This document shows, piece by piece, positions 1 through 64,000 of a stretch of DNA of 64,000 nucleotides (within the stretch, counting starts at the first letter, position 1; each line of letters begins with the position of its first letter). The notes under the pieces are model-generated. The model made no database searches and had not been told where the DNA came from. It worked only from the letters and a program-made list of their open reading frames with translations. Origin of the DNA: Kutzneria buriramensis (GTDB lineage Bacteria; Actinomycetota; Actinomycetes; Mycobacteriales; Pseudonocardiaceae); NCBI RefSeq assembly GCF_003387475.1, contig NZ_QUNO01000009.1:62001-126000 (forward strand), given 5' to 3'. Position numbers and translations under genes: made by a program.

Positions 1-690
1 CAGGCAGCTGCGGATCGCCTCGACGGATTCGCCGCAGGCGCGCCACCGCGTGCGCAGGCCCCGCCGGCCGGCGACGGTCTCGAACGCGCGGGTGAACCGG
101 CGGGCGTGATCGACCTCCCGGACATAGGACGACAGCGGCGACCCCACCAGACCCACGGACCGGTGTCCCAGACCCGCCAGGTGGGCGACGGTGCGCTCGG
201 CCGCCCGAGCGAAGTCGAGGTCGACGCCGGGCAGGCCGGTCGGGCGGCCGGCGGCCCCGACCAGCACGGCCGGCCGGTCCAGTGTCAACAGCGCCGGCAC
301 GCGGGGATCGGCGTCGTGCACATCCAGCACGATCAGGGCGTCGGTGACAGCGATCGACATCGCCCGCCGCAGCCCGGCCACGCCGGTGTCATGCGTGAGC
401 ACCAACAGATCGTGGTCACGGACCCGCGCCGCGGCCATGGTCGCGCCGACGAACCGGGTCAGGGCCGGCATGTTCACGTCAACACGTAGTGGCGCAAGCA
501 GCCCCAGCACATTGGTCCGGTGCCGCGGCGACGGCGTCCGCCGGTTGGACGGGCGGTAGCCGAGATCGCGGATGCACTGCTCCACCTGCCGCCGGGTCTC
601 GACGGAGATCGGCCGCTTCCCGTTGAGGACGTACGACACCGTGCTGGGCGCCACCCCGGCCGCCCTCGCGACGTCGATGATCGTCACCAC
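1..690 (-). CDS. LacI-family transcriptional repressor (C-terminal part beyond window)
   Basis: The gene reads leftwards off the window edge, so only the first 230 codons are visible; full family members are about 330-345 residues. Residues 4-22 form the LacI headpiece helix-turn-helix (DVARAAGVAPSTVSYVLNG), followed by the start of the sugar-binding periplasmic-protein-like core. GTG at 690 was chosen because AAGGAG lies 7 nt upstream. The gene is divergent from a secreted arabinofuranosidase, and the 304 bp between them hold a perfect LacI-type palindrome. Inference: it represses that gene and is released by arabinose or an arabino-oligosaccharide; the ligand cannot be read from the sequence. 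Confidence 0.9.
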   Translation of the reverse strand, partial: MVTIIDVARAAGVAPSTVSYVLNGKRPISVETRRQVEQCIRDLGYRPSNRRTPSPRHRTNVLGLLAPLRVDVNMPALTRFVGATMAAARVRDHDLLVLTHDTGVAGLRRAMSIAVTDALIVLDVHDADPRVPALLTLDRPAVLVGAAGRPTGLPGVDLDFARAAERTVAHLAGLGHRSVGLVGSPLSSYVREVDHARRFTRAFETVAGRRGLRTRWRACGESVEAIRSCL

Positions 691-928
691 GTTGCGGCTC
701 CTTGCCGTCGAATCTGGCCGATGGCGACCGAAAGTAGACGAGAGCGGGGACAACGCACAAGCACGGGGTCGACAAACCTGCTCGTCGAATGTGTCGAACA
801 CACTTCCCATGTCTGCCAACAATGGCCCGGAACCCCGCCTTGACAACACAATCCGGCCGGCGCGATAGTGATGTGCGTCGCGGAGCGAACCCCCGTCGGA
901 GATCGAGCACGCGATTAGCGTGATTAAT

Positions 929-946
929 TGTGTTAGCGCTAACACA
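929..946. promoter_or_regulatory. LacI-type operator palindrome
   Basis: The site TGTGTTAGCGCTAACACA is a perfect 18-bp inverted repeat with the central CG expected of LacI/GalR operators. It lies 49 bp upstream of the arabinofuranosidase start, in the only intergenic space shared with the divergent LacI gene. The remaining roughly 290 bp of this gap shows nothing else I can support. Inference: this is the repressor's binding site. Confidence 0.82.
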
Positions 947-994
947 GTCCTCGCGCCGCGATTCCCCCTGCCATGCGGAGCAAAGGAGCTCACC

Positions 995-2035
995 ATGCCT
1001 CGTGTCCGACAGGCTCTCTGGGCCGCCGGCGCGACAGCAGCGCTCGCCGTCGCCACCGCCGTCGGGACGGCGCCCGCCGCCACGGCCGCCTCCCAGGGAC
1101 CGTGCGACATCTACGCCGCCGGCGGCACCCCCTGCGTCGCCGCGCACAGCACCACCCGCGCCCTCTACGCCGGCTACAACGGCTCGCTGTACCAGGTGCG
1201 GCGCAACTCGGACGGCCACACCGCCAACATCGGCCCGCTGTCGCGCGGCGGCGTCGCCAACGCGGCCGCACAGGATTCCTTCTGCGCCAACACGAGCTGC
1301 GTGATCACCGTGGTCTACGACCAGTCCGGCCGCGGCAACAACCTCACCCAGGCGCCCGGCGGCGGCGCGGCCGGCGGGCCCGACAACCTCGCCAACGCCA
1401 CCGCCGCGCCGACCACCGTCGGCGGCCACAAGGCGTACGGCGTGTACGTCGCGCCGGGCACCGGCTACCGCAACGACCGCACCTCGGGCATCGCGACCGG
1501 CGACGCAGCCCAGGGCATGTACGCGATCTTCGACGGCACCCACTACAACGGCGGCTGCTGCTTCGACTACGGCAACGCCGAGACCAGCAACAACGACACC
1601 GGCAACGGGCACATGGAGGCCATCTACTTCGGCAACATCAAGGTCTGGGGCTACGGCGCCGGCAACGGGCCGTGGATCATGGCCGACCTGGAGAACGGCC
1701 TGTTCTCGGGCGTGAACCAGCACTACAACGCCAATGACCCGACGGTCAACCACCGTTATCTGACCGCCGTGGTCAAGGGCGGCCCCGGCAAGTGGGCGAT
1801 TCGCGGCGGAAATGCCCAGTCCGGCGGCGTTTCGACGTTCTACAGCGGACAGCGGCCGAATGTCTCCGGCTACAACCCGATGCACAAGGAAGGCGCGATC
1901 ATCCTCGGCATCGGCGGCGACAACAGCAAGGGCTCCGCCGGCACCTTCTACGAGGGCGTCATGACCTCCGGCTACCCCTCGGACGCCACCGAGAACTCGG
2001 TGCAGGCGAACATCGTGGCGGCCGGATACCGCTGA
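995..2035 (+). CDS. abfB: secreted alpha-L-arabinofuranosidase, GH54 (AbfB) catalytic domain
   Basis: The 346-residue protein releases terminal arabinofuranose from arabinan or arabinoxylan outside the cell. Residues 1-35 are an Ala-rich signal peptide ending near TAA. The rest is the GH54 catalytic domain. By alignment from memory with Aspergillus AbfB (E221, D297), the nucleophile is E233 in MADLENGLFSG and the acid/base is D309 in IGGDNS. A vicinal cysteine pair (GGCCFDYG) is also kept. The fungal enzyme's C-terminal arabinose-binding CBM42 is absent, since the protein stops straight after the catalytic domain. ATG 995 was chosen because AAAGGAG precedes it by about 6 nt; the upstream in-frame ATG at 920 falls before the operator. 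Confidence 0.93.
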   Translation: MPRVRQALWAAGATAALAVATAVGTAPAATAASQGPCDIYAAGGTPCVAAHSTTRALYAGYNGSLYQVRRNSDGHTANIGPLSRGGVANAAAQDSFCANTSCVITVVYDQSGRGNNLTQAPGGGAAGGPDNLANATAAPTTVGGHKAYGVYVAPGTGYRNDRTSGIATGDAAQGMYAIFDGTHYNGGCCFDYGNAETSNNDTGNGHMEAIYFGNIKVWGYGAGNGPWIMADLENGLFSGVNQHYNANDPTVNHRYLTAVVKGGPGKWAIRGGNAQSGGVSTFYSGQRPNVSGYNPMHKEGAIILGIGGDNSKGSAGTFYEGVMTSGYPSDATENSVQANIVAAGYR

Positions 2036-2078
2036 ACCCGCACGGAACCGGCGAACCGGGCGTAGCGTCACAGGCACC

Positions 2079-2675
2079 ATGAGACGCAGGTGGACGCCGG
2101 CCTTCCGACTCAGCTGGGCCGACCAGATGGCGACGCTGCTGATGGCGGGCGTGGCCCTGGTGCCGGCCGTGATCGGCGTCGTCGCGCTGACCGGGCTCCG
2201 GTCCGACCTGCCGGTCGGGGTCGGCGCGATCACCCCGATGCCGGCGGTCATGTTCGCCGTGGTGCTCCGCTTTCGCCTGGTCAACGTGTACGTCGGCGAG
2301 GACGGCGTCCTGCTCCGGTTTCCGATGTCGACCCGGCTGCTGCCGTGGGACACCATCGCCACCGTCGACACCGTGACCTGCAACGGCGCCTTCGACGAGT
2401 TCGTCGGTGAGGAAGTGTGGTTCGACCTCACCGACGGCTCGGCCGCCGATACCCCGGTCTGCCACGCCTCGTGGCTCCGCTCCGGGTTGATGCGCACCGG
2501 AATCCGCCGCACCGTCCTCAGCCGGTACCGCTACGACGAGGACTTCGAGCGGCTGCGGGAGATCGTCCTGGAGCGCGCCGCCGGTGAGATCAAGCCCAAG
2601 CCGGCGGCCGCCCCGCCACGGGCCACCTACCTGTCGGCACGCCGCTCGGCGGCCTGGTCCAAACACGTCGACTGA
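2079..2675 (+). CDS. small membrane protein with PH-like domain, function unknown
   Basis: This 198-residue protein has two hydrophobic segments (about residues 18-40 and 48-66), then a soluble beta-rich part containing a PH-like pattern (VYVGEDGVLLRF ... LLPWDTIATVD). This layout is common among uncharacterised actinobacterial membrane-anchored PH-domain proteins. It starts 43 bp after the arabinofuranosidase stop, but no sequence feature links the two functionally. I do not assign a function. The reading frame is supported by strong third-position GC and the recognisable domain pattern. Confidence 0.7.
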   Translation: MRRRWTPAFRLSWADQMATLLMAGVALVPAVIGVVALTGLRSDLPVGVGAITPMPAVMFAVVLRFRLVNVYVGEDGVLLRFPMSTRLLPWDTIATVDTVTCNGAFDEFVGEEVWFDLTDGSAADTPVCHASWLRSGLMRTGIRRTVLSRYRYDEDFERLREIVLERAAGEIKPKPAAAPPRATYLSARRSAAWSKHVD

Positions 2676-2751
2676 CCGCTTCGTGCCTACGTCCTCAGTG
2701 GTTTGACATCCAACAGTATGACGTCCGACTAATTCGAGGTACCGTCGAGGC

Positions 2752-3723
2752 ATGGCGCGAACCCGCGAGCCGGCGCTACCGTCCTGGCTGACCTGGCGAC
2801 AGCGGCCGTTCCCGGACGTCAACCTGCTGTTCCTGGCCGGGCGGCAGCCGACGCTGGTGGACAGCGGCTTCGTGGGCCACGCCGCCGAGACGGCCGAGTG
2901 GGTGCGCGCGCAGACGGATCGGCTCGCGCTGGTCGTGAACACGCACTGGCATTCCGATCACGTCGGCGGGAACGCGCTGTTGCAGGCCGGCGGTGCCGGA
3001 ATCGCTGCCAGCGCCCCGGATGCCGAGGCCGTGGCGCGCCGCGATCCGGGCTGCTGCGTCGCCGAGTACCTCGACCAGCCCGTCGCACCGTACACAGTGG
3101 ACTTCAGCCTGGCGGACGGGCAGGTCGTGCGGCTCGGCGACACCGACTGGGAAGTCGTCGGCACGCCGGGGCACACGACCGGGCATATCGCGCTGTGGCA
3201 ACCGGACGAACGGCTGCTGGTGGTCGGGGACGCCTTGTCGGACTACGACGTCGGCTGGGTGAACCTCGCGCTGGACGGGCCCGACGCCGCCAGCACGGCG
3301 CTGAAGTCCTTGCAGCGGCTGGTGGATCTCGCGCCTCGAACCCTGCTGCCGTCGCACGGAAAGATCCCGAACGACACCGGATCGGCCCTGGCCGACGCGG
3401 TTCGGCGGGCTCAGCGCCTGGTCGATGATCCCGACGGCGCGGTCTGGTACGGCGCGCGGCGGATTTTCGCGTACGCGTTGATGATTCGTGGCGGCATTCC
3501 GGTCGACGACGTCGAGCCCTACCTGCTCGCTCGCGCCTGGTTCGCCGACGCGTCCCGGCTGCTGCGCCGGGAGGATCTCGCGGCGGAACTGGTTTCCTCG
3601 ATGCTGCGCGCCGGTTCGATCGTCGCGCGGGACGGCCGACTGCGCGCCGCGGCCGAGCACACGCCGGTCGATGCCGCCGCGCTGCGGGTGCCGCTCCCCC
3701 GCGACTGGCCCCTCGGCCAGTGA
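2752..3723 (+). CDS. metallo-beta-lactamase-fold hydrolase
   Basis: This 323-residue MBL-superfamily hydrolase carries the metal motif HWHSDH at residues 65-70. Further metal ligands are expected at the His of GTPGHTTGH and the Asp of VVGDALSDY. The C-terminal helical extension resembles the LACTB2/winged-helix tail of the superfamily. Substrate specificity (lactone, thioester, phosphate or glutathione thiol ester) cannot be read from the motif. It stands alone, facing the convergent patatin-like gene with 1 bp between their stops. An AT-rich stretch just upstream (TTGACA at 2703) may hold its promoter. Confidence 0.82.
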   Translation: MARTREPALPSWLTWRQRPFPDVNLLFLAGRQPTLVDSGFVGHAAETAEWVRAQTDRLALVVNTHWHSDHVGGNALLQAGGAGIAASAPDAEAVARRDPGCCVAEYLDQPVAPYTVDFSLADGQVVRLGDTDWEVVGTPGHTTGHIALWQPDERLLVVGDALSDYDVGWVNLALDGPDAASTALKSLQRLVDLAPRTLLPSHGKIPNDTGSALADAVRRAQRLVDDPDGAVWYGARRIFAYALMIRGGIPVDDVEPYLLARAWFADASRLLRREDLAAELVSSMLRAGSIVARDGRLRAAAEHTPVDAAALRVPLPRDWPLGQ

Positions 3724-3724
3724 C

Positions 3725-4720
3725 TCAGCCGACGGGTTCTTCGTTGCCTCGGGCGGCGACGCAGCCGGCCAGCGCGGTCAGCGCCGCCTCCCGACCGATG
3801 TCGACGGCGGCGCGCAGGACGTCCAGGCGCCGCGCCGTGCGGCCGATGTCGGCGCTGCCGATCGGCGGCCGGATCTGAAGCGTCGCCGGGTGCGTTTCCA
3901 GCACCAGCTCCTCCTCCGCCCGGAAGACATCGTTGCGCAGCCAGGAATCGATGGTGCCGGGGGCGTGCCGGGCGAACCACCGCGACGCCACCATCCGCTC
4001 GATGCGCGAGGGCGCCGACGACGTCTCGTCCGCACGCTTGGTGCGCAGCGCGACGACGTGCGTGGCGCCCTGCGCGAGGGCGGACCTGATCGGGACCGCC
4101 TCGCTCAGCCCGGCGTCGACGTACGGGTGGCCGTCGATCATGATCGGGTCGCCGGCCAGGATCGGCATCGCGGTCGACGCCCGCAGCGCCTGCTGCACGG
4201 TGGCCTGGTCGTGGATCCGGTCGTGCAGGTCGACGGCGCGCCCGGTGATGGCGTCGGTGGCGATCGGGTGGAACTCGACCGGGTTGTCCAGGATCTCCTG
4301 GAACCCCATCGGCATGACCTGGGTGTAGACGGTGTGCACGAGGTAGCGCGTGTCCACCACCGGCTGCCGGCGCAGCGCGCGCCGCAGGCTGATCGTGGTG
4401 CCCATGATCTCGCGGTCCCACCACGCGTGCTGCGTCTTCTCGGCGCGCCCGCACAGCAGCCACGCCGCGTTCAGCGACCCGGCCGAGCTGCCGTAGACGG
4501 CGTCGAACGCCGGCAGCAGCCCCAGCCGCTCGATGGCGATCGTCATGCCGCTCGAGTACGCGCCGCGAGAGCTGCCGCCCTCGATCACCAGCGCGACGCG
4601 GTGGCCGTCGTCGCGGTGGCCCGGGGTGCTTGCGTGCTGCCTGCGGTCGCGCAGGACCTTGAGGACTTCGGCGGTCACCGCTCCTTTATACCCTGCCGGC
4701 CTAACGTCGTTCCGTATCAT
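3725..4720 (-). CDS. patatin-like phospholipase
   Basis: This 331-residue protein has the patatin hallmarks: a glycine-rich oxyanion motif (IEGGSSRGAY), the nucleophile elbow GSSAG and the Asp-Gly of the catalytic dyad (VDAGLSEAVPI). A lipid acyl hydrolase of the bacterial RssA/YchK-like type is the likely role. ATG 4720 abuts a 12-bp palindrome; an internal GTG at 4678 has AAAGGAG only 2 nt upstream, so the start is uncertain by 14 codons. The gene is divergent from a TetR regulator, which probably controls it. Confidence 0.85.
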   Translation of the reverse strand: MIRNDVRPAGYKGAVTAEVLKVLRDRRQHASTPGHRDDGHRVALVIEGGSSRGAYSSGMTIAIERLGLLPAFDAVYGSSAGSLNAAWLLCGRAEKTQHAWWDREIMGTTISLRRALRRQPVVDTRYLVHTVYTQVMPMGFQEILDNPVEFHPIATDAITGRAVDLHDRIHDQATVQQALRASTAMPILAGDPIMIDGHPYVDAGLSEAVPIRSALAQGATHVVALRTKRADETSSAPSRIERMVASRWFARHAPGTIDSWLRNDVFRAEEELVLETHPATLQIRPPIGSADIGRTARRLDVLRAAVDIGREAALTALAGCVAARGNEEPVG

Positions 4721-4732
4721 CGTTACGTAACG
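4721..4732. promoter_or_regulatory. candidate TetR operator between patatin and tetR
   Basis: CGTTACGTAACG is a perfect 12-bp palindrome. It touches the upstream patatin-like ATG and lies 18 bp before the divergent TetR start. Position and symmetry fit an autoregulatory TetR site; this is inference only. Confidence 0.55.
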
Positions 4733-4750
4733 CCCGTGCTATCATGCCGG

Positions 4751-5356
4751 ATGCCTCGGCTCAAGCAACGCACCGACGCCCTGCGGGAGCGCGCGCTGGC
4801 CGCCGCCCTGGCCGTGCTCGCCGAGGAGGGCGTGGCCGGGCTGACCACCCGGACCGTCGCCGGTCGCGCCGGCGCCTCCCTGCCGGCGATCTACGAGGTG
4901 TTCGGCGACAAGGCCGGCATCGTGCGAGAGGTGTTCTTCCACGGCTTCGCGGTGCTGGCCGACGACCTGGAGGCGCTGCCGCCGGCCGCGGACCCGATCG
5001 AGGCGCTGCGGCGGATCGCCGACACCTTCCGCCGGTTCATCCTCGCCCACCCGGCGCTGGCCCAGATCATGTTCGCCAGGCCGTTCGCCGACTTCGACCC
5101 CACCGCCGACGAGGTCAAGGCCGGCGTCCGGGTGCGCAAGGTCTTCGTCCGGCACGTCCGCGCCGCCGCCGACCTCGGCCTGCTCGCCGGCGATCCGGTC
5201 GACATCGCGCTGGTGTTCTTCGTGTTCGTCGAGGGCATGGCCGCCGCCGAGGGCGCCCAGCGGCTCGGCGGGTCGAGGCACTCGGTCAACCGGCGCTGGC
5301 GGCTCGGCCTGGACGCCCTGCTCGCCGGGTTCGGCGGTCAATCCCGACGCGCGTAG
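4751..5356 (+). CDS. TetR/AcrR-family transcriptional regulator
   Basis: The 201-residue protein has an N-terminal TetR helix-turn-helix (about residues 26-47; TTRTVAGRAGASLPAIYEVF, then DKAGIV) and an all-helical ligand domain of normal length. ATG 4751 gives the standard short N-terminus (MPRLKQRTDALRERA); an earlier ATG at 4744 is out of frame. It is divergent from the patatin-like gene with a palindrome between them, suggesting it represses that gene and itself. Its 3' end overlaps the convergent AraC gene by 19 bp. Confidence 0.88.
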   Translation: MPRLKQRTDALRERALAAALAVLAEEGVAGLTTRTVAGRAGASLPAIYEVFGDKAGIVREVFFHGFAVLADDLEALPPAADPIEALRRIADTFRRFILAHPALAQIMFARPFADFDPTADEVKAGVRVRKVFVRHVRAAADLGLLAGDPVDIALVFFVFVEGMAAAEGAQRLGGSRHSVNRRWRLGLDALLAGFGGQSRRA

Positions 5357-6129
5357 CGGCTCGGTGTCACGCCGAGCATCCGCTTGAAGTGCCGGGTCAG
5401 GTGCGATTGGTCGTAGAAGCCGACCTCGCCGGCGACCGCCCCGGCCGGCATTCCGGACAGCAGCAGCCGGCGGGCCATCTCCACGCGCCGCCCGGTCACG
5501 TAGAGGTGCGGCGGGATCGCGAAGCGTTTCGTGAACGCCCGAACCAGGTGCGCCGGGTGCACGCCCAACTGGCGGGCGGCCTCGTCGAGGGTCAGGCCGG
5601 TGGTCAACCGCTCGTCCAGCAGGTCGTGCAGGTCGTCGGCCACGCCGCGCGGCGGCGGCGTCACCGCGACGGGCCGGCGGCGCAGGTGCGTGCCGAGCCG
5701 GTCGACGATCAGCGCCAGCCGGCTCTCCGCCTCGAGGGTCTCCCCCGGCCGCGCCAGCGACCCGTGCAGGCGGCCGATCCGGTCCCACAGCAGCGAATCG
5801 GCCAGGTTCGGGCGGTCGGTGGCCGGCCCGATCAGCTCGGCGTCGATCGTGTCTTCGGCCAGGTAGATCACGCGCTTGCGGAACCCCTGCGGCCCGGCGG
5901 TCCGGCCGTCGTGCGGGACGTGCGGCGGCAGCAGCACGACCTGCGACCGGAGCGTGCCGTGGTCGTGCCGATCCAGGTCGAACCGCAGCACACCGTCGTC
6001 CAGGATCAGCAGCGTCCACACGGTATGCGTGTGCACGGGGTACGCGTGCTGCACGAAATGGGCGTGGAAGACCTCGGCGACACCAGGGACGTCGGGACGC
6101 CACGCGCTGACCGCGGATTCGCCGACCAT
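5338..6129 (-). CDS. AraC-family transcriptional regulator
   Basis: This 263-residue regulator has an N-terminal cupin-like sensing domain (HTHTVWTLLILDDGVLRF) and a C-terminal double helix-turn-helix (GLTLDEAARQLGVHPAHLVR ... EVGFYDQSHLTRHFKRMLG). ATG 6129 was chosen because it places the sensing domain at the N-terminus as usual. It is divergent from the EamA-family exporter with only 49 bp between starts, so it probably regulates that gene. The effector is unknown. Confidence 0.88.
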   Translation of the reverse strand: MVGESAVSAWRPDVPGVAEVFHAHFVQHAYPVHTHTVWTLLILDDGVLRFDLDRHDHGTLRSQVVLLPPHVPHDGRTAGPQGFRKRVIYLAEDTIDAELIGPATDRPNLADSLLWDRIGRLHGSLARPGETLEAESRLALIVDRLGTHLRRRPVAVTPPPRGVADDLHDLLDERLTTGLTLDEAARQLGVHPAHLVRAFTKRFAIPPHLYVTGRRVEMARRLLLSGMPAGAVAGEVGFYDQSHLTRHFKRMLGVTPSRYARRD

Positions 6130-6178
6130 GTTTAGAACGTACAAGACGGTGCCCTGGCGGTGGGCGACCATGTGATTT

Positions 6179-7102
6179 GTGTCCACCGTCGACAATCCGC
6201 GCGAAGCCGGTCCGTACCTGTACCTACTCGTCACCATGGTCCTGTTCGGGTCCGCGTTCACCAGTTCCAAGGTGGTCGTGGGGCAGCTGCCGCACGACGT
6301 GGCGGCGATGCTGCGCTTCGGCGGCGGCGCCGTCATCCTCGTGCTGCTGCTGTGTCTGCGTCCCGGTTCAGGACGCTTTTCCTGGCGGGACCTGTTTCTC
6401 GCCGGCCTGGTCGGTCTGATCGGCGTCTTCGCGTACAACTTTTTCTTCTTCTGGGGCATTTCACTGGCCCCGGCCATCGACGGCAGCGTCATCGTGCCGG
6501 TGCTGAGCCCGGTGCTGACGACCGTCGTCTTCCTGCTGACGGGCCGCGAGGGCGCCTCGCCGCCGCGGGTCGTCGGGCTCGTGCTGGGTGTCGCCGGGGC
6601 GGTGGTGTTCTTCGTCGGCATCGGGACCGGCACCTTCACTGGGTCCCGCCTGTTCGGCGACCTCATCTACCTGGTCGCGGCGGCGTGTTGGGCCGGCTAC
6701 AGCATCGCGTCGAAGAGGGTGCTGAGCGGCATGGAACCGCTGCGCGCCACCACCTACGCCACCGGCGTCGGGGCACTGGCTCTGGTCATCACGGCGATCC
6801 CGACACTGTCCACAGCGGACTGGTCCACGGTTCGCACGTCCACTTGGGCCAATGTCGTCTTCCTCGCCGTCGGGCCGACCGCGGTCGCCTACCTCTTCTA
6901 TTACCGGGCGTTGCGCACGGTCAGCCCCGTCACCGCGACGATCACCATGTTCTCGGTGCCGGTCTTCGGCACCGTCTCGTCGGTGCTGTTCCTCGGCGAA
7001 TCCTTCACCTTGGTCCAGGTCATCGGCGCGGTGATCACGATCGCCGGCGCCCTGCTCGCCGTCACCCGGGCCAACCCCCGCGTGTCGCGCTCAGCGCGAT
7101 AG
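6179..7102 (+). CDS. EamA/DMT-family membrane transporter
   Basis: The 307-residue protein has ten hydrophobic segments in two EamA repeats, typical of drug/metabolite exporters of the inner membrane (RhaT/YdcZ type). GTG 6179 starts it, 49 bp from the divergent AraC regulator. Its last codons (RVSRSAR and the TAG stop) lie inside the left arm of a 118-bp imperfect palindromic repeat, so the natural end of the gene may have been replaced by repeat insertion. The transported substrate is unknown. Confidence 0.86.
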   Translation: MSTVDNPREAGPYLYLLVTMVLFGSAFTSSKVVVGQLPHDVAAMLRFGGGAVILVLLLCLRPGSGRFSWRDLFLAGLVGLIGVFAYNFFFFWGISLAPAIDGSVIVPVLSPVLTTVVFLLTGREGASPPRVVGLVLGVAGAVVFFVGIGTGTFTGSRLFGDLIYLVAAACWAGYSIASKRVLSGMEPLRATTYATGVGALALVITAIPTLSTADWSTVRTSTWANVVFLAVGPTAVAYLFYYRALRTVSPVTATITMFSVPVFGTVSSVLFLGESFTLVQVIGAVITIAGALLAVTRANPRVSRSAR

Positions 7103-7192
7103 CGAAATGCGGTTTCGGGCAGATTTGAGACTTGCGGCTCGTTTCTGCCTGAAACCGCATTTCGGTGTGTCTGTGAGCGCGACTCGCGGGGG
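7075..7192. repeat. 118-bp imperfect palindromic intergenic repeat, copy 1
   Basis: The left arm begins CCCCCGCGTGTCGCGCTCA, and the right arm read in reverse begins CCCCCGCGAGTCGCGCTCA. Both arms then share a core GAAATGCGGTTTC followed by GGCAGA. The arms are near-complementary over most of the element, so a transcript could fold into one long hairpin. A copy of the same 118-bp length lies at 33220-33337. No open frame or transposase is inside. It overlaps the last nine codons of the EamA gene. Confidence 0.85.
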
Positions 7193-7247
7193 CAAGGAGC
7201 ACCGGTTGGCGCATGGACAGCGGCCGGTCAGCCGATAGTGTCGAGGC

Positions 7248-7649
7248 ATGACGTCTGTGATCACCAACCAGACCGTTACGCCGCTGCTCACGGTGCCGAC
7301 GCCGCAGTTCCCGCCGGGTTCGGACGTGATGGTGCGGCAGATCGAGCTGCCGCCGGGCGACCCCGGCCTCGGCCCGCACCGGCACTCCGGACCGGTCTTC
7401 GGCTACGTGCTGGAGGGCGAGATCCTGTTCGAGCTGGAGGGCGAGGCCCCGTACAAACTGAGTGCCGGCGACGCGTTCTCAGAGCCCGGCGGCGACGTCA
7501 TCCACTACCAGGCGGCCAACCTGCTGTCGGATCGGCGGAGCGTGTTCGTGGCGTTCATGGTGTGCGCGCCCGGCGTCGACATGATCACCATGGTCGGCCC
7601 GGAGGAGCTGGCCGACAAGGCCGCGTCGCGGCTGCCCTACCAGGGCTGA
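7248..7649 (+). CDS. cupin-domain protein
   Basis: This is a 133-residue single-cupin protein. The first cupin motif is visible as GPHRHSGPVFGYVLEGEILFELEG (metal ligands HRH and a downstream Glu), and the second motif as AGDAFSEPGGDVIHYQAAN. The role is not assignable; small cupins of this kind are metal-dependent isomerases, oxygenases or sensors. ATG 7248 lies just downstream of the palindromic repeat. The AraC gene 62 bp downstream points the same way. Confidence 0.8.
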   Translation: MTSVITNQTVTPLLTVPTPQFPPGSDVMVRQIELPPGDPGLGPHRHSGPVFGYVLEGEILFELEGEAPYKLSAGDAFSEPGGDVIHYQAANLLSDRRSVFVAFMVCAPGVDMITMVGPEELADKAASRLPYQG

Positions 7650-7711
7650 CAGACCCGCCAGGTTTGCCCGTCCGGTCCGTCGCGCGGAGGTAACCGCTCT
7701 CCGCACGTAGT

Positions 7712-8707
7712 GTGGCGACGGTGGAAACCGCAGTCACACTGTCCACTTCCGACGTCGAGCACGGGGATGCCGCCGCGTACTGGCGGGACCTGATCTGCGC
7801 GACGTTCGTGGAGGTCGCGGTGCGGCCGGTCGACCGGGCGGGGTTCGCCGGCCTGGCCCGGCAGACCGAGGTGGCGGGAATGAGCTTCGTGCGGCTGACC
7901 TCGCACGCCCAGCAGGTCGCCCGCACGCCGGCGTACATCGCTCGCGAGCGGGAGCATCACCTGCTGGCGAACATCCAGCTCAGCGGGCGCGGACGGCTGG
8001 TGCAGGACGACCGGCGGACAGTGCTGGAGCCGGGCTCGTTGACGTTCGTCGACAGCTCGAAACCGTACAAATTGGACTTCGAGGGAGAATTCGAGCAGCT
8101 GGTCGTGCGAGTGCCGGTGTCGATGCTGCCCCGCCGCACGCTCACCGGCGCGACGGCGGTGGCGCTCGGCGGCGACGGGCCGGGCCGGCTGGTGACAGAC
8201 TTCCTGCTGGGCCTGGATCGGACGGATCCGGTGGCGGCGCGGGAGCTGGCACCGCACGCGGTTGGCCTGCTGGACACGGCGCTGGGCTGGGCGGCCGGGC
8301 GGACCGACGGCCCGCAGCTCGCGATCACCCGCGAACGCGTGCGGCGGTTCATGCGCCGACACGCGTCCGATCCAGGGCTGGACGCCGCGGCAGTGGCGGC
8401 GGCCTGCGGGATCTCGCGGCGCACGCTGTTCCGCGCCCTGGCCGACGACGAGCCGTTCACGTCGCTGCTACGCCGATACCGGGTGGAACGGGCTCAGCAG
8501 ATGTTGCTGTCCAACCCGCGCCGCTCCCTCGCCGCGGTCGCCGCCGAGTCGGGATTCGCCGGCACGACGCAGCTGCACCGCGCGTTCCAGCGGGTCACCG
8601 GCGACACTCCGGGCTGCTACCGCAGCAGTTCCCTGACCTTCGCCACGAACTGCGGCGGCGCCGGCGGCGTGGGCCCGGAGACGACCCTCGCCAGCCCCAC
8701 GTCGTAA
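7712..8707 (+). CDS. AraC-family transcriptional regulator (AraC_binding_2 type)
   Basis: This 331-residue regulator has a FeaR/NagR-like N-terminal binding domain (GDAAAYWRDLICATFVEV) and a C-terminal AraC DNA-binding domain at about residues 215-305 (VAAACGISRRTLFRALAD; AAVAAESGFAGTTQLHRAFQ). GTG 7712 is the start. The last 91 bp overlap the convergent flavoprotein gene, and the C-terminal tail after the HTH (SSLTFATNCGGAGG onward) is low-complexity. The tail may therefore be read-through into the neighbour rather than a conserved domain. Confidence 0.85.
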   Translation: MATVETAVTLSTSDVEHGDAAAYWRDLICATFVEVAVRPVDRAGFAGLARQTEVAGMSFVRLTSHAQQVARTPAYIAREREHHLLANIQLSGRGRLVQDDRRTVLEPGSLTFVDSSKPYKLDFEGEFEQLVVRVPVSMLPRRTLTGATAVALGGDGPGRLVTDFLLGLDRTDPVAARELAPHAVGLLDTALGWAAGRTDGPQLAITRERVRRFMRRHASDPGLDAAAVAAACGISRRTLFRALADDEPFTSLLRRYRVERAQQMLLSNPRRSLAAVAAESGFAGTTQLHRAFQRVTGDTPGCYRSSSLTFATNCGGAGGVGPETTLASPTS

Positions 8708-9180
8708 CGCGGCCCCACGCCGGGATCGATCACCTCGTGCCCGTCCGACCGGAGCTGGGCGACGTTGCGCTGGACGGCCGGTTTGGCCCACATCTGCGCC
8801 GACATCACCGGGAAGAACGCGACCGGGGAGGCGCTTTCCAGCACCGTCGTGGCGACGAGGTTCGGCGCCGCGCCGGTGGCCGCGGCCGCCAGCAGGTTCG
8901 CGGTGGCCGGCAGCACCACGTACAGATCGTGGTCCTCGGCCAGGGTGACGTGGTTGTCCCGGGCCCAGGTCCGGGGATCGTCGCCGGTGACGACCTGGTC
9001 GGCGAACAGGCCCATGGTGGACGCCGGCAGGAACGTCGTGGCGGTGTGTGTCATGAGAACTGTGACGGTGCCGGTGAACTCCGCCCGCAGCGCGGACAGG
9101 AACACGGGCAGGAGGGCGACGGCGCCGGAGCCGCCGGCTCCGATGAGCAGGCGGCCGCCGAACGTCGGATTGTCGGACAT
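8617..9180 (-). CDS. flavoprotein of the HFCD (Cys-decarboxylase-like) family
   Basis: This 187-residue Rossmann-like flavoprotein is related to EpiD/LanD and the decarboxylase half of Dfp/CoaBC. Visible hallmarks are the FMN-binding start LLIGAGGSGAV, the H-(x)n-FLPAS region, the PATAN motif (PASANT in EpiD) and PVMSAQMW in place of PAMNT. ATG 9180 has GGGAAG 6 nt upstream. No lantibiotic synthetase, precursor peptide or CoaB half is nearby, so its substrate is unknown. It overlaps the convergent AraC gene by 91 bp. Confidence 0.8.
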   Translation of the reverse strand: MSDNPTFGGRLLIGAGGSGAVALLPVFLSALRAEFTGTVTVLMTHTATTFLPASTMGLFADQVVTGDDPRTWARDNHVTLAEDHDLYVVLPATANLLAAAATGAAPNLVATTVLESASPVAFFPVMSAQMWAKPAVQRNVAQLRSDGHEVIDPGVGPRYDVGLARVVSGPTPPAPPQFVAKVRELLR

Positions 9181-9328
9181 CGATCTTCCCGGAGGTCGTG
9201 GCTGGTGGTACGACGCCATCCTCGGCCGGGCGCCGCGGCACCGAGTGACGATTCGTGCCGGGGCGAGCAACAGTCCGCGCCACCGACACAGTTCGCCGAC
9301 GGCCGTCGCTGGGCTGTACCATGACGCG

Positions 9329-10135
9329 ATGAGGGCCCGGTCACTGGTGTTCGACCTGTTCGGCGACTACCTGCGCTATCGGGGCGGCGCGGTGCGGCTC
9401 CGCGCCCTGGTGGCGCTGATGGAGTGTTTCGCGGTGCCGGAGGCGACGACCAGGGTCGCGGTGACCCGGCTGCGCAAGGAGGGCTGGCTCGACGCCGAAC
9501 GGCAGGGCCGCGAGACCGTCTACTCGCTGACCGAGGCCGCCTGGGAGATGCTCGACGAGGGCCGCGAGCGGATCTTCGGCCGGGTCACCGAGCCGTGGGA
9601 CGGCATGTGGCACATGGTGATCTACCAGGTGGCGGAGACCAGCCGCGGCACCCGCGAGCAACTGCGCAAGCAGCTGGCCTGGCGGGGCTTCGGCCCGCTG
9701 TCGCCGGGCGTCTGGCTGAGCCCGCACGACCGCAGCGAACAGGTGCGGTCGGCGTTCGCGGACGATCCGGCGGTCACCATCGACGTGTTCTCGTCCCGCT
9801 CGGCGGGACAGGCGGCGGACCGGGACATCGCCGCCCGGGCCTGGGACCTGCCCGGACTCGACGGCGAGTACGCCGAGCTGCTGCTGACCTACGAGCCGCG
9901 GCTGGCCGCCTACCGGGCCGGCGAACTGCACGGCGCCGCGGCCCTCGTCGAACGCATGACGCTGGTGCACGATTATCGGCAGATCCCGTTCCGCGATCCC
10001 GACCTGCCGTACGAACTGCTGCCGGCCGACTGGGTCGGCCGCGAGGCGCACGAGGTGTTCCTGGAGGCGCACAGCCTGCTCCGACGCCCGGCGGAGGCCT
10101 GCGTCGACGCCCTGCTGGCCAGCCAGGAACAATAA
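9329..10135 (+). CDS. PaaX-family transcriptional regulator
   Basis: The 268-residue protein matches PaaX-like repressors throughout: an N-terminal winged helix (RSLVFDLFGDYLRYRGGAVR ... TRVAVTRLRKEGWL), a central ferredoxin-like domain (WHMVIYQVAETSRGTREQLR) and the C-terminal domain. PaaX family members sense aryl-CoA esters; phenylacetyl-CoA is the known E. coli ligand. It sits 68 bp upstream of the salicylate operon, so here it more plausibly responds to salicylyl-CoA or another aryl-CoA. The start lies close to a TGTACCAT-like -10, so a leaderless transcript is possible. Confidence 0.88.
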   Translation: MRARSLVFDLFGDYLRYRGGAVRLRALVALMECFAVPEATTRVAVTRLRKEGWLDAERQGRETVYSLTEAAWEMLDEGRERIFGRVTEPWDGMWHMVIYQVAETSRGTREQLRKQLAWRGFGPLSPGVWLSPHDRSEQVRSAFADDPAVTIDVFSSRSAGQAADRDIAARAWDLPGLDGEYAELLLTYEPRLAAYRAGELHGAAALVERMTLVHDYRQIPFRDPDLPYELLPADWVGREAHEVFLEAHSLLRRPAEACVDALLASQEQ

Positions 10136-10203
10136 CGAATTCTGGACGGCCGTCGCGAGAGCGTTGTACTTTCGACAGTGTTCCGCCGAACTGAGGAGCG
10201 TCG

Positions 10204-11733
10204 ATGCGTATCGCTGTCGCGGGCGGTGGGCCCGGTGGACTGTTCTTCGCCACGCTGATCCGGCGCGCCGATCCGTCGATCGAGGTCACCGTCTTCGAGC
10301 GCAACCGGGCCGACGACACCTTCGGCTTCGGCGTGGTCTTCTCCGACCGGACGCTGGAGGCCATCCACGCGGCGGACCCGGTGGTGCGCGAGGCGCTGGC
10401 CGAGCACGGCCGGCACTGGGACACCATCGAGGTCCGGCTCAAGGGTGAGCGCATCCGCTGCGGCGGCAACGGCATGGCGGCCATCGTCCGCCGCACCCTG
10501 CTCGGCCTGCTCCAGCAACGAGCCCGCGAGGCCGGCGCGCAGCTGCGGTTCGCCCACGAGGTGAGCCTGGCCGACCTGGCCGGGTACGACCTGGTCGTCG
10601 CCGCCGACGGCGCCGGCTCCCGGATCCGCGAGCAGCTGGCCGCCGGCCTGGACACCGGCGTCGACACGGCCACCGCGAAGTTCATCTGGTTCGGCACCGA
10701 CCACGTCTTCGACGGGCTGACCTTCGTGCACGAGCGCGGCCCGGACGGGGTGTTCGCGGTGCACGCGTACCCGATCTCCGACCAGATGTCGACGTTCATC
10801 GTGGAGACCGACGAGGAGTCCTGGCGGCGGGCCGGCCTCGACGAGTTCGACACCGGCCGCCCGCCCGGCGAGAGCGACCTGATCAGCAAGGCCTACCTGG
10901 AGAAGCTGTTCGCCGAGCAGATCGACGGGCGGCGGCTGCTGGTCAACAACTCGCGGTGGGGCAACTTCCGCACCCGCCGGACCCGCCGCTGGCACACCCT
11001 GGAGCCGGTACCGGTCGCGTTCCTCGGCGACGCGGTGCACACCGCGCACTTCTCGGTGGGTTCGGGCACGAAGATGGCCATGGAGGACGCCGTCGCGCTC
11101 GCCAATGCCCTTGCCGCCACCGGAGACCTGCCTCAGGCACTGGCCGCGTACGAGGCCGCCGCGCAGCCGTCGGTGCAGAAGATCCAGCAGTCGGCGCGGC
11201 CGAGCCTGGCGTGGTGGGAGCACTTCGGCCGGTACCACACCGAGTTCGAGCCGTGGCAGTTCGCGTACCACTTCCTGTCGCGCAGCATCACCGACTCACG
11301 ACTGTCCAAACGGGACTTGGAGTTCGTGGTGTCGACCCACCGGGCGTGGGAGAGCCGGCACGGCGCGCCGCCGCTGGACACGCCGTTCGAGCATCGCGGC
11401 TGGCGCTCGCCGAACCGACTCGTCCGGCTGGCCGACCTCGACCTGCCGCTGGTTTCGACGCCGCTCCCAACGCCTTGGGGCGCAAGCATTGCCGCGCCGG
11501 ACACCGAGGCCGGGCTCCTCCGCTGCTTCGAGACGTTGGCCGAGCTCGCCGCCGCCGAGCCGGTGCTCGTCGCCGTGCACGGCGGCACGCCGCTGACCCG
11601 GACCCTGTTGTGCGAACAGGCCCGGCTGCACGAACACGTGCCGGCGCTGCTCGTCATGCCCGACGCCGATCGCGACCGCGCGGTCACCACCATCCTGTCC
11701 GGCCGGGCGGATCTCGTCGGGGTGCCGGCATGA
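10204..11733 (+). CDS. FAD-dependent salicylyl-CoA 5-hydroxylase-like monooxygenase
   Basis: The 509-residue group A flavoprotein monooxygenase has the FAD site GGGPGG at residues 7-12, and later GDAVHTAHFSVGSGTK for FAD/pyrophosphate binding. It resembles SdgC and the hydroxylase half of anthraniloyl-CoA monooxygenases, which hydroxylate aryl-CoA thioesters at C5. Residues about 420-509 end in a pattern (LLVMPDADRDRAVTTILSGRADLVG) like a shrunken tail of the old-yellow-enzyme domain fused in those relatives. GAGGAG precedes ATG 10204. Its stop overlaps the next start by 4 nt. Predicted step: salicylyl-CoA to gentisyl-CoA. Confidence 0.82.
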   Translation: MRIAVAGGGPGGLFFATLIRRADPSIEVTVFERNRADDTFGFGVVFSDRTLEAIHAADPVVREALAEHGRHWDTIEVRLKGERIRCGGNGMAAIVRRTLLGLLQQRAREAGAQLRFAHEVSLADLAGYDLVVAADGAGSRIREQLAAGLDTGVDTATAKFIWFGTDHVFDGLTFVHERGPDGVFAVHAYPISDQMSTFIVETDEESWRRAGLDEFDTGRPPGESDLISKAYLEKLFAEQIDGRRLLVNNSRWGNFRTRRTRRWHTLEPVPVAFLGDAVHTAHFSVGSGTKMAMEDAVALANALAATGDLPQALAAYEAAAQPSVQKIQQSARPSLAWWEHFGRYHTEFEPWQFAYHFLSRSITDSRLSKRDLEFVVSTHRAWESRHGAPPLDTPFEHRGWRSPNRLVRLADLDLPLVSTPLPTPWGASIAAPDTEAGLLRCFETLAELAAAEPVLVAVHGGTPLTRTLLCEQARLHEHVPALLVMPDADRDRAVTTILSGRADLVGVPA

Positions 11734-13364
11734 TCGACCACACCGTGCCCTGGCCGGAGGACGTCGCCCGCGAGTACGTCGCCGCCGGCTACTGGGCGGG
11801 CGTCCCGCTCGGCACCCTGCTGCGGCAGGCGGCCGCCCTCCACCCGGAAGCACCGGCGCTGATCGACCCGGTGGCCGGTATCCGGTTCACGCACGCCGAG
11901 CTCGCCGACCGTGCCGACGCCTGCGGCGAACGGCTGCTCGACCTCGGTCTCCGGCCTGGTGACCGGATCGTCGTGCAACTGGGCAACGGCTGGGAATTCG
12001 TCGTGCTGACGATGGCCTGCCTGCGTACGGGCATCGTGCCGGTGATGGCGCTGCCCGCGCATCGCCGGGCGGAACTGTCCTACCTGGCGCGGCATTCCGA
12101 GGCCACCGCGATCGCCGTGCCCGACCGGCTGCGGGACTTCGACCACCAGCGGCTCGCTCACGAGCTGGCCGCCGACGTGCCGGGGCCGTGGCGGGTGTTG
12201 GTAGCCGGCGAGGCGGAACCCGGCAGCGTCGACCTGCGGGCGCTGTGCGCGCCGGGGGCCTCGGCCGGACGGCTGGGCGGGCTGGCGATCGACAGCCGCG
12301 ACGTCGCGGTGTTCCTGCTTTCCGGCGGCACCACCGGTTTGCCGAAGTTGATCGCCCGCACGCACGACGACTACGCCTACAACGCCCGTGCCAGCGCGGA
12401 GGTCGCCGGCGTGGACGCGGACACGGTGTACCTGATCGGTCTGCCGGCGGGGCACAACTTCCCGCTCGCCTGCCCCGGCATCCTCGGCACCCTGCTGGCC
12501 GGCGGCCGCGTCGTCACGCTGCCGTCACCGGAGCCGGTCCGCGCGTTCGAGACGATCGCCGCCGAGGGCGTCACCCACACCGCCCTCGTGCCCGCGGTCG
12601 CCGGCCGCTGGCTCGATCACGCCCACCAGCACGGCAACGCCCAGCTCACCACCCTGCGCGTGCTCGAGGTCGGCGGCGCACGGCTGGCCGACCAGCTCGC
12701 GGCCCGGATCACCGACACCCTCGGCGCCACCCTGCAACAGGTGTTCGGCATGGCCGAGGGGCTGCTCAACTTCACCCGTCTCGACGACCCCGCCGAGATC
12801 ATCCACACCACGCAGGGCCGGCCGGTGAGCCCGGCCGACGAGGTGCGGCTGGTCGACGAGTTCGACCGGGACGTCCCCGACGGCGAGCCGGGATCGCTGC
12901 TCACCCGCGGCCCGTACACGCCGCGCGGCTACTACAGGGCCCCGGAGCACAACGCCAAGGCCTTCACCGCGGACGGCTGGTACCGCTCCGGCGACATCTG
13001 CCGCCGTACCCCGGGCGGGTATCTCATCGTCGAGGGCCGGGACAAGGACATGATCAACCGGGGCGGTGAGAAGATCTCCGCCGAGGAGGTGGAGAACCTC
13101 GTCTACCAACTGCCGTCGGTCGCGCAGGTCGCCGCGGTCGCCATGCCCGACCCCGACCTCGGCGAACGGGTCTGCGTCTACGTCGTGCCGCGTCCCGGCG
13201 CGACGGTGACGCTGACGCAGATCCAGGAGTCCATGGAGCACGCGGGGGTGGCGCGGTTCAAACGGCCCGAACACCTCGTGCTGGTGGCGGAACTGCTCAC
13301 CACCAAGGTCGGCAAGATCGACAAGAAGGCGCTGCGGGCGGACATCGCCGCCCGGCTGGGCTAG
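11730..13364 (+). CDS. salicylate/2,3-dihydroxybenzoate-type AMP ligase (SdgA-like)
   Basis: The 544-residue ANL-superfamily enzyme resembles EntE/DhbE and SdgA. The phosphate loop is SGGTTGLPK, the substrate-pocket region is GLPAGHNFPLACPG (characteristic of aryl-acid ligases), and the C-terminal domain holds GRDKDMINRGGEKISAEEVE with the catalytic Lys in TKVGKIDKKAL. It should form salicyl-AMP and pass it on to CoA. In the described Streptomyces WA46 route a second protein (SdgB) also takes part in making salicylyl-CoA; I see no such gene here. It is translationally coupled to the hydroxylase (ATGA overlap). Confidence 0.87.
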   Translation: MIDHTVPWPEDVAREYVAAGYWAGVPLGTLLRQAAALHPEAPALIDPVAGIRFTHAELADRADACGERLLDLGLRPGDRIVVQLGNGWEFVVLTMACLRTGIVPVMALPAHRRAELSYLARHSEATAIAVPDRLRDFDHQRLAHELAADVPGPWRVLVAGEAEPGSVDLRALCAPGASAGRLGGLAIDSRDVAVFLLSGGTTGLPKLIARTHDDYAYNARASAEVAGVDADTVYLIGLPAGHNFPLACPGILGTLLAGGRVVTLPSPEPVRAFETIAAEGVTHTALVPAVAGRWLDHAHQHGNAQLTTLRVLEVGGARLADQLAARITDTLGATLQQVFGMAEGLLNFTRLDDPAEIIHTTQGRPVSPADEVRLVDEFDRDVPDGEPGSLLTRGPYTPRGYYRAPEHNAKAFTADGWYRSGDICRRTPGGYLIVEGRDKDMINRGGEKISAEEVENLVYQLPSVAQVAAVAMPDPDLGERVCVYVVPRPGATVTLTQIQESMEHAGVARFKRPEHLVLVAELLTTKVGKIDKKALRADIAARLG

Positions 13365-14101
13365 CCCAGATCGTCGGCGATGCCCTTGGTGGCAATGGAA
13401 AGCGCGGTGACCCAGTCCGCGAGGGCGGAGCGGTCGAAGCGGATCGCCGGCATGGCGATGGCCAGCGCGGCCACCGGCACGCCGTTCGCGTCGACGACCG
13501 CCCGGCCGATCGCCGTGAGGCCGGCCTCGGTCTGCTGGTCGTTGACGGCATACCCGCGCCGGCGCACCACCGCGAGGTCGCGACGCAGCCGGTCGAGATC
13601 GGCCTGCGGGTAGCGCGCGGCGACCTCGCGGGGCGGCAAGGCGGCGAGCATGGCTCGGCCGCCGGAGCTGTCCTCGGCCGGCAGCGTCCGTCCGACCCGG
13701 TCGCCGACGCGAAGCACCCGCGCGGATTCCACCGTGGCGACGATCCGGGCCTCGGCGCCGACCAGCACCGTCAGGTTGATCGTCTCGCCGGTGGCCTCGC
13801 GCAGCCTTTCCATGTGCGGCAACGCGACCCGGTGCAGCGGCGCGACCGGGGCGGTTTCCGCCGGACGGAGCACTGCGCCGGGCCGGTAGCGGCGGTCCTC
13901 GTCCTGCACGGCGAAATCCCGGTACACCAACATGGTCAGCAGGCGATGCGCGGTGGACACCGACACTCCCAGCCGTTCGGCGGCATCGGTGACCCGCAAC
14001 ACGCCCTCCTGCTGCAACAACGCGGCGAGTTGCAGGGCGTGATCGACCGAGGCGATGGAGTACGGCGGCTTGTTCCTCACAGCAGAAAACCCTATCCCCA
14101 C
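13361..14101 (-). CDS. IclR-family transcriptional regulator
   Basis: The 246-residue protein has an N-terminal winged helix (SIASVDHALQLAALLQQEGV; ERLGVSVSTAHRLLTML) and a C-terminal IclR effector domain (INLTVLVGAEARIVATVES). GTG 14101 or GTG 14080 could be the start. It is divergent from the gentisate dioxygenase gene with only 26 bp between, and its stop overlaps the AMP-ligase stop by 4 bp. Inference: it senses an aromatic ring-cleavage intermediate or gentisate and controls the dioxygenase operon. Confidence 0.88.
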   Translation of the reverse strand: MGIGFSAVRNKPPYSIASVDHALQLAALLQQEGVLRVTDAAERLGVSVSTAHRLLTMLVYRDFAVQDEDRRYRPGAVLRPAETAPVAPLHRVALPHMERLREATGETINLTVLVGAEARIVATVESARVLRVGDRVGRTLPAEDSSGGRAMLAALPPREVAARYPQADLDRLRRDLAVVRRRGYAVNDQQTEAGLTAIGRAVVDANGVPVAALAIAMPAIRFDRSALADWVTALSIATKGIADDLG

Positions 14102-14127
14102 GGGAGGAAAATCAGCACCATGAAGTC

Positions 14128-15186
14128 ATGACGACGCTCGAGACGGACCTGGCCGACCTGTATCGCGGCTTCGCGTCGGAGCGTCTCATTCCACTGTGGA
14201 CGGAGATCGGCGACCTGATGCCGCCCGAACCCCGTTCCCGGGCGCAACCGCACCTGTGGCGGTGGCAGACGCTGCTGCCGCTGGCCGAGCGGGCCGGCGA
14301 GCTGGTGCCGGTCGGCCGCGGCGGCGAGCGCCGGGCGATCGCGCTGGCCAATCCCGGCCTCGACGGCGCACCGTTCGCCACGCCGACGCTGTGGGCGGCG
14401 ATCCAGTACCTCAACCCGCGCGAGGACGCGCCGGTGCACCGCCACACCCAGAACGCGTTCCGGTTCGTCGTCGAGGGCGAGGGCGTGTGGACGGTGGTGG
14501 ACGGCGACCCGGTGGCCATGCGGCGCGGCGACTTCCTGCCGCAGGCCGGCTGGCACTGGCACGGCCACCACAACGTCTCCGACCGCCCGATGGCGTGGAT
14601 CGACGGCCTGGACATCCCGTTCCAGCACTTCGCGGGCGCCACGTTCTTCGAGACCGGCCCGGCCGAGGTCGACACCCGCGAGGCGCCGGACCGGTCCCGT
14701 TCCGAGCGGCTGTGGGGCCACCCGGGGCTCCGGCCGCTGACGCACCTCTCCCCCACGCCCGCCACGCCGCTGCTGGCATATCGTTGGGAACACACCGATC
14801 GCGCGCTGGCTGACCAGCTGGCGCTGGAGGCCGAGGGCGTCAAGGCCACCGTCGAGCCGGGGCATGCCGCCGTCCGCTACGCCAACCCGACCACCGGCGA
14901 CGACGTGCTGCCGACCATCCGCACCGAGTTCCACCGCCTCGCTCCGGACACCGCCACCGCGAGCCGCCGGGAAGCGGGATCGTCGGTGTACCAGGTGTTC
15001 GACGGCGCCGGGGCGATCACCGTCGCAGACCGGCGCTGGACGGTCGAGCGCGGCGACCTGTTCGTCGTGCCGTCCTGGCAGCCGCTGACCATGGCCACCG
15101 ACCGCGGCCTGGACCTGTTCCGCTTCAGCGACGCCCCGATCCTCGAACGCCTGAACCTGCACCGCACCCGGGAGGACCAGCCGTGA
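14128..15186 (+). CDS. gentisate 1,2-dioxygenase
   Basis: The 352-residue bicupin Fe(II) dioxygenase cleaves gentisate to maleylpyruvate. The N-terminal cupin shows VHRHTQNAFRFVVEGEG (His-x-His metal ligands) and GWHWHGHHNVSD; the second cupin is at about residues 280-340 (SSVYQVFDGAGAI ... VERGDLFVVPSWQPL). Length matches the family. No strong Shine-Dalgarno sits at normal spacing before ATG 14128: GGGAGGA is about 20 nt away, with a 3-codon ATG frame (14120) overlapping the start. It heads a three-gene operon. Confidence 0.93.
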   Translation: MTTLETDLADLYRGFASERLIPLWTEIGDLMPPEPRSRAQPHLWRWQTLLPLAERAGELVPVGRGGERRAIALANPGLDGAPFATPTLWAAIQYLNPREDAPVHRHTQNAFRFVVEGEGVWTVVDGDPVAMRRGDFLPQAGWHWHGHHNVSDRPMAWIDGLDIPFQHFAGATFFETGPAEVDTREAPDRSRSERLWGHPGLRPLTHLSPTPATPLLAYRWEHTDRALADQLALEAEGVKATVEPGHAAVRYANPTTGDDVLPTIRTEFHRLAPDTATASRREAGSSVYQVFDGAGAITVADRRWTVERGDLFVVPSWQPLTMATDRGLDLFRFSDAPILERLNLHRTREDQP

Positions 15187-15992
15187 AACTCGCCACCGTC
15201 CGCATGCCCGACGGCGGCACGCGAGCCGTCGAGGTCACCGAAGCCGGCTACGTCGACCTCGGCGCGCCCGATGTCGGCGCGTTGCTGGCGTCGTCCGCCT
15301 GGGAGGCCGGCGATCTGGTGCCGCGTCACGAGTTGGCGCCGGTCGTGCCGCGCCCGGGCAAGCTCTTCTGTGTGGGATTGAACTACCGCAACCACATTCT
15401 CGAGATGGGCCGCGAACTGCCCGAACACCCCACGCTGTTCGCGAAGTTCGCCGACGCGCTGATCGGGCCCCGCGACACGATCGCGCTGGCGCCGGAGTCG
15501 ACCGCGGTGGACTGGGAGGCCGAGCTCGCGGTGGTGATCGGCAGGACCGTGCGCCGCGCGTCCGAGGAGGAGGCGGCCGAGGCCATTGCCGGGTTCACCG
15601 TGCTCAACGACGTCACCATGCGGGATTGGCAGTACCGGACCAAGGAGTGGTTGCAGGGCAAGACCTTCGAGTCGACCACGCCGATCGGGCCGGTGCTGGT
15701 GACGCCGGACGAGCTGCCCGGCGGGGTGCGGCCGCGGCTGGTGATGACGTGTTCCGTCAACGGCGAGGTGATGCAGAAGACCGACACGTCCGACCTGGTC
15801 TTCGACCCGGTGACGCTGGTGCGGTACATCTCCACGATCGCCACCCTGCGGCCCGGAGACGTGATCGCCACCGGCACGCCCGGCGGCGTCGGCCACGCTC
15901 GCACGCCCGCCCGCTACCTCGCGGACGGCGACGTGCTCGTCACCGAGATCGACGGCATCGGCCGCCTGGAGAACGTCGCGAGAACCGCATGA
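15183..15992 (+). CDS. fumarylacetoacetate hydrolase-family protein (fumarylpyruvate hydrolase)
   Basis: The 269-residue FAH-fold enzyme has FCVGLNYRNH near residue 60, an acidic metal site in TAVDWEAELAVVIG, and GDVIATGTPGGVGHARTP. In the gentisate pathway this family splits fumarylpyruvate into fumarate and pyruvate. The gene starts with GTG overlapping the dioxygenase stop (GTGA) and ends overlapping the isomerase start, so the three are co-translated. Confidence 0.9.
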   Translation: MKLATVRMPDGGTRAVEVTEAGYVDLGAPDVGALLASSAWEAGDLVPRHELAPVVPRPGKLFCVGLNYRNHILEMGRELPEHPTLFAKFADALIGPRDTIALAPESTAVDWEAELAVVIGRTVRRASEEEAAEAIAGFTVLNDVTMRDWQYRTKEWLQGKTFESTTPIGPVLVTPDELPGGVRPRLVMTCSVNGEVMQKTDTSDLVFDPVTLVRYISTIATLRPGDVIATGTPGGVGHARTPARYLADGDVLVTEIDGIGRLENVARTA

Positions 15993-16576
15993 AGAGTCGC
16001 GAGTGGACGGACGTCGGCACGAAGCTGTTCCTGGCCACCCTGGACGGCCTCGCCGACGCCGAGCTCGACGCCCCGAGCCTGCTGCCGGGTTGGTCGCGGC
16101 GGCACGTGGTGGCGCACGTTCACCACAACGCCGAGGCGCTGCGCCGGCTGGTGAGCTGGGCCGAGACCGGCGTGGAGAACCGGATGTACGCCAACCCCGA
16201 GCAGCGGGCCGCCGAGATCGAGGCCAGCGCTGTGCTGCCGGCCGCCACCCTGCGCGCGCTGGTGACGCATTCGGCGGACCGGCTCGCCGCCGATTTCGAC
16301 GCGCTGCCGGCGGAGGTGTGGTCGCACAAGGTGATCACCGCGCAGGGACGGACCGTGCTGGCGGTGGAGATCCCGTGGATGCGGGCGCGGGAGGTCGCCG
16401 TGCACGCCGTCGACCTGGACGCCGGCGCCGGATTCGCCGACCTGCCGAACGATCTCACCGCCGCGCTGGTGGCCGACGCCGTCGCCAAGCAGAACACCCA
16501 CGGCAACCTGCCCGGCCTCGCCGCCTGGCTCACCGGCCGCACGGCCGAGGCCCCGTCACTCGGCCGGTGGCTCTGA
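15989..16576 (+). CDS. mycothiol-dependent maleylpyruvate isomerase
   Basis: The 195-residue protein belongs to the MDMPI/DinB-like four-helix family. The N-terminal domain has PGWSRRHVVAHVHHNAEALRR with metal-binding histidines, and later RAREVAVHAVDLDAG carries the third ligand. It converts maleylpyruvate to fumarylpyruvate with mycothiol as cofactor, as in Corynebacterium glutamicum. The ATG overlaps the hydrolase stop (ATGA). This completes gentisate to fumarate plus pyruvate within one operon and supports an actinobacterial host. Confidence 0.92.
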   Translation: MKSREWTDVGTKLFLATLDGLADAELDAPSLLPGWSRRHVVAHVHHNAEALRRLVSWAETGVENRMYANPEQRAAEIEASAVLPAATLRALVTHSADRLAADFDALPAEVWSHKVITAQGRTVLAVEIPWMRAREVAVHAVDLDAGAGFADLPNDLTAALVADAVAKQNTHGNLPGLAAWLTGRTAEAPSLGRWL

Positions 16577-16669
16577 CCTCCTGCCCGAAGATGCAATACC
16601 GCTGGTAGAGGACTGTTTTGCCGGGAAAACCCGGTTGACCGGCGGCGGTCGCCGCGCTGTCATGGCGTC

Positions 16670-17440
16670 ATGACCGGCATCGAACTACCCGAGCACGTGC
16701 GCGCCAACCGCGAGTACTGGGACGCGACCGCCGACCGCTGGGTGGCGGCCGGCGAGCGGTCGTGGGCCCAGGACGAGCCGACCTGGGGCGTCTTCCACGT
16801 CCCGCAGCGCGAGGCCCCGCTGCTGCCGGACGAGGTGGACGGCATGGACACCATCGAGCTCGGCTGCGGCACGGCGTACGTCAGCGCCTGGCTGGCCCGG
16901 CGCGGCGCGAAGCCGGTCGGCATCGACAACTCGGAGCGGCAGCTGGCGACGGCGCGGCGGCTCCAGGACGAGCACGACCTGCATTTCCCGTTGCTGCACG
17001 GCAATGCCGAGCAGGTGCCGTACGCGTCGGCCTCGTTCGACCTGGCTGTCAGCGAATACGGCGCGGCGATCTGGTGCGATCCCTACGTTTGGATCCCCGA
17101 GGCCGCGCGGCTCCTCCGTCCCGGCGGGCGCCTGGCCTTCCTGTGCAACAGCGTGGTGTCGGTGCTGTGCGCGCCGGACGACGAGAACGAGCCGCCGACC
17201 GAGCGCATGCTGCGCCCCCAGCTCGGCCTGCACCGGACGCCCTGGCCCGAAGGCTCCGTCGACTTCCACCTCGGGCACGGCGACATGATCCGGCTGCTGC
17301 GCCGCAGCGGCTTCGAGATCGAGGACATGATCGAGATCTTCGCCCCCGAGGGCGCGGCCGACTCGGCCTTCGGCTACGCGCCGGCGGGCTGGTCCCGGCA
17401 GTGGCCCGTCGAGGAGATCTGGAAGGCGCGGCGGGTCTGA
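16670..17440 (+). CDS. class I SAM-dependent methyltransferase
   Basis: The 256-residue methyltransferase has SAM motif I as TIELGCGTAYVSAWLARRG, an acidic post-motif II (VGIDNSERQ), and motif III around PEAARLLRPGGRLAFL. The acceptor is not identifiable. It stands between the gentisate operon (93 bp upstream, no gene in the gap) and a convergent gene remnant, and ends at a strong bidirectional hairpin. It is probably independent of the pathway. Confidence 0.85.
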   Translation: MTGIELPEHVRANREYWDATADRWVAAGERSWAQDEPTWGVFHVPQREAPLLPDEVDGMDTIELGCGTAYVSAWLARRGAKPVGIDNSERQLATARRLQDEHDLHFPLLHGNAEQVPYASASFDLAVSEYGAAIWCDPYVWIPEAARLLRPGGRLAFLCNSVVSVLCAPDDENEPPTERMLRPQLGLHRTPWPEGSVDFHLGHGDMIRLLRRSGFEIEDMIEIFAPEGAADSAFGYAPAGWSRQWPVEEIWKARRV

Positions 17441-17471
17441 GAGTCGGCCGGTCCCGGCGCCCGGCCGACTC
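17441..17471. terminator. bidirectional hairpin terminator
   Basis: An 11-bp perfect stem (GAGTCGGCCGG pairing with CCGGCCGACTC, 9-nt loop) starts directly after the methyltransferase stop and lies between two convergent genes. There is no long U-tract, as is usual for actinomycete terminators. Confidence 0.75.
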
Positions 17472-17474
17472 CCC

Positions 17475-17972
17475 TCACGCCTTGGCCACGAGGTCCCGGA
17501 CGGCGGGCGCGACCTCGTCGGCGAACCGACGGATGAACTCCGGGTCGTCCGATGCGGTCGGCCGCCGGCAGGGCCTCCGGCGGCAGGAACGGCGAGCTCG
17601 GGATCCAGCCGTCGCCGATCGCGCCGACCACCCCGAGCATGCGCGGTCGGTACGCGCCGAGCCAGATGCCGATCTCCTGCCGCTCCCCAGCCCCAGCTCG
17701 AACCGCCCGCCGCTGAGGATGTCCAGCGACGCCGCGGTGCGGGCCGGCACGGCCGGCGGCCGCAACGGCAGGTTCATCGGGTTGGACAGCACCGTGACGC
17801 GCCGGGTCCGGGCCACGATGGTCGACAGCAGCGTGACGGTGTCCAGGCGGTGCGGCCAGTACGGGTGGTCCGACAGCGCCACGACGTCCAGCCCGACCAG
17901 CTCCGCCAGGCCGACGACGTCCTGCGGGCGGGCGGCGCTCTGGTGGAGCACCGCCCCGAACCGCACCCTCAT
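17475..17972 (-). pseudogene. decayed LLM-class (luciferase-like) flavin oxidoreductase
   Basis: The first about 95 codons from ATG 17972 read as a normal luciferase-like oxidoreductase N-terminus (VVALSDHPYWPHRLDTVTLL; SGGRFELGLG). The frame then changes: homology continues in another frame (PRMLGVVGAIGDGWIPSSPF) and returns to the first for the final DDPEFIRRFADEVAPAVRDL. The central part of the TIM barrel is missing, leaving about 165 codons instead of about 300. Two frame changes plus an internal deletion mark a pseudogene. Its start overlaps the hemerythrin gene stop by 4 nt, a relic of an operon. Confidence 0.8.
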
Positions 17973-18649
17973 TGCGATCCGCCGATGCGTGCCGGTGTCA
18001 CCGTGCCGTGCACTCGCTGGGCGTACGCCGCGAAGGCCTGCGCGGAGGCGTCACCGATGACCGAGCCGACCTCCGGCGGCAGCGTCGCGATGATGTCCCG
18101 GACGGTGTCGGCGTCCGCCTCGTACGACATCAGGCCGAACATCAGTGCCATCTGCTCCGGCGGCACGTCCTGCGCGCCGTCGGCGATCATCGCGGCCCAC
18201 TCGGCGGCGGTGATGTGCCGCTCGATCAGCGGCAGCGCCTCGGCCTCCTCGGTGGCGAGGTGCTCGACCAGCCGGGTGTGCAGCTCCTTCACGGTGTCGG
18301 CCACCGCCGCGCCCAGCCCCGGGTCGGCGGTGACGCGCCACTGGGCCAGCTCGGCGCGCAGCTCGTCCACGAGCTTGTCGATCGCCCCGTGCTGCTCCTC
18401 CATCACCTGCACGATCGGGCCGGCCTCGCTCGCCCGCTCCAGCAGCTTGGGCCAGATGTGCTTGTCCTCGCCCTGGTGGTGGTGCTCGAGGACGCTGTCC
18501 ACCAGCGTGAGGTGGTCGGCGACGATCGCCGCGCGTTCGACGTCGCCGGCCGCACCGCGGACGAGGTCCGCGGCGAGACCGATCTCGCGGCGGAACATGA
18601 TGTGCGCCATGTACATGTCCCGCACGTCGGCAAGGGGTTCGTTGCTCAT
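17969..18649 (-). CDS. hemerythrin HHE-domain protein
   Basis: The 226-residue helical protein has the hemerythrin-like iron ligands spread through LTLVDSVLEHHHQGEDKHIWP, MEEQHGAIDKLVDEL and HLATEEAEALPLIERH. Actinobacterial relatives are proposed oxygen, NO or redox-responsive proteins. The gene precedes the decayed oxidoreductase in the same direction, so the pair may once have worked together. It is 96 bp downstream of the AraC regulator in the same direction. Confidence 0.88.
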   Translation of the reverse strand: MSNEPLADVRDMYMAHIMFRREIGLAADLVRGAAGDVERAAIVADHLTLVDSVLEHHHQGEDKHIWPKLLERASEAGPIVQVMEEQHGAIDKLVDELRAELAQWRVTADPGLGAAVADTVKELHTRLVEHLATEEAEALPLIERHITAAEWAAMIADGAQDVPPEQMALMFGLMSYEADADTVRDIIATLPPEVGSVIGDASAQAFAAYAQRVHGTVTPARIGGSQ

Positions 18650-18745
18650 GATGGTTTTCCCGCTTTTCCCGTAACGAACTGTGCAATTCGAACGCTAACA
18701 GGGAATCGCGGATCCCGCCCGGGTCTGTCCGCGATGCGAATTCCG

Positions 18746-19621
18746 TTAGCCGCGAAGCGTACTCAGCGGCTTCTGCCCGTATTTCGCCTCGTGCGCCGCG
18801 GCGAATCGACCGAGGTGGGCGAAGCCCCAGCGGCGCGCCACCGACGCCACCGATTCCACGTACGGATCCGCCGCGCGCAGCTCCTCGTGCGCGCGCCGCA
18901 GCCGGATGTCGCGGACGTACTCCATCGGCGACATGCCCAGGTGCTGCTGGAATGCCTTCTGCAAGGCGCGGGGACCGACCCCGCACCGCTCCGCCAGCTC
19001 CGACAACGTCAGCGGGGCCAACGGGTCCGACTCGATCACGTCGATCGCCGCCCGTACCGATGCGGGCCGTGCCGTCGCCAGCGGCACCTCCTGCGACTGC
19101 GTCGCCGCCAGCACGAAGCCGTTGAGCATGCTGTCCGCCAACGGCGCCGCCACCAGCGGCTGCGACAGCAGGCTGTCCCCCGCCGCCAGCTGACGGTTCA
19201 CCGACAGCAGCAGGTTCGCCCAGCTGCGGCCGTAGCCGTCGCGGGTGTTCATCACCGGGTCGAAGCGCCTCCGGCCACCCAGCCGGGCGACGGCCCGCTC
19301 CACCGCCGACAGGTCCACCCGTACGCACAGCGCCCGATACCCCGCCGGCCACCGCCCGTGGAACGGTCCCCCGCCCGGCAGGTACACCGCCGTGGACATG
19401 TTGTTCACCATCATGTCGACGCCCCGGTGCCGTGACTCGAAGCGGCCCGCGATGGGTAGGTGGATGAAGAACCCGGTGCCCACGTCGTCGCAATCCAGGC
19501 GCAGTTCCCCGCCCATCCACACCTCGCCGATCGCGATCGGCCCCACTTCCGCCGACCGATAAGTCGACGTCGTCACGTCGTCCTGCGGCACCGTTTCAAT
19601 TGTCGACGACCGCAGATACAT
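18746..19621 (-). CDS. AraC-family transcriptional regulator (AraC_binding_2 type)
   Basis: The 291-residue protein has an N-terminal ligand domain (VYLPGGGPFHGRWPAGYRAL) and a C-terminal AraC domain at about residues 195-290 (LSELAERCGVGPRALQKAF; VASVARRWGFAHLGRFAAAH). ATG 19621 was chosen since GGAGG lies 7 nt upstream; an in-frame start 20 codons earlier lacks a ribosome site. It is in the same direction as the hemerythrin gene and is a candidate regulator of it. Confidence 0.88.
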   Translation of the reverse strand: MYLRSSTIETVPQDDVTTSTYRSAEVGPIAIGEVWMGGELRLDCDDVGTGFFIHLPIAGRFESRHRGVDMMVNNMSTAVYLPGGGPFHGRWPAGYRALCVRVDLSAVERAVARLGGRRRFDPVMNTRDGYGRSWANLLLSVNRQLAAGDSLLSQPLVAAPLADSMLNGFVLAATQSQEVPLATARPASVRAAIDVIESDPLAPLTLSELAERCGVGPRALQKAFQQHLGMSPMEYVRDIRLRRAHEELRAADPYVESVASVARRWGFAHLGRFAAAHEAKYGQKPLSTLRG

Positions 19622-19717
19622 CGGCTTTCCTCCGAATTCCCCACCCGAGGCGGAGTCTACGGCTGCCCCGATCCCCGGCAACCCGCCCCGATCGAATCAC
19701 CCGACAGAACTGCCCGC

Positions 19718-22700
19718 TTATCCGATCCGGTGAGCCGAAGCTGACGGGTTGTGCCCGTCCAACAACCCGAGGTATTCCTCGGTCACGGCGGCCACCAACG
19801 CCGGATCCATCCGGGTCAGCTCCCGCACCGACCGCGACCAGTGGCCGAGCCGCAGCGTCGTCGCCAGCAGCCGCCGGACCCGACCCGGGGCGAACTCGGC
19901 GATCCCGAGCAACGCCGTGACGACGTCCTCGGACCGGTCACTCGCCGACCGCGCCAGCCTCTCCGCCCGGTCCAGATCCCCCAACCGCGCCACCGTCCTC
20001 GCCAGCGCGATCATCGCGTCGGCCTGCCACCTGTCGGTCAAGGCCCGCGCAACGGGCTCCGCCGCGTCGACATGGCCCGCTGCGGCGGCCACACTTGGGA
20101 TGTCGCGAAGGGCCCAGCGACGCGTCCTGGCGTTGTGAATGTCCACTGCGATCACCCGTGCCTGGTCAACCAGACCAGCCGCCGCCACCTCCCGGGCCGC
20201 CGCCGCCCGCGCCCGATCCTCGTTGCGAGGGTTGGGCAAGGACGCCATCAGGTCACCCGCCCGCTCGTACCGCCCGCCGAGGACGTGCCGTGCCGCAACC
20301 TGGCCGATGGCCGTGATGAGCCGATCCTCGTCGGCCAACGAGCAGGCGGCCGGATCGATCTGGCGGACGAGGTCCTCGGCGCGGTCGACATCGCCCGCGG
20401 CGGCCGTGGCGTCCGCCAGTGCGATGAGGATCGACATCTGGCGGCGTGGTTGCCCTGCCATGTCGGCGAGGGGCTCGAACTGACCGATGAGCTCACCTGC
20501 AAGGTCGCTGTCGGCCTTGATCAACGCGGCCAGCGCCATCGCTCGAAGGTCCGCGCAGGTGATCAGATTGGCCAGCACCCGCGCCTCGCGAATGTCGGTC
20601 GGGGCGGCGGCCTCCACAATCGCGAGCAGGGCGGCCTGGCGGTGAAAGGGCATGTCGATTCGGGTCGCGACGGCTTCGGCCCGCCCGATGTCGCCCGAGG
20701 TCGCGATCGCCTTGGCGACCGTCGTGAGCGCTGACGCGCGGTCAAACGGATTCAGGATCGCGGCGGCGAGAAGCGCGGCGCGACCGGTGTCGTGAGCGAC
20801 CGCTCTTGCCACGTCGTCCTTGTCCACCATCGCCTGGTCCCGCGGTTCGAGTCTCCGCGACTTCGCCTCCAGGTGCCACGACAAGACGGTCACGGCGCTG
20901 GCATGCCAGAAGCCTGCCGTTGCGGATAGCCGTTCCTCCAGCGCCACAACGAGATCTGACTCGGCGAACAATGCGATCTCACCGACCAACGTCGCAATCC
21001 GATCGTAGGCCGCTCCTGAGTCGGTAACCGAGCCGGCCAGCCGCAGCGCGTTCTCGGCCAGTCGCTCGGCGTCCTCCATGCGTCCGGATTTGACGCACCG
21101 CACGGCCACGTCAGTCACCAGGTCGGCTCGCGCGGACACGTCTTCGATCTCGTTCGCATAGCCCGTCGCCGTCGGGATGTCACCGGTTGCCAGCGCGGCC
21201 GCCACGACGGCCCGGAACGCCTTCTTCTTCTCGTACGCCTCGCCGATCTTGTGGGCCACATCCGCCGCGAGCCGAAGCCGGCCGACTGCGGCCAATCCCT
21301 CGCACAACTGGACCGACGCACGATCCCGCCAGAATCCGTTAGTGATCAATTCCAACGCCGACGTCGCCGCCTCGATGAACTCCGACGCACGAGACGAGTC
21401 CCCCTGCATTATCGCGACCAACGCGGACACCCGCGATTCCGCGATAGTGATGTCACTGAGGAGCGCCTCGGCCCGTCCGAACTCGCCGGCCGCGACAAAC
21501 ATCCGCACGGCCTCCGCCAACGCTGACGAACGCGTGACTGGGTCGTCGTCGGAGCGGGCGAGCGATTCGACTCGGCTGGCAATCGCAGCGGTCCGGCGAG
21601 CGTCGGACTCGACCGCACGGCGCGCCACCATGGCGAGCAGTTCGACCTGGTCCGACGTACAGTCGGCCGTGCGCGCCAACTCCTCGGCACGATCGAGTTC
21701 ACCCTTCCCCACCAACGCGGATACGACCACTTGCCGACCGACTTTCCTGTAGACCCGGTCTTCGCACATCGCCACGATCGCAATCGCGCCGTCGAACTCG
21801 CCCAGTCGCAGCGCCAGTCTCACCAACTCGTACAGCGCGCTCGACCGCTGGCGGCGGTCGGCGATCGCGTTCGCCGAAGCCAGGCGTTCGTCCAGGTCTT
21901 CCGGAGTGTCCGACCGATCCGGCGGCCGCGGCCGCGCAGCCCTCCGCGCGCGCACCCCTGAGAAGGTCATCACCTCCTCCGTCGCGCGAGCGACGGGGGC
22001 GCCAGCCCGCCTGGCTTTGGCGGTCGAGAGCTCGATGAGGCCCGAGTCGCGGAAGTACGTGTCCTCGATCGCGGCGACGAGGTCCACGGCTCGTTCGACG
22101 TCGTCGGCCGCCAACGCCGCCCGCGCCACCGTCAGAAGGGCCACGTCCCGCTGCGTGCGATCGGTCAGGCAGCGGGCCAGGGCGTCGGCTCGGGCCAACC
22201 GTCCCAGCTTGGCGAAGATGCCGGGCAGGTCGCCGGGGACGTGCCGGTTGCGCTCGGTGAGACGGTCGTGGTGCATGGCCAGGCAGACTGCAGTCAGCAG
22301 GTCTGGTTCGTCGGCGTCGAGCACCGTCTCCCTGCACGAGGCGATCTGCGACAGGGCGACAGCGTCACCGCCGGTGCGGTCGCGCAGCCAGTTCTGACGA
22401 TTCAGGTCGGTGGCCAGAGCCACCATGCGGGGTAAGTCGTCGATGGCCTGGAGCAGGCGGAAGTAGCCACGCACGAGGTAGTCGGGGGTGTCGGCGGACC
22501 AATCCTGGCTGTCGGCCCAGCGGCACACCTGGTCGCGGAGTTCACCGAGCCGCTTGGGGCCGAGGAACTTCACGGCGCCGACCTGGAGTTCCTCGTGGGC
22601 GAGGATGTACAGCGCGGATTCGGGGTCGCCACCGTCGGTGCTGAGGCGGCTGCTGAAGGCCCGGCCGGCGACGGTGCGCAGGTGGTCGGCGACCTCCCAC

Positions 22701-23509
22701 GGTTGGACGTCACCCGAGGGTGAGATCAGCTGCGCGAGGTCGGCGGCGCTGAGGCCGCCGCCGGCGGCCACGACGAGTCCGAGCAAGGCCTTGTCACGGT
22801 CGTCGCCGCCGAGCAGCCGCTTGAGGGCCCGTTCGGCCCCGCGTCGTTCGACGGCGGCCTGCGGCGAGCGGTCAAGCACACGAACCACGGCGGGGTCGCG
22901 GAGGGGATGGTGATCGGAGACGTCCTCGGGAATGGGCGGATGGGGCCGGCCTGCGACGATGATCCGCATGCCTGGCTCCGGATCCTCGGGCAGCAGGGCG
23001 GCGATGCTGTGGGTGTCGCTACCTCGGTCCTCGTCGAGCCCGTCGACCACGAGGACCAGGCGTTGGCCACGGCTCGCGCAGTCGTGGGTGGCCTGCCTGA
23101 ACATGCCCAGCAGATGTGTCTCGACGGTCGGGCCGCTGACCTGCGGCAACGGCTGCCGGAGCAGGTCGGCGAGCTGCTCGACGACCACGGAGAGGAAAGC
23201 TCCCCGGTCGTTCTGGTCGGCGAAGCGGGCGGTGATGAAGAACGACACCACCCGCACGCCGGGGGGCGGGTGCAGGACGAAGGTCGCCAGCAGCGCGGAC
23301 TTGCCGGCCCATGCGGGGGCCTGCCACCACTGGTACGGCGACGGGACGGCCGGGGCGGTGCAGAAGCGCGCCAGTTCCGCCAACTCACGGCCGCGGTCGT
23401 GCAGGGTCGCCGGGGCGATGCGCCGGACCTGGTCCTTGTAGTGCGATTGGGCCGTGCCCCCGCGACCGAGGTGCACGCCGCTGATGTCGTTGTGGGAGTC
23501 CCCCGTCAC
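19718..23509 (-). CDS. STAND/NACHT-type NTPase with long TPR-like repeat array
   Basis: The 1263-residue protein starts with a short region ISGVHLGRGGTAQSHYKDQV, then a P-loop NTPase: Walker A QAPAWAGKSALL (K70), Walker B VLVVDGLDED (about residues 152-161) and a sensor RIIVAGRP (R188). About residues 430-1250 are degenerate 34-36-residue helical repeats with the signature GD(x)DRAE(x)LA, for example ATSGDIGRAEAVATRI and AAAGDVDRAEDLVRQI. Such STAND proteins couple ligand sensing to oligomerisation and serve in defence or signalling; no effector domain is recognisable here. The GTG start lies 13 nt after the methyltransferase stop, so it is the last gene of the biosynthetic operon. It has a TTA codon (codon 359, at 22433-22435). 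Confidence 0.82.
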   Translation of the reverse strand: MTGDSHNDISGVHLGRGGTAQSHYKDQVRRIAPATLHDRGRELAELARFCTAPAVPSPYQWWQAPAWAGKSALLATFVLHPPPGVRVVSFFITARFADQNDRGAFLSVVVEQLADLLRQPLPQVSGPTVETHLLGMFRQATHDCASRGQRLVLVVDGLDEDRGSDTHSIAALLPEDPEPGMRIIVAGRPHPPIPEDVSDHHPLRDPAVVRVLDRSPQAAVERRGAERALKRLLGGDDRDKALLGLVVAAGGGLSAADLAQLISPSGDVQPWEVADHLRTVAGRAFSSRLSTDGGDPESALYILAHEELQVGAVKFLGPKRLGELRDQVCRWADSQDWSADTPDYLVRGYFRLLQAIDDLPRMVALATDLNRQNWLRDRTGGDAVALSQIASCRETVLDADEPDLLTAVCLAMHHDRLTERNRHVPGDLPGIFAKLGRLARADALARCLTDRTQRDVALLTVARAALAADDVERAVDLVAAIEDTYFRDSGLIELSTAKARRAGAPVARATEEVMTFSGVRARRAARPRPPDRSDTPEDLDERLASANAIADRRQRSSALYELVRLALRLGEFDGAIAIVAMCEDRVYRKVGRQVVVSALVGKGELDRAEELARTADCTSDQVELLAMVARRAVESDARRTAAIASRVESLARSDDDPVTRSSALAEAVRMFVAAGEFGRAEALLSDITIAESRVSALVAIMQGDSSRASEFIEAATSALELITNGFWRDRASVQLCEGLAAVGRLRLAADVAHKIGEAYEKKKAFRAVVAAALATGDIPTATGYANEIEDVSARADLVTDVAVRCVKSGRMEDAERLAENALRLAGSVTDSGAAYDRIATLVGEIALFAESDLVVALEERLSATAGFWHASAVTVLSWHLEAKSRRLEPRDQAMVDKDDVARAVAHDTGRAALLAAAILNPFDRASALTTVAKAIATSGDIGRAEAVATRIDMPFHRQAALLAIVEAAAPTDIREARVLANLITCADLRAMALAALIKADSDLAGELIGQFEPLADMAGQPRRQMSILIALADATAAAGDVDRAEDLVRQIDPAACSLADEDRLITAIGQVAARHVLGGRYERAGDLMASLPNPRNEDRARAAAAREVAAAGLVDQARVIAVDIHNARTRRWALRDIPSVAAAAGHVDAAEPVARALTDRWQADAMIALARTVARLGDLDRAERLARSASDRSEDVVTALLGIAEFAPGRVRRLLATTLRLGHWSRSVRELTRMDPALVAAVTEEYLGLLDGHNPSASAHRIG

Positions 23510-23522
23510 GGGGTCCAGTGTG

Positions 23523-24269
23523 TCAGTTGGTGACGAGGTGCAGGGTCTTGCGGCGCTGCGCCCGGACGACGGACAGGCGGGGGTAGAGGCCGCGGGCGGG
23601 GGCGATCTCGACGGACTCGAACTCGGGGAAGTGCTCCAGCACGCCGGCGTAGCCGAGCATCGAGGAGATGTCGATGATCAGAAGGCGGCCGCCGGGGCGC
23701 AGGACGCGGGCGGCCTCGCGGAGGGTGCGGATCTGGGCCTCGCGGTCGCCGAGATTGTGGATGGCGAGGGTGGCGGAGACCAGGTCGAACGAGGCGTCGG
23801 GGAAGGGCAGCTGCTGGAAGTCGCCGGTGACGAGCTCGACGCGCTCGGCCAGCCCCTCGGCCCGCATGTTGGCCTCGGTGGTGCGCAACGCGTTGCCCGA
23901 CTGGTCGACCTGCCGCCAGAGGTCGATGCCGACGATGCGGCCCTTGCCGGGCAGCCGACGGCCGAGGACGGCGAGCAGCTGGCCGGTGCCGGGGCCGAGG
24001 TCCAGCACATCGGCGTCGGCGGACAGGCCGGCGGCAGCGATCTCGGCGGCGAACAGCTTCTCCTTGCCGCGGGTGCTGGTGTAGAAGCGAAGCGCGGCCT
24101 CGGAGCCGGTGACGACGGCGTAGGCCAGGGCGAAGGCCTCGATGGCGAAGGCGACGAGGCCGTCGAAGACGCCGAGCGTGACGGCGCCGACGACAAGGCC
24201 GGCGAGCGCCTGGGCGGAGAGCCGGCGGACGGTGCCCGGCGCGTCGATCCCGTAGCGTGACATGGACAT
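23523..24269 (-). CDS. membrane-anchored class I SAM-dependent methyltransferase
   Basis: The 248-residue protein begins with a hydrophobic region (about residues 15-50; LAGLVVGAVTLGVFDGLVAF) and then a Rossmann methyltransferase: motif I ADVLDLGPGTGQLLAVLG, acidic loop IVGIDLWRQ, and LREAARVLRPGGRLLIIDIS. ATG 24269 is chosen because it follows the ATP-grasp stop by 7 nt. As part of the biosynthetic operon it could N-, O- or C-methylate the product; the acceptor is unknown. Confidence 0.82.
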   Translation of the reverse strand: MSMSRYGIDAPGTVRRLSAQALAGLVVGAVTLGVFDGLVAFAIEAFALAYAVVTGSEAALRFYTSTRGKEKLFAAEIAAAGLSADADVLDLGPGTGQLLAVLGRRLPGKGRIVGIDLWRQVDQSGNALRTTEANMRAEGLAERVELVTGDFQQLPFPDASFDLVSATLAIHNLGDREAQIRTLREAARVLRPGGRLLIIDISSMLGYAGVLEHFPEFESVEIAPARGLYPRLSVVRAQRRKTLHLVTN

Positions 24270-24276
24270 CTGGATT

Positions 24277-25533
24277 TCACACCCTTCCCGACCCGGCCTC
24301 GACGACCGGAGTGTCGTACAGGCCGGCATCCTCCAGCCGGCGCAGCGCGTGGTAGTCGGCCTCGATCCGCTCGGGATCGTCGGACATCAGGTAGACGTAA
24401 CCGGGCGACCCCATCAGGTCCACGGTGGGCGGCATGGAGAGCCCGGCCGGAATGGTCAGCAGCACCTTGTGAAACGACGGCAGGGCACGCACTGCCGCCA
24501 GTCGCTCCTCGGAAGGCGCGACGCCGTCACGGGGGTTGATCAGCGACACGTACCGGAGATGGCGGCGAATCTGGTACGTGTCAACGAGTTCGTCCGGACG
24601 GGCGATGGCCCGCGCGAGGACCTCGATCTGGTTGGTGCCCAGGCACTCCGACACGACCTCCGGCAGGTGCGAGCCACCTGGACGAGCGGCGGACTCCACC
24701 AGCACAGGTCCGGACGAGGTCAGCATCACCTCGGTGTGCGAGGAACCGTTGCGCACCTCCAGGGCGTCCAGCACCTGAAGTGTGTACGCGGCAACGGAAA
24801 CAGCAGCCGGATCCGAAGCGGGCACGGGGTGTTCGTAGTCGTAGACGCGACGGCCGTTGCCGACGTCCCGCTTGTGGTAACGCCAAACCTCAACGACGTG
24901 ATGGCGGCCCTCGACGCTGACCGTGTTGACGAAGTACTCGTCACCGACTAGGAACCGTTGCGCCAGCACGGAACCGTTCGACAGTCCGAAAAGGTCGGAA
25001 GACGCCATGATCCGACGGAAGGCCGCGCGAACTTCCGCTATGGAGGAACAGAAGTACACGTTGTCGGTGCCGGCGCTGGACCGCGGCTTGAGCACGATCG
25101 GCCAGCTCTCCTGGGCCACCGCCCAGCACACGACCGACGCCTCCGACGACGAGGCGAAGGTCGCCACGTGCGCGAGTCCGGCATCGCGCAACGCGGCGAC
25201 CATCTCGAACTTGTCCCGGCGGCAGCGCGGTCGCGTCATCCCGTTGCCGGGAGTGCCGAGCGCGGCCGACAACTCGTCGGCCAGCTCGACCCCCGACTCG
25301 CAACCGGCCACCACCAGGTCCACGCCGAGCTCCCGGAGCCGGCCGACGGTGCGGGCCACGTCGCCGTCGTGCCGGATCTCCGTCGCTCCGGTATGCGCCA
25401 CGGCCAGGGCGTCCATCGGGTGCTGCGACAGGACATGCACCCACTCGATCCCCTGCGCGCGCAGGGCCGCCGGCAGGAAGCGGCCGCTGGCGTGCGCGTC
25501 GACCACGGCGCAGAGCCGGACAGTGCTTGGCAT
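24277..25533 (-). CDS. ATP-grasp ligase
   Basis: The 418-residue ATP-grasp enzyme has a Rossmann-like N-terminus, then VLKPRSSAGTDNVYF (nucleotide binding), and the metal/ATP residues near HTEVMLTSSGPVLVESAARPGG. It resembles L-amino acid ligases (BacD-like) and carnosine-synthase-type enzymes that join a carboxylate and an amine through an acyl-phosphate. AGGAG lies 9 nt before ATG 25533. Position between the TrpB-like gene and the methyltransferase suggests peptide or amide bond formation in the product pathway. Confidence 0.85.
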   Translation of the reverse strand: MPSTVRLCAVVDAHASGRFLPAALRAQGIEWVHVLSQHPMDALAVAHTGATEIRHDGDVARTVGRLRELGVDLVVAGCESGVELADELSAALGTPGNGMTRPRCRRDKFEMVAALRDAGLAHVATFASSSEASVVCWAVAQESWPIVLKPRSSAGTDNVYFCSSIAEVRAAFRRIMASSDLFGLSNGSVLAQRFLVGDEYFVNTVSVEGRHHVVEVWRYHKRDVGNGRRVYDYEHPVPASDPAAVSVAAYTLQVLDALEVRNGSSHTEVMLTSSGPVLVESAARPGGSHLPEVVSECLGTNQIEVLARAIARPDELVDTYQIRRHLRYVSLINPRDGVAPSEERLAAVRALPSFHKVLLTIPAGLSMPPTVDLMGSPGYVYLMSDDPERIEADYHALRRLEDAGLYDTPVVEAGSGRV

Positions 25534-25545
25534 GGTGCGAAACTC

Positions 25546-26913
25546 CTAGACGTTCACGAGCTCGGGCAGCGCGGCCAGCGACCGCTCCAGCGCCTCGTCC
25601 GACAGCGACTCGTCGGTCAGCTCGCCGGCGAAGTACTGCTGGTACGCGGCGAGGTCGAAGTGACCGTGACCGGACAGTCCGAACAGGATGGACCGGGACA
25701 CGCCCTCTTCACGGCACCGCAACGCCTCCCGAACCGCGCCGAGCACCGCGTGGGTGGACTCGGGCGCGGGCAGGATGCCCTCGGTGCGGGCGAACTGCAC
25801 ACCGGCGGCGAAGCAGTCCGTCTGGGCGACCGCGATGGCCTCCATGACGTTCTCCTCCAGGCACCGCGTGATCAGCGGGCCGATGCCGTGCGCCCGCAGC
25901 CCGCCGGCGTGGAAACCCGGCGGCACGAAGGTGTGTCCCAGGGTATGCATCCGCACCAGCGGCGAAAGGCGCCCGATGTCGGCGAAGTCGTACGCGATGC
26001 GCCCACGGGTCAACGTCGGGCACGCCGCCGGCTCCACCGCCACCACCCGGGCCTTGCGCCCGCCGCGCAGGCCCTCGCCGATGAACGGGAACGCCAGCCC
26101 GGCCAGGTTGCTGCCGCCGCCGGCGCAGCCGACGACGACGTCCGGGTAGTCGTCGGCCAGCGCCATCTGCGCGATGGCCTCCTGCCCGATGACGGTCTGG
26201 TGCGCCAACACGTGGTTCAACGCGCTGCCGACGGTGTAGCCCAGCGTCGGATCGGCCGCGGCGGCGGCCAGCGCCTCCGAGGTCGCGATGCCGAGGCTGC
26301 CGGGGCTGTCCGGGTCCTCCGCCAGCACCGCGCGACCGGCGGCCGTCTCGATGCTGGGGCTGGCGATGCACCGGGCGCCGTAGGTCTGCATGAACGCCCG
26401 CCGGTACGGCTTCTGCTCGTAGCTGACCTTCACCATGAACACCAACGCGTCCATGCCGAACAGCTGCGCCGCCATCGAGATCGCCGTGCCCCACTGACCG
26501 GCGCCGGTCTCGGTGACCAGCCCGCGCTTGCCCGCCAGCTTGTGGTAGTACGCCTGGGCGAGCGCGGTGTTGGGCTTGTGGCTGCCGGTCGGGCTGGTGC
26601 CCTCGTACTTGTAGTAGAGCCGCGCCGGGGTCTCCAGCGCCTTCTCCAGGGCCCGCGCCCGGAACAGCGGCGTCGGCCGCCACCGGGCGTACAGTTCGCG
26701 CACCGCACCGGGAATCTCGAACTCCCGCTCGGTGCTGAGCTCCTGCTCGATCAGCTCGGCCGGCATGGTGGCGGCCATCTGGTCGGGCGTCAGCGGCTCG
26801 CCGGTGGCCGGGTTCAGCGCGGGGGCCGCGCCGCCCGGCAGGTCGGCGACGATGTTGTACCAGGTGTGCGGGTACTCGTCCGCACCGAGCGTGAACTTCA
26901 CTTGCTGGGACAC
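25546..26913 (-). CDS. TrpB-like PLP-dependent beta-synthase
   Basis: The 455-residue fold type II PLP enzyme is of the TrpB2-like class. The Schiff-base lysine is K113 in TGSHKPNTA, the catalytic glutamate is in TETGAGQWG (E136), and the phosphate loop is GCAGGGSNLAGL. No trpA lies beside it. TrpB2-type enzymes catalyse beta-replacement on serine or related amino acids, so here it may make a beta-substituted amino acid building block. GTG 26913 has GAGGGGG upstream and lies 10 bp after the transglutaminase-like stop. Confidence 0.86.
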   Translation of the reverse strand: MSQQVKFTLGADEYPHTWYNIVADLPGGAAPALNPATGEPLTPDQMAATMPAELIEQELSTEREFEIPGAVRELYARWRPTPLFRARALEKALETPARLYYKYEGTSPTGSHKPNTALAQAYYHKLAGKRGLVTETGAGQWGTAISMAAQLFGMDALVFMVKVSYEQKPYRRAFMQTYGARCIASPSIETAAGRAVLAEDPDSPGSLGIATSEALAAAAADPTLGYTVGSALNHVLAHQTVIGQEAIAQMALADDYPDVVVGCAGGGSNLAGLAFPFIGEGLRGGRKARVVAVEPAACPTLTRGRIAYDFADIGRLSPLVRMHTLGHTFVPPGFHAGGLRAHGIGPLITRCLEENVMEAIAVAQTDCFAAGVQFARTEGILPAPESTHAVLGAVREALRCREEGVSRSILFGLSGHGHFDLAAYQQYFAGELTDESLSDEALERSLAALPELVNV

Positions 26914-26923
26914 CCAAACCCCC

Positions 26924-27613
26924 TCAGTGCGCCGGTTCGGAGTCGGACTCCGCGACCAGCGAGCCGTCGGTGAGCCCGTACTGGCTGGCGAACAGGCGCG
27001 GGTGCGCCTCGCGGATCCCCTCGACCACCAGCTCATACGGGAAGTCGTCGAACTCCCCGTGCTCGTGCAGGAATTCCATGTACCGCCGCCCGGACCGGTC
27101 GTACGGGTGGTACACGCTGTCCGAGGTGCCGTAGAACTCCAGCGGTGCGATGTTGTACAGCCGGCACAGGGTCCGGTTGAACACCGGCGTCGCCCGCACC
27201 CACCGGTGGTCCAGGAACACCGAGGCCAGCGCGTGGAACCGGAACACGTCGCCGCCGACCAGCTCGCGCAGCCGCGGCGACGCGAGGTGGTTGCGCACGT
27301 CGGTGAACACCAGCCGGGCGGGAATGCCGGCCGCGCGGCACACGGCCACGTACACGATGGACTTGTGCACGCAGAATCCCCGCCCGGTGCTGATGATCGA
27401 GCTGGCGCGCACGCCGTGGCGGCTCAGGTCCGCCCCGTACACCTCGTAGAAGATGCCGTCCCGCACCGCGTAGTAGAGCGCGATCGCGTTCTCGGTCGGC
27501 GTGCCCCAGCGGCCGTTCAGGGCCCGGTCGACGAAGCCCTGGACCTCGTCGCTGTCGTGGTCGAGGAACTCCGTCACCGACAGCAGCCGGTTGGTCGTCG
27601 CCTCCACGGTCAT
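26924..27613 (-). CDS. transglutaminase-like protein
   Basis: The 229-residue protein has a transglutaminase-like core with Cys81 (TGRGFCVHKS) and His127 (RFHALASVF). The third catalytic position, usually Asp, appears to be Asn146 (ATPVFN). Transglutaminase homologues such as AdmF in andrimid biosynthesis form amide bonds on carrier-protein-bound acyl groups; a similar condensation here is inference from the adjacent carrier protein gene. ATG 27613 has GGAGG 8 nt upstream, 20 bp after the dehydrogenase stop. Confidence 0.8.
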   Translation of the reverse strand: MTVEATTNRLLSVTEFLDHDSDEVQGFVDRALNGRWGTPTENAIALYYAVRDGIFYEVYGADLSRHGVRASSIISTGRGFCVHKSIVYVAVCRAAGIPARLVFTDVRNHLASPRLRELVGGDVFRFHALASVFLDHRWVRATPVFNRTLCRLYNIAPLEFYGTSDSVYHPYDRSGRRYMEFLHEHGEFDDFPYELVVEGIREAHPRLFASQYGLTDGSLVAESDSEPAH

Positions 27614-27633
27614 GTCTGCCACCTCCCCACTTG

Positions 27634-28776
27634 TCAGGCCACGCCGAGCATCCGCGCGATCTTGTCGCGCTGGATCTCCGAGGTGCCCGAATAGATCGTT
27701 CCGCCGACGGCGTCGCGCAACTCCTTCTCGACGCCGTACTCGGTGAGATACCCGCGCCCCCCGAAGATCCGCACGGCGTTGGTCGCCGAGCGCAGGTTGG
27801 CCTCGCTGACCAGGAGCTTGGTGATGGCGATCTCCTGCATCACGCTGGCGCCGGCCAGGAACCGCTCCGCGGTGTCGTAGAGCCAGCGGCTGCTGGTCTC
27901 GACCCCGATCTTCATGTCCACGATCATGTCCGCCACCAGCTGGTAGCCGCCGATCTTGCGACCGAACTGGGTGCGGGTGCGGGCGTACTCCACGCACCGG
28001 GCCAGCCGGTTGCGCATCGCGCCCAGGGTGATGACGAAGGAGCACAGGATCTCCCACTTCATCACGTAGTCCAGCACGAAGAACCCGTTGCCCACCTGAC
28101 CGAGCACGTTCTGCCGCGGCACCACGCACCCGTCCAGCAGCAGCTCGCCGAACGGCGAGGTGCGCAGGCCCATCTTGTCCGCCGACGGCCCGACCGTCAG
28201 CCCCGGCGTCGCCCGCTCCACCAGGAACGCGGTGATGCCGAACGGCCCCGCGCCCTGCTGGGTGCGGGCGTACACCACGAACAGGTCCGCGACCGGCCCG
28301 CAGCTGACGAACGACTTCTGTCCACTGAGGACAAACGCGTCGCCGTCCTGGCGGGCCGTGGTGACCATGCCGGCCACGTCCGACCCGCCGCGCGGCTCGG
28401 TGATCGCGTGCGCGCCGATCGCCGACCCGTCGCAGATCCTGGTCAGGTAGCGGGCCTTGAGCTGGGAGGAGCCGAACCGCTGCAACGGGATCCCGGTGCT
28501 CACCAGGTGGGTGGCGATGGAGAAGTTCAGCCCGCCGTCGCGGCAGCTCAGGCCGAGCTCCTCCAGCACGTGCATCACGGTCAGCAGGTCCTGGCCCTGC
28601 CCGCCCCACTCCGGGTCGAACGGCAGCCCGAGCAGGCCCGACTCGGCGACGAGCTTCCAGATCTCCTGCGGGAACTCGCCGTCCTGGTCGCGCCGGATAT
28701 GGTCCTCGCCCCACGCCGCGACGACGCCGGCGTAGTGCTCGCGCAGCGCGCGCTGATCGTCGGTCCACTCTCGCAT
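27634..28776 (-). CDS. acyl-CoA dehydrogenase-family flavoprotein (prolyl-PCP oxidase-like)
   Basis: The 380-residue protein shows family signatures: ITEPRGGSDVAGM, RTRTQFGRKIGGYQL, FGGRGYLTEYGVEKEL and SGTSEIQRDKIARMLG. The residue that is the catalytic Glu in medium-chain enzymes (IYEGT) is Ser here (IYSGT), so the base must lie elsewhere, as in isovaleryl-CoA dehydrogenases. Beside a free A enzyme and a PCP it matches PltE/RedW, which oxidise prolyl-S-PCP to a pyrrole. It probably desaturates a PCP-bound cyclic amino acid. GAGGA precedes ATG 28776. Confidence 0.87.
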   Translation of the reverse strand: MREWTDDQRALREHYAGVVAAWGEDHIRRDQDGEFPQEIWKLVAESGLLGLPFDPEWGGQGQDLLTVMHVLEELGLSCRDGGLNFSIATHLVSTGIPLQRFGSSQLKARYLTRICDGSAIGAHAITEPRGGSDVAGMVTTARQDGDAFVLSGQKSFVSCGPVADLFVVYARTQQGAGPFGITAFLVERATPGLTVGPSADKMGLRTSPFGELLLDGCVVPRQNVLGQVGNGFFVLDYVMKWEILCSFVITLGAMRNRLARCVEYARTRTQFGRKIGGYQLVADMIVDMKIGVETSSRWLYDTAERFLAGASVMQEIAITKLLVSEANLRSATNAVRIFGGRGYLTEYGVEKELRDAVGGTIYSGTSEIQRDKIARMLGVA

Positions 28777-28786
28777 GGTCGTGTCC

Positions 28787-29161
28787 TCAGTAGTGGGAGA
28801 ACTCCAGCTCGGAGAAGTCGTGTGCCTCGTGGCCCTGCAGCGCCGGCGTGAACACGCACACCAGCCGCAGGTCCTCGACCGGCGAGGCGATCAGGTGGTG
28901 CGCGTCGTTCTCGTTGAGCGCGTACATGGTGCCGGGCTCGATCGGGTGCTCGTTGCCCTGCGAGTCGATCACCAGGCCGCTGCCGGCGATGCAGTAGCAG
29001 GCCTCCAGGTGCTTGCGGTACTCCAGCGGCGAGCGGGTCCCGGCGCGGACCAGGGTGTCGGTGATGGTGTAGCCCATGCCGTCGTCCTCGACCAGGAAGC
29101 GCCGGCTCAGGCCGTTGCCCCACTCGATGCCCTCGACGTCGGCCAGCCTGCGAACGATCAT
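28787..29161 (-). CDS. ectoine synthase-like cupin cyclase (EctC family)
   Basis: The 124-residue protein aligns over its length with EctC (usually about 128-130 residues). Probable metal ligands are conserved: E53 in HLEACYCI, Y80 in GTMYAL and H88 in NDAHHL. EctC closes N-acetyl-diaminobutyrate to ectoine and is reported to cyclise glutamine in a side reaction. No ectA, ectB or ectD is near, and it sits between the PCP and dehydrogenase genes, so a pathway-specific cyclic amidine or amino acid is more likely than osmolyte ectoine. ATG 29161 gives the typical MIVR start. Confidence 0.87.
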   Translation of the reverse strand: MIVRRLADVEGIEWGNGLSRRFLVEDDGMGYTITDTLVRAGTRSPLEYRKHLEACYCIAGSGLVIDSQGNEHPIEPGTMYALNENDAHHLIASPVEDLRLVCVFTPALQGHEAHDFSELEFSHY

Positions 29162-29162
29162 G

Positions 29163-29447
29163 TCACTCACCTCTCTGCGCTTGCGCCGCGACCACGGGAC
29201 GGCCGGTGGCGTACTGCTCGACGAAGCGGCACATGGCCGCCACGGAAACGAACTGGTCCTCGGAGATCTCGACGTCGTCGACGGCGACGTCGAAGCGCTG
29301 GGACAGCCAGTCGACCACCCGCAGCAGGCCGAGGCTGTCGATCACCCCGTTGGCCAGCAGGTCGTAGTCGTCGTCGATGTCCTCGGGGCGGGCGTCGGGC
29401 GCGAACTCCGCGACGATGAACCGCTTGATGGCAATGGCGTCACTCAT
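29163..29447 (-). CDS. free-standing peptidyl carrier protein
   Basis: The 94-residue acidic carrier protein has the phosphopantetheine attachment Ser38 in ANGVIDSLGLLRVV. The motif and length resemble PltL/RedO-type carrier proteins that hold proline during pyrrole formation. Its ATG overlaps the stop of the adenylation gene (ATGA), and its own stop is followed within 2 nt by the EctC-like start, so all three are tightly co-translated. Confidence 0.9.
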   Translation of the reverse strand: MSDAIAIKRFIVAEFAPDARPEDIDDDYDLLANGVIDSLGLLRVVDWLSQRFDVAVDDVEISEDQFVSVAAMCRFVEQYATGRPVVAAQAQRGE

Positions 29448-30940
29448 GCCTTGACTCCTGTGTGTGCGAGCATGCTGCTGATCGCCCGGCGGTCGACCTT
29501 GCCGGTCGACGTGGTGGGCAGTGGCGAGTCCACGACGTGGATGGCCGACGGAATGGCGACCCGGGGCAGCCGCAGCCGGCAGTGCTCGCGCAGGGCGAGG
29601 CTGCTGACCGGCTCGTCGCAGCGGATCACCGCGTGCACCCGCAGCCCGGCGAGCTCGTCGGGCAGGCCGACCACGGCGGCCTCCAGCACGCGGCCGTGGT
29701 CGAGCAGGACGTGCTCGATCTCCTGGAGGTTCACCCGGGTGCCCCGGACCTTGACCTGGAAGTCGTTGCGCCCCATCAGGGTGTACGTGCCGCCGGCGTC
29801 CCTGGAGACCAGGTCGCCGGTGCGGAAGTAGCGGATCCCTTGGTGACGAACGAACTTCTCGGTCTGCCCGGGGCCACCCAGGTAGCCCTCGGTCTGGAAC
29901 GGCGTGTGCACCAGCAGTTCCCCGGTGGCGGGGCCATCGTGCACGACGCCGTCCCCGTCCACCAGCAGCACGTCGACGCCGGGTAGCGGCCGGCCGATCG
30001 GCAGGGCCGTGTCCTCGTCGATGTGCGCCGGCAGGTCGTACAGGAAGCTGTCGTTGGTCTCGGTGCAGCCGTAGACGTTGGTGACACGGGCGTTGGGGAA
30101 CAGCCGCGGCAGCGCCGGCAGCAGTCGCGCCGGCATCGCGTCCCCGGTGAGGATCACCTGCCGCACGGCGGGAAAATCCCCGTCGGCGGCGTCGGCGACC
30201 AGCCGGAAGAACATCGGCACCGACTGCACGAGCTCGATCTCGTGCTCGTGGAGCAGGTCGGACAGGTAGCGGCCGTTGGTGGCCTTCTCGGGCGCCACCA
30301 GCACCACCGTGCCGCCAGCCTTCAGCGTCGCCCAGACGTCCAGCAGGCACAAGTCGAAGTTCAGCGGCGCGTAGTTCAGCACCCGGGTGCCCGGCTCGAT
30401 GCCGAACCGGTCGACCGCCCAGTCGGTGAAGCGGTCCACTTCGGACATGCCAAGCGGCACGATCTTGGGCACGCCGGTGGAGCCGGACGTGGTCAGCATG
30501 AACGAGACGCCGCGGCGCGACCCGGGCACCACCTGGGCCACCTGGTCTTCGGCGGCGCAGTTGACGACGGTGACCGGCGGCCAGCCCTCGTGGACGTGCC
30601 GCTCCAACGGCGTCGCGGACAGCACCGCGACGCAGCCGGCGCGCTCGAACAGCGTGCCCAGCGTGTGCGTGCCGAGCTCGGTGGACGGCACCAGGAACCG
30701 CCGCCCAGCCAACAGACACGCCGTCAGCAGGGCGATCGTCTCCGGCGTCTTCGCCGCGTGGATCCCGACGGCGGAGTCCACGTGCAGGCCCAGTCGGGCG
30801 ATCCGGCGCCTCGCGGCGGCGGCCATGCCGGCGAGCTCGCGGTAGGTCACCCGGCGCTCGCCGGCCACCAGGGCGACGGAATCCGGCCGCCGCCACGCGT
30901 GTTCGGCCAGACAATCGACAAGAGAACGTGAATCAGCCAC
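29444..30940 (-). CDS. free-standing adenylation enzyme (amino acid-AMP ligase)
   Basis: The 498-residue ANL enzyme has the P-loop TSGSTGVPK at residues 151-159, core A5 NVYGCTETND, YFRTGDLVSRD, and the A10 lysine in TTSTGKVDRRAI. It resembles L-prolyl-AMP ligases such as PltF and RedM (LNFDLCLLDVWATLKAGG). It should activate one amino acid, proline-like or an EctC-derived cyclic one, and load the adjacent PCP. GTG 30940 has GAGGAG 7 nt upstream. It is the first gene of the leftward operon; the 151 bp before it hold no gene. Confidence 0.88.
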   Translation of the reverse strand: MADSRSLVDCLAEHAWRRPDSVALVAGERRVTYRELAGMAAAARRRIARLGLHVDSAVGIHAAKTPETIALLTACLLAGRRFLVPSTELGTHTLGTLFERAGCVAVLSATPLERHVHEGWPPVTVVNCAAEDQVAQVVPGSRRGVSFMLTTSGSTGVPKIVPLGMSEVDRFTDWAVDRFGIEPGTRVLNYAPLNFDLCLLDVWATLKAGGTVVLVAPEKATNGRYLSDLLHEHEIELVQSVPMFFRLVADAADGDFPAVRQVILTGDAMPARLLPALPRLFPNARVTNVYGCTETNDSFLYDLPAHIDEDTALPIGRPLPGVDVLLVDGDGVVHDGPATGELLVHTPFQTEGYLGGPGQTEKFVRHQGIRYFRTGDLVSRDAGGTYTLMGRNDFQVKVRGTRVNLQEIEHVLLDHGRVLEAAVVGLPDELAGLRVHAVIRCDEPVSSLALREHCRLRLPRVAIPSAIHVVDSPLPTTSTGKVDRRAISSMLAHTGVKA

Positions 30941-31091
30941 GACGGTTCTCCTCGGCCAACTCCACAGGAAGCTCGAATTGCGAAACCGAGTGTTACGCGA
31001 ATCTCTCGGTCGCAAATCGACGGTAGCACTTCGTCGGCCGCAGAACAGAGTCCGTGCGGTTGGCGGTCTCGCCGGCGAGACCGCCAACCGA

Positions 31092-32267
31092 TCACCCTTG
31101 GGGCGGCACGTATCGACGACGAGCGACGCCGCCGACCACCGTGAGCGGCACCGCGACCAGCGCGGCCAGGGCGAACAGCGGTCCGTACGAGCCGCTGTCG
31201 GCCAGCGGGCCGCCGAGCGCCGAACCGATTGCGCTGCCTACGAAAAGCGCCGCCACGAACAGCGAGACGGCGGTGCCGCGGGCGGCCGGCGCCAGCGTCG
31301 TCGCCCACGTCTGGAGGGAGGAATGCATGAACGCCCAGCCGCCGCCGAGAAGAACGGCCGCGATGCCGATGCCCACCACCGACTGGGAAATCGCGCATGC
31401 GGCGAAACCGACCGTCACCATGATGCCGCCGGTGACAAGAAGCTGCCACGCGGCCCGCAGCGCGACCCGCTTGAGGACGCGGGAGAACACGAGCGTGCCG
31501 ACGCCGTAGAGGGCGGTGACGGTGCCGGCGCCGATCGACGTCAGACCCTCGTGTTCCAGTGCCGGCGCGAGGAACGTGAAGCACCCCAGCAGAACCGCGC
31601 CCTCGACCAGGCCGAGCGCCATCACCAGCCACGACCAGCGCTGCTTGAACACCGTCGCCAACTGCTGGGCGGGGCCACGCGCGGCCTGTGCCTTCGCCGG
31701 CTCGGGCATGTTGCGCAGCCAGACGACCAGCACGGCGGCCAGCACGGCCGGCAGCGCGAACATCACGCGCCAGCTGATGAGCTGCGCGATGCCGCCGGCG
31801 ACCACAGTGGCCAGTGCGGTGCCGATCGCCAGCGCCAGCTGGAGGTCGGACAGGGCGCGCTGCCGGGTCTGCACGGGAACGGTGTCACCCACGTAGGTGA
31901 GGGAGGTCGGCACGATGGCGCCGAAGAACGCGCCGGTGGCCACCCGCAGCACGACCAGGGTTGCCACGTTCGGGGCGAACGCCGACAGCGCGCCGCACAC
32001 CGCCGTGAGGGCCAGCGTCAGGCGGATGACGCGCATCCGGCCGTAGCGGTCCGACAGCATGCCCCACACCGGCTGGGCCAGTCCGTACGCGAAGAAGTAG
32101 CCGCTGGCGGTCAACACCACCGAGGCCAGCGGGACCTGGAGCCCGGCGGCGATCACGAGCAGCATCGGCGTGATCGCGAACCGGTCGAAGTTGCTCAGGA
32201 AGCACGCCAGCACGAAGGCCCGCGGCACGCCGACGGCGGCCTCCTCCTTCTGGGCCATTTCCACCAT
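31092..32267 (-). CDS. MFS efflux transporter
   Basis: The 391-residue protein has twelve predicted membrane segments and the MFS motif A (GMLSDRYGRMRVIR) between segments 2 and 3, typical of drug:H+ antiporters. It points the same way as the biosynthetic operon and ends 151 bp upstream of it; it is divergent from an XRE regulator. Likely role: export of the cluster product. Several Met/TTG starts are crowded at the 5' end; ATG 32267 has GAGGA upstream. Confidence 0.87.
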   Translation of the reverse strand: MVEMAQKEEAAVGVPRAFVLACFLSNFDRFAITPMLLVIAAGLQVPLASVVLTASGYFFAYGLAQPVWGMLSDRYGRMRVIRLTLALTAVCGALSAFAPNVATLVVLRVATGAFFGAIVPTSLTYVGDTVPVQTRQRALSDLQLALAIGTALATVVAGGIAQLISWRVMFALPAVLAAVLVVWLRNMPEPAKAQAARGPAQQLATVFKQRWSWLVMALGLVEGAVLLGCFTFLAPALEHEGLTSIGAGTVTALYGVGTLVFSRVLKRVALRAAWQLLVTGGIMVTVGFAACAISQSVVGIGIAAVLLGGGWAFMHSSLQTWATTLAPAARGTAVSLFVAALFVGSAIGSALGGPLADSGSYGPLFALAALVAVPLTVVGGVARRRYVPPQG

Positions 32268-32370
32268 GATCATCCTCAATTCGCATGCCGATGACGGGAT
32301 GCGACCATGGTGGCCAGCGGCGCGGTTCGGTCACCAGGGAAGAAAACGTCCTGGTACCGTGGGTAATACC

Positions 32371-33219
32371 ATGGCGACGACGAATCCGAGCGTGGGCGAC
32401 GCCAATCAGCGGGCCCTGGGGGCCTTCATCCGCTCCCGGCGCGAACGCACCTCACCGGCCGCCGTCGGCCTGCCCGAGCACGGCCAGCGGCGCACGCCCG
32501 GGCTGCGGAGGGAAGAGGTGGCCGCGCTGTCGGGCGTCAGCCTCACCTGGTTCACGTGGCTCGAGCAGGGCCGGGACATCAACGTGTCCGCCCAGGTGCT
32601 CGCCGCGCTGTCAAGGACGCTGCGGCTGTCCGACCCGGAACGCGCGCACCTGTACCGGCTCGCCGGCGAGCTGCCGCCGGCCGGGGACCTCATGCCCGGC
32701 TGCCCGCAGCCCGGCCAGCACGTGCTGGACGTGGTGGAGGCGCTGAACCCCTGCCCCGCGTTCGTGCTGGACCGGCACTGGGACATCGTCGGCTGGAACT
32801 GGGCCGAGGCCGCGCTGCTGACGGACTTCGCCGCGCTGCCGCCGGATCGTCGCAACATGCTGTGGCTCATCTTCTGCTGGCCGCCGGCGCACGAGCTGTT
32901 CGTCGAGTGGGAGCAGCAGGCGACGCCGGTGCTGGCGCAGTTCCGGATGGCAGCCGACGAGCATCCCACCGACCCCCGCTTCGCGGAGATCATCACCGAG
33001 CTCGCCGGCACGGCCCCGGACTTCGCCACGTGGTGGGAGCGGCACGACGTGGCCGGCTACCAGCCCGTACGCAAGGAGTTCGAGCACCCCCGCGTCGGCC
33101 GCCTGGCGCTGCGTCAGTCCAAGCTCATCGTCGCCGACACCCCCGAGCTCCAGGTGGTCGTCCGCCTCCCGGCCGACGACCTCACCAAAGCCAAACTCAC
33201 CACACTCGCCGACGACTGA
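32371..33219 (+). CDS. XRE-family regulator with MmyB-like ligand domain
   Basis: The 282-residue regulator has an N-terminal helix-turn-helix (TPGLRREEVAALSGVSLTWF; WLEQGRDINVSAQVL) and a C-terminal MmyB/PAS-like domain (PAFVLDRHWDIVGWNWAEAA). Members of this family often control a divergent neighbour in response to a fatty acid-like or other small ligand. The divergent gene here is the MFS exporter, 103 bp away. ATG 32371 follows TGGGTAATACC, so the transcript may be nearly leaderless. Confidence 0.88.
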   Translation: MATTNPSVGDANQRALGAFIRSRRERTSPAAVGLPEHGQRRTPGLRREEVAALSGVSLTWFTWLEQGRDINVSAQVLAALSRTLRLSDPERAHLYRLAGELPPAGDLMPGCPQPGQHVLDVVEALNPCPAFVLDRHWDIVGWNWAEAALLTDFAALPPDRRNMLWLIFCWPPAHELFVEWEQQATPVLAQFRMAADEHPTDPRFAEIITELAGTAPDFATWWERHDVAGYQPVRKEFEHPRVGRLALRQSKLIVADTPELQVVVRLPADDLTKAKLTTLADD

Positions 33220-33337
33220 CCCCCGCGAGTCGCGCTCACAGACACACCGAATGTAGGTTTCAGGCAGAAACGAGCTCCGAGGCTCAGTTCTGCACGAAAC
33301 CGACATTCGGTGTGACGCCAGGCGGGACTCGCGGGGG
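33220..33337. repeat. 118-bp imperfect palindromic intergenic repeat, copy 2
   Basis: This has the same length and ends as the copy at 7075-7192 (CCCCCGCGAGTCGCGCTCA at the left and its near-complement at the right). The inner core differs mainly by compensating changes: GAATGTAGGTTTC on one side and GAAACCGACATTC on the other. It begins at the XRE stop codon and sits between convergent genes. Pairing is kept although the sequence diverges, which argues for selection on the fold or a mobile origin. Confidence 0.85.
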
Positions 33338-33386
33338 TGTGTCCGAGACGTGCATTCGATGGGTCCGAGAGCGCGACTCGCGGGGG
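33338..33386. repeat. partial copy of the 118-bp repeat (right end only)
   Basis: A 49-bp stretch with GTGTGTCCGAGACGTGCATT, and ending GAGCGCGACTCGCGGGGG, matches the right end of the full repeats. It directly abuts copy 2 and stops 2 bp before the transporter stop codon. No left arm is present. Confidence 0.6.
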
Positions 33387-33388
33387 TT

Positions 33389-34816
33389 CTACGGGGAGAC
33401 TTCCTCCAGGGGGCGGTTGCGGGTGCGCGGGGTGAACTGCGCGAGGATCGCCGCCACGATGAGGAAGCTGGACATCAGGCCCAGGGCGGCGAGGGTGTTG
33501 AGGTGGGGGATCAGCGGGGCGATGGCCAGCAGGCCCACTCCCCCGCCCAGGTGGCCGATGCCGTCCACGAGGCCGAAGCCGGTGGACCGGGCCCGGGTGG
33601 GGAAGCTCTCCGCGGACAGCGCGTAGGTCGGCGGGATCCACGCGTTGAAGCCGAAGAAGATGAGGAACGCCCCGATGAACGCCACGGTCAGGCTGCCGCC
33701 GCCGGCGGCCACCACGGCCGCGCCGGCCACCGTCACCAGCGCGGCGACGGGCAGCCAGTGCCGGCGTTCCAGCCGCTCCGAGAAGCGGGCGGACACCAGG
33801 CCCTGGGTGAAGAAGCCCAGGCTGCCGACGGCGCAGATCATCGCCGCCTCGGCCGGCGGGTGGCCGAGACCGGTCAGCAGCACGCTGAAGCCGGCCGCGA
33901 ACCCGTACACGGTGATGTAGCCGATGAACCAGATGGCCAGCAGCAGCCCGGCCCGCCGCCGGTACAACGGGTTGCCGAACAGTTCCCGGTGCGCCTGCTT
34001 GCCGCCGACAACCTCGTCAGCGCCGGCAGCCGGCTCCGGCAGCGGGCCGTGGCGCAGGGCCTGGGCCTCGACCCGGCTGACGATCGCGTCGGCGTCGCTC
34101 CCCCGCCCCTTGCCGAGCAGCCACCGCGGCGACTCTGGCAGGCGCAGCCGCAGCAGGAAACCGCCGATGCCCAGCAGCACCGCGATCGCGTACATCCACC
34201 GCCAGCCGCTGTCGAACGCGCCGCCGGCCAGCGCGACCGGCAGCCCGGACGGCCACGGCGCCGGCTCGGTGGTGAGCAGCAGTCCGAGCCACGTCGCCGT
34301 CAACGCGCCCAGCGTCGACATCACGAACGTCGCCGACGCGTAGCGCGCCCGCGACCGGCTCGGCGCCACCTCGCCGATGTACGTGTTGACCACCGCCAGG
34401 TCGGCGCCGATCCCGATGCCGGTGAGCAGCCGGGCCAGCACGAACGTCTCGTAGTTGCCGGCCAGCAGCGTGCCCAGCGCGCCGAGGCTGGTGATCAGCA
34501 TCGTCACCAGCAGCGTCGCCCGCCGGCCGAACCGGTCGGACTGCGGGGCGATCACCAGCGCGCCCAGCGTGTACCCGACCAGGCTGAGCAGCACCGGCAG
34601 CCCGAGCCAGCTCGACGCGTTCTGCGGCGTGCACCCGGCCTGCAACTGGCCGCAGGTCTGGATGAACGACACGTTGATGTCGAAGCTGTCGTAGAAGTTG
34701 ACGAAGAAGCCGGGTCCGAGGATCCCGAGCAGCAGCGGCGCCAGGGCCCGCAGGGGCAGCCGCTCGATCCGGGCGGTGAGCGGGACGCCCACCGCCCGGT
34801 CAGTTGTCGCAGTCAC
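33389..34816 (-). CDS. MFS transporter, sugar/aromatic-acid porter type
   Basis: The 475-residue protein has twelve predicted membrane segments and porter motifs SDRFGRRATLL and RLPESPRWLLG, typical of the sugar-porter/aromatic acid:H+ symporter branch of the MFS. It overlaps or abuts the aspartate kinase stop: GTG 34816 is preceded by AAGGAG at 7 nt, and GTG 34822 is an alternative. It could export the aminohydroxybenzoate-type product or import a precursor. Confidence 0.86.
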   Translation of the reverse strand: MTATTDRAVGVPLTARIERLPLRALAPLLLGILGPGFFVNFYDSFDINVSFIQTCGQLQAGCTPQNASSWLGLPVLLSLVGYTLGALVIAPQSDRFGRRATLLVTMLITSLGALGTLLAGNYETFVLARLLTGIGIGADLAVVNTYIGEVAPSRSRARYASATFVMSTLGALTATWLGLLLTTEPAPWPSGLPVALAGGAFDSGWRWMYAIAVLLGIGGFLLRLRLPESPRWLLGKGRGSDADAIVSRVEAQALRHGPLPEPAAGADEVVGGKQAHRELFGNPLYRRRAGLLLAIWFIGYITVYGFAAGFSVLLTGLGHPPAEAAMICAVGSLGFFTQGLVSARFSERLERRHWLPVAALVTVAGAAVVAAGGGSLTVAFIGAFLIFFGFNAWIPPTYALSAESFPTRARSTGFGLVDGIGHLGGGVGLLAIAPLIPHLNTLAALGLMSSFLIVAAILAQFTPRTRNRPLEEVSP

Positions 34817-34818
34817 GC

Positions 34819-36111
34819 TCACTCTCCTTGCCAGTACGACAGGACCCGGTCCTCCCGCACCTCTACCTCGGTCGTTATGAACTGCTCGTGCACGGCGACG
34901 ACCGCGTCGGAGAGCCGTTCCTCCGCGCACAGCACGGAGATCCGCGCCGGGCACACCACCACCTCGCCGACGGACACGTCGAGCGAGCCGAGCACGTCCA
35001 GCACCGACGGCAGGATCTGCGGGTGGTCGCCGATGCCCAGCCCGACCACCGAGAGCTTGCCGAGCGGCGGTGTCCACCGCCACTCGCCCGAACTCCGACT
35101 GGTGTCCACTGTGGACAGCGACGACGACACCTTGGCCAGGTCCGCCTCGGGGATCACGAACGACAGGTTGCGGCGGTCGCCGGCGACGTCCGTCCAGCCG
35201 TACCGGAACATGTCGACCCGGGCCGCGGTCTCGCCCAGGGTCGCGCCGATCACCGCCGCGCCCTGCTGGGTCACGTCGCTGACGGTGCAGCGCACCAGCC
35301 CCGACTGGTGCGCCACGCCGGTCACCGGCGGCTGGCCCGGGTCGGCCGGCAGCCCGGCATGGGCCGACGGCCGGGTCGAGGGCCCGACCCAGGTGCCGGT
35401 GACGTCCGAGCGCGTGCTGGACCGCAGGTGCACCGGGACCTGGTGCCGGCGCGCGTACTCCATCGACGACAGCGCCAGCACCTTCGCGCCCGCTGCCGAC
35501 AGCTCGATCATCTCCTCGTACGAGAGGACGTCGAGCTTGCGGGCGCCGGTCACGAACCGGGGATCTGCGGTGTACACCCCGTTGACGTCCGTGCAGATCT
35601 CGCACACGTCCGCCCCCAGCGCCGCGGCGACCGCGACCGCCGTGGTGTCCGAACCGCCGCGCCCCAACGTGGTGCGCGAACCGTCCTCACAGGACTCGCC
35701 CTGGAATCCCGCCACCACCGGCACGACGCCCCGGTCCAGCAGCTGCCGCATGCGGCTCGGGTCGACGTGCACGATGCGGGCGTTGCCGTGCCGGCCGTCG
35801 GTGACGATGCCGGCCCGTTCGCCGGACATCGACTCGGCCGGCACGCCGCGGTGGCCCAGGGCGATGGCCAGCGCCGCCGCCGAGACGGACTCCCCGGTGC
35901 TGACCAGGGCGTCCAGCTCGCGGTGGGCAGGGTCGCCGGACAGCCGGCCGGCCAGCGCGAGCAGGTCGTCGGTGGACCTGCCCATGGCGGACACGACGAC
36001 CACCACCTGGTGGCCCTCCTGCCGGGTCTGGCGCACCCGGTCGGCGACGCCCCCGAGCAGCTCCGCGTCGGCGACGGAGGTCCCGCCGTACTTCTGAACG
36101 ATCAAGCCCAT
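34819..36111 (-). CDS. aspartate kinase
   Basis: The 430-residue kinase starts with the conserved VQKYGGTSV and has GRGGSDTTAVAVAAALGAD in its catalytic domain, followed by ACT domains (about residues 270-430). It phosphorylates aspartate, the first step to aspartate 4-semialdehyde. Between the GriH-like gene and an MFS gene it is best read as a pathway-dedicated copy that supplies aspartate semialdehyde to the GriI-like aldolase. The ACT region is divergent, so lysine/threonine feedback may be weak; that is inference. Confidence 0.9.
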   Translation of the reverse strand: MGLIVQKYGGTSVADAELLGGVADRVRQTRQEGHQVVVVVSAMGRSTDDLLALAGRLSGDPAHRELDALVSTGESVSAAALAIALGHRGVPAESMSGERAGIVTDGRHGNARIVHVDPSRMRQLLDRGVVPVVAGFQGESCEDGSRTTLGRGGSDTTAVAVAAALGADVCEICTDVNGVYTADPRFVTGARKLDVLSYEEMIELSAAGAKVLALSSMEYARRHQVPVHLRSSTRSDVTGTWVGPSTRPSAHAGLPADPGQPPVTGVAHQSGLVRCTVSDVTQQGAAVIGATLGETAARVDMFRYGWTDVAGDRRNLSFVIPEADLAKVSSSLSTVDTSRSSGEWRWTPPLGKLSVVGLGIGDHPQILPSVLDVLGSLDVSVGEVVVCPARISVLCAEERLSDAVVAVHEQFITTEVEVREDRVLSYWQGE

Positions 36112-36170
36112 GATCGATGTCCTATCCTCCACCGACAGGTCCGCGAGGCCGCGCCGGCGCCTGGACCGCC

Positions 36171-36213
36171 GCCCTGGAAAAAACCGCGTCTTTCCAGCGG
36201 TTTTTTCCAGGGC
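36171..36213. terminator. perfect 17-bp stem hairpin between griH-like and aspartate kinase genes
   Basis: GCCCTGGAAAAAACCGC pairs perfectly with its complement 9 nt later, and the right arm contains six consecutive T. It lies 60 bp upstream of the aspartate kinase start and 55 bp after the GriH-like stop. It may be an intrinsic terminator or attenuator that lowers expression of the two distal genes. Confidence 0.7.
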
Positions 36214-36268
36214 AAGGGAAGGCGGCGGCTTAGGAGCGGCCTCGCCCCGCCCGGAACGGGCGGCAAAA

Positions 36269-37378
36269 TCACTGCTCGTACAGGAACTCTCGGATCGGGT
36301 AGCCGACGTGGCGCTGGTCGGTGGGCGTGTAGCCGAGGATCTTGTCGCCGGCCTTGAGCTCGGTGATGTTGTGCACGCTGCCGCCCGGGCCCAGCGCCCG
36401 CACGTGCCAGTCGTCCTGGGCGATGACGTTGACCTTGCCGCCGGTCGGCGACACCGCCTCGATCAGCAGCATCGGGCGGGTCTCCATCTTGATCCGGCCG
36501 ACGGTGATCACCCGGGTGTTGCCGTCGGTGTCGACGCCGAAGATCTCCGAACCCGAGCGCAGCTCGGCCAGGTACCGGGTGCGGTTGTTCGGGCCGACGC
36601 AGTACGAGTGCAGGCCGGCCGCGTTGACCCGGAACGGCCGGGTCGGCATGTACGGCAGCGGGTGCGTCTCGCTGGAGATCAGGATCATGCCGGTGGCGTA
36701 GGAGCCGACCAGGATGCCCTCGTTCTGCTTGAAGTGCGAGCAGGTGTCGACGCACACCCGGTCGCCCAGGCCCAGGTGGGTCAGGCCGGTGATGGTCAGC
36801 TCCTGGAGCTCCAGCTTCTCGGTGCCGCCGGCGCAGATCCGCACCAGCTCGGAGGCGTCGCCGACGGTGGTCGGCGCGAGCAGCACGCCGTCCGGGCCGC
36901 GCTCCAGCACGCCCAGGGTGACGGTGGCGTCGGCGAGGTCGGTGACGAAGCTGATCAGTGTGCCCTCGGCCTTGTCGGTGGCGCCGAGCAGGATCTCCAG
37001 CGGGATCTTGCTGGGGTCCTGGAGGAACTCGACCAGGGTCCACTCCGACTTGGCGGCCCACTCGCAGGCGATGGACAGCGTCTCCTCGCCGGTGACGGCG
37101 ACGAACACGCCGGTCTTGGCCTCGGGACGGGCGGGCGTGAACTGGCCGACCAGGGTGTGGTCGAGCAGCAGCAGGTCGGCGATCTCGGCGAGGTCGTCGG
37201 CGACGGTCTTGGGCGTCTCCGGCAGGACGAGGGCGACCTTGCGCCGTGACGGCGGCACGATCGACAGCAGCGCCGGGTTGTCCGAGACGAAGCCGTCCAC
37301 GCCGATGTGCACCGCCTCCTCGATCACGGCGGCGGCCAGGTCGCCAAGGGCACGGGTGTCGATCCACGCGAGCTTCAC
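36269..37378 (-). CDS. 3-dehydroquinate synthase II / GriH-like cyclase
   Basis: The 369-residue protein matches the archaeal-type 3-dehydroquinate synthase II family along its whole length (TPARPEAKTGVFVAVTGEE; QNEGILVGSYATGMIL; HVGYPIREFLYEQ). In streptomycetes the homologue GriH works after GriI to make 3-amino-4-hydroxybenzoate from a C7 amino-keto acid. The GriI-like aldolase lies 60 bp upstream in the same operon, which supports that role over primary aromatic synthesis. GTG 37378 has AGGAGA upstream. Confidence 0.88.
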   Translation of the reverse strand: MKLAWIDTRALGDLAAAVIEEAVHIGVDGFVSDNPALLSIVPPSRRKVALVLPETPKTVADDLAEIADLLLLDHTLVGQFTPARPEAKTGVFVAVTGEETLSIACEWAAKSEWTLVEFLQDPSKIPLEILLGATDKAEGTLISFVTDLADATVTLGVLERGPDGVLLAPTTVGDASELVRICAGGTEKLELQELTITGLTHLGLGDRVCVDTCSHFKQNEGILVGSYATGMILISSETHPLPYMPTRPFRVNAAGLHSYCVGPNNRTRYLAELRSGSEIFGVDTDGNTRVITVGRIKMETRPMLLIEAVSPTGGKVNVIAQDDWHVRALGPGGSVHNITELKAGDKILGYTPTDQRHVGYPIREFLYEQ

Positions 37379-37438
37379 GGTGTTGTCTCCTGTCGGTGTG
37401 TGGACCAGGGGGAATCAGGGCCAAGGGGATCAGCGCGG

Positions 37439-38254
37439 TCAGCCCAGCGCGGCTTCTGGCCGGCTCGGCAGATTCGGGATCGAGGTCAGGTGGCGGTCGG
37501 CGTGCACGGCGTCGGCCAGCAGCCGGGTGGTCTTGGCGGCGTCCGGGGACTCGAACACGTTGCGGCCGATGGCCAGGCCGATCGCGCCCGAGGCGAGCAC
37601 GTCCTCGACGGTGGCCAGCAGCTGCTGGTCGTCGCCGACGCGGGCGCCGCCCGCGGTGAGGATCGGGATGGGGCAGGACCGGACGACCTCGGCCATGCTG
37701 ACCACGTCGCCGGTGTAGGGGGTCTTGACCAGGTCTGCGCCGAGGTCGGCGGCCAGGTTGGCGGCGTGCGCGACCAACTCGGGATCGGTCGGCTCGGTGA
37801 TGCGCGGGCCGCGCGGGTACACCATCGCCAGCAGCGGCACGCCCCACCGGGCGCACTCGGCGGCGACCCGGCCGAGGTCGGACAGCTGGGTCGCCTCGGT
37901 GGCCGAGCCCATGTTGATGTGGACGCTGACGGCGTCCGCGCCGAGTTCGACGGCCTCGGCCACCTCGCCGACGATCACCTTGTCGTTGCTGTCGGGCGCG
38001 TGCCGGGTGCTGCCGTTGAGGTGCACCACCAGGGCGAGGTCGCCGACCTGGTCGGTGGGCAGGAAGCGGACGCGGCCCTTGTGCACCAGCACCGCGTCGG
38101 CGCCGTTGGCGGCGAGCGTCTCGACCAGGTCGCGCACGCCGTCGGCGGAGGCGATCGGGCCGTCGCCGAGGGAGTGGTCGAGCGGCACCAGCAGGGTCCG
38201 GCCGGAGCGCGCGTCGACCAGCCGCCGCAGGCGCAGGCTCTTTCCAGGAGTCAC
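37439..38254 (-). CDS. class I aldolase, GriI/ADH-synthase-like
   Basis: The 271-residue DeoC/FbaB-type aldolase has D26 in VPLDHSLGDG and a Schiff-base lysine K177 in ADLVKTPYTGD, as in archaeal 2-amino-3,7-dideoxyheptulosonate synthase and GriI. GriI joins aspartate 4-semialdehyde to dihydroxyacetone phosphate. With the GriH-like and aspartate kinase genes downstream it predicts a 3-amino-4-hydroxybenzoate-type unit. GTG 38254 is preceded by AAGGAAAGGG. It is the first gene of a leftward operon. Confidence 0.88.
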   Translation of the reverse strand: MTPGKSLRLRRLVDARSGRTLLVPLDHSLGDGPIASADGVRDLVETLAANGADAVLVHKGRVRFLPTDQVGDLALVVHLNGSTRHAPDSNDKVIVGEVAEAVELGADAVSVHINMGSATEATQLSDLGRVAAECARWGVPLLAMVYPRGPRITEPTDPELVAHAANLAADLGADLVKTPYTGDVVSMAEVVRSCPIPILTAGGARVGDDQQLLATVEDVLASGAIGLAIGRNVFESPDAAKTTRLLADAVHADRHLTSIPNLPSRPEAALG

Positions 38255-38415
38255 GAGTCGTCACCCTTTCCTTGTGGCAGCGAGAAAGGCACGGCGCCGC
38301 CGCGGCACACGGGTGGTGTTTCGGCGGCGGGCCATGGGTTTCGGCGCGGTGGCGCCAGATGCAGGCAGCGGTCTCGCGGGGCGGATGGGCTCTGGCGGCG
38401 CTGCGTGTCGAAGCG

Positions 38416-38446
38416 ACAGTACGTCAGCGAAGTGCAAGCGTGTCAA
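38416..38446 (-). promoter_or_regulatory. candidate promoter for the leftward aldolase operon
   Basis: Read on the minus strand, TTGACA (38446-38441) is followed after 19 bp by TACTGT (38421-38416). The spacing is slightly long. It lies in the 366-bp gap between the aldolase and the Rieske oxygenase, which otherwise holds no gene. Confidence 0.35.
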
Positions 38447-38485
38447 GGAAGTCCGTGTCCCTCCCGGCGGGACGCGACGGCGGCC

Positions 38486-38513
38486 TTGACAGTCCCCGAC
38501 GCGTTCGTAGACT
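38486..38513 (+). promoter_or_regulatory. candidate sigma70-type promoter for the Rieske oxygenase
   Basis: TTGACA at 38486 and TAGACT at 38508 are separated by 16 bp, close to the housekeeping consensus. The Rieske gene starts 107 bp downstream. It faces the putative promoter of the leftward operon. Confidence 0.5.
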
Positions 38514-38620
38514 CCGACGTTGTCTACTCTTCCGCCCCGACTCCTGGGGTGAATCCGCACGCCGTCAACGCATCCGACGTTTTGCGTGCGCGTTGTCGCG
38601 AGCACACCGAGAGGATTTCG

Positions 38621-39640
38621 ATGAGCGCGTTTCCGCAGAACCACTGGTACGTCGCCGCGTGGAGCCACGAGGTGGGGCGGTCGCTGCTGGCCAGGACGAT
38701 CTGCAACGAGCCGGTGGTGTTCTACCGGACGGCGGCGGGCGAGCCGGTCGCGCTGGCCGACCGGTGCGTGCACCGCCGCTATCCGCTGTCGCTGGGCAAG
38801 CTGGTCGAGGACGAGGTCGAGTGCGGCTACCACGGCTTCAAGTTCGACTGCGCCGGCGCCTGCACGTTCGTGCCGGGCCAGGACCGGATCCCGCGCACCG
38901 CAAGGGTTCCGCGCTACAGCCTGGTGGAGCGGCACAGCTGGATCTGGATCTGGATCGGCGACCAGGAGCCCGACCTCTCGGCCGTGCCGGACGCACACTG
39001 GCTGGACGACCCGGCCTGGGGCGCGGTGCGGGACCTGACCTACTCGCCGTTCCGGCACAGCCTGCTGATGGACAACCTGATGGACCTGTCCCACGAGACC
39101 TACCTGCACGCCGGCCTGATCGGCACGCCGGAGATCGCGCGGACCCCGTTCACGACCACTGTGGACGAGGAGAACCACCTGGTGCGGTTCTCCCGGCACA
39201 TGTCGGCGGTCGAGTGCCCGCCGTTCTACGCCAAGTCCACCGGCTTCAAGTCGCCGATCGACCGCTGGCAGGACGTGTACTTCGAGCCGCCGTCGTTCTG
39301 GGTCAACAACGTCCGGGTCGCGCCGCACGGCGTGGAGCCCGGCCCGAACGGCGACGACAGCGGCGCCGCGCACGTGAAGATCCTGCACGGCCTGACCCCG
39401 GAGACCGAACACAGCACCTGGGACTTCTGGGCCGTGGTGCGGGACTTCGCGCTCGACGACGACAGCGTCGGCGACTTCCTGCTGGCCATGAACCAGGACG
39501 TCGTGCAGCAGGACCTGGACGCGCTGACCGTGCTGGAGCAGGTCGTGGCGACCGAGCCGCCGGGCACCCAGGAGCTGAGCGTGGCCATCGACGCCGGCGG
39601 TCTCGCCGCGCGGGACATGATGCGCCGCCTGCTGTCCTGA
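38621..39640 (+). CDS. Rieske non-heme iron oxygenase (VanA-like)
   Basis: The 339-residue oxygenase has the Rieske cluster CVH (C49, H51) and CGYH (C68, H71), and the mononuclear iron site DNLMDLSHETYLHAG (H158, H163). It resembles vanillate O-demethylase oxygenase and arylamine-oxidising relatives. Substrate is unknown; by position it may oxidise the aminohydroxybenzoate made by the divergent GriI/GriH-like operon. ATG 38621 has GAGAGGA upstream. Its reductase is the next gene. Confidence 0.9.
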   Translation: MSAFPQNHWYVAAWSHEVGRSLLARTICNEPVVFYRTAAGEPVALADRCVHRRYPLSLGKLVEDEVECGYHGFKFDCAGACTFVPGQDRIPRTARVPRYSLVERHSWIWIWIGDQEPDLSAVPDAHWLDDPAWGAVRDLTYSPFRHSLLMDNLMDLSHETYLHAGLIGTPEIARTPFTTTVDEENHLVRFSRHMSAVECPPFYAKSTGFKSPIDRWQDVYFEPPSFWVNNVRVAPHGVEPGPNGDDSGAAHVKILHGLTPETEHSTWDFWAVVRDFALDDDSVGDFLLAMNQDVVQQDLDALTVLEQVVATEPPGTQELSVAIDAGGLAARDMMRRLLS

Positions 39641-39652
39641 CGTCGGCACGGG

Positions 39653-39683
39653 ACGGTCGCCGGCGACCGCCGGCGACCGTTTT
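39653..39683 (+). terminator. hairpin with T-run between Rieske oxygenase and reductase
   Basis: ACGGTCGCCGG pairs perfectly with CCGGCGACCGT across a 6-nt loop and is followed by TTTTG. It lies in the 71-bp gap inside a likely two-gene operon, so it may act as a partial terminator that sets the oxygenase:reductase ratio. Confidence 0.65.
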
Positions 39684-39711
39684 GTCGTCCCCACAAGGAA
39701 AGGAGTCGGGT

Positions 39712-40656
39712 GTGGACCGGGAAGCGGAATTCGACATGGTGGTGGCCGGGCGGTCGACGGTCGCGGCCGACGTGGTCGCCCTCGACCTGGCCCGGGCGGA
39801 CGGCGGCGTGCTGCCGGCGTGGTCGCCGGGGGCGCACGTGGACCTGCTGCTCGCGCCGGGCCTGGAGCGCCAGTACTCGCTCTGCTCGTCGCCGGCGGAC
39901 CGCTCCTCGTGGCGGGTCGCGGTGCTGCGCGAGCCGGACGGCCGCGGCGGTTCCGCGTACGTGCACGACAAACTTGACGTGGGCGTCACCGTCCGGGTTC
40001 GGGGCCCGCGCAACCACTTCGCGCTGCAACCATCGCCGGCGTACCTGTTCGTCGCCGGCGGCATCGGCGTCACGCCGATCCTGCCGATGGTCGAGGCCGC
40101 GCACGCCGCCGGGGCGGACTGGCGCCTGGTCTACGGCGGCCGCAGCGCGGAGTCGATGGCCTTCCGCGACGAGCTCGCCCGCTACGGCGACCGCGTCGAG
40201 TTGGTGCCGCAGGAGGAACGCGGACTGATCGATGTGGACGATCTGCTCGGCACGGCCGCGCCGGACACGCTGGTGTACTCGTGCGGGCCGGCCGGGCTGC
40301 TCGCGGCCGTCGAGGAGCGCTGCGCCACCTGGCCCACCGGCTCGCTGCACGTGGAGCGGTTTTCCGCAGTCGCCCCTACAGAACCGGACGCCCCGTTCGA
40401 TGTCGTGCTGGAACGGTCGGGTGTCACCGTGCACGTGCCGGCCGGCACGTCCGTGCTGGACGCCGTGCGGGCAGCGGGAATTCCGGTGCTGGCCTCGTGC
40501 GAGCAGGGCACGTGCGGCACGTGCGAGACGGTGGTGCTGGGCGGAACCCCGCAGCACCGGTGCACGTTGCTGACCGCGGAGGAGCGCGCGGCCGGCGACC
40601 TGATGATGATCTGCGTGTCCCGGGCGGAATCGCCGAACCTCGTGCTGGACCTGTGA
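39712..40656 (+). CDS. VanB-type ferredoxin-NAD(P) reductase (FMN, 2Fe-2S)
   Basis: The 314-residue phthalate-dioxygenase-reductase-type protein runs flavin domain (ERQYSLCSSPADR), NAD domain (FVAGGIGVTPILPMVEAA; VYSCGPAGLLAAVEE) and C-terminal plant-type 2Fe-2S domain (ASCEQGTCGTCETVVL). It passes electrons from NAD(P)H to the Rieske oxygenase just upstream. GTG 39712 has AAGGAG before it. Confidence 0.92.
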   Translation: MDREAEFDMVVAGRSTVAADVVALDLARADGGVLPAWSPGAHVDLLLAPGLERQYSLCSSPADRSSWRVAVLREPDGRGGSAYVHDKLDVGVTVRVRGPRNHFALQPSPAYLFVAGGIGVTPILPMVEAAHAAGADWRLVYGGRSAESMAFRDELARYGDRVELVPQEERGLIDVDDLLGTAAPDTLVYSCGPAGLLAAVEERCATWPTGSLHVERFSAVAPTEPDAPFDVVLERSGVTVHVPAGTSVLDAVRAAGIPVLASCEQGTCGTCETVVLGGTPQHRCTLLTAEERAAGDLMMICVSRAESPNLVLDL

Positions 40657-40661
40657 ACCGG

Positions 40662-41678
40662 TCACGAACCCACCAGTTCGCGCCGGTACCACGCGGCGCA
40701 GCCGGCGAACCCGGTCGGGAACCACGGCCCGGGATCGGCGCCGGTGAGCCGCCACACATCGGTCGACGCGTACCAGTGATCGCGCGACAGCATGTCGAGA
40801 TGGTGCGGGTTTCCGCCGCGCTTCACCAGCGCGGCCCGGGCCAGCCGGAGATCGGTGGGACCGTTGCGGACGGACAGACCGAGCCCCTCGGACACGGTTT
40901 CGATCATCGTGCGTATCCTGGCGGGGACCGGATGATTCACGTGCAGCACGGCGCCCGGCGCGAGCTCGGACGCGGGCAGGTCTTGCAGCGCGACAGCGGC
41001 GCGCGCGAGGGCTGCGACAGACACTGTGGAGAGACATGGGCTGTCACTGTCGAGCCAGTCGCCGAACTGGCGCACCAGCGCGACGAGGCCGGGGACGAAC
41101 CACCGGTCCCCGGGGCCGTAGATCAGATGTGGTCTGAGGACACAGCCGCCGGCCGCGCGCACCGCGTGCTCGGCGGCCAGCCGGCTCGCGCTGGCAGCGG
41201 AGTTCGGGCGGCACCGCACGGCGTCGGGCTCCAGCGCCCGGTGCGGACCCAGCCCGTACACCGACGCCGTGCTGACGTAGACGATCCGCTCCACGCCGGC
41301 CTCTTCGGCGGCGCGCACCAGCGCGGCGGTGCCGTGCGTGTTGACCGTCCAGCACCGGTGCGGGTCGGACCCGACGTAGGACGCCGCGTGGATCACGGTC
41401 CGCACGCCGGCGCAGGCCGCCAGGAGTGAGCCGGGCGCGGACAGGTCGCCGATGACCACATCCACTCCGGCGGCGGACAATCGGGGCGTGGGCCGTCGCA
41501 CCAGGGCCCGCGGGCGGAGGTCCGCCCGGGATCCCAGTGCGGCGAGCACGGCACCGCCGACGAAGCCGGTGGCTCCGGTCACGAGCACGGTGGACCGGTG
41601 CGCCGGAGCCCCTCGCTCAGCGCGGAATCGCGACTGGGGGTAACCGACGGCCGGTCTGTGGTAACGTGAGGTATTCAT
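40662..41678 (-). CDS. NAD-dependent epimerase/dehydratase (GBL-associated)
   Basis: The 338-residue extended short-chain dehydrogenase has the nucleotide loop GATGFVGGAV near residue 35. The usual YxxxK catalytic motif is not evident: the corresponding region reads RPNSAASASRLAAEH, so catalysis may be altered. Genes of this kind beside ArpA/AfsA pairs act in butyrolactone tailoring. It is divergent from the ArpA-like gene across a receptor-box-like site. No good ribosome site precedes ATG 41678, so the start is uncertain. Confidence 0.78.
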   Translation of the reverse strand: MNTSRYHRPAVGYPQSRFRAERGAPAHRSTVLVTGATGFVGGAVLAALGSRADLRPRALVRRPTPRLSAAGVDVVIGDLSAPGSLLAACAGVRTVIHAASYVGSDPHRCWTVNTHGTAALVRAAEEAGVERIVYVSTASVYGLGPHRALEPDAVRCRPNSAASASRLAAEHAVRAAGGCVLRPHLIYGPGDRWFVPGLVALVRQFGDWLDSDSPCLSTVSVAALARAAVALQDLPASELAPGAVLHVNHPVPARIRTMIETVSEGLGLSVRNGPTDLRLARAALVKRGGNPHHLDMLSRDHWYASTDVWRLTGADPGPWFPTGFAGCAAWYRRELVGS

Positions 41679-41681
41679 ATT

Positions 41682-41703
41682 AAACCAACCGACCGGTATG
41701 TTT
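41682..41703. promoter_or_regulatory. candidate GBL-receptor binding site (ARE) 1
   Basis: A 22-bp pseudo-palindrome with outer halves AAACCAACCGA and CCGGTATGTTT resembles the autoregulatory elements bound by ArpA/ScbR-type receptors. It lies between the divergent epimerase and receptor genes, 34 bp before the receptor start, and would overlap both promoters. Confidence 0.72.
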
Positions 41704-41737
41704 ACCGGACGGCCCGACGGTGACGGGAAGGTGCGCT

Positions 41738-42376
41738 GTGCCCAAACAAGTTCGTGCGGAGGTCACACGCGCGTCGATCCTGCGCGGCGCCGCCGAGGTC
41801 TTCGACCGGTACGGGTACGCCGCCACCACCCTGAGCGACGTCATCGCGCAGAGCGGCGTCACCAAGGGCGCCCTGTACTTCCACTTCAGCTCGAAGGAGG
41901 ACCTGGCCAAGGCCGTCGTCGAGGAGCAGCACATGCTGTCGGTGCAGCCCTCCCGCGACTGGCTCCAGCACGAGGGCCAGGGCCTCGAGTCGATCATCAG
42001 GCTGTCCATCGGCCTGGCCACCCAGTTGCTCGACGACGTGGTCGTGCGCGCCGGCATCCGGCTCACGCTGGAGCAGGGCACCTTCGGCGTGCTCCAGGCC
42101 GACCCGTACCGCGAGTGGGTCGGCGTCATCGAGCAGCTGATGGACCGGGCCGTCGAGGAGGGCGATGTCCGCACGAACATCGACACCGCCGCCCTCGCCC
42201 GGTTCGTGGTCGGCGCGTTCACCGGGGTCCAGCTCCTCTCGGAGGTGTTCACCGGCCGCGACGACCTGCTGCGGCGGGTGCAGGACATGTGGGAGATCTT
42301 GCTGCCTTCGCTGGTGACGCCCCGCAAACTCCCGCACTTCCGCCGGATCGCGAGCCTCGCCGAGTCCAACGGCTAG
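41738..42376 (+). CDS. ArpA-like gamma-butyrolactone receptor (TetR family)
   Basis: The 212-residue repressor has the near-invariant MPKQVRAEVTRASILRGAAE start of GBL receptors, helix-turn-helix TTLSDVIAQSGVTKGALYFH, and W127 in the ligand pocket region (DPYREWVGV), corresponding to the pocket Trp of ArpA and CprB. GTG 41738 has GGGAAG 7 nt upstream. Convergent with the AfsA-like synthase and next to three receptor-box-like sites, it probably represses both neighbours and the LmbU-type activator until its signal accumulates. Confidence 0.92.
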   Translation: MPKQVRAEVTRASILRGAAEVFDRYGYAATTLSDVIAQSGVTKGALYFHFSSKEDLAKAVVEEQHMLSVQPSRDWLQHEGQGLESIIRLSIGLATQLLDDVVVRAGIRLTLEQGTFGVLQADPYREWVGVIEQLMDRAVEEGDVRTNIDTAALARFVVGAFTGVQLLSEVFTGRDDLLRRVQDMWEILLPSLVTPRKLPHFRRIASLAESNG

Positions 42377-42435
42377 GGCGCGCCTCCACACACGCCCTAG
42401 CGACACCGCCCCGGCTCAGCGAACCGGGGCGGTGT
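42372..42435. terminator. two back-to-back hairpins between convergent receptor and synthase genes
   Basis: Stem 1 is GCTAGGGCG with CGCCCTAGC (42372-42380 and 42393-42401), starting at the receptor stop. Stem 2 is ACACCGCCCCGG with CCGGGGCGGTGT (42403-42414 and 42424-42435), whose right arm lies in the last synthase codons. Each hairpin lies downstream of one gene and overlaps the end of the other, giving each transcript its own terminator. Confidence 0.75.
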
Positions 42436-43384
42436 TCGTCATCTCGACGGTGCCCAGCGCGGCCACGTGGCCGTCCTGCACCGCCTCCACCGCCAGCGTG
42501 GCGGTGTCGGCGACGGAGGACTTCCGCAGCACCCGCGCCTTGACGAAGCAGGGGCTGTCGAACTCCACGAACCGCTCGAACGTCACGTCGCACTCGAAGG
42601 GCTGCGCGTCGCGCCAGCCCAGCAGCGCCCGGCCAGCCTGCCGCATGCCCTCCATGACGAGCATGCCCGGCACGTGGTCGACCGGGTGGTCGAAGAGCAC
42701 CGGGTGGGTGGTCAGCACGCGCAGCGGCCAGCCCTGGCCGTCCACCGGCGCGCCGAGCACCACGTCGTCCGGGTCGTGCACGCCCACCACGGCCGGGTTC
42801 AGCGGCTGCGGGGTGGCCAGCGGGCCCTCCGGCGGCGCGATGCGACCGGCACGCAGCCGCTCGTACACGCGCGGGCCGACGCTGCGGGCCCACGCGGTGC
42901 CGGTGCCGATCCGCTTGCCGTCGCGGGTGAAGACGACGTCGAACTGCATGCGCCGGACGGCGCCGCGTTGGCTCCCCTGCCGGGTCACGTCGACCTGCCC
43001 GACCACGTCGACCGGCGCGCCGACGCACGCCAGGCCGTACGGGTGGGCGAGCCACGCGATCCGGTCGATCAGGAACCGGTGGTCCAGTGGCACGTCGAGC
43101 TCGGTGTGCGACAGGAGTATTCCCGACTGCCTAAGGGTTTCCGCCATCAGCAGGGCATCGTGCAGCCCGTGGCGGACCCGGTAGAGGCTGTGGCTGCGCG
43201 ACCACTGCGCGGCGCAGAGGAAGCTGTCGGTCCCGACGGCGGCCCAGTCGGTGAGGACCACCTCGGACAGCGCGCGCCGGTGCACCAGGTGCTTCGGCAC
43301 GACGCTGCTGAAGGACAACTGCTGGTCGGTGACGTTCCGGTTCGGGCCGGCTCCCAAGGGAGCAGTGGCCATGACGGTGTTCAT
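42416..43384 (-). CDS. AfsA-like gamma-butyrolactone synthase
   Basis: The 322-residue protein has two AfsA hot-dog repeats: N-terminal VPKHLVHRRALSEVVLTDW (a strong family signature) and C-terminal DHVPGMLVMEGMRQAGRALL. AfsA condenses a beta-ketoacyl-ACP with dihydroxyacetone phosphate to start the autoregulator. ATG 43384 has GGGGAGGA upstream. A receptor-box-like site lies about 57 bp before the start, suggesting feedback by the ArpA-like receptor. Confidence 0.93.
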   Translation of the reverse strand: MNTVMATAPLGAGPNRNVTDQQLSFSSVVPKHLVHRRALSEVVLTDWAAVGTDSFLCAAQWSRSHSLYRVRHGLHDALLMAETLRQSGILLSHTELDVPLDHRFLIDRIAWLAHPYGLACVGAPVDVVGQVDVTRQGSQRGAVRRMQFDVVFTRDGKRIGTGTAWARSVGPRVYERLRAGRIAPPEGPLATPQPLNPAVVGVHDPDDVVLGAPVDGQGWPLRVLTTHPVLFDHPVDHVPGMLVMEGMRQAGRALLGWRDAQPFECDVTFERFVEFDSPCFVKARVLRKSSVADTATLAVEAVQDGHVAALGTVEMTNTAPVR

Positions 43385-43440
43385 GCGTTCGATTCCTCCC
43401 CATCCCAAATCGACGCTGGCGGCCCAAATCCTGTGGTGAA

Positions 43441-43464
43441 AAAAAACCGACCGCAAGGTTTTTT
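43441..43464. promoter_or_regulatory. candidate GBL-receptor binding site (ARE) 2
   Basis: AAAAAACC, an 8-bp spacer GACCGCAA, then GGTTTTTT form a 24-bp inverted repeat of the ARE type. It lies upstream of the AfsA-like start. The 43385-43935 gap holds this site, a Crp-like site and ARE 3, but no gene. Confidence 0.72.
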
Positions 43465-43751
43465 GTGGGCCTCTTGCTGCGCTTCACTCCATCGTCGTAA
43501 ACCGTCCAAGGGTCGAAACGGGGTCCCCAACAGATGGCGTGCATCACAGCGACTCCCCCGGTACGACGAACGTCGCCCCTATGGTGCCGAGTTGGGCCGT
43601 TCAGCGCCATACCCTTACACACCACGCAGCTTGCCCGGGTTTTCCCTGACCGCGACCGGTAGCGGACATCGGGCCGAGCCGGCCGGCGGGCCAATCGACG
43701 GCCGTTCGGACCCATAGACACGCACCGTGCACAATCGATTTCTCCCAGTTA

Positions 43752-43767
43752 TGTGATCCGGGTCACA
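43752..43767. promoter_or_regulatory. Crp-like palindrome
   Basis: TGTGATCCGGGTCACA matches the TGTGA-N6-TCACA consensus of cAMP-receptor-type regulators. It lies 184 bp upstream of the LmbU-type gene and may link its expression to Crp. Chance occurrence is possible for a single site. Confidence 0.4.
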
Positions 43768-43784
43768 CCAGCACCACACCGTTG

Positions 43785-43813
43785 ACAAAAAACGGGGCGA
43801 CCGGTTTTATTTT
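43785..43813. promoter_or_regulatory. candidate GBL-receptor binding site (ARE) 3
   Basis: AAAAAACGGGGC faces GACCGGTTTTAT, giving a pseudo-palindrome that pairs at about 9 of 12 positions and resembles AREs 1 and 2. It begins at TTGACA-like sequence 123-150 bp before the LmbU-type start, where receptor binding would block its promoter. Confidence 0.6.
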
Positions 43814-43935
43814 GCGCAGGGAACCGGATCCATGCGCCCCGCGCGGGCGCTGCCGTGATCCCGATTCCCGTGCGTCGCCCCGCCCGCGTGGCGGCGCACG
43901 CCGTGCCGTCCGTCAACAAGGGACAGGGGAGAACC

Positions 43936-44616
43936 GTGCACACGTTGACACGTCCGAGCACCGCAGTCCGGCCGGCTGCCGCGTTCCCGCGGCCCGCCCG
44001 GGACAACCAGATCCTGACCACCCGCGTGGGCCTGCGGTTACCGGCCGGCCTGAGCTTCGAGGAGTGGAAGCAGGCCGGCCCCAAGCTGTTCCGCATCGCC
44101 GACTCGTCGGCCTGGTGCCTGGGGGACTGGCTGATCCACGGCCAGGAGCGCTACGGCGACCGGTACCGCATCGCCACCCAGGAGGCCGGGCTGGACTACC
44201 AGACCCTGCGCAACTACGCGTGGATCGCGCGGAAGTTCGACATCACGCGCCGGCGTGAGCGGCTGAGCTTCCAGCACCACGCCGAGGTCGCGTCGCTGCC
44301 GATCGAGCAGCAGGACCTGTGGCTGGACCGGGCCGAGCAGTTCGGCTGGTCGCGCAACCAGCTGCGGCGGAACCTGCGGGGGCGGGACGAGCAGGACTGG
44401 CAGACGATGGCCGACGCCACCTACATCCCGCGGATGCGGGTGCCGCAGGGCAACCTGGAGCGCTGGCGGGAGGCCGCGCGCAACTCCAGCAGCGGTTTCT
44501 CGCGGTGGGTGGTGGAGGCGCTGGACCAGGCGGCCGGCAAGGTGCTCGACGGCGGGGCGCTGAACGGCGGCGAGAGCGTGGGCGGCGGCGACGGCGGGGC
44601 CGACGCCGCGGAGTGA
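43936..44616 (+). CDS. LmbU-family transcriptional regulator
   Basis: The 226-residue protein has the LmbU core (LPAGLSFEEWKQAGPKLFRI; SSAWCLGDWLIHGQERYGDR; QEAGLDYQTLRNYAWIARKF). LmbU activates lincomycin genes and defines a family found in antibiotic clusters. GTG 43936 has GGGGAGA upstream. Codon 35 is TTA (44038-44040), so translation should depend on the bldA tRNA, as reported for lmbU. A GBL-receptor-box-like site lies upstream, making this the probable link between quorum signal and structural genes. Confidence 0.9.
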   Translation: MHTLTRPSTAVRPAAAFPRPARDNQILTTRVGLRLPAGLSFEEWKQAGPKLFRIADSSAWCLGDWLIHGQERYGDRYRIATQEAGLDYQTLRNYAWIARKFDITRRRERLSFQHHAEVASLPIEQQDLWLDRAEQFGWSRNQLRRNLRGRDEQDWQTMADATYIPRMRVPQGNLERWREAARNSSSGFSRWVVEALDQAAGKVLDGGALNGGESVGGGDGGADAAE

Positions 44617-44670
44617 CGGTGACTCATTGACAGAACAGGGAAAGCTCTTCAGAACGCGGAGGTAGGGATC

Positions 44671-45453
44671 GTGCGCACCACTGCTCCCGAGACGCCGCAG
44701 CACTCCGCGCTGATCGTCAACGCCCTGCGCCACCACGTGGACAACCTGGTCGAGATCGTGGCCAAGATCGGCGCCGCGGAGCTGGCCGCGACCAGCTCCG
44801 CCGCCGGCGGGCCCGATCAGGACGCGGTGGAGGCGATGGTGTCCCGGCTGCTGCAGCAGGCCGGCCACCGCACCGTCGTCGCCCAGATCAGTTATGCGGC
44901 CTGGCCGGTGACCGAGCGTTTTCCCGTGTTGGAGCGGCTGCACTCCGGGCTGCTCGAGCACCGGGGCATGGTCCGGATCCTGATTCCCCGCGACGCGCTG
45001 GTGGACGACGAGAACATGGCGAGCGTGCGGACGCTGTCCGAGCGCAGCGCCCACATCCGGGTGCATCCGTACACGCTGCCGACCACCGCCATCCTCGACG
45101 GCGCCCTCGGCGCGGTGGCCGCCGTCGGCGAGGACGAGGACCGGCGGCTGATCGCCGTGCGCGACGGTGACGTGGTGCGGGCGCTTCAGGCGTTCTACAA
45201 CACCATCTGGAGCCATGCCATCGCGCTGGCGGACATGCCCGACGAGAGTCTGCGCTGGCCGGAGGACAGCACCGCCGCCCGCGTGCTGCGGCTGCTGTGT
45301 CTGGGCTACACCGACGAGGCCGCCGCCCGGAAGCTGGGGCTGTCGGTCCGAACCTATCGGAGGTACGTGGCGGAGCTGATGCACCACATGAAGGCGAACT
45401 CCCGTTTCCAGGCCGGCGTACGTGCTACGCAACTGGGACTGGCACGGGACTAG
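44671..45453 (+). CDS. DNA-binding regulator with C-terminal LuxR-type helix-turn-helix
   Basis: The 260-residue protein starts with a helical region (LIVNALRHHVDNLVEIVAKI), has a central domain resembling the TrmB/PLD-like sensor of such regulators (HRGMVRILIPRDALVDDENM), and ends with a LuxR-like HTH (LLCLGYTDEAAARKLGLSVR; RRYVAELMHHM). GTG 44671 has a strong GGAGGTAGGG. It follows the LmbU-type gene by 54 bp and is probably co-transcribed, forming the cluster's regulatory pair. Confidence 0.85.
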   Translation: MRTTAPETPQHSALIVNALRHHVDNLVEIVAKIGAAELAATSSAAGGPDQDAVEAMVSRLLQQAGHRTVVAQISYAAWPVTERFPVLERLHSGLLEHRGMVRILIPRDALVDDENMASVRTLSERSAHIRVHPYTLPTTAILDGALGAVAAVGEDEDRRLIAVRDGDVVRALQAFYNTIWSHAIALADMPDESLRWPEDSTAARVLRLLCLGYTDEAAARKLGLSVRTYRRYVAELMHHMKANSRFQAGVRATQLGLARD

Positions 45454-45464
45454 TCTTCCGCCGC

Positions 45465-45496
45465 CCGGCCCGTGATCACCCTCGGTCACGGGCCGG
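45465..45496. terminator. hairpin after the LmbU/LuxR regulatory pair
   Basis: CCGGCCCGTGA pairs perfectly with TCACGGGCCGG across a 10-nt loop. It lies 11 bp after the regulator stop and overlaps the end of the convergent HNH remnant. Confidence 0.72.
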
Positions 45497-46300
45497 CGGT
45501 GGCGTGAACACCGGCAGCCCGTCGACGATCTCCACCGTCCAGTCCGCATGGTGGCCCATCCGGTGGCACATGGAGCACACCTGTACCAGGTTGTCGAGCT
45601 CGGTGGGCCCATCGTCCGCCCAGTGGATCACGTGGCGGGCGTGACATCGCCTCGGTCGGCGATGGCAGCTCGGGAACGCGCACCCCTTGTCCCGTACGAC
45701 CAGCGCCTTCCACATGGCATTCGGGACGCTTCGTGACCTCCGGCAGATACTCAGCGGAGTTACCGCCGAGGATCACCCGTGTGACATTGCTGTCACAGCC
45801 GATCCGCCCGCCCGGACACGGAGTCGATGGGCTCGCCGCCTTCGAGCCGGCCGGCGCTCACCAGGCTCATGACTTCCCGCACCGACATCGTCACCGTCAG
45901 ATGCGGCCGTTCCCCACCCTCCACCGGCAGCTTCTCACTCCCGGCGGCCAGTTCGACGATGTCCACGAAGGCGTCGCCCTGCCGCTGCGGGGTAGTACGC
46001 CTGTCGTCAGCCGTCGGCTTCGCCAGCGGGCTGAGCAAAGCGGCGAGCAACTCCGCCTCGACCTCATCGCGGTCCAGCACCGGCACTTGGGCAAGGGTTT
46101 CGTTCAGGACCGTGAGCCGGTCGGCGTCGAGCTCGCCGGCCCGCGCCGCGTCTCGAACTGCCTCGCGACCAAAGAGTTGCACGTGGGCGACGATCTGTAG
46201 CGCTTCCTTCTTGGTGACGTGGAAGTGAGTTTGGACCTGCGCCACCAACGACACACGGTCTTCTACCGCGCCGGCGAGACACTTTTCCTTGCTGCGCCGG
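45476..46300 (-). pseudogene. decayed DUF222/HNH endonuclease-domain gene
   Basis: The last about 80 codons encode the usual C-terminus of actinobacterial DUF222-HNH proteins (VVRDKGCAFPSCHRRPRRCH; HVIHWADDGPTELDNLVQVC). Upstream, in other frames, are LGGNSAEYLPEVTKRPECH and DUF222 pieces (THFHVTKKEALQIVAHVQLF; DADRLTVLNETLAQVPVLD; PHLTVTMSVREVMSLVSAGR). Frame changes between the pieces and a shorter total than a full gene (about 400 codons) mark a remnant. Its codon usage is less GC-biased than its neighbours. Confidence 0.8.
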
Positions 46301-46443
46301 AAAATACAGGTTCGAGTAATCCTCACTAGACATTTCGGTAAGCGCTTTCCGACGTAACCTGCCGCCCCAACCTCTCGCGCCTGCGTCAAGCGTGGCGGTG
46401 AGCAGTGCCGGGACGGAGGGCGGGGCGGGTGGGCGGGCACTGA

Positions 46444-46574
46444 ACGCACCAAAGGCACAGTCGCCGGCCGCAAGCACTGCCGGAACTGAAGACGGGAAGG
46501 GCGAGGCGGGTCGCCCCACGCACCGAAGGCACAACCATCGGCGGCCGGCTGCAACCCAACGAACCAAGGCGACA
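46444..46574. repeat. three spaced copies of a 16-nt motif
   Basis: ACGCACCAAAGGCACA (46444), ACGCACCGAAGGCACA (46518) and ACGAACCAAGGCGACA (46559) recur in a 284-bp stretch without a gene between the HNH remnant and the MocR terminator. Spacing is unequal (74 and 41 nt). The origin may be degenerate tandem duplication. Confidence 0.5.
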
Positions 46575-46584
46575 TCCCGAAACA

Positions 46585-46616
46585 GCTGCGACCGCCGACA
46601 CTTGGGCGGTCGCAGC
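46585..46616 (-). terminator. hairpin terminator of the MocR gene
   Basis: A perfect 12-bp stem (GCTGCGACCGCC with GGCGGTCGCAGC, 8-nt loop) lies 15 bp beyond the stop of the leftward MocR gene. Confidence 0.75.
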
Positions 46617-46630
46617 AGGAACACGACCGA

Positions 46631-48049
46631 TCACACTCCCCGCAACAGCACGCCCAACCCCTCCACCAACGCCGCAACCGCCGACGAATACCCATGCGCG
46701 GCCGGCGTCGCATACCCCAGCACGATTCGCGTCCGCTCACCTACGCCGTCGCCGCCCCGCACGTAGTTCCCGAAAGGATGCACCCGCACCGACCGGTCCC
46801 GCAGGAACGCCACGATCTCACGCTCCCCCGGCGCCCCCGCCGGCAGCTCCAGAATCGCGTGCAACCCCGCCTCAACCCCGACCACCCGCACTCCCGGCAA
46901 CCGCTCCCCCACCGCCGCCAGCAACCGATCTCGCCGTCCCCGATACGACCGCCGCGCAGCCTGCAGGTACCGGTCGTACTCCCCACTGTCGATCAACGAC
47001 GCCAAGGCCAACTGCTCCAACGGACTGGTCTGCCGATCGGCCAACCGCTTCGCCTCCACCAGCGCCGGCAGTAGCCCGCCGGGACAGGCCACCCACCCCA
47101 GCCGCACGGCCGGCCCGAGCGTCTTGCTGGTGGACCCGACATACACGGTGTGCCCGGGGTTCCGGTTCTGCAAAGCAGGCAGCGTCCTCCCCTCGTACCG
47201 GAACTCCCCGTCGTAGTCGTCCTCGACGACCCACCCGTCCACCTGCCGCGACCACGCCTGCAACTGGGCCCGCCGCGCAACCGACAACCCGACCCCCAGC
47301 GGGAACTGATGCGCCGGCGTGCAGACGACCGCCGAGGCCCCGCTGCGTTCCAGGTCGTCGACCCGCAGCCCGTCCCCGTCCACGGGAATGTCCACAACGG
47401 AATGCCGCCGCGAAACCGTCGCGACGTGATCGGCCATCGCGGGGTTCTCCACGCCGACCAGCCGCGTGCCCTCCTCGGCGAACACGTCCATGAGCAGCGC
47501 CAACGCCTGCGAGAACCCCGAGCAGATCACCAGGTGCTCCGGGGCCACATGCACCCCACGCACCCGCCCCAGATAAGCCGACAACGTGGACCGCAGCTCG
47601 ATACGCCCACGCGGATCGCCATACCCGAACGCCTCCGTCGGCGCCTCGGACACCGCCTCGCGCAACGCCTTCGCCCACGGCCGCCGCGGGAAGCTGGAGA
47701 TGTCCGGACGCCCCGGCGCCAGGTCGTGCGTAGGCACCCACGCCGCCAACGGATCACGAGGCGGCGCCGGGGCCATCAACGTGGCCTGGTCCGCCACGCG
47801 AGTGCCGGAACCGGTCAGCGCCGTCAGCCACCCCTCGGCGGTCAGCTGCGTGTACGCCGCGTTGACGGTGCCCCGTGACAACCCGAGCTGTACGGACAGG
47901 TCCCGAGTGGACGGCAGCCGCGTGCCGGCCGGCAGCCGGCCGTCCCCGATCGCCGCCCGCAACGCGTCCTCCACCGCCTTACGACGCGAGCCGTCCGGCG
48001 GCAGGTCGATCAGCAGCTCGAGTCTGACTTCCTCGCCGGCCGTGGTCAT
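46631..48049 (-). CDS. MocR/PdxR-type GntR regulator with aminotransferase domain
   Basis: The 472-residue fusion has a GntR winged helix at about residues 20-85 (GTRLPSTRDLSVQLGLSRGT) joined to a fold type I aminotransferase-like domain with the PLP lysine in GSTSKTLGPAVRLGW. Such proteins are usually PLP- or amino acid-responsive regulators of a divergent gene. ATG 48049 has GGGGAGGA upstream. It is divergent from an MFS exporter 108 bp away, its likely target. Confidence 0.9.
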   Translation of the reverse strand: MTTAGEEVRLELLIDLPPDGSRRKAVEDALRAAIGDGRLPAGTRLPSTRDLSVQLGLSRGTVNAAYTQLTAEGWLTALTGSGTRVADQATLMAPAPPRDPLAAWVPTHDLAPGRPDISSFPRRPWAKALREAVSEAPTEAFGYGDPRGRIELRSTLSAYLGRVRGVHVAPEHLVICSGFSQALALLMDVFAEEGTRLVGVENPAMADHVATVSRRHSVVDIPVDGDGLRVDDLERSGASAVVCTPAHQFPLGVGLSVARRAQLQAWSRQVDGWVVEDDYDGEFRYEGRTLPALQNRNPGHTVYVGSTSKTLGPAVRLGWVACPGGLLPALVEAKRLADRQTSPLEQLALASLIDSGEYDRYLQAARRSYRGRRDRLLAAVGERLPGVRVVGVEAGLHAILELPAGAPGEREIVAFLRDRSVRVHPFGNYVRGGDGVGERTRIVLGYATPAAHGYSSAVAALVEGLGVLLRGV

Positions 48050-48156
48050 CGCAACGATCCTCCCCAGTCGAAATGGCCCCCGAGTGAGAAATGGCCCAAT
48101 GTCCACCCTCGGCAATGGACCACGCTCTCGGCGCCCGCCGTTCCTACGCTTTCCCC

Positions 48157-49401
48157 ATGAGCACTCAACCCTTGTCAGCGAACGCCGACGCCCGGCGTGA
48201 CCGGAGCGCGAGGGCGGACGTGTCGGGAGTGTCGCCGCGGCTGACCCTGTTGATGGCGCTGGCGTGCGGCCTCATCGTGGCCAACATCTACTACGTGCAG
48301 CCGCTGCTGCCCGACCTCGCCGCCTCGTTCAGGGCCCCGACGGGAGTCGTCGGCCTGAGCGTGACCACCACCCAGCTGGGCTACGCGGCCGGTCTGGTGC
48401 TGCTGGTCCCATTGGGTGACCTGATGGCCAAGCGCCGCCTCGTGGTGGTGCTGCTGTGCGCCAGCGCCGTGGCGCTGGCCCTGACCGCGGTCGCCAACAG
48501 TCCGACGATGCTGCTGATCACGCTCGCCCTGGTGGGCCTGTCCAGCGTCGCGGTCAACGTCCTGATGCCGCTGGCGGCCACCCTGGCCGGCGACGGCCAG
48601 CGCGGCCGGGTCGTCGGCTCGCTGATGACCGGCCTGCTGCTGGGCGTCCTGCTGGCCCGGACGGTGTCCGGCGCGCTGGAGGAGATCGCCGGCTGGCACG
48701 CCGTGTTCGGGATCGCGGCGCTGGTGGAGGTGGTGTTGGCCGTGGTGCTGCGGCTGGCGCTGCCGGATCCGCCGGTCGCGCGCGGCCTGACGTATCCCCA
48801 ACTGCTCACCTCCATCACCCGTCTCGTGCGCGACGAGCCGTTTCTGCGCCGCCGCATGATGATAGGTGCGCTCGGGTTCGCCAGCTTCCAGCTGCTGTGG
48901 ACGTCACTGCCGTTCCTGCTGGCCGGCCCGCCCTATTCGTTCTCCACGGCGACCATCGGCTCCTTCGGCCTGATCGGCGCGGCCGGCGTGCTGTGCGCGC
49001 AGGCGGCCGGGCGGTTGCAGGACAAGGGCATGGCGCACGCCGCGACCGGCGTGTTCGCGCTGGTGCTGGGCGCGAGCTGGCTGCTGCTGGGCGGCGGCGC
49101 GGAGATGCTGCCGCTGCTGGTGATCGGCATCGTCGTGCTGGACATCGGCGTGCAGGGCCTGCACGTGATCAACCAGGGCCGGATCTACGCCTACGGCCCC
49201 TCGGTGAAGTCCCGCGTGACCACGGCGTACATGACGTCCTACTTCGTGGGCGGGTCGCTCGGCGGCGCGCTCGCGGTGACCCTCTACACCCGGTTCGGCT
49301 GGATCGGCGTCTGCGTGGCGGGCGGCGTGCTCTTCGCGCTCACCGGCATCCTCTGGCTGACCGACCGCACCAAGGCTCCCTCGCCGGAGCTGACCAAGTG
49401 A
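48157..49401 (+). CDS. MFS transporter
   Basis: The 414-residue protein has about twelve membrane segments and begins its first with ALACGLIVANIYYVQPLLPD, typical of the YnfM/AraJ-like drug efflux group; the loop motif appears as LGDLMAKRRLVVV. It is divergent from the MocR regulator and its stop overlaps a GTG of the next gene, so the pair forms an operon. Substrate unknown. Confidence 0.87.
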   Translation: MSTQPLSANADARRDRSARADVSGVSPRLTLLMALACGLIVANIYYVQPLLPDLAASFRAPTGVVGLSVTTTQLGYAAGLVLLVPLGDLMAKRRLVVVLLCASAVALALTAVANSPTMLLITLALVGLSSVAVNVLMPLAATLAGDGQRGRVVGSLMTGLLLGVLLARTVSGALEEIAGWHAVFGIAALVEVVLAVVLRLALPDPPVARGLTYPQLLTSITRLVRDEPFLRRRMMIGALGFASFQLLWTSLPFLLAGPPYSFSTATIGSFGLIGAAGVLCAQAAGRLQDKGMAHAATGVFALVLGASWLLLGGGAEMLPLLVIGIVVLDIGVQGLHVINQGRIYAYGPSVKSRVTTAYMTSYFVGGSLGGALAVTLYTRFGWIGVCVAGGVLFALTGILWLTDRTKAPSPELTK

Positions 49402-49421
49402 CCGAAAGGAGTGCATCCCCC

Positions 49422-50279
49422 ATGCGGGTCTTCGTCGCAGGCGCCAGCGGCGCCATCGGCCGGGTCCTCGTGCCCATGCTCATCGAGGCGGGCCACGAGG
49501 TGATCGGCACCTCCCGCACCACGGAGGGCCTGGACACGCTGCACGCGCAGGGCGCCGGGGCGGTCGAGCTGGACGTGTTCGACCGGGACGCGGTGTTCGC
49601 GGCGGTCCGGGACGCGGCGCCGGACGCCGTGATCCACCAGCTCACGGCGCTGTCGGGCGGCTCGTCCGCGGACAACGCCCGGATCCGCGAGACCGGCACC
49701 CGCAACCTGGTCGACGCGGCCAAGGCGGCGGGCGTGCGGCGGATCGTCGCCCAGTCCATCTCCTGGGCGTACGAGGCGGGCGACAAGCCGGCCACCGAGG
49801 ACGTCTCGCTCGACGTGACCGCCCCGGAACCCCGCTCGATCAGCATCAACGGCGTGCTCGCGCTGGAGCAGGCCGTCACGGAGATCCCCGAGCACGTCGT
49901 TCTCCGGTACGGCACGTTGTACGGCCCCGGCACCTGGTATGCGCCGGGCGCGTTGATGGCCAAGCAGCTGGAATCCGGCACGCTCAAGGCGACCGACGGG
50001 ATCAGCTCGTTCGTGGAGGTCTCGGACGCGGCGCGGGCGGCGGTGCTGGCACTGTCCTGGCCCAGCGGCGTGGTCAACGTCTGCGACGACGAACCGGCCA
50101 CCGGTCACGAGTGGGTTCCCGTCTTCGCGAAGGCGCTGGGCCTGCCCGCGCCGGAGCCGACGACCGGCCACGCCGGCTGGGAGCGCGGCGCGGACAGCTC
50201 GAAGGCCCGGTCCGAACTCGGCTGGGCGCCCCGATTCGCCTCCTGGCGGGCCGGTTTCGCCGCCTTCGCGGACGCGTAG
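49422..50279 (+). CDS. NAD(P)-dependent epimerase/dehydratase-family oxidoreductase
   Basis: The 285-residue protein begins MRVFVAGASGAIGRVLVPML (GxxGxxG nucleotide site) and has the fold of atypical short-chain dehydrogenases. The usual YxxxK active site is not clear (SISINGVLALEQ at that position). ATG 49422 has GAAAGGA 11 nt upstream; a GTG at 49398 that overlaps the transporter stop is an alternative. It is transcribed with the MFS gene and ends at a strong terminator. Confidence 0.82.
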   Translation: MRVFVAGASGAIGRVLVPMLIEAGHEVIGTSRTTEGLDTLHAQGAGAVELDVFDRDAVFAAVRDAAPDAVIHQLTALSGGSSADNARIRETGTRNLVDAAKAAGVRRIVAQSISWAYEAGDKPATEDVSLDVTAPEPRSISINGVLALEQAVTEIPEHVVLRYGTLYGPGTWYAPGALMAKQLESGTLKATDGISSFVEVSDAARAAVLALSWPSGVVNVCDDEPATGHEWVPVFAKALGLPAPEPTTGHAGWERGADSSKARSELGWAPRFASWRAGFAAFADA

Positions 50280-50292
50280 TTCCGTAATCCCG

Positions 50293-50345
50293 AACCGACC
50301 GACCCCGCATTCCACAATGGAATGCGGGGCGGTCGGTTTGTTTTG
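50293..50345 (+). terminator. strong rho-independent terminator
   Basis: A 22-bp stem with one mismatch (50293-50314 with 50317-50338) has arms containing ACCGACC and CCCGCATTCC, is tightly closed at the centre, and is followed by TTTGTTTT. It ends the MFS-oxidoreductase operon. The 163 bp beyond it, up to the epoxidase operon, hold no gene. Confidence 0.9.
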
Positions 50346-50500
50346 ATACCCCCGGTCAGACCCGCGTTGGCAAGTTCATGCCGACGACGGCTAATGCGCT
50401 GTCAACTTGCTGTTGGACACCTTCTCCTGTCCCGCCGGCCGATTTACAGTTTTTCCATCGGAAAGTTCAAGTCGGCACATTCACCGAATGGAGACGGGCA

Positions 50501-51562
50501 GTGGACCCACGCGCCAGCCAGCCGGCGTTCATCCCCGGCGCCGCCGAGCTGCTCGCCGAGGTCGAGGCGGCCGAGAGCCTGCTCGACCAGCGCGGGCCGG
50601 CCGGCGCCGCGGCCCCGGCCGGCGGCGAGGAGGCCGACCTTCTCGCGCACTTCGAGGCCGTGATCGCGGCGGACGCGAAGATCGAGCCCCGGGACTGGGT
50701 CCCGGCGGGATACCGCGAATCGCTCATTCGCCAGATCGCGCAGCACGCGCATTCCGAAATCGTCGGAATGCAGCCGGAATCGAATTGGATCACCCGGGCG
50801 CCGAGCCTGAAGCGCAAGGCCATCCTGTTGGCCAAGGTGCAGGACGAGGCCGGCCACGGGCTCTATCTGTACTCCGTCGCGGAAAGCCTCGGCGCGAATC
50901 GCGAGTCGCTGCTGACCGCGCTGCACGACGGCAAGCAGAAGTACCTCAACTTCATCAACTACCCCACGCTGACCTGGGGCGACGTGGGCGCGCTGGCCTG
51001 GCTCACCGACGGCGCCGCCGTGGTCAACCAGGTGCCGCTGTGCCGGTCGTCCTACGGCCCGTACGCCCGCGCGATGGTGCGGGTGTGCAAGGAGGAGAGC
51101 TTCCACCACCGGCAGGGGTTCGACCTGCTGTGGACGCTGTCCCAGGGCTCGCCGGCGCAGCACACCATGGCCCAGGAGGCGGTGAACCGGTGGTGGGGTC
51201 CGGCGCTGGCGATGTTCGGCCCGCCGCACCGCGACTCCACGCACAGCGAGAAGTCCATGGCCTGGCGGATCAAGCGGTTCACCAACGACGAGCTGCGCCA
51301 GCGCTTCGTGGACATCACCGTGCCGCAGGCGGAGATCCTCGGCCTCACGCTCCCGGATCCGGCTCTCGCCTGGAACTCCGAGCGCGGCCACTACGACTTC
51401 ACGCCGCCCGACTACGAGGAGCTCAAGCGGGTGGTGGCCGGCAACGGCCCGTGCAACCGGCAGCGGCTGGCCCGCCGCCGGCAGGCACACGAGCAGGGCG
51501 AATGGGTCCGCGCGGCGGCCGCCGCGCACGCCGCCAAGCACAGCAGGGAGGACGCGGCATGA
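50501..51562 (+). CDS. paaA: phenylacetyl-CoA epoxidase-type catalytic subunit (PaaA-like)
   Basis: The 353-residue ferritin-like protein carries the di-iron ligand motifs of Paa[21 protein letters not shown] (ExxH) and [11 protein letters not shown] (ExxH). PaaA is the oxygenase subunit that forms a ring 1,2-epoxide on an aryl-acyl-CoA. GTG 50501 has GGAG 7 nt upstream; the N-terminus is about 30 residues longer than usual (Ala/Gly-rich). It is first in a nine-gene operon whose other members point away from phenylacetate degradation. Confidence 0.92.
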
Positions 51563-51846
51563 GCCAGACCGAGTGGCCGCTGTGGGAGGTCTTCATCCGC
51601 GCCCGCCGCGGCCTGGGCCACCTGCACGTCGGCAGCCTGCGGGCGGCCGACACGACGATGGCCCTCCAGCACGCCCGCGACCTGTACACGCGGCGCGGCG
51701 AGGGCGTCTCCATCTGGGTGGTGCCGACCGACGCGATCGGCGCCAGCAGCCCGGACGAGAAGGACCCCCTGTTCGACCCGGCGATGGACAAGGTCTACCG
51801 CCTCCCGTCCTACTACCGGATGCCGGAAGGAGCTGAACGGCTGTGA
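51559..51846 (+). CDS. paaB: epoxidase subunit PaaB-like
   Basis: The 95-residue protein has the PaaB pattern [20 protein letters not shown], then [20 protein letters not shown]. PaaB is the small structural subunit joining the PaaAC complex. Its ATG overlaps the paaA stop, and its stop overlaps the paaC start (GTGA). Confidence 0.93.
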
Positions 51847-52580
51847 ACGAGAAGGCGGTGGCCTATGTGCTCCGGCTCGGCGACGACGCCCTCGTCGCCG
51901 CGCAGCGCATGGCCGCGCTGGCCACCTGGGCTCCGCAGTTGGAGGAAGACGTGGCACTGGCCAACATCGCCCTGGATCTGCTCGGCCAGGCCCGCGCGCT
52001 GCTGACGTACGCGGGCGAGCTGGAGGGCCAGGGGCGGGACGAGGATCTGCTGGCGTACCGGCGCGACGAGCACGAGTTCACCAGCGCGCTGCTGGTGGAG
52101 CAGCCGGACACCGACTTCGCCGCCACCATGGTGAAGCTGCTGTTCTTCAGCGCCTACCAGCGCCTGCTGTACGAGGAGCTCAGCGCCGGTGACGACGAGA
52201 CGCTGGCCGCCATCGCCGCGAAGTCGGTGAAGGAGGTGGCCTACCACCTGTCGCACGCCTGCGCCTGGACCGTTCGCCTGGGCGACGGCACCGAGGAGTC
52301 GAAGCGGCGGATGCAGACGGCGGTGGACGAGCTCTGGCCGTACACGCATGAGCTGTTCGCGTCGGACTCGGTGTGGCGGGGCTACGGCTTCGACCCGGCG
52401 GGCCTGCGGGAGCGGTGGCTGGGCATCGTCGAGCCGGTGCTGGCCGAGGCGACGCTGGAGCGGCCGGTCGACGACTGGGCTCCGACCGGCGGCCGCGACG
52501 GCCTGCACACCGAGCACTTCGGCTACCTGGTCGGCGAGATGCAGTCGCTGCACCGGGCGCACGAGGGGGTGAGCTGGTGA
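51843..52580 (+). CDS. paaC: epoxidase structural subunit PaaC-like
   Basis: The 245-residue ferritin-like subunit matches PaaC (LRLGDDALVAAQRMAALATW; EDVALANIALDLLGQARALL; YAGELEGQGRDEDLLAYRRD). PaaC is structurally like PaaA but binds no active di-iron centre and forms the core of the complex. GTG 51843 overlaps paaB. Confidence 0.93.
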   Translation: MNEKAVAYVLRLGDDALVAAQRMAALATWAPQLEEDVALANIALDLLGQARALLTYAGELEGQGRDEDLLAYRRDEHEFTSALLVEQPDTDFAATMVKLLFFSAYQRLLYEELSAGDDETLAAIAAKSVKEVAYHLSHACAWTVRLGDGTEESKRRMQTAVDELWPYTHELFASDSVWRGYGFDPAGLRERWLGIVEPVLAEATLERPVDDWAPTGGRDGLHTEHFGYLVGEMQSLHRAHEGVSW

Positions 52581-53071
52581 ACGCCACCGCCCGCTTACGC
52601 GCCGCCGTCGCCACCGTGCGGGATCCGGAGATCCGCGTGCTGACGGTCGAGGAGCTGGGCATCGTCCGGGACGTCGACGCCGAAGGCAGCCGCCCCACGG
52701 TGACCGTGACGCCGACCTACGTGGGCTGCCCGGCGATGGACCTCATCCGGTCCGACATCGCCGCCGCGGCAAGGGACGCCGGCTTCCCGGACGTCGAGGT
52801 CCGCACGGTGCTGTCGCCGGCGTGGACGACGGACTGGCTGTCGGACGAGGCCCGCGCGAAGCTCGTCGGCGCCGGGATCACGCCGCCGGCGTGCCGGGCC
52901 GAGGGCCGGGTGTTGCTGCCGCTGATGGTGTTGTCGCCGCCGAAGCCGCGCTGTCCCCGGTGCGGGGCGGCCGACACCGACGAGGTCAGCCGTTTCGGTT
53001 CCACCGCCTGCAAGTCCCTGTGGCGCTGCAACAGCTGCCGCGAACCCTTCGAGCAGATGAAGGAGCACTGA
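52577..53071 (+). CDS. paaD: PaaD-like Fe-S/maturation factor
   Basis: The 164-residue DUF59/MIP18-type protein has PEIRVLTVEELGIVRDV, a conserved Cys in TPTYVGCPAMDLI, and a C-terminal zinc-ribbon-like pair CPRCGAAD and CNSCREPF. PaaD is thought to help assemble the iron centres of the epoxidase system. Codon 7 is TTA (52595-52597), which would make its translation depend on the bldA tRNA. GTG 52577 overlaps paaC and the stop overlaps paaE. Confidence 0.92.
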   Translation: MNATARLRAAVATVRDPEIRVLTVEELGIVRDVDAEGSRPTVTVTPTYVGCPAMDLIRSDIAAAARDAGFPDVEVRTVLSPAWTTDWLSDEARAKLVGAGITPPACRAEGRVLLPLMVLSPPKPRCPRCGAADTDEVSRFGSTACKSLWRCNSCREPFEQMKEH

Positions 53072-54177
53072 TGAGCGTCATCGCCGAACCCAGCCGACCG
53101 CGCTCGCGGGTCGCCTTCCACCAGCTCAAGGTCGCGTCGGTGCTGCCGGCCTGCGACGACGGGTCCGCGGTCGTGGTCTCGCTGCGGGTGCCGGTGGAAC
53201 TGCGGCCGACCTTCGACTTCGTACCCGGCCAGCACGTGACCGTGCGGGCGACCATCGCCGACGAGGAAGTCCGCCGGTCGTACTCGCTGTGCTCCACGCC
53301 GTCCGACCTGAGCGACGAAGGCGTGCTGCGCATCGGCGTCCGGGCCGTGCCCGACGGCGTCTTCTCCACGTACGCCTGCACCTCGCTGGCCGCCGGCGAC
53401 ACGCTGGATGTGCTGGCGCCCCTGGGTTCCTTCACCACCGCCGTGCGTGCCGAGCGCCGCCGCCACTACGGCGCGGTCGTCGCCGGCTCCGGCATCACGC
53501 CGGTGCTGTCGCTGGTGGCGTCGGTGCTGGCGGTGGAGCCGCAGAGCACGTTCACCGTGGTGTACGGCAACCGGTTCGCCCGCTCGACGATGTTCGTCGA
53601 CGAGCTCGCCGACCTCAAGGACCGCTACGGCGCCCGGTTCCAGCTGGTGTACGCGTTCTCCGGCGAGGACCAGCGCGAGGGCCTGGACCGCGGCCGCCTC
53701 GACGCCGAGACGCTGGCCAAGGTCGGCAGCCGGGTCTTCCCGATGGACATGATCGACGAGTGGTTCCTGTGCGGGCCGGTCGGCCTGGTCACGGGCACCC
53801 AGGACATGCTGACGGCGCTGGGCGTGGATCCCGAGTCCGTCCACAGTGAACTGTTCTACGTCGGCGAGGCCCCGCCGCCGCGCGTGTCCACGGAGGCGGC
53901 GAGCGGCGTCCTCACCGTGATGCTGGAGGGCCGGGCCTCGACCGTGCCCGTCGCCAAGGGCCAGAACCTGTTGCAGGCGGCCCGCGCCGCCCGCCCCGAG
54001 GTGCCTTTCTCGTGCAGCACCGGCGTGTGCGGCACGTGCCGCGCCAAGGTGTTGCACGGCCGGACGGAAATGACCGGGAACTGGGCGCTGAGCGCCGCCG
54101 AGGTGGCCGCCGGACAGGTCCTGACCTGCCGCTCCACCGCCGAGACCGACGACGTCACCCTCGACTTCGATCTGTAG
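53071..54177 (+). CDS. paaE: epoxidase reductase PaaE-like
   Basis: The 368-residue reductase has a flavin domain (VRRSYSLCSTPSDLSDEGVL), NADP domain (AGSGITPVLSLVASVLAVEP) and a C-terminal 2Fe-2S domain (FSCSTGVCGTCRAKVLHG). It supplies electrons from NADPH to PaaABC. It starts at the paaD stop. Presence of all five paaABCDE-type genes argues that the epoxidase is functional. Confidence 0.94.
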   Translation: MSVIAEPSRPRSRVAFHQLKVASVLPACDDGSAVVVSLRVPVELRPTFDFVPGQHVTVRATIADEEVRRSYSLCSTPSDLSDEGVLRIGVRAVPDGVFSTYACTSLAAGDTLDVLAPLGSFTTAVRAERRRHYGAVVAGSGITPVLSLVASVLAVEPQSTFTVVYGNRFARSTMFVDELADLKDRYGARFQLVYAFSGEDQREGLDRGRLDAETLAKVGSRVFPMDMIDEWFLCGPVGLVTGTQDMLTALGVDPESVHSELFYVGEAPPPRVSTEAASGVLTVMLEGRASTVPVAKGQNLLQAARAARPEVPFSCSTGVCGTCRAKVLHGRTEMTGNWALSAAEVAAGQVLTCRSTAETDDVTLDFDL

Positions 54178-54255
54178 AAACCATTTCTCCCATTTTCTTG
54201 TCGGGCCGACGTGTGTCCGCTTCCTCCCCTCCACCAGAGAGCAGGTGTGTTTGCT

Positions 54256-55803
54256 ATGGCCTCCAAGGGCTTCTACATCGGCCTGATGTTCGACGAGGCG
54301 GCCCGCGCCCACGGCGACGCCCCCGTGCACCTCGACCAGCCGCTCCAACTGGCCCCCGAGGACGGGACGAGCCTGACCGTGCAGGCGCTGGCCGACCACG
54401 TGCGCCGCCTGGCCGCGAAGCTGCACGGCGCCGGTATCCGCCGCGGCGACCGCGTCGCCATCTACAAGACCAACAACTTCGACATCGCGCTGCTGGCCGG
54501 GGCCGTGCAGCGGATCGGCGCGGTGCCGGCGCTGCTGTCGCCGATGCTGGACGGCCCGACCGTCAACCAGCTGTTACGCCGCATGGGCGAGCCGGCGCTG
54601 ATCACCGACCGCGCCAAACTGGAGGCCGTGCCGCTGGACCTGACGGCCGCCAGCAAGGTGCTGCTGTCCGCCGGCGACCAACTGCCCGGCACCCTGTCGC
54701 TGAACTGGTACAACAGCGCGCCCGAGCCGGAGCCGGTGGTCCCGGAGCCGACCGAGCCGGCGTTCATCTCGCACACTTCCGGCACCACCGGCCTGCCCAA
54801 GCTGGTCGTGCAGACGCCGGACGCGCTGTGGCAGCGGCTGCGGGTGCAGAAGCTGGTGGCCGGCCGCACCTGGCGCCGCGAGAGCGTCGCGCTGTGCATC
54901 AGCTTCGTGCACGCCCGCTTCTACAGTGCCCTGCACATGGGCATGTCCTACGGCAAGCCGCTGCTGATCTCCGTGAGCACCGACACCGACGTGGTCGGCC
55001 CGATGTTCGCCGCGCACCGCCCCGGCGTGATCGAGACCCAGCCCAACACGTTCGTGGCCTGGGAGGTGCTGGCCGACGCCGAGGGCCAGCCGCTGTCCAA
55101 CGTCCGCTACTACAGCGCCACCTTCGACGCCGTCCACCCGCGGACCGTCGAGACCCTGCTCGGCGCCTCGAAGCGGGCCCGCCCGCTGTTCTTCCAGCTC
55201 TACGGCCAGACCGAGACCGGCCCGGTGACCGGCACCTGGATCACCAGGCGCAGTCTGGCCACAATGGACGGCCGCTGCGTCGGCTGGGCGCTGCCGGGCA
55301 CCATCAGGCTGCGCGTGGTCGACGCCGACGGCAACCGCTGCAAGCCCGGCCAGGTCGGCTACATCGAGGTCCGCAGCCGCACCCGGGCGATCACCTACCT
55401 CGGCGAGGACATCCGGTTCCGCGACCAGCTCACCGACGGCTGGTGGCGGATGGGCGACGTCGGCTTCACCGACCGGCTGCGCCGGGTGCACCTGCTGGAC
55501 CGCGAGATCGACCAGATCGACGCCACCGACAGCACCCTGGAGCTGGAGGACGAGCTGATGTCCGCGCTGCCCGAACTGCGCGAGATCGTCATCGTCGCCG
55601 ACGCCGACGGCAAGGCGCTGCCGGTGGTGTGCACCCGTGACGACGTCCCGCTCGACCCCGAGCGCTGGGCCGCCGCGACCGCGGACATGCCGCTGGCCGC
55701 CCCCAGGCAGATGCGCTTCGACGAGCTGCCGATGACCGCCACCTGGAAGATCCGCCGCCCGGAGCTGATCCGGCGGCTCCAGGAGGAGGGCGTCAATGCC
55801 TGA
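54256..55803 (+). CDS. acyl-activating enzyme (AMP-dependent ligase) 1
   Basis: The 515-residue ANL enzyme has the P-loop SHTSGTTGLPKLV, motif QLYGQTETGPVTG, and GWWRMGDVGFTD with a C-terminal subdomain ending MTATWKIRRPELI (catalytic Lys). The substrate is not predictable; fatty acids and aryl acids are both possible. Codon 107 is TTA (54574-54576). It follows paaE by 78 bp, and its stop overlaps the thioesterase start by 8 nt. Confidence 0.87.
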   Translation: MASKGFYIGLMFDEAARAHGDAPVHLDQPLQLAPEDGTSLTVQALADHVRRLAAKLHGAGIRRGDRVAIYKTNNFDIALLAGAVQRIGAVPALLSPMLDGPTVNQLLRRMGEPALITDRAKLEAVPLDLTAASKVLLSAGDQLPGTLSLNWYNSAPEPEPVVPEPTEPAFISHTSGTTGLPKLVVQTPDALWQRLRVQKLVAGRTWRRESVALCISFVHARFYSALHMGMSYGKPLLISVSTDTDVVGPMFAAHRPGVIETQPNTFVAWEVLADAEGQPLSNVRYYSATFDAVHPRTVETLLGASKRARPLFFQLYGQTETGPVTGTWITRRSLATMDGRCVGWALPGTIRLRVVDADGNRCKPGQVGYIEVRSRTRAITYLGEDIRFRDQLTDGWWRMGDVGFTDRLRRVHLLDREIDQIDATDSTLELEDELMSALPELREIVIVADADGKALPVVCTRDDVPLDPERWAAATADMPLAAPRQMRFDELPMTATWKIRRPELIRRLQEEGVNA

Positions 55804-56215
55804 GCTCACGATGGTGCCGGCCGGCGAACTCGAGACGGCGATGGGCATCGAGGTGCTGGAGGCGACGCCGCAGCGGGTCGTCGGCAGCATCCCGGTGGCC
55901 GGCAACACCCAGCCGTTCGGCGTGCTGCACGGCGGCGCCTCCTGCGTGCTGGCCGAGACCCTGGCTTCCGTCGGCGCGTGTCTCCACTTCGGACAGTACG
56001 ACCGGATCGCCGTCGGCGCCGAGATCAACGCCACGCACCACGCCCCGGCCCGGGGCGGCCGCGTCACCGGCGTCGCCACCGCCGTGCACCTCGGCCGCCG
56101 CCTGGCCAGCTACGAGATCGTGCTCACCGACGAGAACGGCCGCCGCATCTGCACCGCGCGGATGACCGCCGCGAGCGTGGCAACTTCCCGCGGGTCCACA
56201 AAGGAGGAACGATGA
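55796..56215 (+). CDS. PaaI-like hot-dog thioesterase
   Basis: The 139-residue protein has the PaaI active-site pattern GVLHGGASCVLAETLASVGA and GAEINATHHAPARGGRVTG. PaaI-type thioesterases hydrolyse CoA esters of ring-epoxidised or dead-end intermediates; in tropone/tropolone pathways such enzymes release products diverted from the Paa route. Its start and stop overlap both neighbouring ligase genes. Confidence 0.9.
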   Translation: MPELTMVPAGELETAMGIEVLEATPQRVVGSIPVAGNTQPFGVLHGGASCVLAETLASVGACLHFGQYDRIAVGAEINATHHAPARGGRVTGVATAVHLGRRLASYEIVLTDENGRRICTARMTAASVATSRGSTKEER

Positions 56216-57858
56216 CCACGTCATCCCTGTGGCCGCCGGGGTCGGCGGTGCTGTCCAAGTCGGCGCACGTCGACACCTTCAGCCGCCGGGGCCTGCCGCC
56301 GGCCGAACTCTGGCCGACGATGGTGTTCGACCTGCCCAAGCTGCGCTACCCGATCCGGCTCAACAGCGCGGAGTCGCTGCTGGACCACACGATCAAGCGG
56401 CTCGGCGGCAGCCGGCCCTGCCTGTACGACGGCGTCGGCACGATGTGGACGTACGCGCAGCTGGCCGACCTGGCCAACCGGATCTCCTGGGTGCTGGTGG
56501 ACGACCTCGGCGTCGTCTCCGGCAACCGGATCCTCCTGCGCGGCCCCAACTCCCCCTGGCTGGCGGCGTGCTGGCTGGCCGCGCTCAAGGTGGGCGCGGT
56601 CGCGGTGACCACCTCCCCGATGCTGCGGGCCGGCGAGCTGCGCACCTGCGCGGAGATGGCCGACGTCGACCTCGTGCTGTGCGACGAGCGGTACGTCACC
56701 GAGCTGGAGCGGGCCGGCCTGGAGAACGTCCGGACGATCACCTACGGCACCGGCGCCGACGCGGAGCTGGCCTGGTACGCGGTGGACAAGCCCGCGGAGT
56801 TCCCGGCCGTGCTGACCGCCGCCGACGACGTGGCGCTGATCGGCTTCACCTCCGGAACCACCGGCAAGCCCAAGGCCACCATGCACTTCCACCGGGACGT
56901 GCTGGCCATCGCCGACACGTTCTCCGAGCACATCCTCAAGCCCGGCCCGGACGACGTGTTCGCGGGCAGCCCCTCGCTGGCCTTCACCTTCGGCCTCGGC
57001 GGCCTGCTGGTCTTCCCGCTGCGCGCCGGCGCGTCGACCGTGCTGATGGAGAAGCCCTCCCCCGACGAGCTGTTCGGCCGGCTGCGGGAACTCAACGCCA
57101 GCATACTGTTCAGCGCCCCCACCGCCTACCGCTCCGCCCTCAACCGCATCGACGACTTCGACTTCAGCTCGCTGCGCCGCTGCGTGTCCGCCGGCGAGGC
57201 GCTGTCCGGCCAGACGTGGCACGCCTTCCGCGAGGCCACCGGCCACCGGCTGATCGACGGCATCGGCTCCACCGAGATGCTGCACGTGTTCGTGTCCGAA
57301 TGCGACAGTGGCATCCGGCCCGGCGCAACCGGCCGTCCGGTGCCCGGTTACCAGGCGACAATCCTTGACCAGGACGGGAATCCGGTGGAACCTGGCACTG
57401 CGGGTCGGCTCGCGGTGCGCGGTCCGACGGGTTGCCGCTACCTCAACGACGACCGGCAGCTGACGTACGTGCAGGGCGGCTGGAACGTCACCGGCGACAC
57501 GTACATCCGGGACGAGGACGGCTACTTCTGGTATCAGGCGCGGTCCGACGACCTGATCGTGTCCTCCGGCTACAACATCGCCGCTCCGGAGGTCGAGGAG
57601 GCGCTGGCCCGGCACGCCGACGTCGTGGAGTGCGGCGTGGTGGGCGTCCCCGACGAGGCGCGCGGCGCGATCGTCAAGGCCTACGTGGTGCTCGCCTCCG
57701 GCGTGCCGACCACCGAGCAGACCGCGCACGAGCTCCAGGACTTCGTGAAGCAGCAGATCGCCCCCTACAAGTACCCGCGCTCCATCGAGTTCGTGACCGA
57801 GCTTCCCCACACCCACAACGGGAAGCTGCGCCGGTCGGAGCTCCGCCGATCCGCCTGA
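56212..57858 (+). CDS. 2-aminobenzoate/benzoate-CoA ligase-like enzyme
   Basis: The 548-residue ANL ligase has FTSGTTGKPKATMHFHRDVL, GIGSTEMLHVFVS, and a C-terminal domain with RSDDLIVSSGYNIAAPEVEE and the lysine in THNGKLRRSEL. The HFHRD and GSTEMLH motifs are those of the benzoate-CoA and 2-aminobenzoate-CoA ligase subgroup. With an anthranilate synthase 1.7 kb downstream, anthranilate is the leading substrate, giving anthraniloyl-CoA for the PaaABCE-type epoxidase. ATG 56212 overlaps the thioesterase by 4 nt. Confidence 0.85.
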   Translation: MTTSSLWPPGSAVLSKSAHVDTFSRRGLPPAELWPTMVFDLPKLRYPIRLNSAESLLDHTIKRLGGSRPCLYDGVGTMWTYAQLADLANRISWVLVDDLGVVSGNRILLRGPNSPWLAACWLAALKVGAVAVTTSPMLRAGELRTCAEMADVDLVLCDERYVTELERAGLENVRTITYGTGADAELAWYAVDKPAEFPAVLTAADDVALIGFTSGTTGKPKATMHFHRDVLAIADTFSEHILKPGPDDVFAGSPSLAFTFGLGGLLVFPLRAGASTVLMEKPSPDELFGRLRELNASILFSAPTAYRSALNRIDDFDFSSLRRCVSAGEALSGQTWHAFREATGHRLIDGIGSTEMLHVFVSECDSGIRPGATGRPVPGYQATILDQDGNPVEPGTAGRLAVRGPTGCRYLNDDRQLTYVQGGWNVTGDTYIRDEDGYFWYQARSDDLIVSSGYNIAAPEVEEALARHADVVECGVVGVPDEARGAIVKAYVVLASGVPTTEQTAHELQDFVKQQIAPYKYPRSIEFVTELPHTHNGKLRRSELRRSA

Positions 57859-57892
57859 CCACCCACAACGAAGAGAAAGTTCTGGTGCCATC

Positions 57893-59434
57893 ATGGATCG
57901 AAGGTCTTTCCTGCGCGCAGGCGCCGGCACGGCGGCCATCGCCGCCGCCGGACTCGCGGTCGGAGCGGCCGCAAGCGCGTCGCCCTGGCCGTCCTCGCTG
58001 TCCGCCGCGAAGTGGGACCGGCTGCGCGCGAACCTGCACGGCCGGCTGCTGCTGCCCAGCGACGCCCCGTACGACGAGGCCCGCAAGCTGGCCGCGGCCC
58101 AGTTCGACAGCATCTACCCGCAGGCCGTCGCCCAGTGCACCGATCCCCGTGACGTCGCCACCTGCATCAAGTTCGCGCAGGACAACAACCTCGCCAGCGC
58201 GGTGCGCAGCGGCGGCCACAACTTCCTCGGCTGGTCCACGTCCGAGGGCCTGGTCATCGACGTGTCGACGATCAACCACGTGAAGATCGGCCGGAACTCG
58301 GTGCACCTGGGCCCCGGCGCGCAGGCCGTGGACGTGGCCAGCACCATCGCCCCGCACGGCCTGTCCGTGCCGGCCGGCTTCTGCGCCACGGTCTGCCCCG
58401 GCGGCTTCGTCACCGGCGGCGGCATGGGTTGGCAGTTCCGCAAGTACGGGCCGGCCTGCGACCGCCTGCTGTCGGCCAAGGTCGTGCTGGCCGACGGCCG
58501 CCTGGTCACGGCGTCGGAGCACGAGAACGCCGACCTCTACTGGGCGCTGCGCGGTGGCGGCGGCGGCAACTTCGGCGTGGTCGTGGACTTCGAGATGAAC
58601 CCGACCAACATCACCCACGTCGGCTACTGGACGCTGACCTGGCCGTTCCCGATCGCCGACCACGTGCTGCACAGCTTCCAGGAGTGGTCGGCCAACGCCT
58701 CCCTGGACCTCGCACCGCGGGCCGGCATCCTGCTCAACAACGCCGACCCCGGCGCCAAGCCGGTCGTCATCGTCACGGGTGTGCACTTCGGCGACGCCGC
58801 CGCGCTGGACGCCGACCTCAACCAGCTGGTGAGCCTGGTCGGCAGCGCGCCGGCCACCCGCGTGGTCGACCAGCTGTCCTACCAGCAGGCCCTGATGCGG
58901 CAGTTCGGCTGCGAGAACGACTCGGTGGAGCAGTGCCACCTGCTGGGCACCGACCCGGAGGCCATCCTGCCGCGGCAGGCGTTCGTGCTGAACCGGACCC
59001 GCATGTTCGACCAGGCCATCCCCGAGACCGGCTTCGCCGAGATCGCCGAGGCCTTTGACGCCGACCGCCGCACCGGCCAGTACCGCTGGCTGGGCTTCCT
59101 CGCCCTGGGCGGCAACGCCAGCAACCCGGCCCCCGGCGACACCGCGTACGTGCACCGCAAGGCCCAGCTGTTCTCCGTGTTCACCGCCGGCCTCGTGCTG
59201 CCCAACCCGACCGCCGACGACAACACCGCGGCCGTGAACTGGGCGCGCGGCGGCTTCAACGCCATCGACAAGTACTCCAACGGCCACACCTACGTGAACT
59301 ACCCGGACATCGAGCTGTCCGACTACGCCAACGCCTACTACGGCTCGAACCTGCCGCGCCTGTCCGCGGTGAAGCGGCACTTCGACCCGCACGGGTTCTT
59401 CAAGCTGCCGCAGGGCATCCGCGCCCACGCCTGA
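57893..59434 (+). CDS. Tat-exported berberine-bridge-type FAD oxidase
   Basis: The 513-residue protein begins with a twin-arginine signal (MDRRSFLRAGAGTAA). It has an FAD domain with H109 in SGGHNFLGW and C164 in GFCATVCPGG, the two positions for bicovalent flavin in berberine-bridge enzymes, and a C-terminal YxN motif region (THVNYPD-like, YVNYPDIELSDYANAYYGSN). Such oxidases in bacterial clusters aromatise or oxidise late intermediates, sometimes outside the cytoplasm. It follows the ligase by 34 bp and ends at a strong terminator. Confidence 0.9.
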   Translation: MDRRSFLRAGAGTAAIAAAGLAVGAAASASPWPSSLSAAKWDRLRANLHGRLLLPSDAPYDEARKLAAAQFDSIYPQAVAQCTDPRDVATCIKFAQDNNLASAVRSGGHNFLGWSTSEGLVIDVSTINHVKIGRNSVHLGPGAQAVDVASTIAPHGLSVPAGFCATVCPGGFVTGGGMGWQFRKYGPACDRLLSAKVVLADGRLVTASEHENADLYWALRGGGGGNFGVVVDFEMNPTNITHVGYWTLTWPFPIADHVLHSFQEWSANASLDLAPRAGILLNNADPGAKPVVIVTGVHFGDAAALDADLNQLVSLVGSAPATRVVDQLSYQQALMRQFGCENDSVEQCHLLGTDPEAILPRQAFVLNRTRMFDQAIPETGFAEIAEAFDADRRTGQYRWLGFLALGGNASNPAPGDTAYVHRKAQLFSVFTAGLVLPNPTADDNTAAVNWARGGFNAIDKYSNGHTYVNYPDIELSDYANAYYGSNLPRLSAVKRHFDPHGFFKLPQGIRAHA

Positions 59435-59445
59435 CCGTCACACCC

Positions 59446-59484
59446 GGTGTCCCCGCCGTCGAGGCGGCGGCGGGGACACCTTTT
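59446..59484 (+). terminator. terminator of the paaABCDE-type operon
   Basis: GGTGTCCCCGCCG pairs perfectly with CGGCGGGGACACC (13 bp, 9-nt loop) and is followed by TTTTCT. It separates the epoxidase operon from the anthranilate synthase gene. Confidence 0.88.
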
Positions 59485-59520
59485 CTCGAAGTCGTCTGGG
59501 GTTCTGAGGGGAGCTGTGTG

Positions 59521-61683
59521 ATGTCCGTACTGGACGAAGTCGGCCTGGGTCGCGCCGAGTGGTGGGCCACCCCGGTCGGCGTCCGGGTCGCCAGATCGAC
59601 CGACCTGGTCGGCACCGCGGTCGGGGCGCGGGCCGTGCTGGAGCGGTCGCTGGACAGCCGTCGCGGCATGCTGATCTTCCGGGGGGACGATTACGCGATC
59701 GGCTACACCGACCCGCCGGTCGAGGTGACGGTCGGCGGCGGCCGGCTCGCGGTGCGGGCGCTCAACGAGCGCGGCCGGATCCTGCTGCCGGCGCTGCGCG
59801 CCGGCGTCGCCGAGATGCTGGAGTTCGATGCCGACACCGACGCCGAGTTCGCCGGCGCCGTCGCCGCCCATCCCGGCGTGTTCGCCGAGGAGGACCGCAC
59901 CCGCTACGCCGGCGTGTTCCGGGCGCTGCGGGCCGTGGTGGCCGGCATGTCCTCGCCGGACGAGCTGCTCGGCCTGTACGGCGCGTTCGGCTACGACCTG
60001 ATCTTCGAGGTGGACCCGATCCCGTTGGCGCAGCGGCGCGCGGCCGACCACCGCGACCTGGTGCTGCACCTGCCGGACGAGATCGTGGAGATGGACTTCG
60101 CCCGCGACGAGGCGGTCCGGCACTGCTACGAATTCGTGGTCGACGGCCGCAGCACCGCCTGGTGCGACGGCGCCACCGAGTCCCGCGAGTTCGTGCCCGG
60201 CGAGCCGTCGGACGCCCGCGACCACCGGACCGGCGAGTACGCCGCGGTGGTCGAGAAGGCGATGCCGATGTTCCGCAACGGCGAGCTGTTCGAGGTGGTG
60301 CCCAGCCAGGTCTTCCGCCGCCCCTGCACGAGCTCGCCGGCCGAGCTGTTCCGGCGGCTGCGCGACACCAACCCCGCCCCGCACAGCCTGCTGGCCAACC
60401 TCGGCGACGGCGAGTACCTGGTCGGCGCGTCGCCGGAGATGTTCGTCGGCGTCGTCCGGGACCGCGACGGCGGCCTGCTCGTGCGGACCTCGCCGATCAG
60501 CGGCACCATCGCCCGCGGCAAGGACGCGCTCCAGGACGCCGACCGCATCAAGGAGCTGCTCAACTCGGCCAAGGACGAGTCCGAGCTGACCATGTGCACG
60601 GACGTGGACCGCAACGACAAGGCCCGGGTGTGCGTGCCGGGCACGGTCCGGGTGACCGCCCGCCGCAAGATCGAGATGTACTCGGCGCTGATCCACACCG
60701 TGGACCACGTGGAGGGCCGGCTGCGGCCGGACCGCGATGCGCTGGACGCCTTCCTCGCCCACCTGTGGGCCGTCACGGTGACGGGCGCGCCGAAGCTGGC
60801 GGCGGTGGAGTTCATCGAGCAGACCGAGCGCTCGCCGCGGCGGTGGTACGGCGGCGCGGTCGGCCGCATCGGCTTCGACGGCACCCTCGACACGGTGCTG
60901 ACCCTGCGCACCATGCAGATCCACCACGGCGTCGCCTCGGTACGGGCCGGCGCGACCCTGCTGTACGACTCCGACCCGGCCGCCGAGGAGGCCGAGACCG
61001 AGCTGAAGGCCAAGGCCCTGCTGCGGGTGCTGGACGACCCGGCCGCCGCCGCGCCGCCGCCGTCCGAAGTGGACAAGCCGGGCGCGGGCCTGCGCTTCCT
61101 GCTGGTGGACCACCGCGACTCGTTCGTGCACTGCCTGGCCGACTACCTGCGGCAGACCGGCGCCGAGGTGGTGACCTACCGGGCCGGCAGCCACCTGGAC
61201 ATGATCGACGCCGAGCGGCCGGACCTGGTGGTGCTGTCCCCCGGCCCGGGCCGGCCGGCCGACTTCGACCTGTCCGCCACCATCGACCGGGCCGAGTCGC
61301 TGGGCATCCCCGTCTTCGGCGTCTGCCTTGGCCTGCAAGGGATCGTCGAGCACTACGAGGGCACGCTGAGCATCCTGGACCGTCCGGTGCACGGCAAGCA
61401 GTCGATGGTCCGGGTAACCGCGGACAGCCCGCTGTTCGACGGCCTCCCGGCGGAGTTCGCCGTCGGCCGCTACCACTCGCTGTACGCCGCGCCGGGCGCG
61501 GTGTCCGGCGGCCTGGACGTCGTGGCCGCGACCAAGGACGGCGTGGTCATGGCCGTTACCCACCGGACCCGCGCGTTCGCCGCGGTCCAGTTCCACCCGG
61601 AGTCGATCATGTCCGCGACCGGCGGGGTCGGCCTGACCCTGATCAACAACGTGGTCGCCGCGCTCGTGCGCAAGCCCGCCTGA
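59521..61683 (+). CDS. fused anthranilate synthase TrpE(G)-type
   Basis: The 720-residue protein joins a chorismate-binding TrpE domain (FEVVPSQVFRRP; TSPISGTIARGKD; DVDRNDKARVC) to a C-terminal glutamine amidotransferase (FGVCLGLQGIVEHYEG with the catalytic Cys, FHPESIMS with His-Glu). Length and the N-terminal LDSRRGMLIF segment fit TrpE(G) fusions such as those of rhizobia rather than the shorter PhzE. It should make anthranilate; 2-amino-2-deoxyisochorismate cannot be excluded. ATG 59521 follows AGGGGAG. It starts its own transcript after the terminator. Confidence 0.88.
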   Translation: MSVLDEVGLGRAEWWATPVGVRVARSTDLVGTAVGARAVLERSLDSRRGMLIFRGDDYAIGYTDPPVEVTVGGGRLAVRALNERGRILLPALRAGVAEMLEFDADTDAEFAGAVAAHPGVFAEEDRTRYAGVFRALRAVVAGMSSPDELLGLYGAFGYDLIFEVDPIPLAQRRAADHRDLVLHLPDEIVEMDFARDEAVRHCYEFVVDGRSTAWCDGATESREFVPGEPSDARDHRTGEYAAVVEKAMPMFRNGELFEVVPSQVFRRPCTSSPAELFRRLRDTNPAPHSLLANLGDGEYLVGASPEMFVGVVRDRDGGLLVRTSPISGTIARGKDALQDADRIKELLNSAKDESELTMCTDVDRNDKARVCVPGTVRVTARRKIEMYSALIHTVDHVEGRLRPDRDALDAFLAHLWAVTVTGAPKLAAVEFIEQTERSPRRWYGGAVGRIGFDGTLDTVLTLRTMQIHHGVASVRAGATLLYDSDPAAEEAETELKAKALLRVLDDPAAAAPPPSEVDKPGAGLRFLLVDHRDSFVHCLADYLRQTGAEVVTYRAGSHLDMIDAERPDLVVLSPGPGRPADFDLSATIDRAESLGIPVFGVCLGLQGIVEHYEGTLSILDRPVHGKQSMVRVTADSPLFDGLPAEFAVGRYHSLYAAPGAVSGGLDVVAATKDGVVMAVTHRTRAFAAVQFHPESIMSATGGVGLTLINNVVAALVRKPA

Positions 61684-61718
61684 TCCCTGCACCCACGCCA
61701 GCTAAGGACGGACCAGTC

Positions 61719-63053
61719 ATGACCATCACCGATCTCTCCGTGCGGCGGACGTGGCGCAGCCTGCCGGCGGCGCAGCAGCCCGAGTGGCCGGACCCGGTGG
61801 CCCTGCGCAACGTGCTCGACGAGCTCCGGTCGTACCCGCCACTGGTGTTCGCCAGCGAATGCGACCAGTTACGCGAGCGCATGGCAGCGGTGGCCCGCGG
61901 CGAGGCCTTCCTGCTCCAGGGCGGCGACTGCGCGGAGACCTTCGGCGGCGTCTCGGTCGAGCAGATCCGCAACAAGTTCAAGACCCTGCTCCAGATGTCG
62001 CTGGTGCTGACGTACGCGGCGTCCATGCCGGTGGTCAAGGTGGGGCGGATGGCCGGCCAGTACGCCAAGCCGCGCTCCAAGCCCACCGAGACCATCGACG
62101 GCGTGACGCTGCCCAGCTACCGGGGCGACTCCGTGAACGGGTTCGAGTTCACCCCGCACGCGCGGACCCCGGACCCCGAGCGCCTCAAGCGGGCGTACCA
62201 CACCTCGTCGGCGACCCTGAACGTGATCCGCGCGCTCATCTCCAGCGGGTACGCCGACCTGCGGCAGCTCCAGACCTGGAACCAGGACCACGTCGAGCTG
62301 TCGCCGTCCGGCCGCCGCTACGAGCGGCTGGCCCGGGACATCGACAAGGCGCTCCAGTTCAGCCGCGGCTTCGGCATCGACAGCGAGGCGGCCCGCTCGG
62401 TCGAGTTCTTCACCAGCCACGAGGCGCTGCTGCTGGACTACGAGGACGCGCTCACCCGCCCTGACGTGATCACCGGCGAGCTCTACGACCTGTCCGCGCA
62501 CATGGTGTGGATCGGCGAGCGCACCCGCCAGCTCGACGGGGCGCACGTCGAGTTCTTCGCCAAGCTGCGCAACCCGATCGGCGTCAAGCTCGGCCCCACC
62601 TGCACCGCCGACGAGGCGCTGGCGCTGATCGACCGGCTCGACCCGGACCGCGAGCCCGGCCGGCTCACGTTCACCACCCGGATGGGCGCGGGCAAGGTCC
62701 GCGACCTGCTGCCCACCCTGGTGGAGAAGGTGTCCGCGTCCGGCGCGCAGGTGGTGTGGCAGTGCGATCCCATGCACGGCAACACCATCTCCGCGCCCAG
62801 CGGCCACAAGACGCGCCTGTTCGACGACGTCGTCGACGAGGTCACCGGCTTCTTCGAGGTGCACCGCGCGCTGGGCACCGTGCCCGGCGGCGTGCACATC
62901 GAGGTCACCGGCGAGGACGTCACCGAGTGCGTCGGGGCCGGCACCACCAACGACGACCTGCCGCTGCGGTACGAGACCACGTGCGACCCGCGGCTGAACC
63001 GCAGCCAGGCCCTCGACCTGGCGTTCCTCATCGCGGAGCTCTACCACAGGTGA
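61719..63053 (+). CDS. class II DAHP synthase
   Basis: The 444-residue plant-type 3-deoxy-7-phosphoheptulosonate synthase has FLLQGGDCAETF, GRMAGQYAKPRS, and WQCDPMHGNTISAPSGHKTR. It starts the shikimate pathway; a cluster-borne copy next to anthranilate synthase raises flux to chorismate. Codon 51 is TTA (61869-61871), unusual for a housekeeping gene and consistent with secondary metabolism. It lies 35 bp after the anthranilate synthase gene and ends at a long hairpin. Confidence 0.93.
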   Translation: MTITDLSVRRTWRSLPAAQQPEWPDPVALRNVLDELRSYPPLVFASECDQLRERMAAVARGEAFLLQGGDCAETFGGVSVEQIRNKFKTLLQMSLVLTYAASMPVVKVGRMAGQYAKPRSKPTETIDGVTLPSYRGDSVNGFEFTPHARTPDPERLKRAYHTSSATLNVIRALISSGYADLRQLQTWNQDHVELSPSGRRYERLARDIDKALQFSRGFGIDSEAARSVEFFTSHEALLLDYEDALTRPDVITGELYDLSAHMVWIGERTRQLDGAHVEFFAKLRNPIGVKLGPTCTADEALALIDRLDPDREPGRLTFTTRMGAGKVRDLLPTLVEKVSASGAQVVWQCDPMHGNTISAPSGHKTRLFDDVVDEVTGFFEVHRALGTVPGGVHIEVTGEDVTECVGAGTTNDDLPLRYETTCDPRLNRSQALDLAFLIAELYHR

Positions 63054-63063
63054 CCTCGATCCG

Positions 63064-63100
63064 GGTGGCCGCGACCAGCTTCGGGCTGGTCGCGGCCACC
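63064..63100. terminator. perfect 16-bp stem hairpin after DAHP synthase
   Basis: GGTGGCCGCGACCAGC pairs with its exact complement across a TTCGG loop, 10 bp after the DAHP synthase stop. There is no U-tract. It separates that gene from the next methyltransferase. Confidence 0.8.
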
Positions 63101-63118
63101 CCTCTAGGGTTGACCGTC

Positions 63119-63718
63119 GTGGACGACACCAGGGCCGCCTACGACGCCGTCGCACCTGTCTACGCCGAACTCTTCAGCGACATGCTCGCCACGCTCCCGA
63201 TGGAACGGGCGCTGCTCGCCGCGTTCGCGGAACTCGTGACCGGACCGGTCGCGGACATCGGCTGCGGTCCCGGCCAGGTGACGGCCCACCTGCACTCACT
63301 GGGCCTCACCGCCTTCGGCATCGACCTGTCCCCGTCCATGATCGCGCTGGCCCGGGAGGCGCATCCCGATCTGAGGTTCGAGGAGGGATCGATGACCGCC
63401 CTGGACCTCGCCGACGGAGTTCTCGGCGGCATTCTGGCCTTCTACTCCGTCATCCACCTGCCACCCCGGCTGCTGCCGGCCGTGTTCGCCGAGTTCCGGC
63501 GGGTGCTGGCGCCGGGCGGCCACCTGCTGCTCGGGTTCTTCGCCGGCGACGACCCGCTGCCGCAGGAGTTCGACCACAAGGTCACCCTCGCCTACCGATG
63601 GTCGCCCGACACCCTCGCGGACCTGTTGCGCCGGGCCGGTTTCGCCGAGGTGGCCCGGATGGTGCGAGCCCCGCACGAGGGCGAGCGGTTCCAGCAGGCC
63701 TGCCTGCTGGTCAGCTGA
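63119..63718 (+). CDS. class I SAM-dependent methyltransferase
   Basis: The 199-residue methyltransferase has motif I in PVADIGCGPGQVTAHLHSLG, the acidic loop GIDLSPSMIALA, and FRRVLAPGGHLLLGFF. GTG 63119 is inferred, as VDDTRAAYDAVAPVYAELF is a typical N-terminus; no strong ribosome site is seen, and the hairpin just upstream suggests an independent transcript. It may tailor the anthranilate-derived product or be unrelated. Its stop overlaps the convergent gene by 8 bp. Confidence 0.83.
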   Translation: MDDTRAAYDAVAPVYAELFSDMLATLPMERALLAAFAELVTGPVADIGCGPGQVTAHLHSLGLTAFGIDLSPSMIALAREAHPDLRFEEGSMTALDLADGVLGGILAFYSVIHLPPRLLPAVFAEFRRVLAPGGHLLLGFFAGDDPLPQEFDHKVTLAYRWSPDTLADLLRRAGFAEVARMVRAPHEGERFQQACLLVS

Positions 63719-64000
63719 CGACCACCTGGTCGTGGAACCAGTCGACCAGGGCACGGAGATTGGCGGCGCAGCTTTCCTCGTCCGTGCCGGTCATCGTGAC
63801 CCGGCCGGCCCGGATATTGGAGGCGGACTTCGAGTCCGGCACCCTGTCGCCGGGCTTGAGGATCGCCTCGCCGACAACGACATCGGGCCGCCGGCAGAGG
63901 TCCTCGGTGGACGGCACGGATCGGGCGAGGCCAGCCGGCGCGAGCAGGTGCACCCAGCCGAACGGCCGCGGGTCCACGTGCACAGTGTCGGCGGGGAGCC
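63711..64000 (-). CDS. C-terminal fragment of an ATP-grasp-like protein (continues beyond window)
   Basis: The frame is open from its stop at 63711 to the window edge, so only the last about 96 codons are seen. The end (GDRVPDSKSASNIRAGRVTM, then NLRALVDWF) resembles the C-terminal domain of ATP-grasp amino acid ligases and biotin-carboxylase-like enzymes. The catalytic part lies outside the window, so the call is tentative. Confidence 0.5.
   Translation of the reverse strand, partial: LPADTVHVDPRPFGWVHLLAPAGLARSVPSTEDLCRRPDVVVGEAILKPGDRVPDSKSASNIRAGRVTMTGTDEESCAANLRALVDWFHDQVVVS

What the first reader, a model, noticed from the sequence alone, without database searches (positions are those of the whole stretch)
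50501..63053. paaABCDE-type ring epoxidase genes rewired to an aminobenzoate pathway
Seen: paaABCDE followed by a PaaI-like thioesterase, a 2-aminobenzoate-type CoA ligase, a BBE-type oxidase, a TrpE(G) anthranilate synthase and a class II DAHP synthase, with no paaG, paaZ, paaH, paaJ or phenylacetate ligase in the window. Known: actinomycete tropolone pathways recruit Paa epoxidase, PaaI-like and DAHP synthase genes. Inference: anthraniloyl-CoA may be epoxidised and dearomatised or ring-expanded to a nitrogen-bearing product, such as an aminotropone or azepine-like scaffold.
Basis: partly seen in the sequence, partly recalled or inferred. Interest (0 to 1): 0.87.

Follow-up and report, generated by a model that had tools for sequence, protein, structure and literature searches.

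The report
Anthranilate epoxidase and diazo-forming gene cluster
A bacterium carries a second set of ring-oxidising genes, built into a pathway that probably turns anthranilate into an aminosalicylate and then into a reactive diazo compound, which would be a new combination of known chemistries.

Summary
In detail: 50501-63053 is one tight (+) operon with paaABCDE, a thioesterase, a benzoate/2-aminobenzoate-type CoA ligase, a BBE oxidase, fused anthranilate synthase and class II DAHP synthase. A separate paa set with PaaZ lies on another contig. Streptomyces sp. JHD 1 and a Streptomyces sp. NBC_00388 plasmid carry homologous clusters plus CreE/CreD nitrite genes. Lig1's closest fold, narrowly, is diazotase CmaA6; the gene before paaA resembles the diazo-removing reductase AvaA7. 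Window PaaA sits in a clade with eight fixed changes, including loss of Phe108, which orients phenylacetyl in E. coli PaaA. Best reading: anthranilate to anthraniloyl-CoA; epoxidation with 1,2-amino shift (as in antimycin AntHIJKL) to 3-aminosalicyl-CoA; hydrolysis; diazotisation to an o-diazoquinone like desmethoxy-cremeomycin; the AvaA7-like enzyme removes N2, as self-protection or to give salicylate. No reaction was assayed. A new variant of known kinds.

The parts
46631..48049 (-). MocR/PdxR-type regulator, divergent from the MFS gene
   Evidence: NCBIfam PdxR 370.9 bits vs 320; homologues divergent from MFS and AvaA7-like genes in NBC_00388 (64%) and JHD 1 (58%)
48229..49401 (+). MFS transporter, probable exporter
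   Evidence: 58% and 61% homologues beside the AvaA7-like gene in both Streptomyces clusters
49422..50279 (+). AvaA7-like NAD(P)-dependent reductase (candidate diazo-removing enzyme)
   Evidence: Best NCBIfam model is 3-diazoavenalumate denitrifying reductase, 216.8 bits, cut-off 400 not reached, next model 49.3; 69% and 63% identical in JHD 1 and NBC_00388
50501..51562 (+). paaA, catalytic di-iron epoxidase subunit; GTG start, about 49 aa before the family domain
   Evidence: TIGR02156 463.2 bits from residue 51; 8 clade-fixed substitutions, iron/lysine-bridge residues kept
51559..51846 (+). paaB
   Evidence: TIGR02157 123.8 bits
51843..52580 (+). paaC
   Evidence: TIGR02158 255 bits
52577..53071 (+). 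paaD
   Evidence: TIGR02159 183.6 bits
53071..54177 (+). paaE reductase
   Evidence: TIGR02160 379.3 bits, below cut-off 420.8
54256..55803 (+). lig1: ANL enzyme, probable ATP-dependent arylamine diazotase
   Evidence: Nearest solved sequences Tri17; nearest fold CmaA6 diazotase, TMq 0.83; in one cluster with CreE/CreD in both Streptomyces copies
55796..56215 (+). hotdog (4HBT) thioesterase, candidate 3-aminosalicyl-CoA hydrolase
   Evidence: EntH/MenI-like, 4HBT Pfam
56248..57858 (+). lig2: anthranilate/benzoate-type CoA ligase
   Evidence: Top PDB match anthranilate-CoA ligase 4wv3, 276.7 bits vs 264.3 for benzoate-CoA ligase; 53 of 80 relatives lie in loci with a salicylyl-CoA 5-hydroxylase/oxidoreductase family gene
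57893..59434 (+). BBE-type FAD oxidase, twin-arginine-like N-terminus (read by eye)
   Evidence: FAD_binding_4 + BBE; EncM among the best PDB matches; 59% in NBC_00388, none in the JHD 1 stretches read
59518..61683 (+). fused anthranilate synthase TrpEG
   Evidence: 939.3 bits vs 645
61719..63053 (+). class II DAHP synthase
   Evidence: 701.9 bits vs 614.7
63050..63718 (+). class I methyltransferase, overlaps DAHPS by 4 bp; not found in the Streptomyces copies
   Evidence: Pfam; no match in L136, L259, L260 or L261

Best explanation
A dedicated biosynthetic cluster, about 46.6-63.7 kb. DAHPS and TrpEG make anthranilate. Lig2 makes anthraniloyl-CoA. A specialised PaaABC(D)E epoxidises the ring at C2-C3 and the amino group migrates (1,2-shift), giving 3-aminosalicyl-CoA. 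The thioesterase frees 3-aminosalicylate. Lig1, working like CreM, uses ATP and nitrite to make 3-diazosalicylate, an o-diazoquinone (cremeomycin without its methoxy group). Nitrite comes from CreE/CreD, present in the two Streptomyces clusters and encoded elsewhere in this genome. The AvaA7-like reductase removes N2, most likely as self-protection together with the MFS transporter, or else as a last step to salicylate. Shown here: gene content, conservation in three genomes, clade and residue changes, predicted fold of lig1. Inferred: every reaction.
For: Window, JHD 1 (L136, L260) and NBC_00388 plasmid (L259) share MocR, MFS, AvaA7-like, paaA-E, lig1 (62/65%), thioesterase (69/65%), lig2 (64/64%), TrpEG (65/68%) and DAHPS (59/67%). 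Both Streptomyces copies add CreD (nitrosuccinate lyase 741 and 762.6 bits vs 650) and CreE (64% identical to each other; the JHD 1 protein's only PDB match at E 1e-10 is 8cp2). Lig1: Tri17 by sequence, CmaA6 by fold. CreM acts on 3-amino-2-hydroxy-4-methoxybenzoate (PMC11705231, passages). AntHIJKL precedent. PaaA clade of 8, UFBoot 88 (94 without NBC_00388), with S105L, I107F, F108I, I121L, G122A, V125T and Q159H in 8 of 8 and 0 of 63 others; the two Ant-type PaaA share G122A and V125T. TrpEG or TDO in window, L136, L259, L116 and L117; 0 of 15 other paa loci at over 60 bits.
Against: No CreE/CreD on the window contig (no C9 match), so nitrite must come in trans; the C5 CreD is below the lyase cut-off (586.9 vs 650). 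Lig1 scores 97.8 against the AvaA6 model (cut-off 975) and the AvaA7-like protein 216.8 against 400. Fold margins to amide synthetases are very small (E 8.3e-29 vs 1.0e-28). Only 7 of 30 fetched loci around other lig1 relatives hold CreE and/or CreD. Ant PaaA keeps Phe108, so the pocket changes are not the same. L122 and L123 of the clade show no TDO or TrpEG in 20 kb. Lig2's lead for anthranilate over benzoate is slight. No biochemistry.
Confidence: 0.5

Rival explanations
1. Same route to 3-diazosalicylate, but the AvaA7-like enzyme is biosynthetic: reductive N2 loss gives salicylate, a diazotisation-dependent deamination as in the ava/cma pathways, with BBE and methyltransferase tailoring it.
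For: AvaA7-like gene present in all three clusters; AvaA7 denitrifies 3-diazoavenalumate with NADPH (PMC10777205, passages).
Against: Below the AvaA7 cut-off in all three (216.8, 205, 207.4 vs 400). It is next to an MFS gene and a divergent MocR gene in all three, a layout that also suits detoxification. Salicylate has simpler routes (recalled).
Confidence: 0.25
2. Lig1 is an amide- or ester-forming ligase that couples 3-aminosalicylate to a partner (for example the product of the 3,4-AHBA-type genes at 36-38 kb); no diazo chemistry in this organism.
For: Amide bond synthetases rank directly below CmaA6 by fold; no CreE/CreD on this contig; 3,4-AHBA-type genes are near.
Against: Both Streptomyces copies carry CreE/CreD and no 3,4-AHBA genes in the DNA fetched; AvaA7-like gene in all three.
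Confidence: 0.12
3. One reading: anthraniloyl-CoA is epoxidised and ring-expanded to an aminotropone or azepine-like scaffold.
For: In the paa pathway the epoxide is isomerised to an oxepin, and tropones arise from a later intermediate (PMC8283759, passages).
Against: No homologue of the C5 PaaZ or PaaG-like protein in the window; a thioesterase and diazotase-like enzyme instead; AntHIJKL precedent.
Confidence: 0.04
4. A catabolic detour: aerobic CoA-dependent degradation of anthranilate or benzoate.
For: Many lig2 relatives sit in apparently catabolic loci.
Against: Anthranilate and DAHP synthases in the operon point to making, not eating, anthranilate; no PaaZ/PaaH/PaaJ homologue in the window.
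Confidence: 0.04

Closest known systems
Antimycin starter-unit genes antFGHIJKLN (AntHIJKL multicomponent oxygenase)
   Same: Paa-type five-subunit oxygenase acting on an anthraniloyl thioester to give 3-aminosalicylate; PaaA changes G122A, V125T and E164D shared with the two Ant-type loci read
   Different: Carrier-protein tethered, tryptophan/kynurenine supply; Phe108 kept; Ant PaaA+C fall outside the window clade, although a common clade is not rejected (AU p 0.193)
Cremeomycin (cre) and penzonemycin (pzm) diazo clusters
   Same: CreE/CreD nitrite genes (in the Streptomyces copies) and a CreM-like ANL enzyme; the CreM substrate is a 4-methoxy-3-aminosalicylate
   Different: Cre makes its aminophenol acid from 3,4-AHBA (one search names CreH/CreI), pzm from 3-hydroxyanthranilate; here it would come from anthranilate by a CoA-dependent epoxidase
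ava/cma diazotisation-dependent deamination clusters
   Same: Diazotase-like enzyme plus AvaA7-like reductase; this genome has its own cma-like cluster on C5
   Different: No type II PKS in the cluster; lig1 only 27% identical to the C5 CmaA6-like protein
Phenylacetate paa set (contig C5 of this genome)
   Same: PaaA-E homology (PaaA 70%, PaaC 46%)
   Different: No PaaZ and no PaaG/H/J-like genes in the window; grouping of the window with the C5 set rejected (AU p 1.7e-7)

Membership tests
PaaABCDE phenylacetyl-CoA epoxidase family | PaaA-D pass NCBIfam equivalog cut-offs | tested here: met
   463.2, 123.8, 255 and 183.6 bits, all over cut-off
PaaABCDE phenylacetyl-CoA epoxidase family | PaaE passes its NCBIfam cut-off | tested here: not met
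   379.3 vs 420.8; so a relative of the family, not filed as a phenylacetyl-CoA epoxidase
PaaABCDE phenylacetyl-CoA epoxidase family | Lysine bridge Lys68, Glu49, Glu72, Asp126 | tested here: met
   Identical in all 8 clade members, including the window; residues named in PMC4498308 passages
Phenylacetyl-CoA specificity | Phe108 orienting the phenylacetyl ring | tested here: not met
   Ile in 8 of 8 clade members, Phe in 63 of 63 others and 2 of 2 Ant-type
Paa catabolic operon | paaZ, G, H, J with paaA-E | tested here: not met
   No tblastn match in the window; PaaZ and PaaG/H/J-like genes are on contig C5
Antimycin AntHIJKL type | Carrier protein and tryptophan dioxygenase beside the oxygenase | tested here: not met
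   Seen in Ant-type reference L124 (its dioxygenase 317.4 bits, below 390.7). The window has TrpEG and a CoA ligase instead; no carrier-protein-sized gene was called in 46.6-63.7 kb (at least 70 codons)
Antimycin AntHIJKL type | Conversion of anthraniloyl thioester to 3-aminosalicylate | not testable with these tools
   Needs enzyme assay
CreM/AvaA6 diazotases | AvaA6 NCBIfam equivalog score | tested here: not met
   97.8 vs 975; control C5 protein 1065.5. No CreM model appeared in the scans, so this excludes the AvaA6 branch only
CreM/AvaA6 diazotases | Closest solved fold is a diazotase | tested here: met
   8ztz CmaA6 ranks first, TMq 0.83; an amide synthetase is second with nearly the same E-value
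CreM/AvaA6 diazotases | CreE/CreD in the same cluster | tested here: inconclusive
   Yes in JHD 1 and NBC_00388; not on the window contig, but CreE and CreD on C5 and CreE on C24 of the same genome
AvaA7 denitrifying reductases | NCBIfam NF058621 cut-off | tested here: not met
   216.8 vs 400, though by far the best model; C5 control 466.8
Anthranilate synthase | TrpE/TrpG fusion passing NCBIfam cut-off | tested here: met
   939.3 vs 645 and 884.9 vs 739.15
Tropone/tropolone pathways | PaaZ/ECH-type ring opening and TdaE-type flavoenzyme | tested here: inconclusive
   No PaaZ homologue; TdaE not searched

The most novel reading that the evidence does not exclude
A CoA-dependent 'amine walk then diazotise' pathway: a distinct PaaABCE clade moves the amino group of anthraniloyl-CoA from C2 to C3 while hydroxylating C2, and the 3-aminosalicylate is diazotised to an o-diazoquinone. 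In this organism the diazonium may couple with the product of the neighbouring 3,4-AHBA-type genes (36-38 kb) to give an azo or hydrazone conjugate, with the exported BBE oxidase finishing it. The sister clade members with tryptophan dioxygenase (L116, L117) would be a wider family of anthraniloyl-CoA epoxidases.
Probability: 0.25. Interest if true: 0.85.

Novelty: new variant of a known kind. Interest (0 to 1): 0.72.

Why it matters
If true, it links two fields that had not met in the papers found here: Paa-type arene epoxidases and enzymatic diazotisation. It predicts a clade of PaaABCE enzymes with anthraniloyl-CoA as substrate and names the residues to test. It gives a CoA-soluble, assayable version of the odd 1,2-amino shift known from antimycin, and a named cluster with all parts but the methyltransferase (NBC_00388 plasmid) in which to look for a reactive diazo metabolite. 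It also raises a clear either/or question: does the AvaA7-like reductase protect the host or make salicylate?

Tried and rejected
Ring expansion (aminotropone/azepine): rejected as leading model; no PaaZ or PaaG-like homologue in the window, and AntHIJKL offers a direct precedent. PaaI-like role for the thioesterase: PaaI model 30.7 vs 118.9. Orthology to the genome's C5 paa set: rejected by AU test; orthology to AntHIJKL: neither shown nor rejected, p 0.193 (constrained trees made with the fast option, without L259). Lig1 as AvaA6 equivalog: rejected by score. More copies of the cluster: lig1 searches over 298 order genomes, 394 class genomes, 7 own-genus genomes and 392 Streptomyces genomes listed no match other than the window's own above 56% identity, whereas the cluster copies have 62-65%; only 3-5 candidates per genome were scored, and neighbours were read only for the loci fetched. 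None of the 30 loci fetched around lig1 relatives has a PaaA match over 200 bits. Downstream genes in L006 (ATP-grasp, RidA-like, Cys/Met-type PLP enzyme) were looked at and left out for want of any link. PaaK and TdaE were not searched. For the trees, 81 loci with PaaA and PaaC were cut to 71 by dropping identical PaaC. My second notebook entry says CreE on C5 has an in-frame TGA; one search shows the TGA lies just upstream of the open frame, so that note is wrong. Literature: no paper describing this combination was found with the term sets; only open-licence PMC papers are held, so this is weak evidence of novelty. All papers cited were seen as passages only.
Full report
WHAT IS THERE. The window is bases 62001-126000 of contig C9 of an 11.97 Mb genome in 65 contigs, 71% G+C. 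From 50501 to 63718 twelve genes run on the + strand with gaps of -8 to +83 bp: paaA, B, C, D, E; lig1; a hotdog thioesterase; lig2; a BBE oxidase; fused TrpEG; class II DAHPS; a methyltransferase. Upstream, divergent from a MocR regulator (46631-48049), lie an MFS gene and an NAD(P)-dependent reductase (49422-50279), 221 bp before paaA.

NOT THE CATABOLIC SET. On contig C5 the genome has another paaA-E with paaZ (1022.4 bits vs 562.8) and PaaG-, PaaH- and PaaJ-like genes, these three below their models' cut-offs. Against it the window proteins are 70% (PaaA) and 46% (PaaC) identical. None of those four proteins matches in the window.

THE SAME CLUSTER ELSEWHERE. A scan of named genomes with lig2 returned the best 80 loci; one of the 80, Streptomyces sp. 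JHD 1 (L136), also has paaA-E, lig1, thioesterase, TrpEG and DAHPS. A plasmid search with lig1 gave 31 records; the best, an 88 kb linear plasmid of Streptomyces sp. NBC_00388, has the same genes and BBE. MocR, MFS and the reductase are in all three, MocR divergent each time. BBE was not found in the JHD 1 stretches read (most of the contig, not its last 8.6 kb); a 35% relative lies on another contig. The methyltransferase was found in neither. Both Streptomyces copies carry two further genes: a nitrosuccinate lyase (CreD; 741 and 762.6 bits against 650) and a CreE protein. For the JHD 1 CreE the only PDB match at E 1e-10 is 8cp2, an entry named in the L-aspartate N-hydroxylase paper PMC10404684 (listing and passages). 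CreE and CreD make nitrous acid from aspartate in cremeomycin biosynthesis (PMC11705231, passages). The window contig has neither, but this genome has both inside a cma-like cluster on C5, another CreE on C24 and a more distant one on C5. The C5 CreD scores 586.9, below 650; the C5 CreE frame is open.

LIG1. It keeps the terminal ANL lysine (K498, invariant in 12 sequences). Its best PDB sequences are the two Tri17 entries (105 bits), then CmaA6 8ztz (96.8) and a FadD (94.8). Its predicted structure (mean pLDDT 85.9) is closest to CmaA6 (E 8.3e-29, TMq 0.83), with an amide synthetase next (1.0e-28). In a tree of 18 ANL proteins (midpoint root; no amide synthetase included) the lig1 group joins the C5 CmaA6-like protein, support 100, apart from lig2, an AntF-type ligase and three other ligases. 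Of 30 loci fetched around lig1 relatives (some pairs adjacent), 5 have PhzE-like and isochorismatase-like genes, 10 a pabAB-like gene, 5 a type III PKS-like gene, and 7 CreE and/or CreD. These labels are by my reading and by tblastn; of those scanned, one pabAB-like protein passed a pabB model, and the PhzE-like and isochorismatase-like proteins passed none. The first kind resembles the published pzm cluster, whose Pzm18 is 48% identical to CreM (PMC9323291, passages). Against: the AvaA6 score is 97.8 with a cut-off of 975.

THE REDUCTASE. The best NCBIfam model for 49422-50279 is the 3-diazoavenalumate denitrifying reductase AvaA7 (216.8 bits, cut-off 400; next model 49.3). The Streptomyces copies score 207.4 and 205; a C5 paralogue, 40% identical, scores 466.8. 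AvaA7 removes N2 from an aryl diazo acid with NADPH (PMC10777205, passages).

THE EPOXIDASE CLADE. In PaaA+PaaC trees of 71 and 72 sequences the window falls with JHD 1, NBC_00388 (second tree) and five sequences from one unnamed family (L116, L117, L122, L123, L066), support 94 and 88. Eight positions differ in all 8 members: S105L, I107F, F108I, I121L, G122A, V125T, Q159H and E164D. Seven of these never occur in the 63 others, which include E. coli; E164D occurs in 3. E. coli numbering is taken as chain index minus 2, which puts Phe108, Lys68, Glu72 and Asp126 where PMC4498308 names them (passages). There Phe108 orients the phenylacetyl ring over the di-iron site, and Glu49, Lys68, Glu72 and Asp126 form the lysine bridge; the bridge is kept here, Phe108 is not. 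PaaABCE is inhibited by benzoyl-CoA and PaaA is described as specific (same passages). So a change of substrate is likely; that the new substrate is anthraniloyl-CoA is inference. The Ant-type PaaA (L124, L126) shares G122A, V125T and E164D but keeps Phe108. A tree joining both groups is not rejected (AU p 0.193); one joining the window to the C5 set is (p 1.7e-7).

ANTHRANILATE SUPPLY. Window, JHD 1 and NBC_00388 have TrpEG; L116 and L117 have a tryptophan 2,3-dioxygenase-like gene next to the epoxidase; L122 and L123 have neither in 20 kb; both Ant-type loci have the dioxygenase-like gene. Dioxygenases of L117 and L124 match only that NCBIfam model but stay below its cut-off (258.3 and 317.4 vs 390.7). 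Of the 15 remaining paa loci read, none has TrpEG, dioxygenase or kynureninase over 60 bits (one weak match, 46.6 bits). Lig2's nearest solved structure is an anthranilate-CoA ligase, 276.7 bits, slightly ahead of benzoate-CoA ligase at 264.3. Of 80 lig2 relatives, 53 lie in loci with a gene of the bifunctional salicylyl-CoA 5-hydroxylase/oxidoreductase family; from memory, that family includes 2-aminobenzoyl-CoA monooxygenase/reductase.

MECHANISM. AntHIJKL turns anthraniloyl-S-AntG into 3-aminosalicylate by a 1,2-shift, proposed through an epoxide (PMC3869250, passages). The same reaction on anthraniloyl-CoA, a thioesterase, and an enzyme working like CreM would give 3-diazosalicylate. CreM's own substrate is 3-amino-2-hydroxy-4-methoxybenzoate, that is 3-aminosalicylate with a methoxy group, so the predicted intermediate fits. 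I hold anthraniloyl-CoA as substrate at about 0.8, 3-aminosalicyl-CoA as product given that at about 0.75, and diazotisation by lig1 at about 0.75. Whether the AvaA7-like enzyme protects the host or makes salicylate cannot be settled from sequence; the constant MocR/MFS/reductase module leans towards protection.

NOVELTY. Each enzyme kind is known; the combination, the epoxidase clade and the route from anthranilate to an o-aminophenol acid for diazotisation were not found in the papers searched. I file it as a new variant of known kinds.

Noticed in passing
window 34819-38254 (-): Aspartate kinase, GriH-type (36269-37378) and GriI-type (37439-38254) genes: a 3-amino-4-hydroxybenzoate-type module, 51-52% identical to the one in the genome's C5 cma-like cluster. 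A Rieske oxygenase follows at 38621 (+). Not found in the fetched DNA of the Streptomyces copies of the cassette.
   Followed up: partly
G000:C5:148000-170000 (L273, L274): A cma-like cluster: CmaA6-like diazotase (1065.5 vs 975), AvaA7-type reductase (466.8 vs 400), CreE, CreD (586.9 vs 650), GriI-type gene, and genes that read like KS/CLF and carrier proteins.
   Followed up: partly
G000:C24:60000-100000 (L046, L047): A penzonemycin-like set in the same genome: PhzE-, isochorismatase-, SDR- and DAHPS-like genes, CreE, SRPBCC protein and a lig1 relative.
   Followed up: partly
L116, L117, L122, L123: Unnamed actinomycete loci with the same PaaA clade. L117 has tryptophan dioxygenase-like, arylamine N-acetyltransferase-like, ligase and molybdopterin oxidoreductase-like genes; L122 and L123 have these but no dioxygenase (names mostly by reading): possible further pathways on anthranilate or a related aryl-CoA.
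   Followed up: partly
L124, L126: Two antimycin-type loci used as references; L124 reads as ligase, carrier protein, paaA-E-like genes, SDR, tryptophan dioxygenase, hydrolase and kynureninase.
   Followed up: partly
window 24277-30868 (-): A run of genes with an AMP-ligase, a 94-aa protein without Pfam match in the place of a carrier protein, acyl-CoA dehydrogenase, transglutaminase-like and PLP (PALP) enzymes; product unknown.
   Followed up: no
window 10204-16576: FAD monooxygenase, AMP-ligase, cupin, FAA hydrolase and maleylpyruvate isomerase-like genes on +, interrupted by one gene on -; resembles an aromatic acid degradation region.
   Followed up: no
window 42416-43357 (-): ScbA/BarX-type gamma-butyrolactone synthase (308.1 vs 200 bits), a possible signal for the neighbouring clusters.
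   Followed up: no
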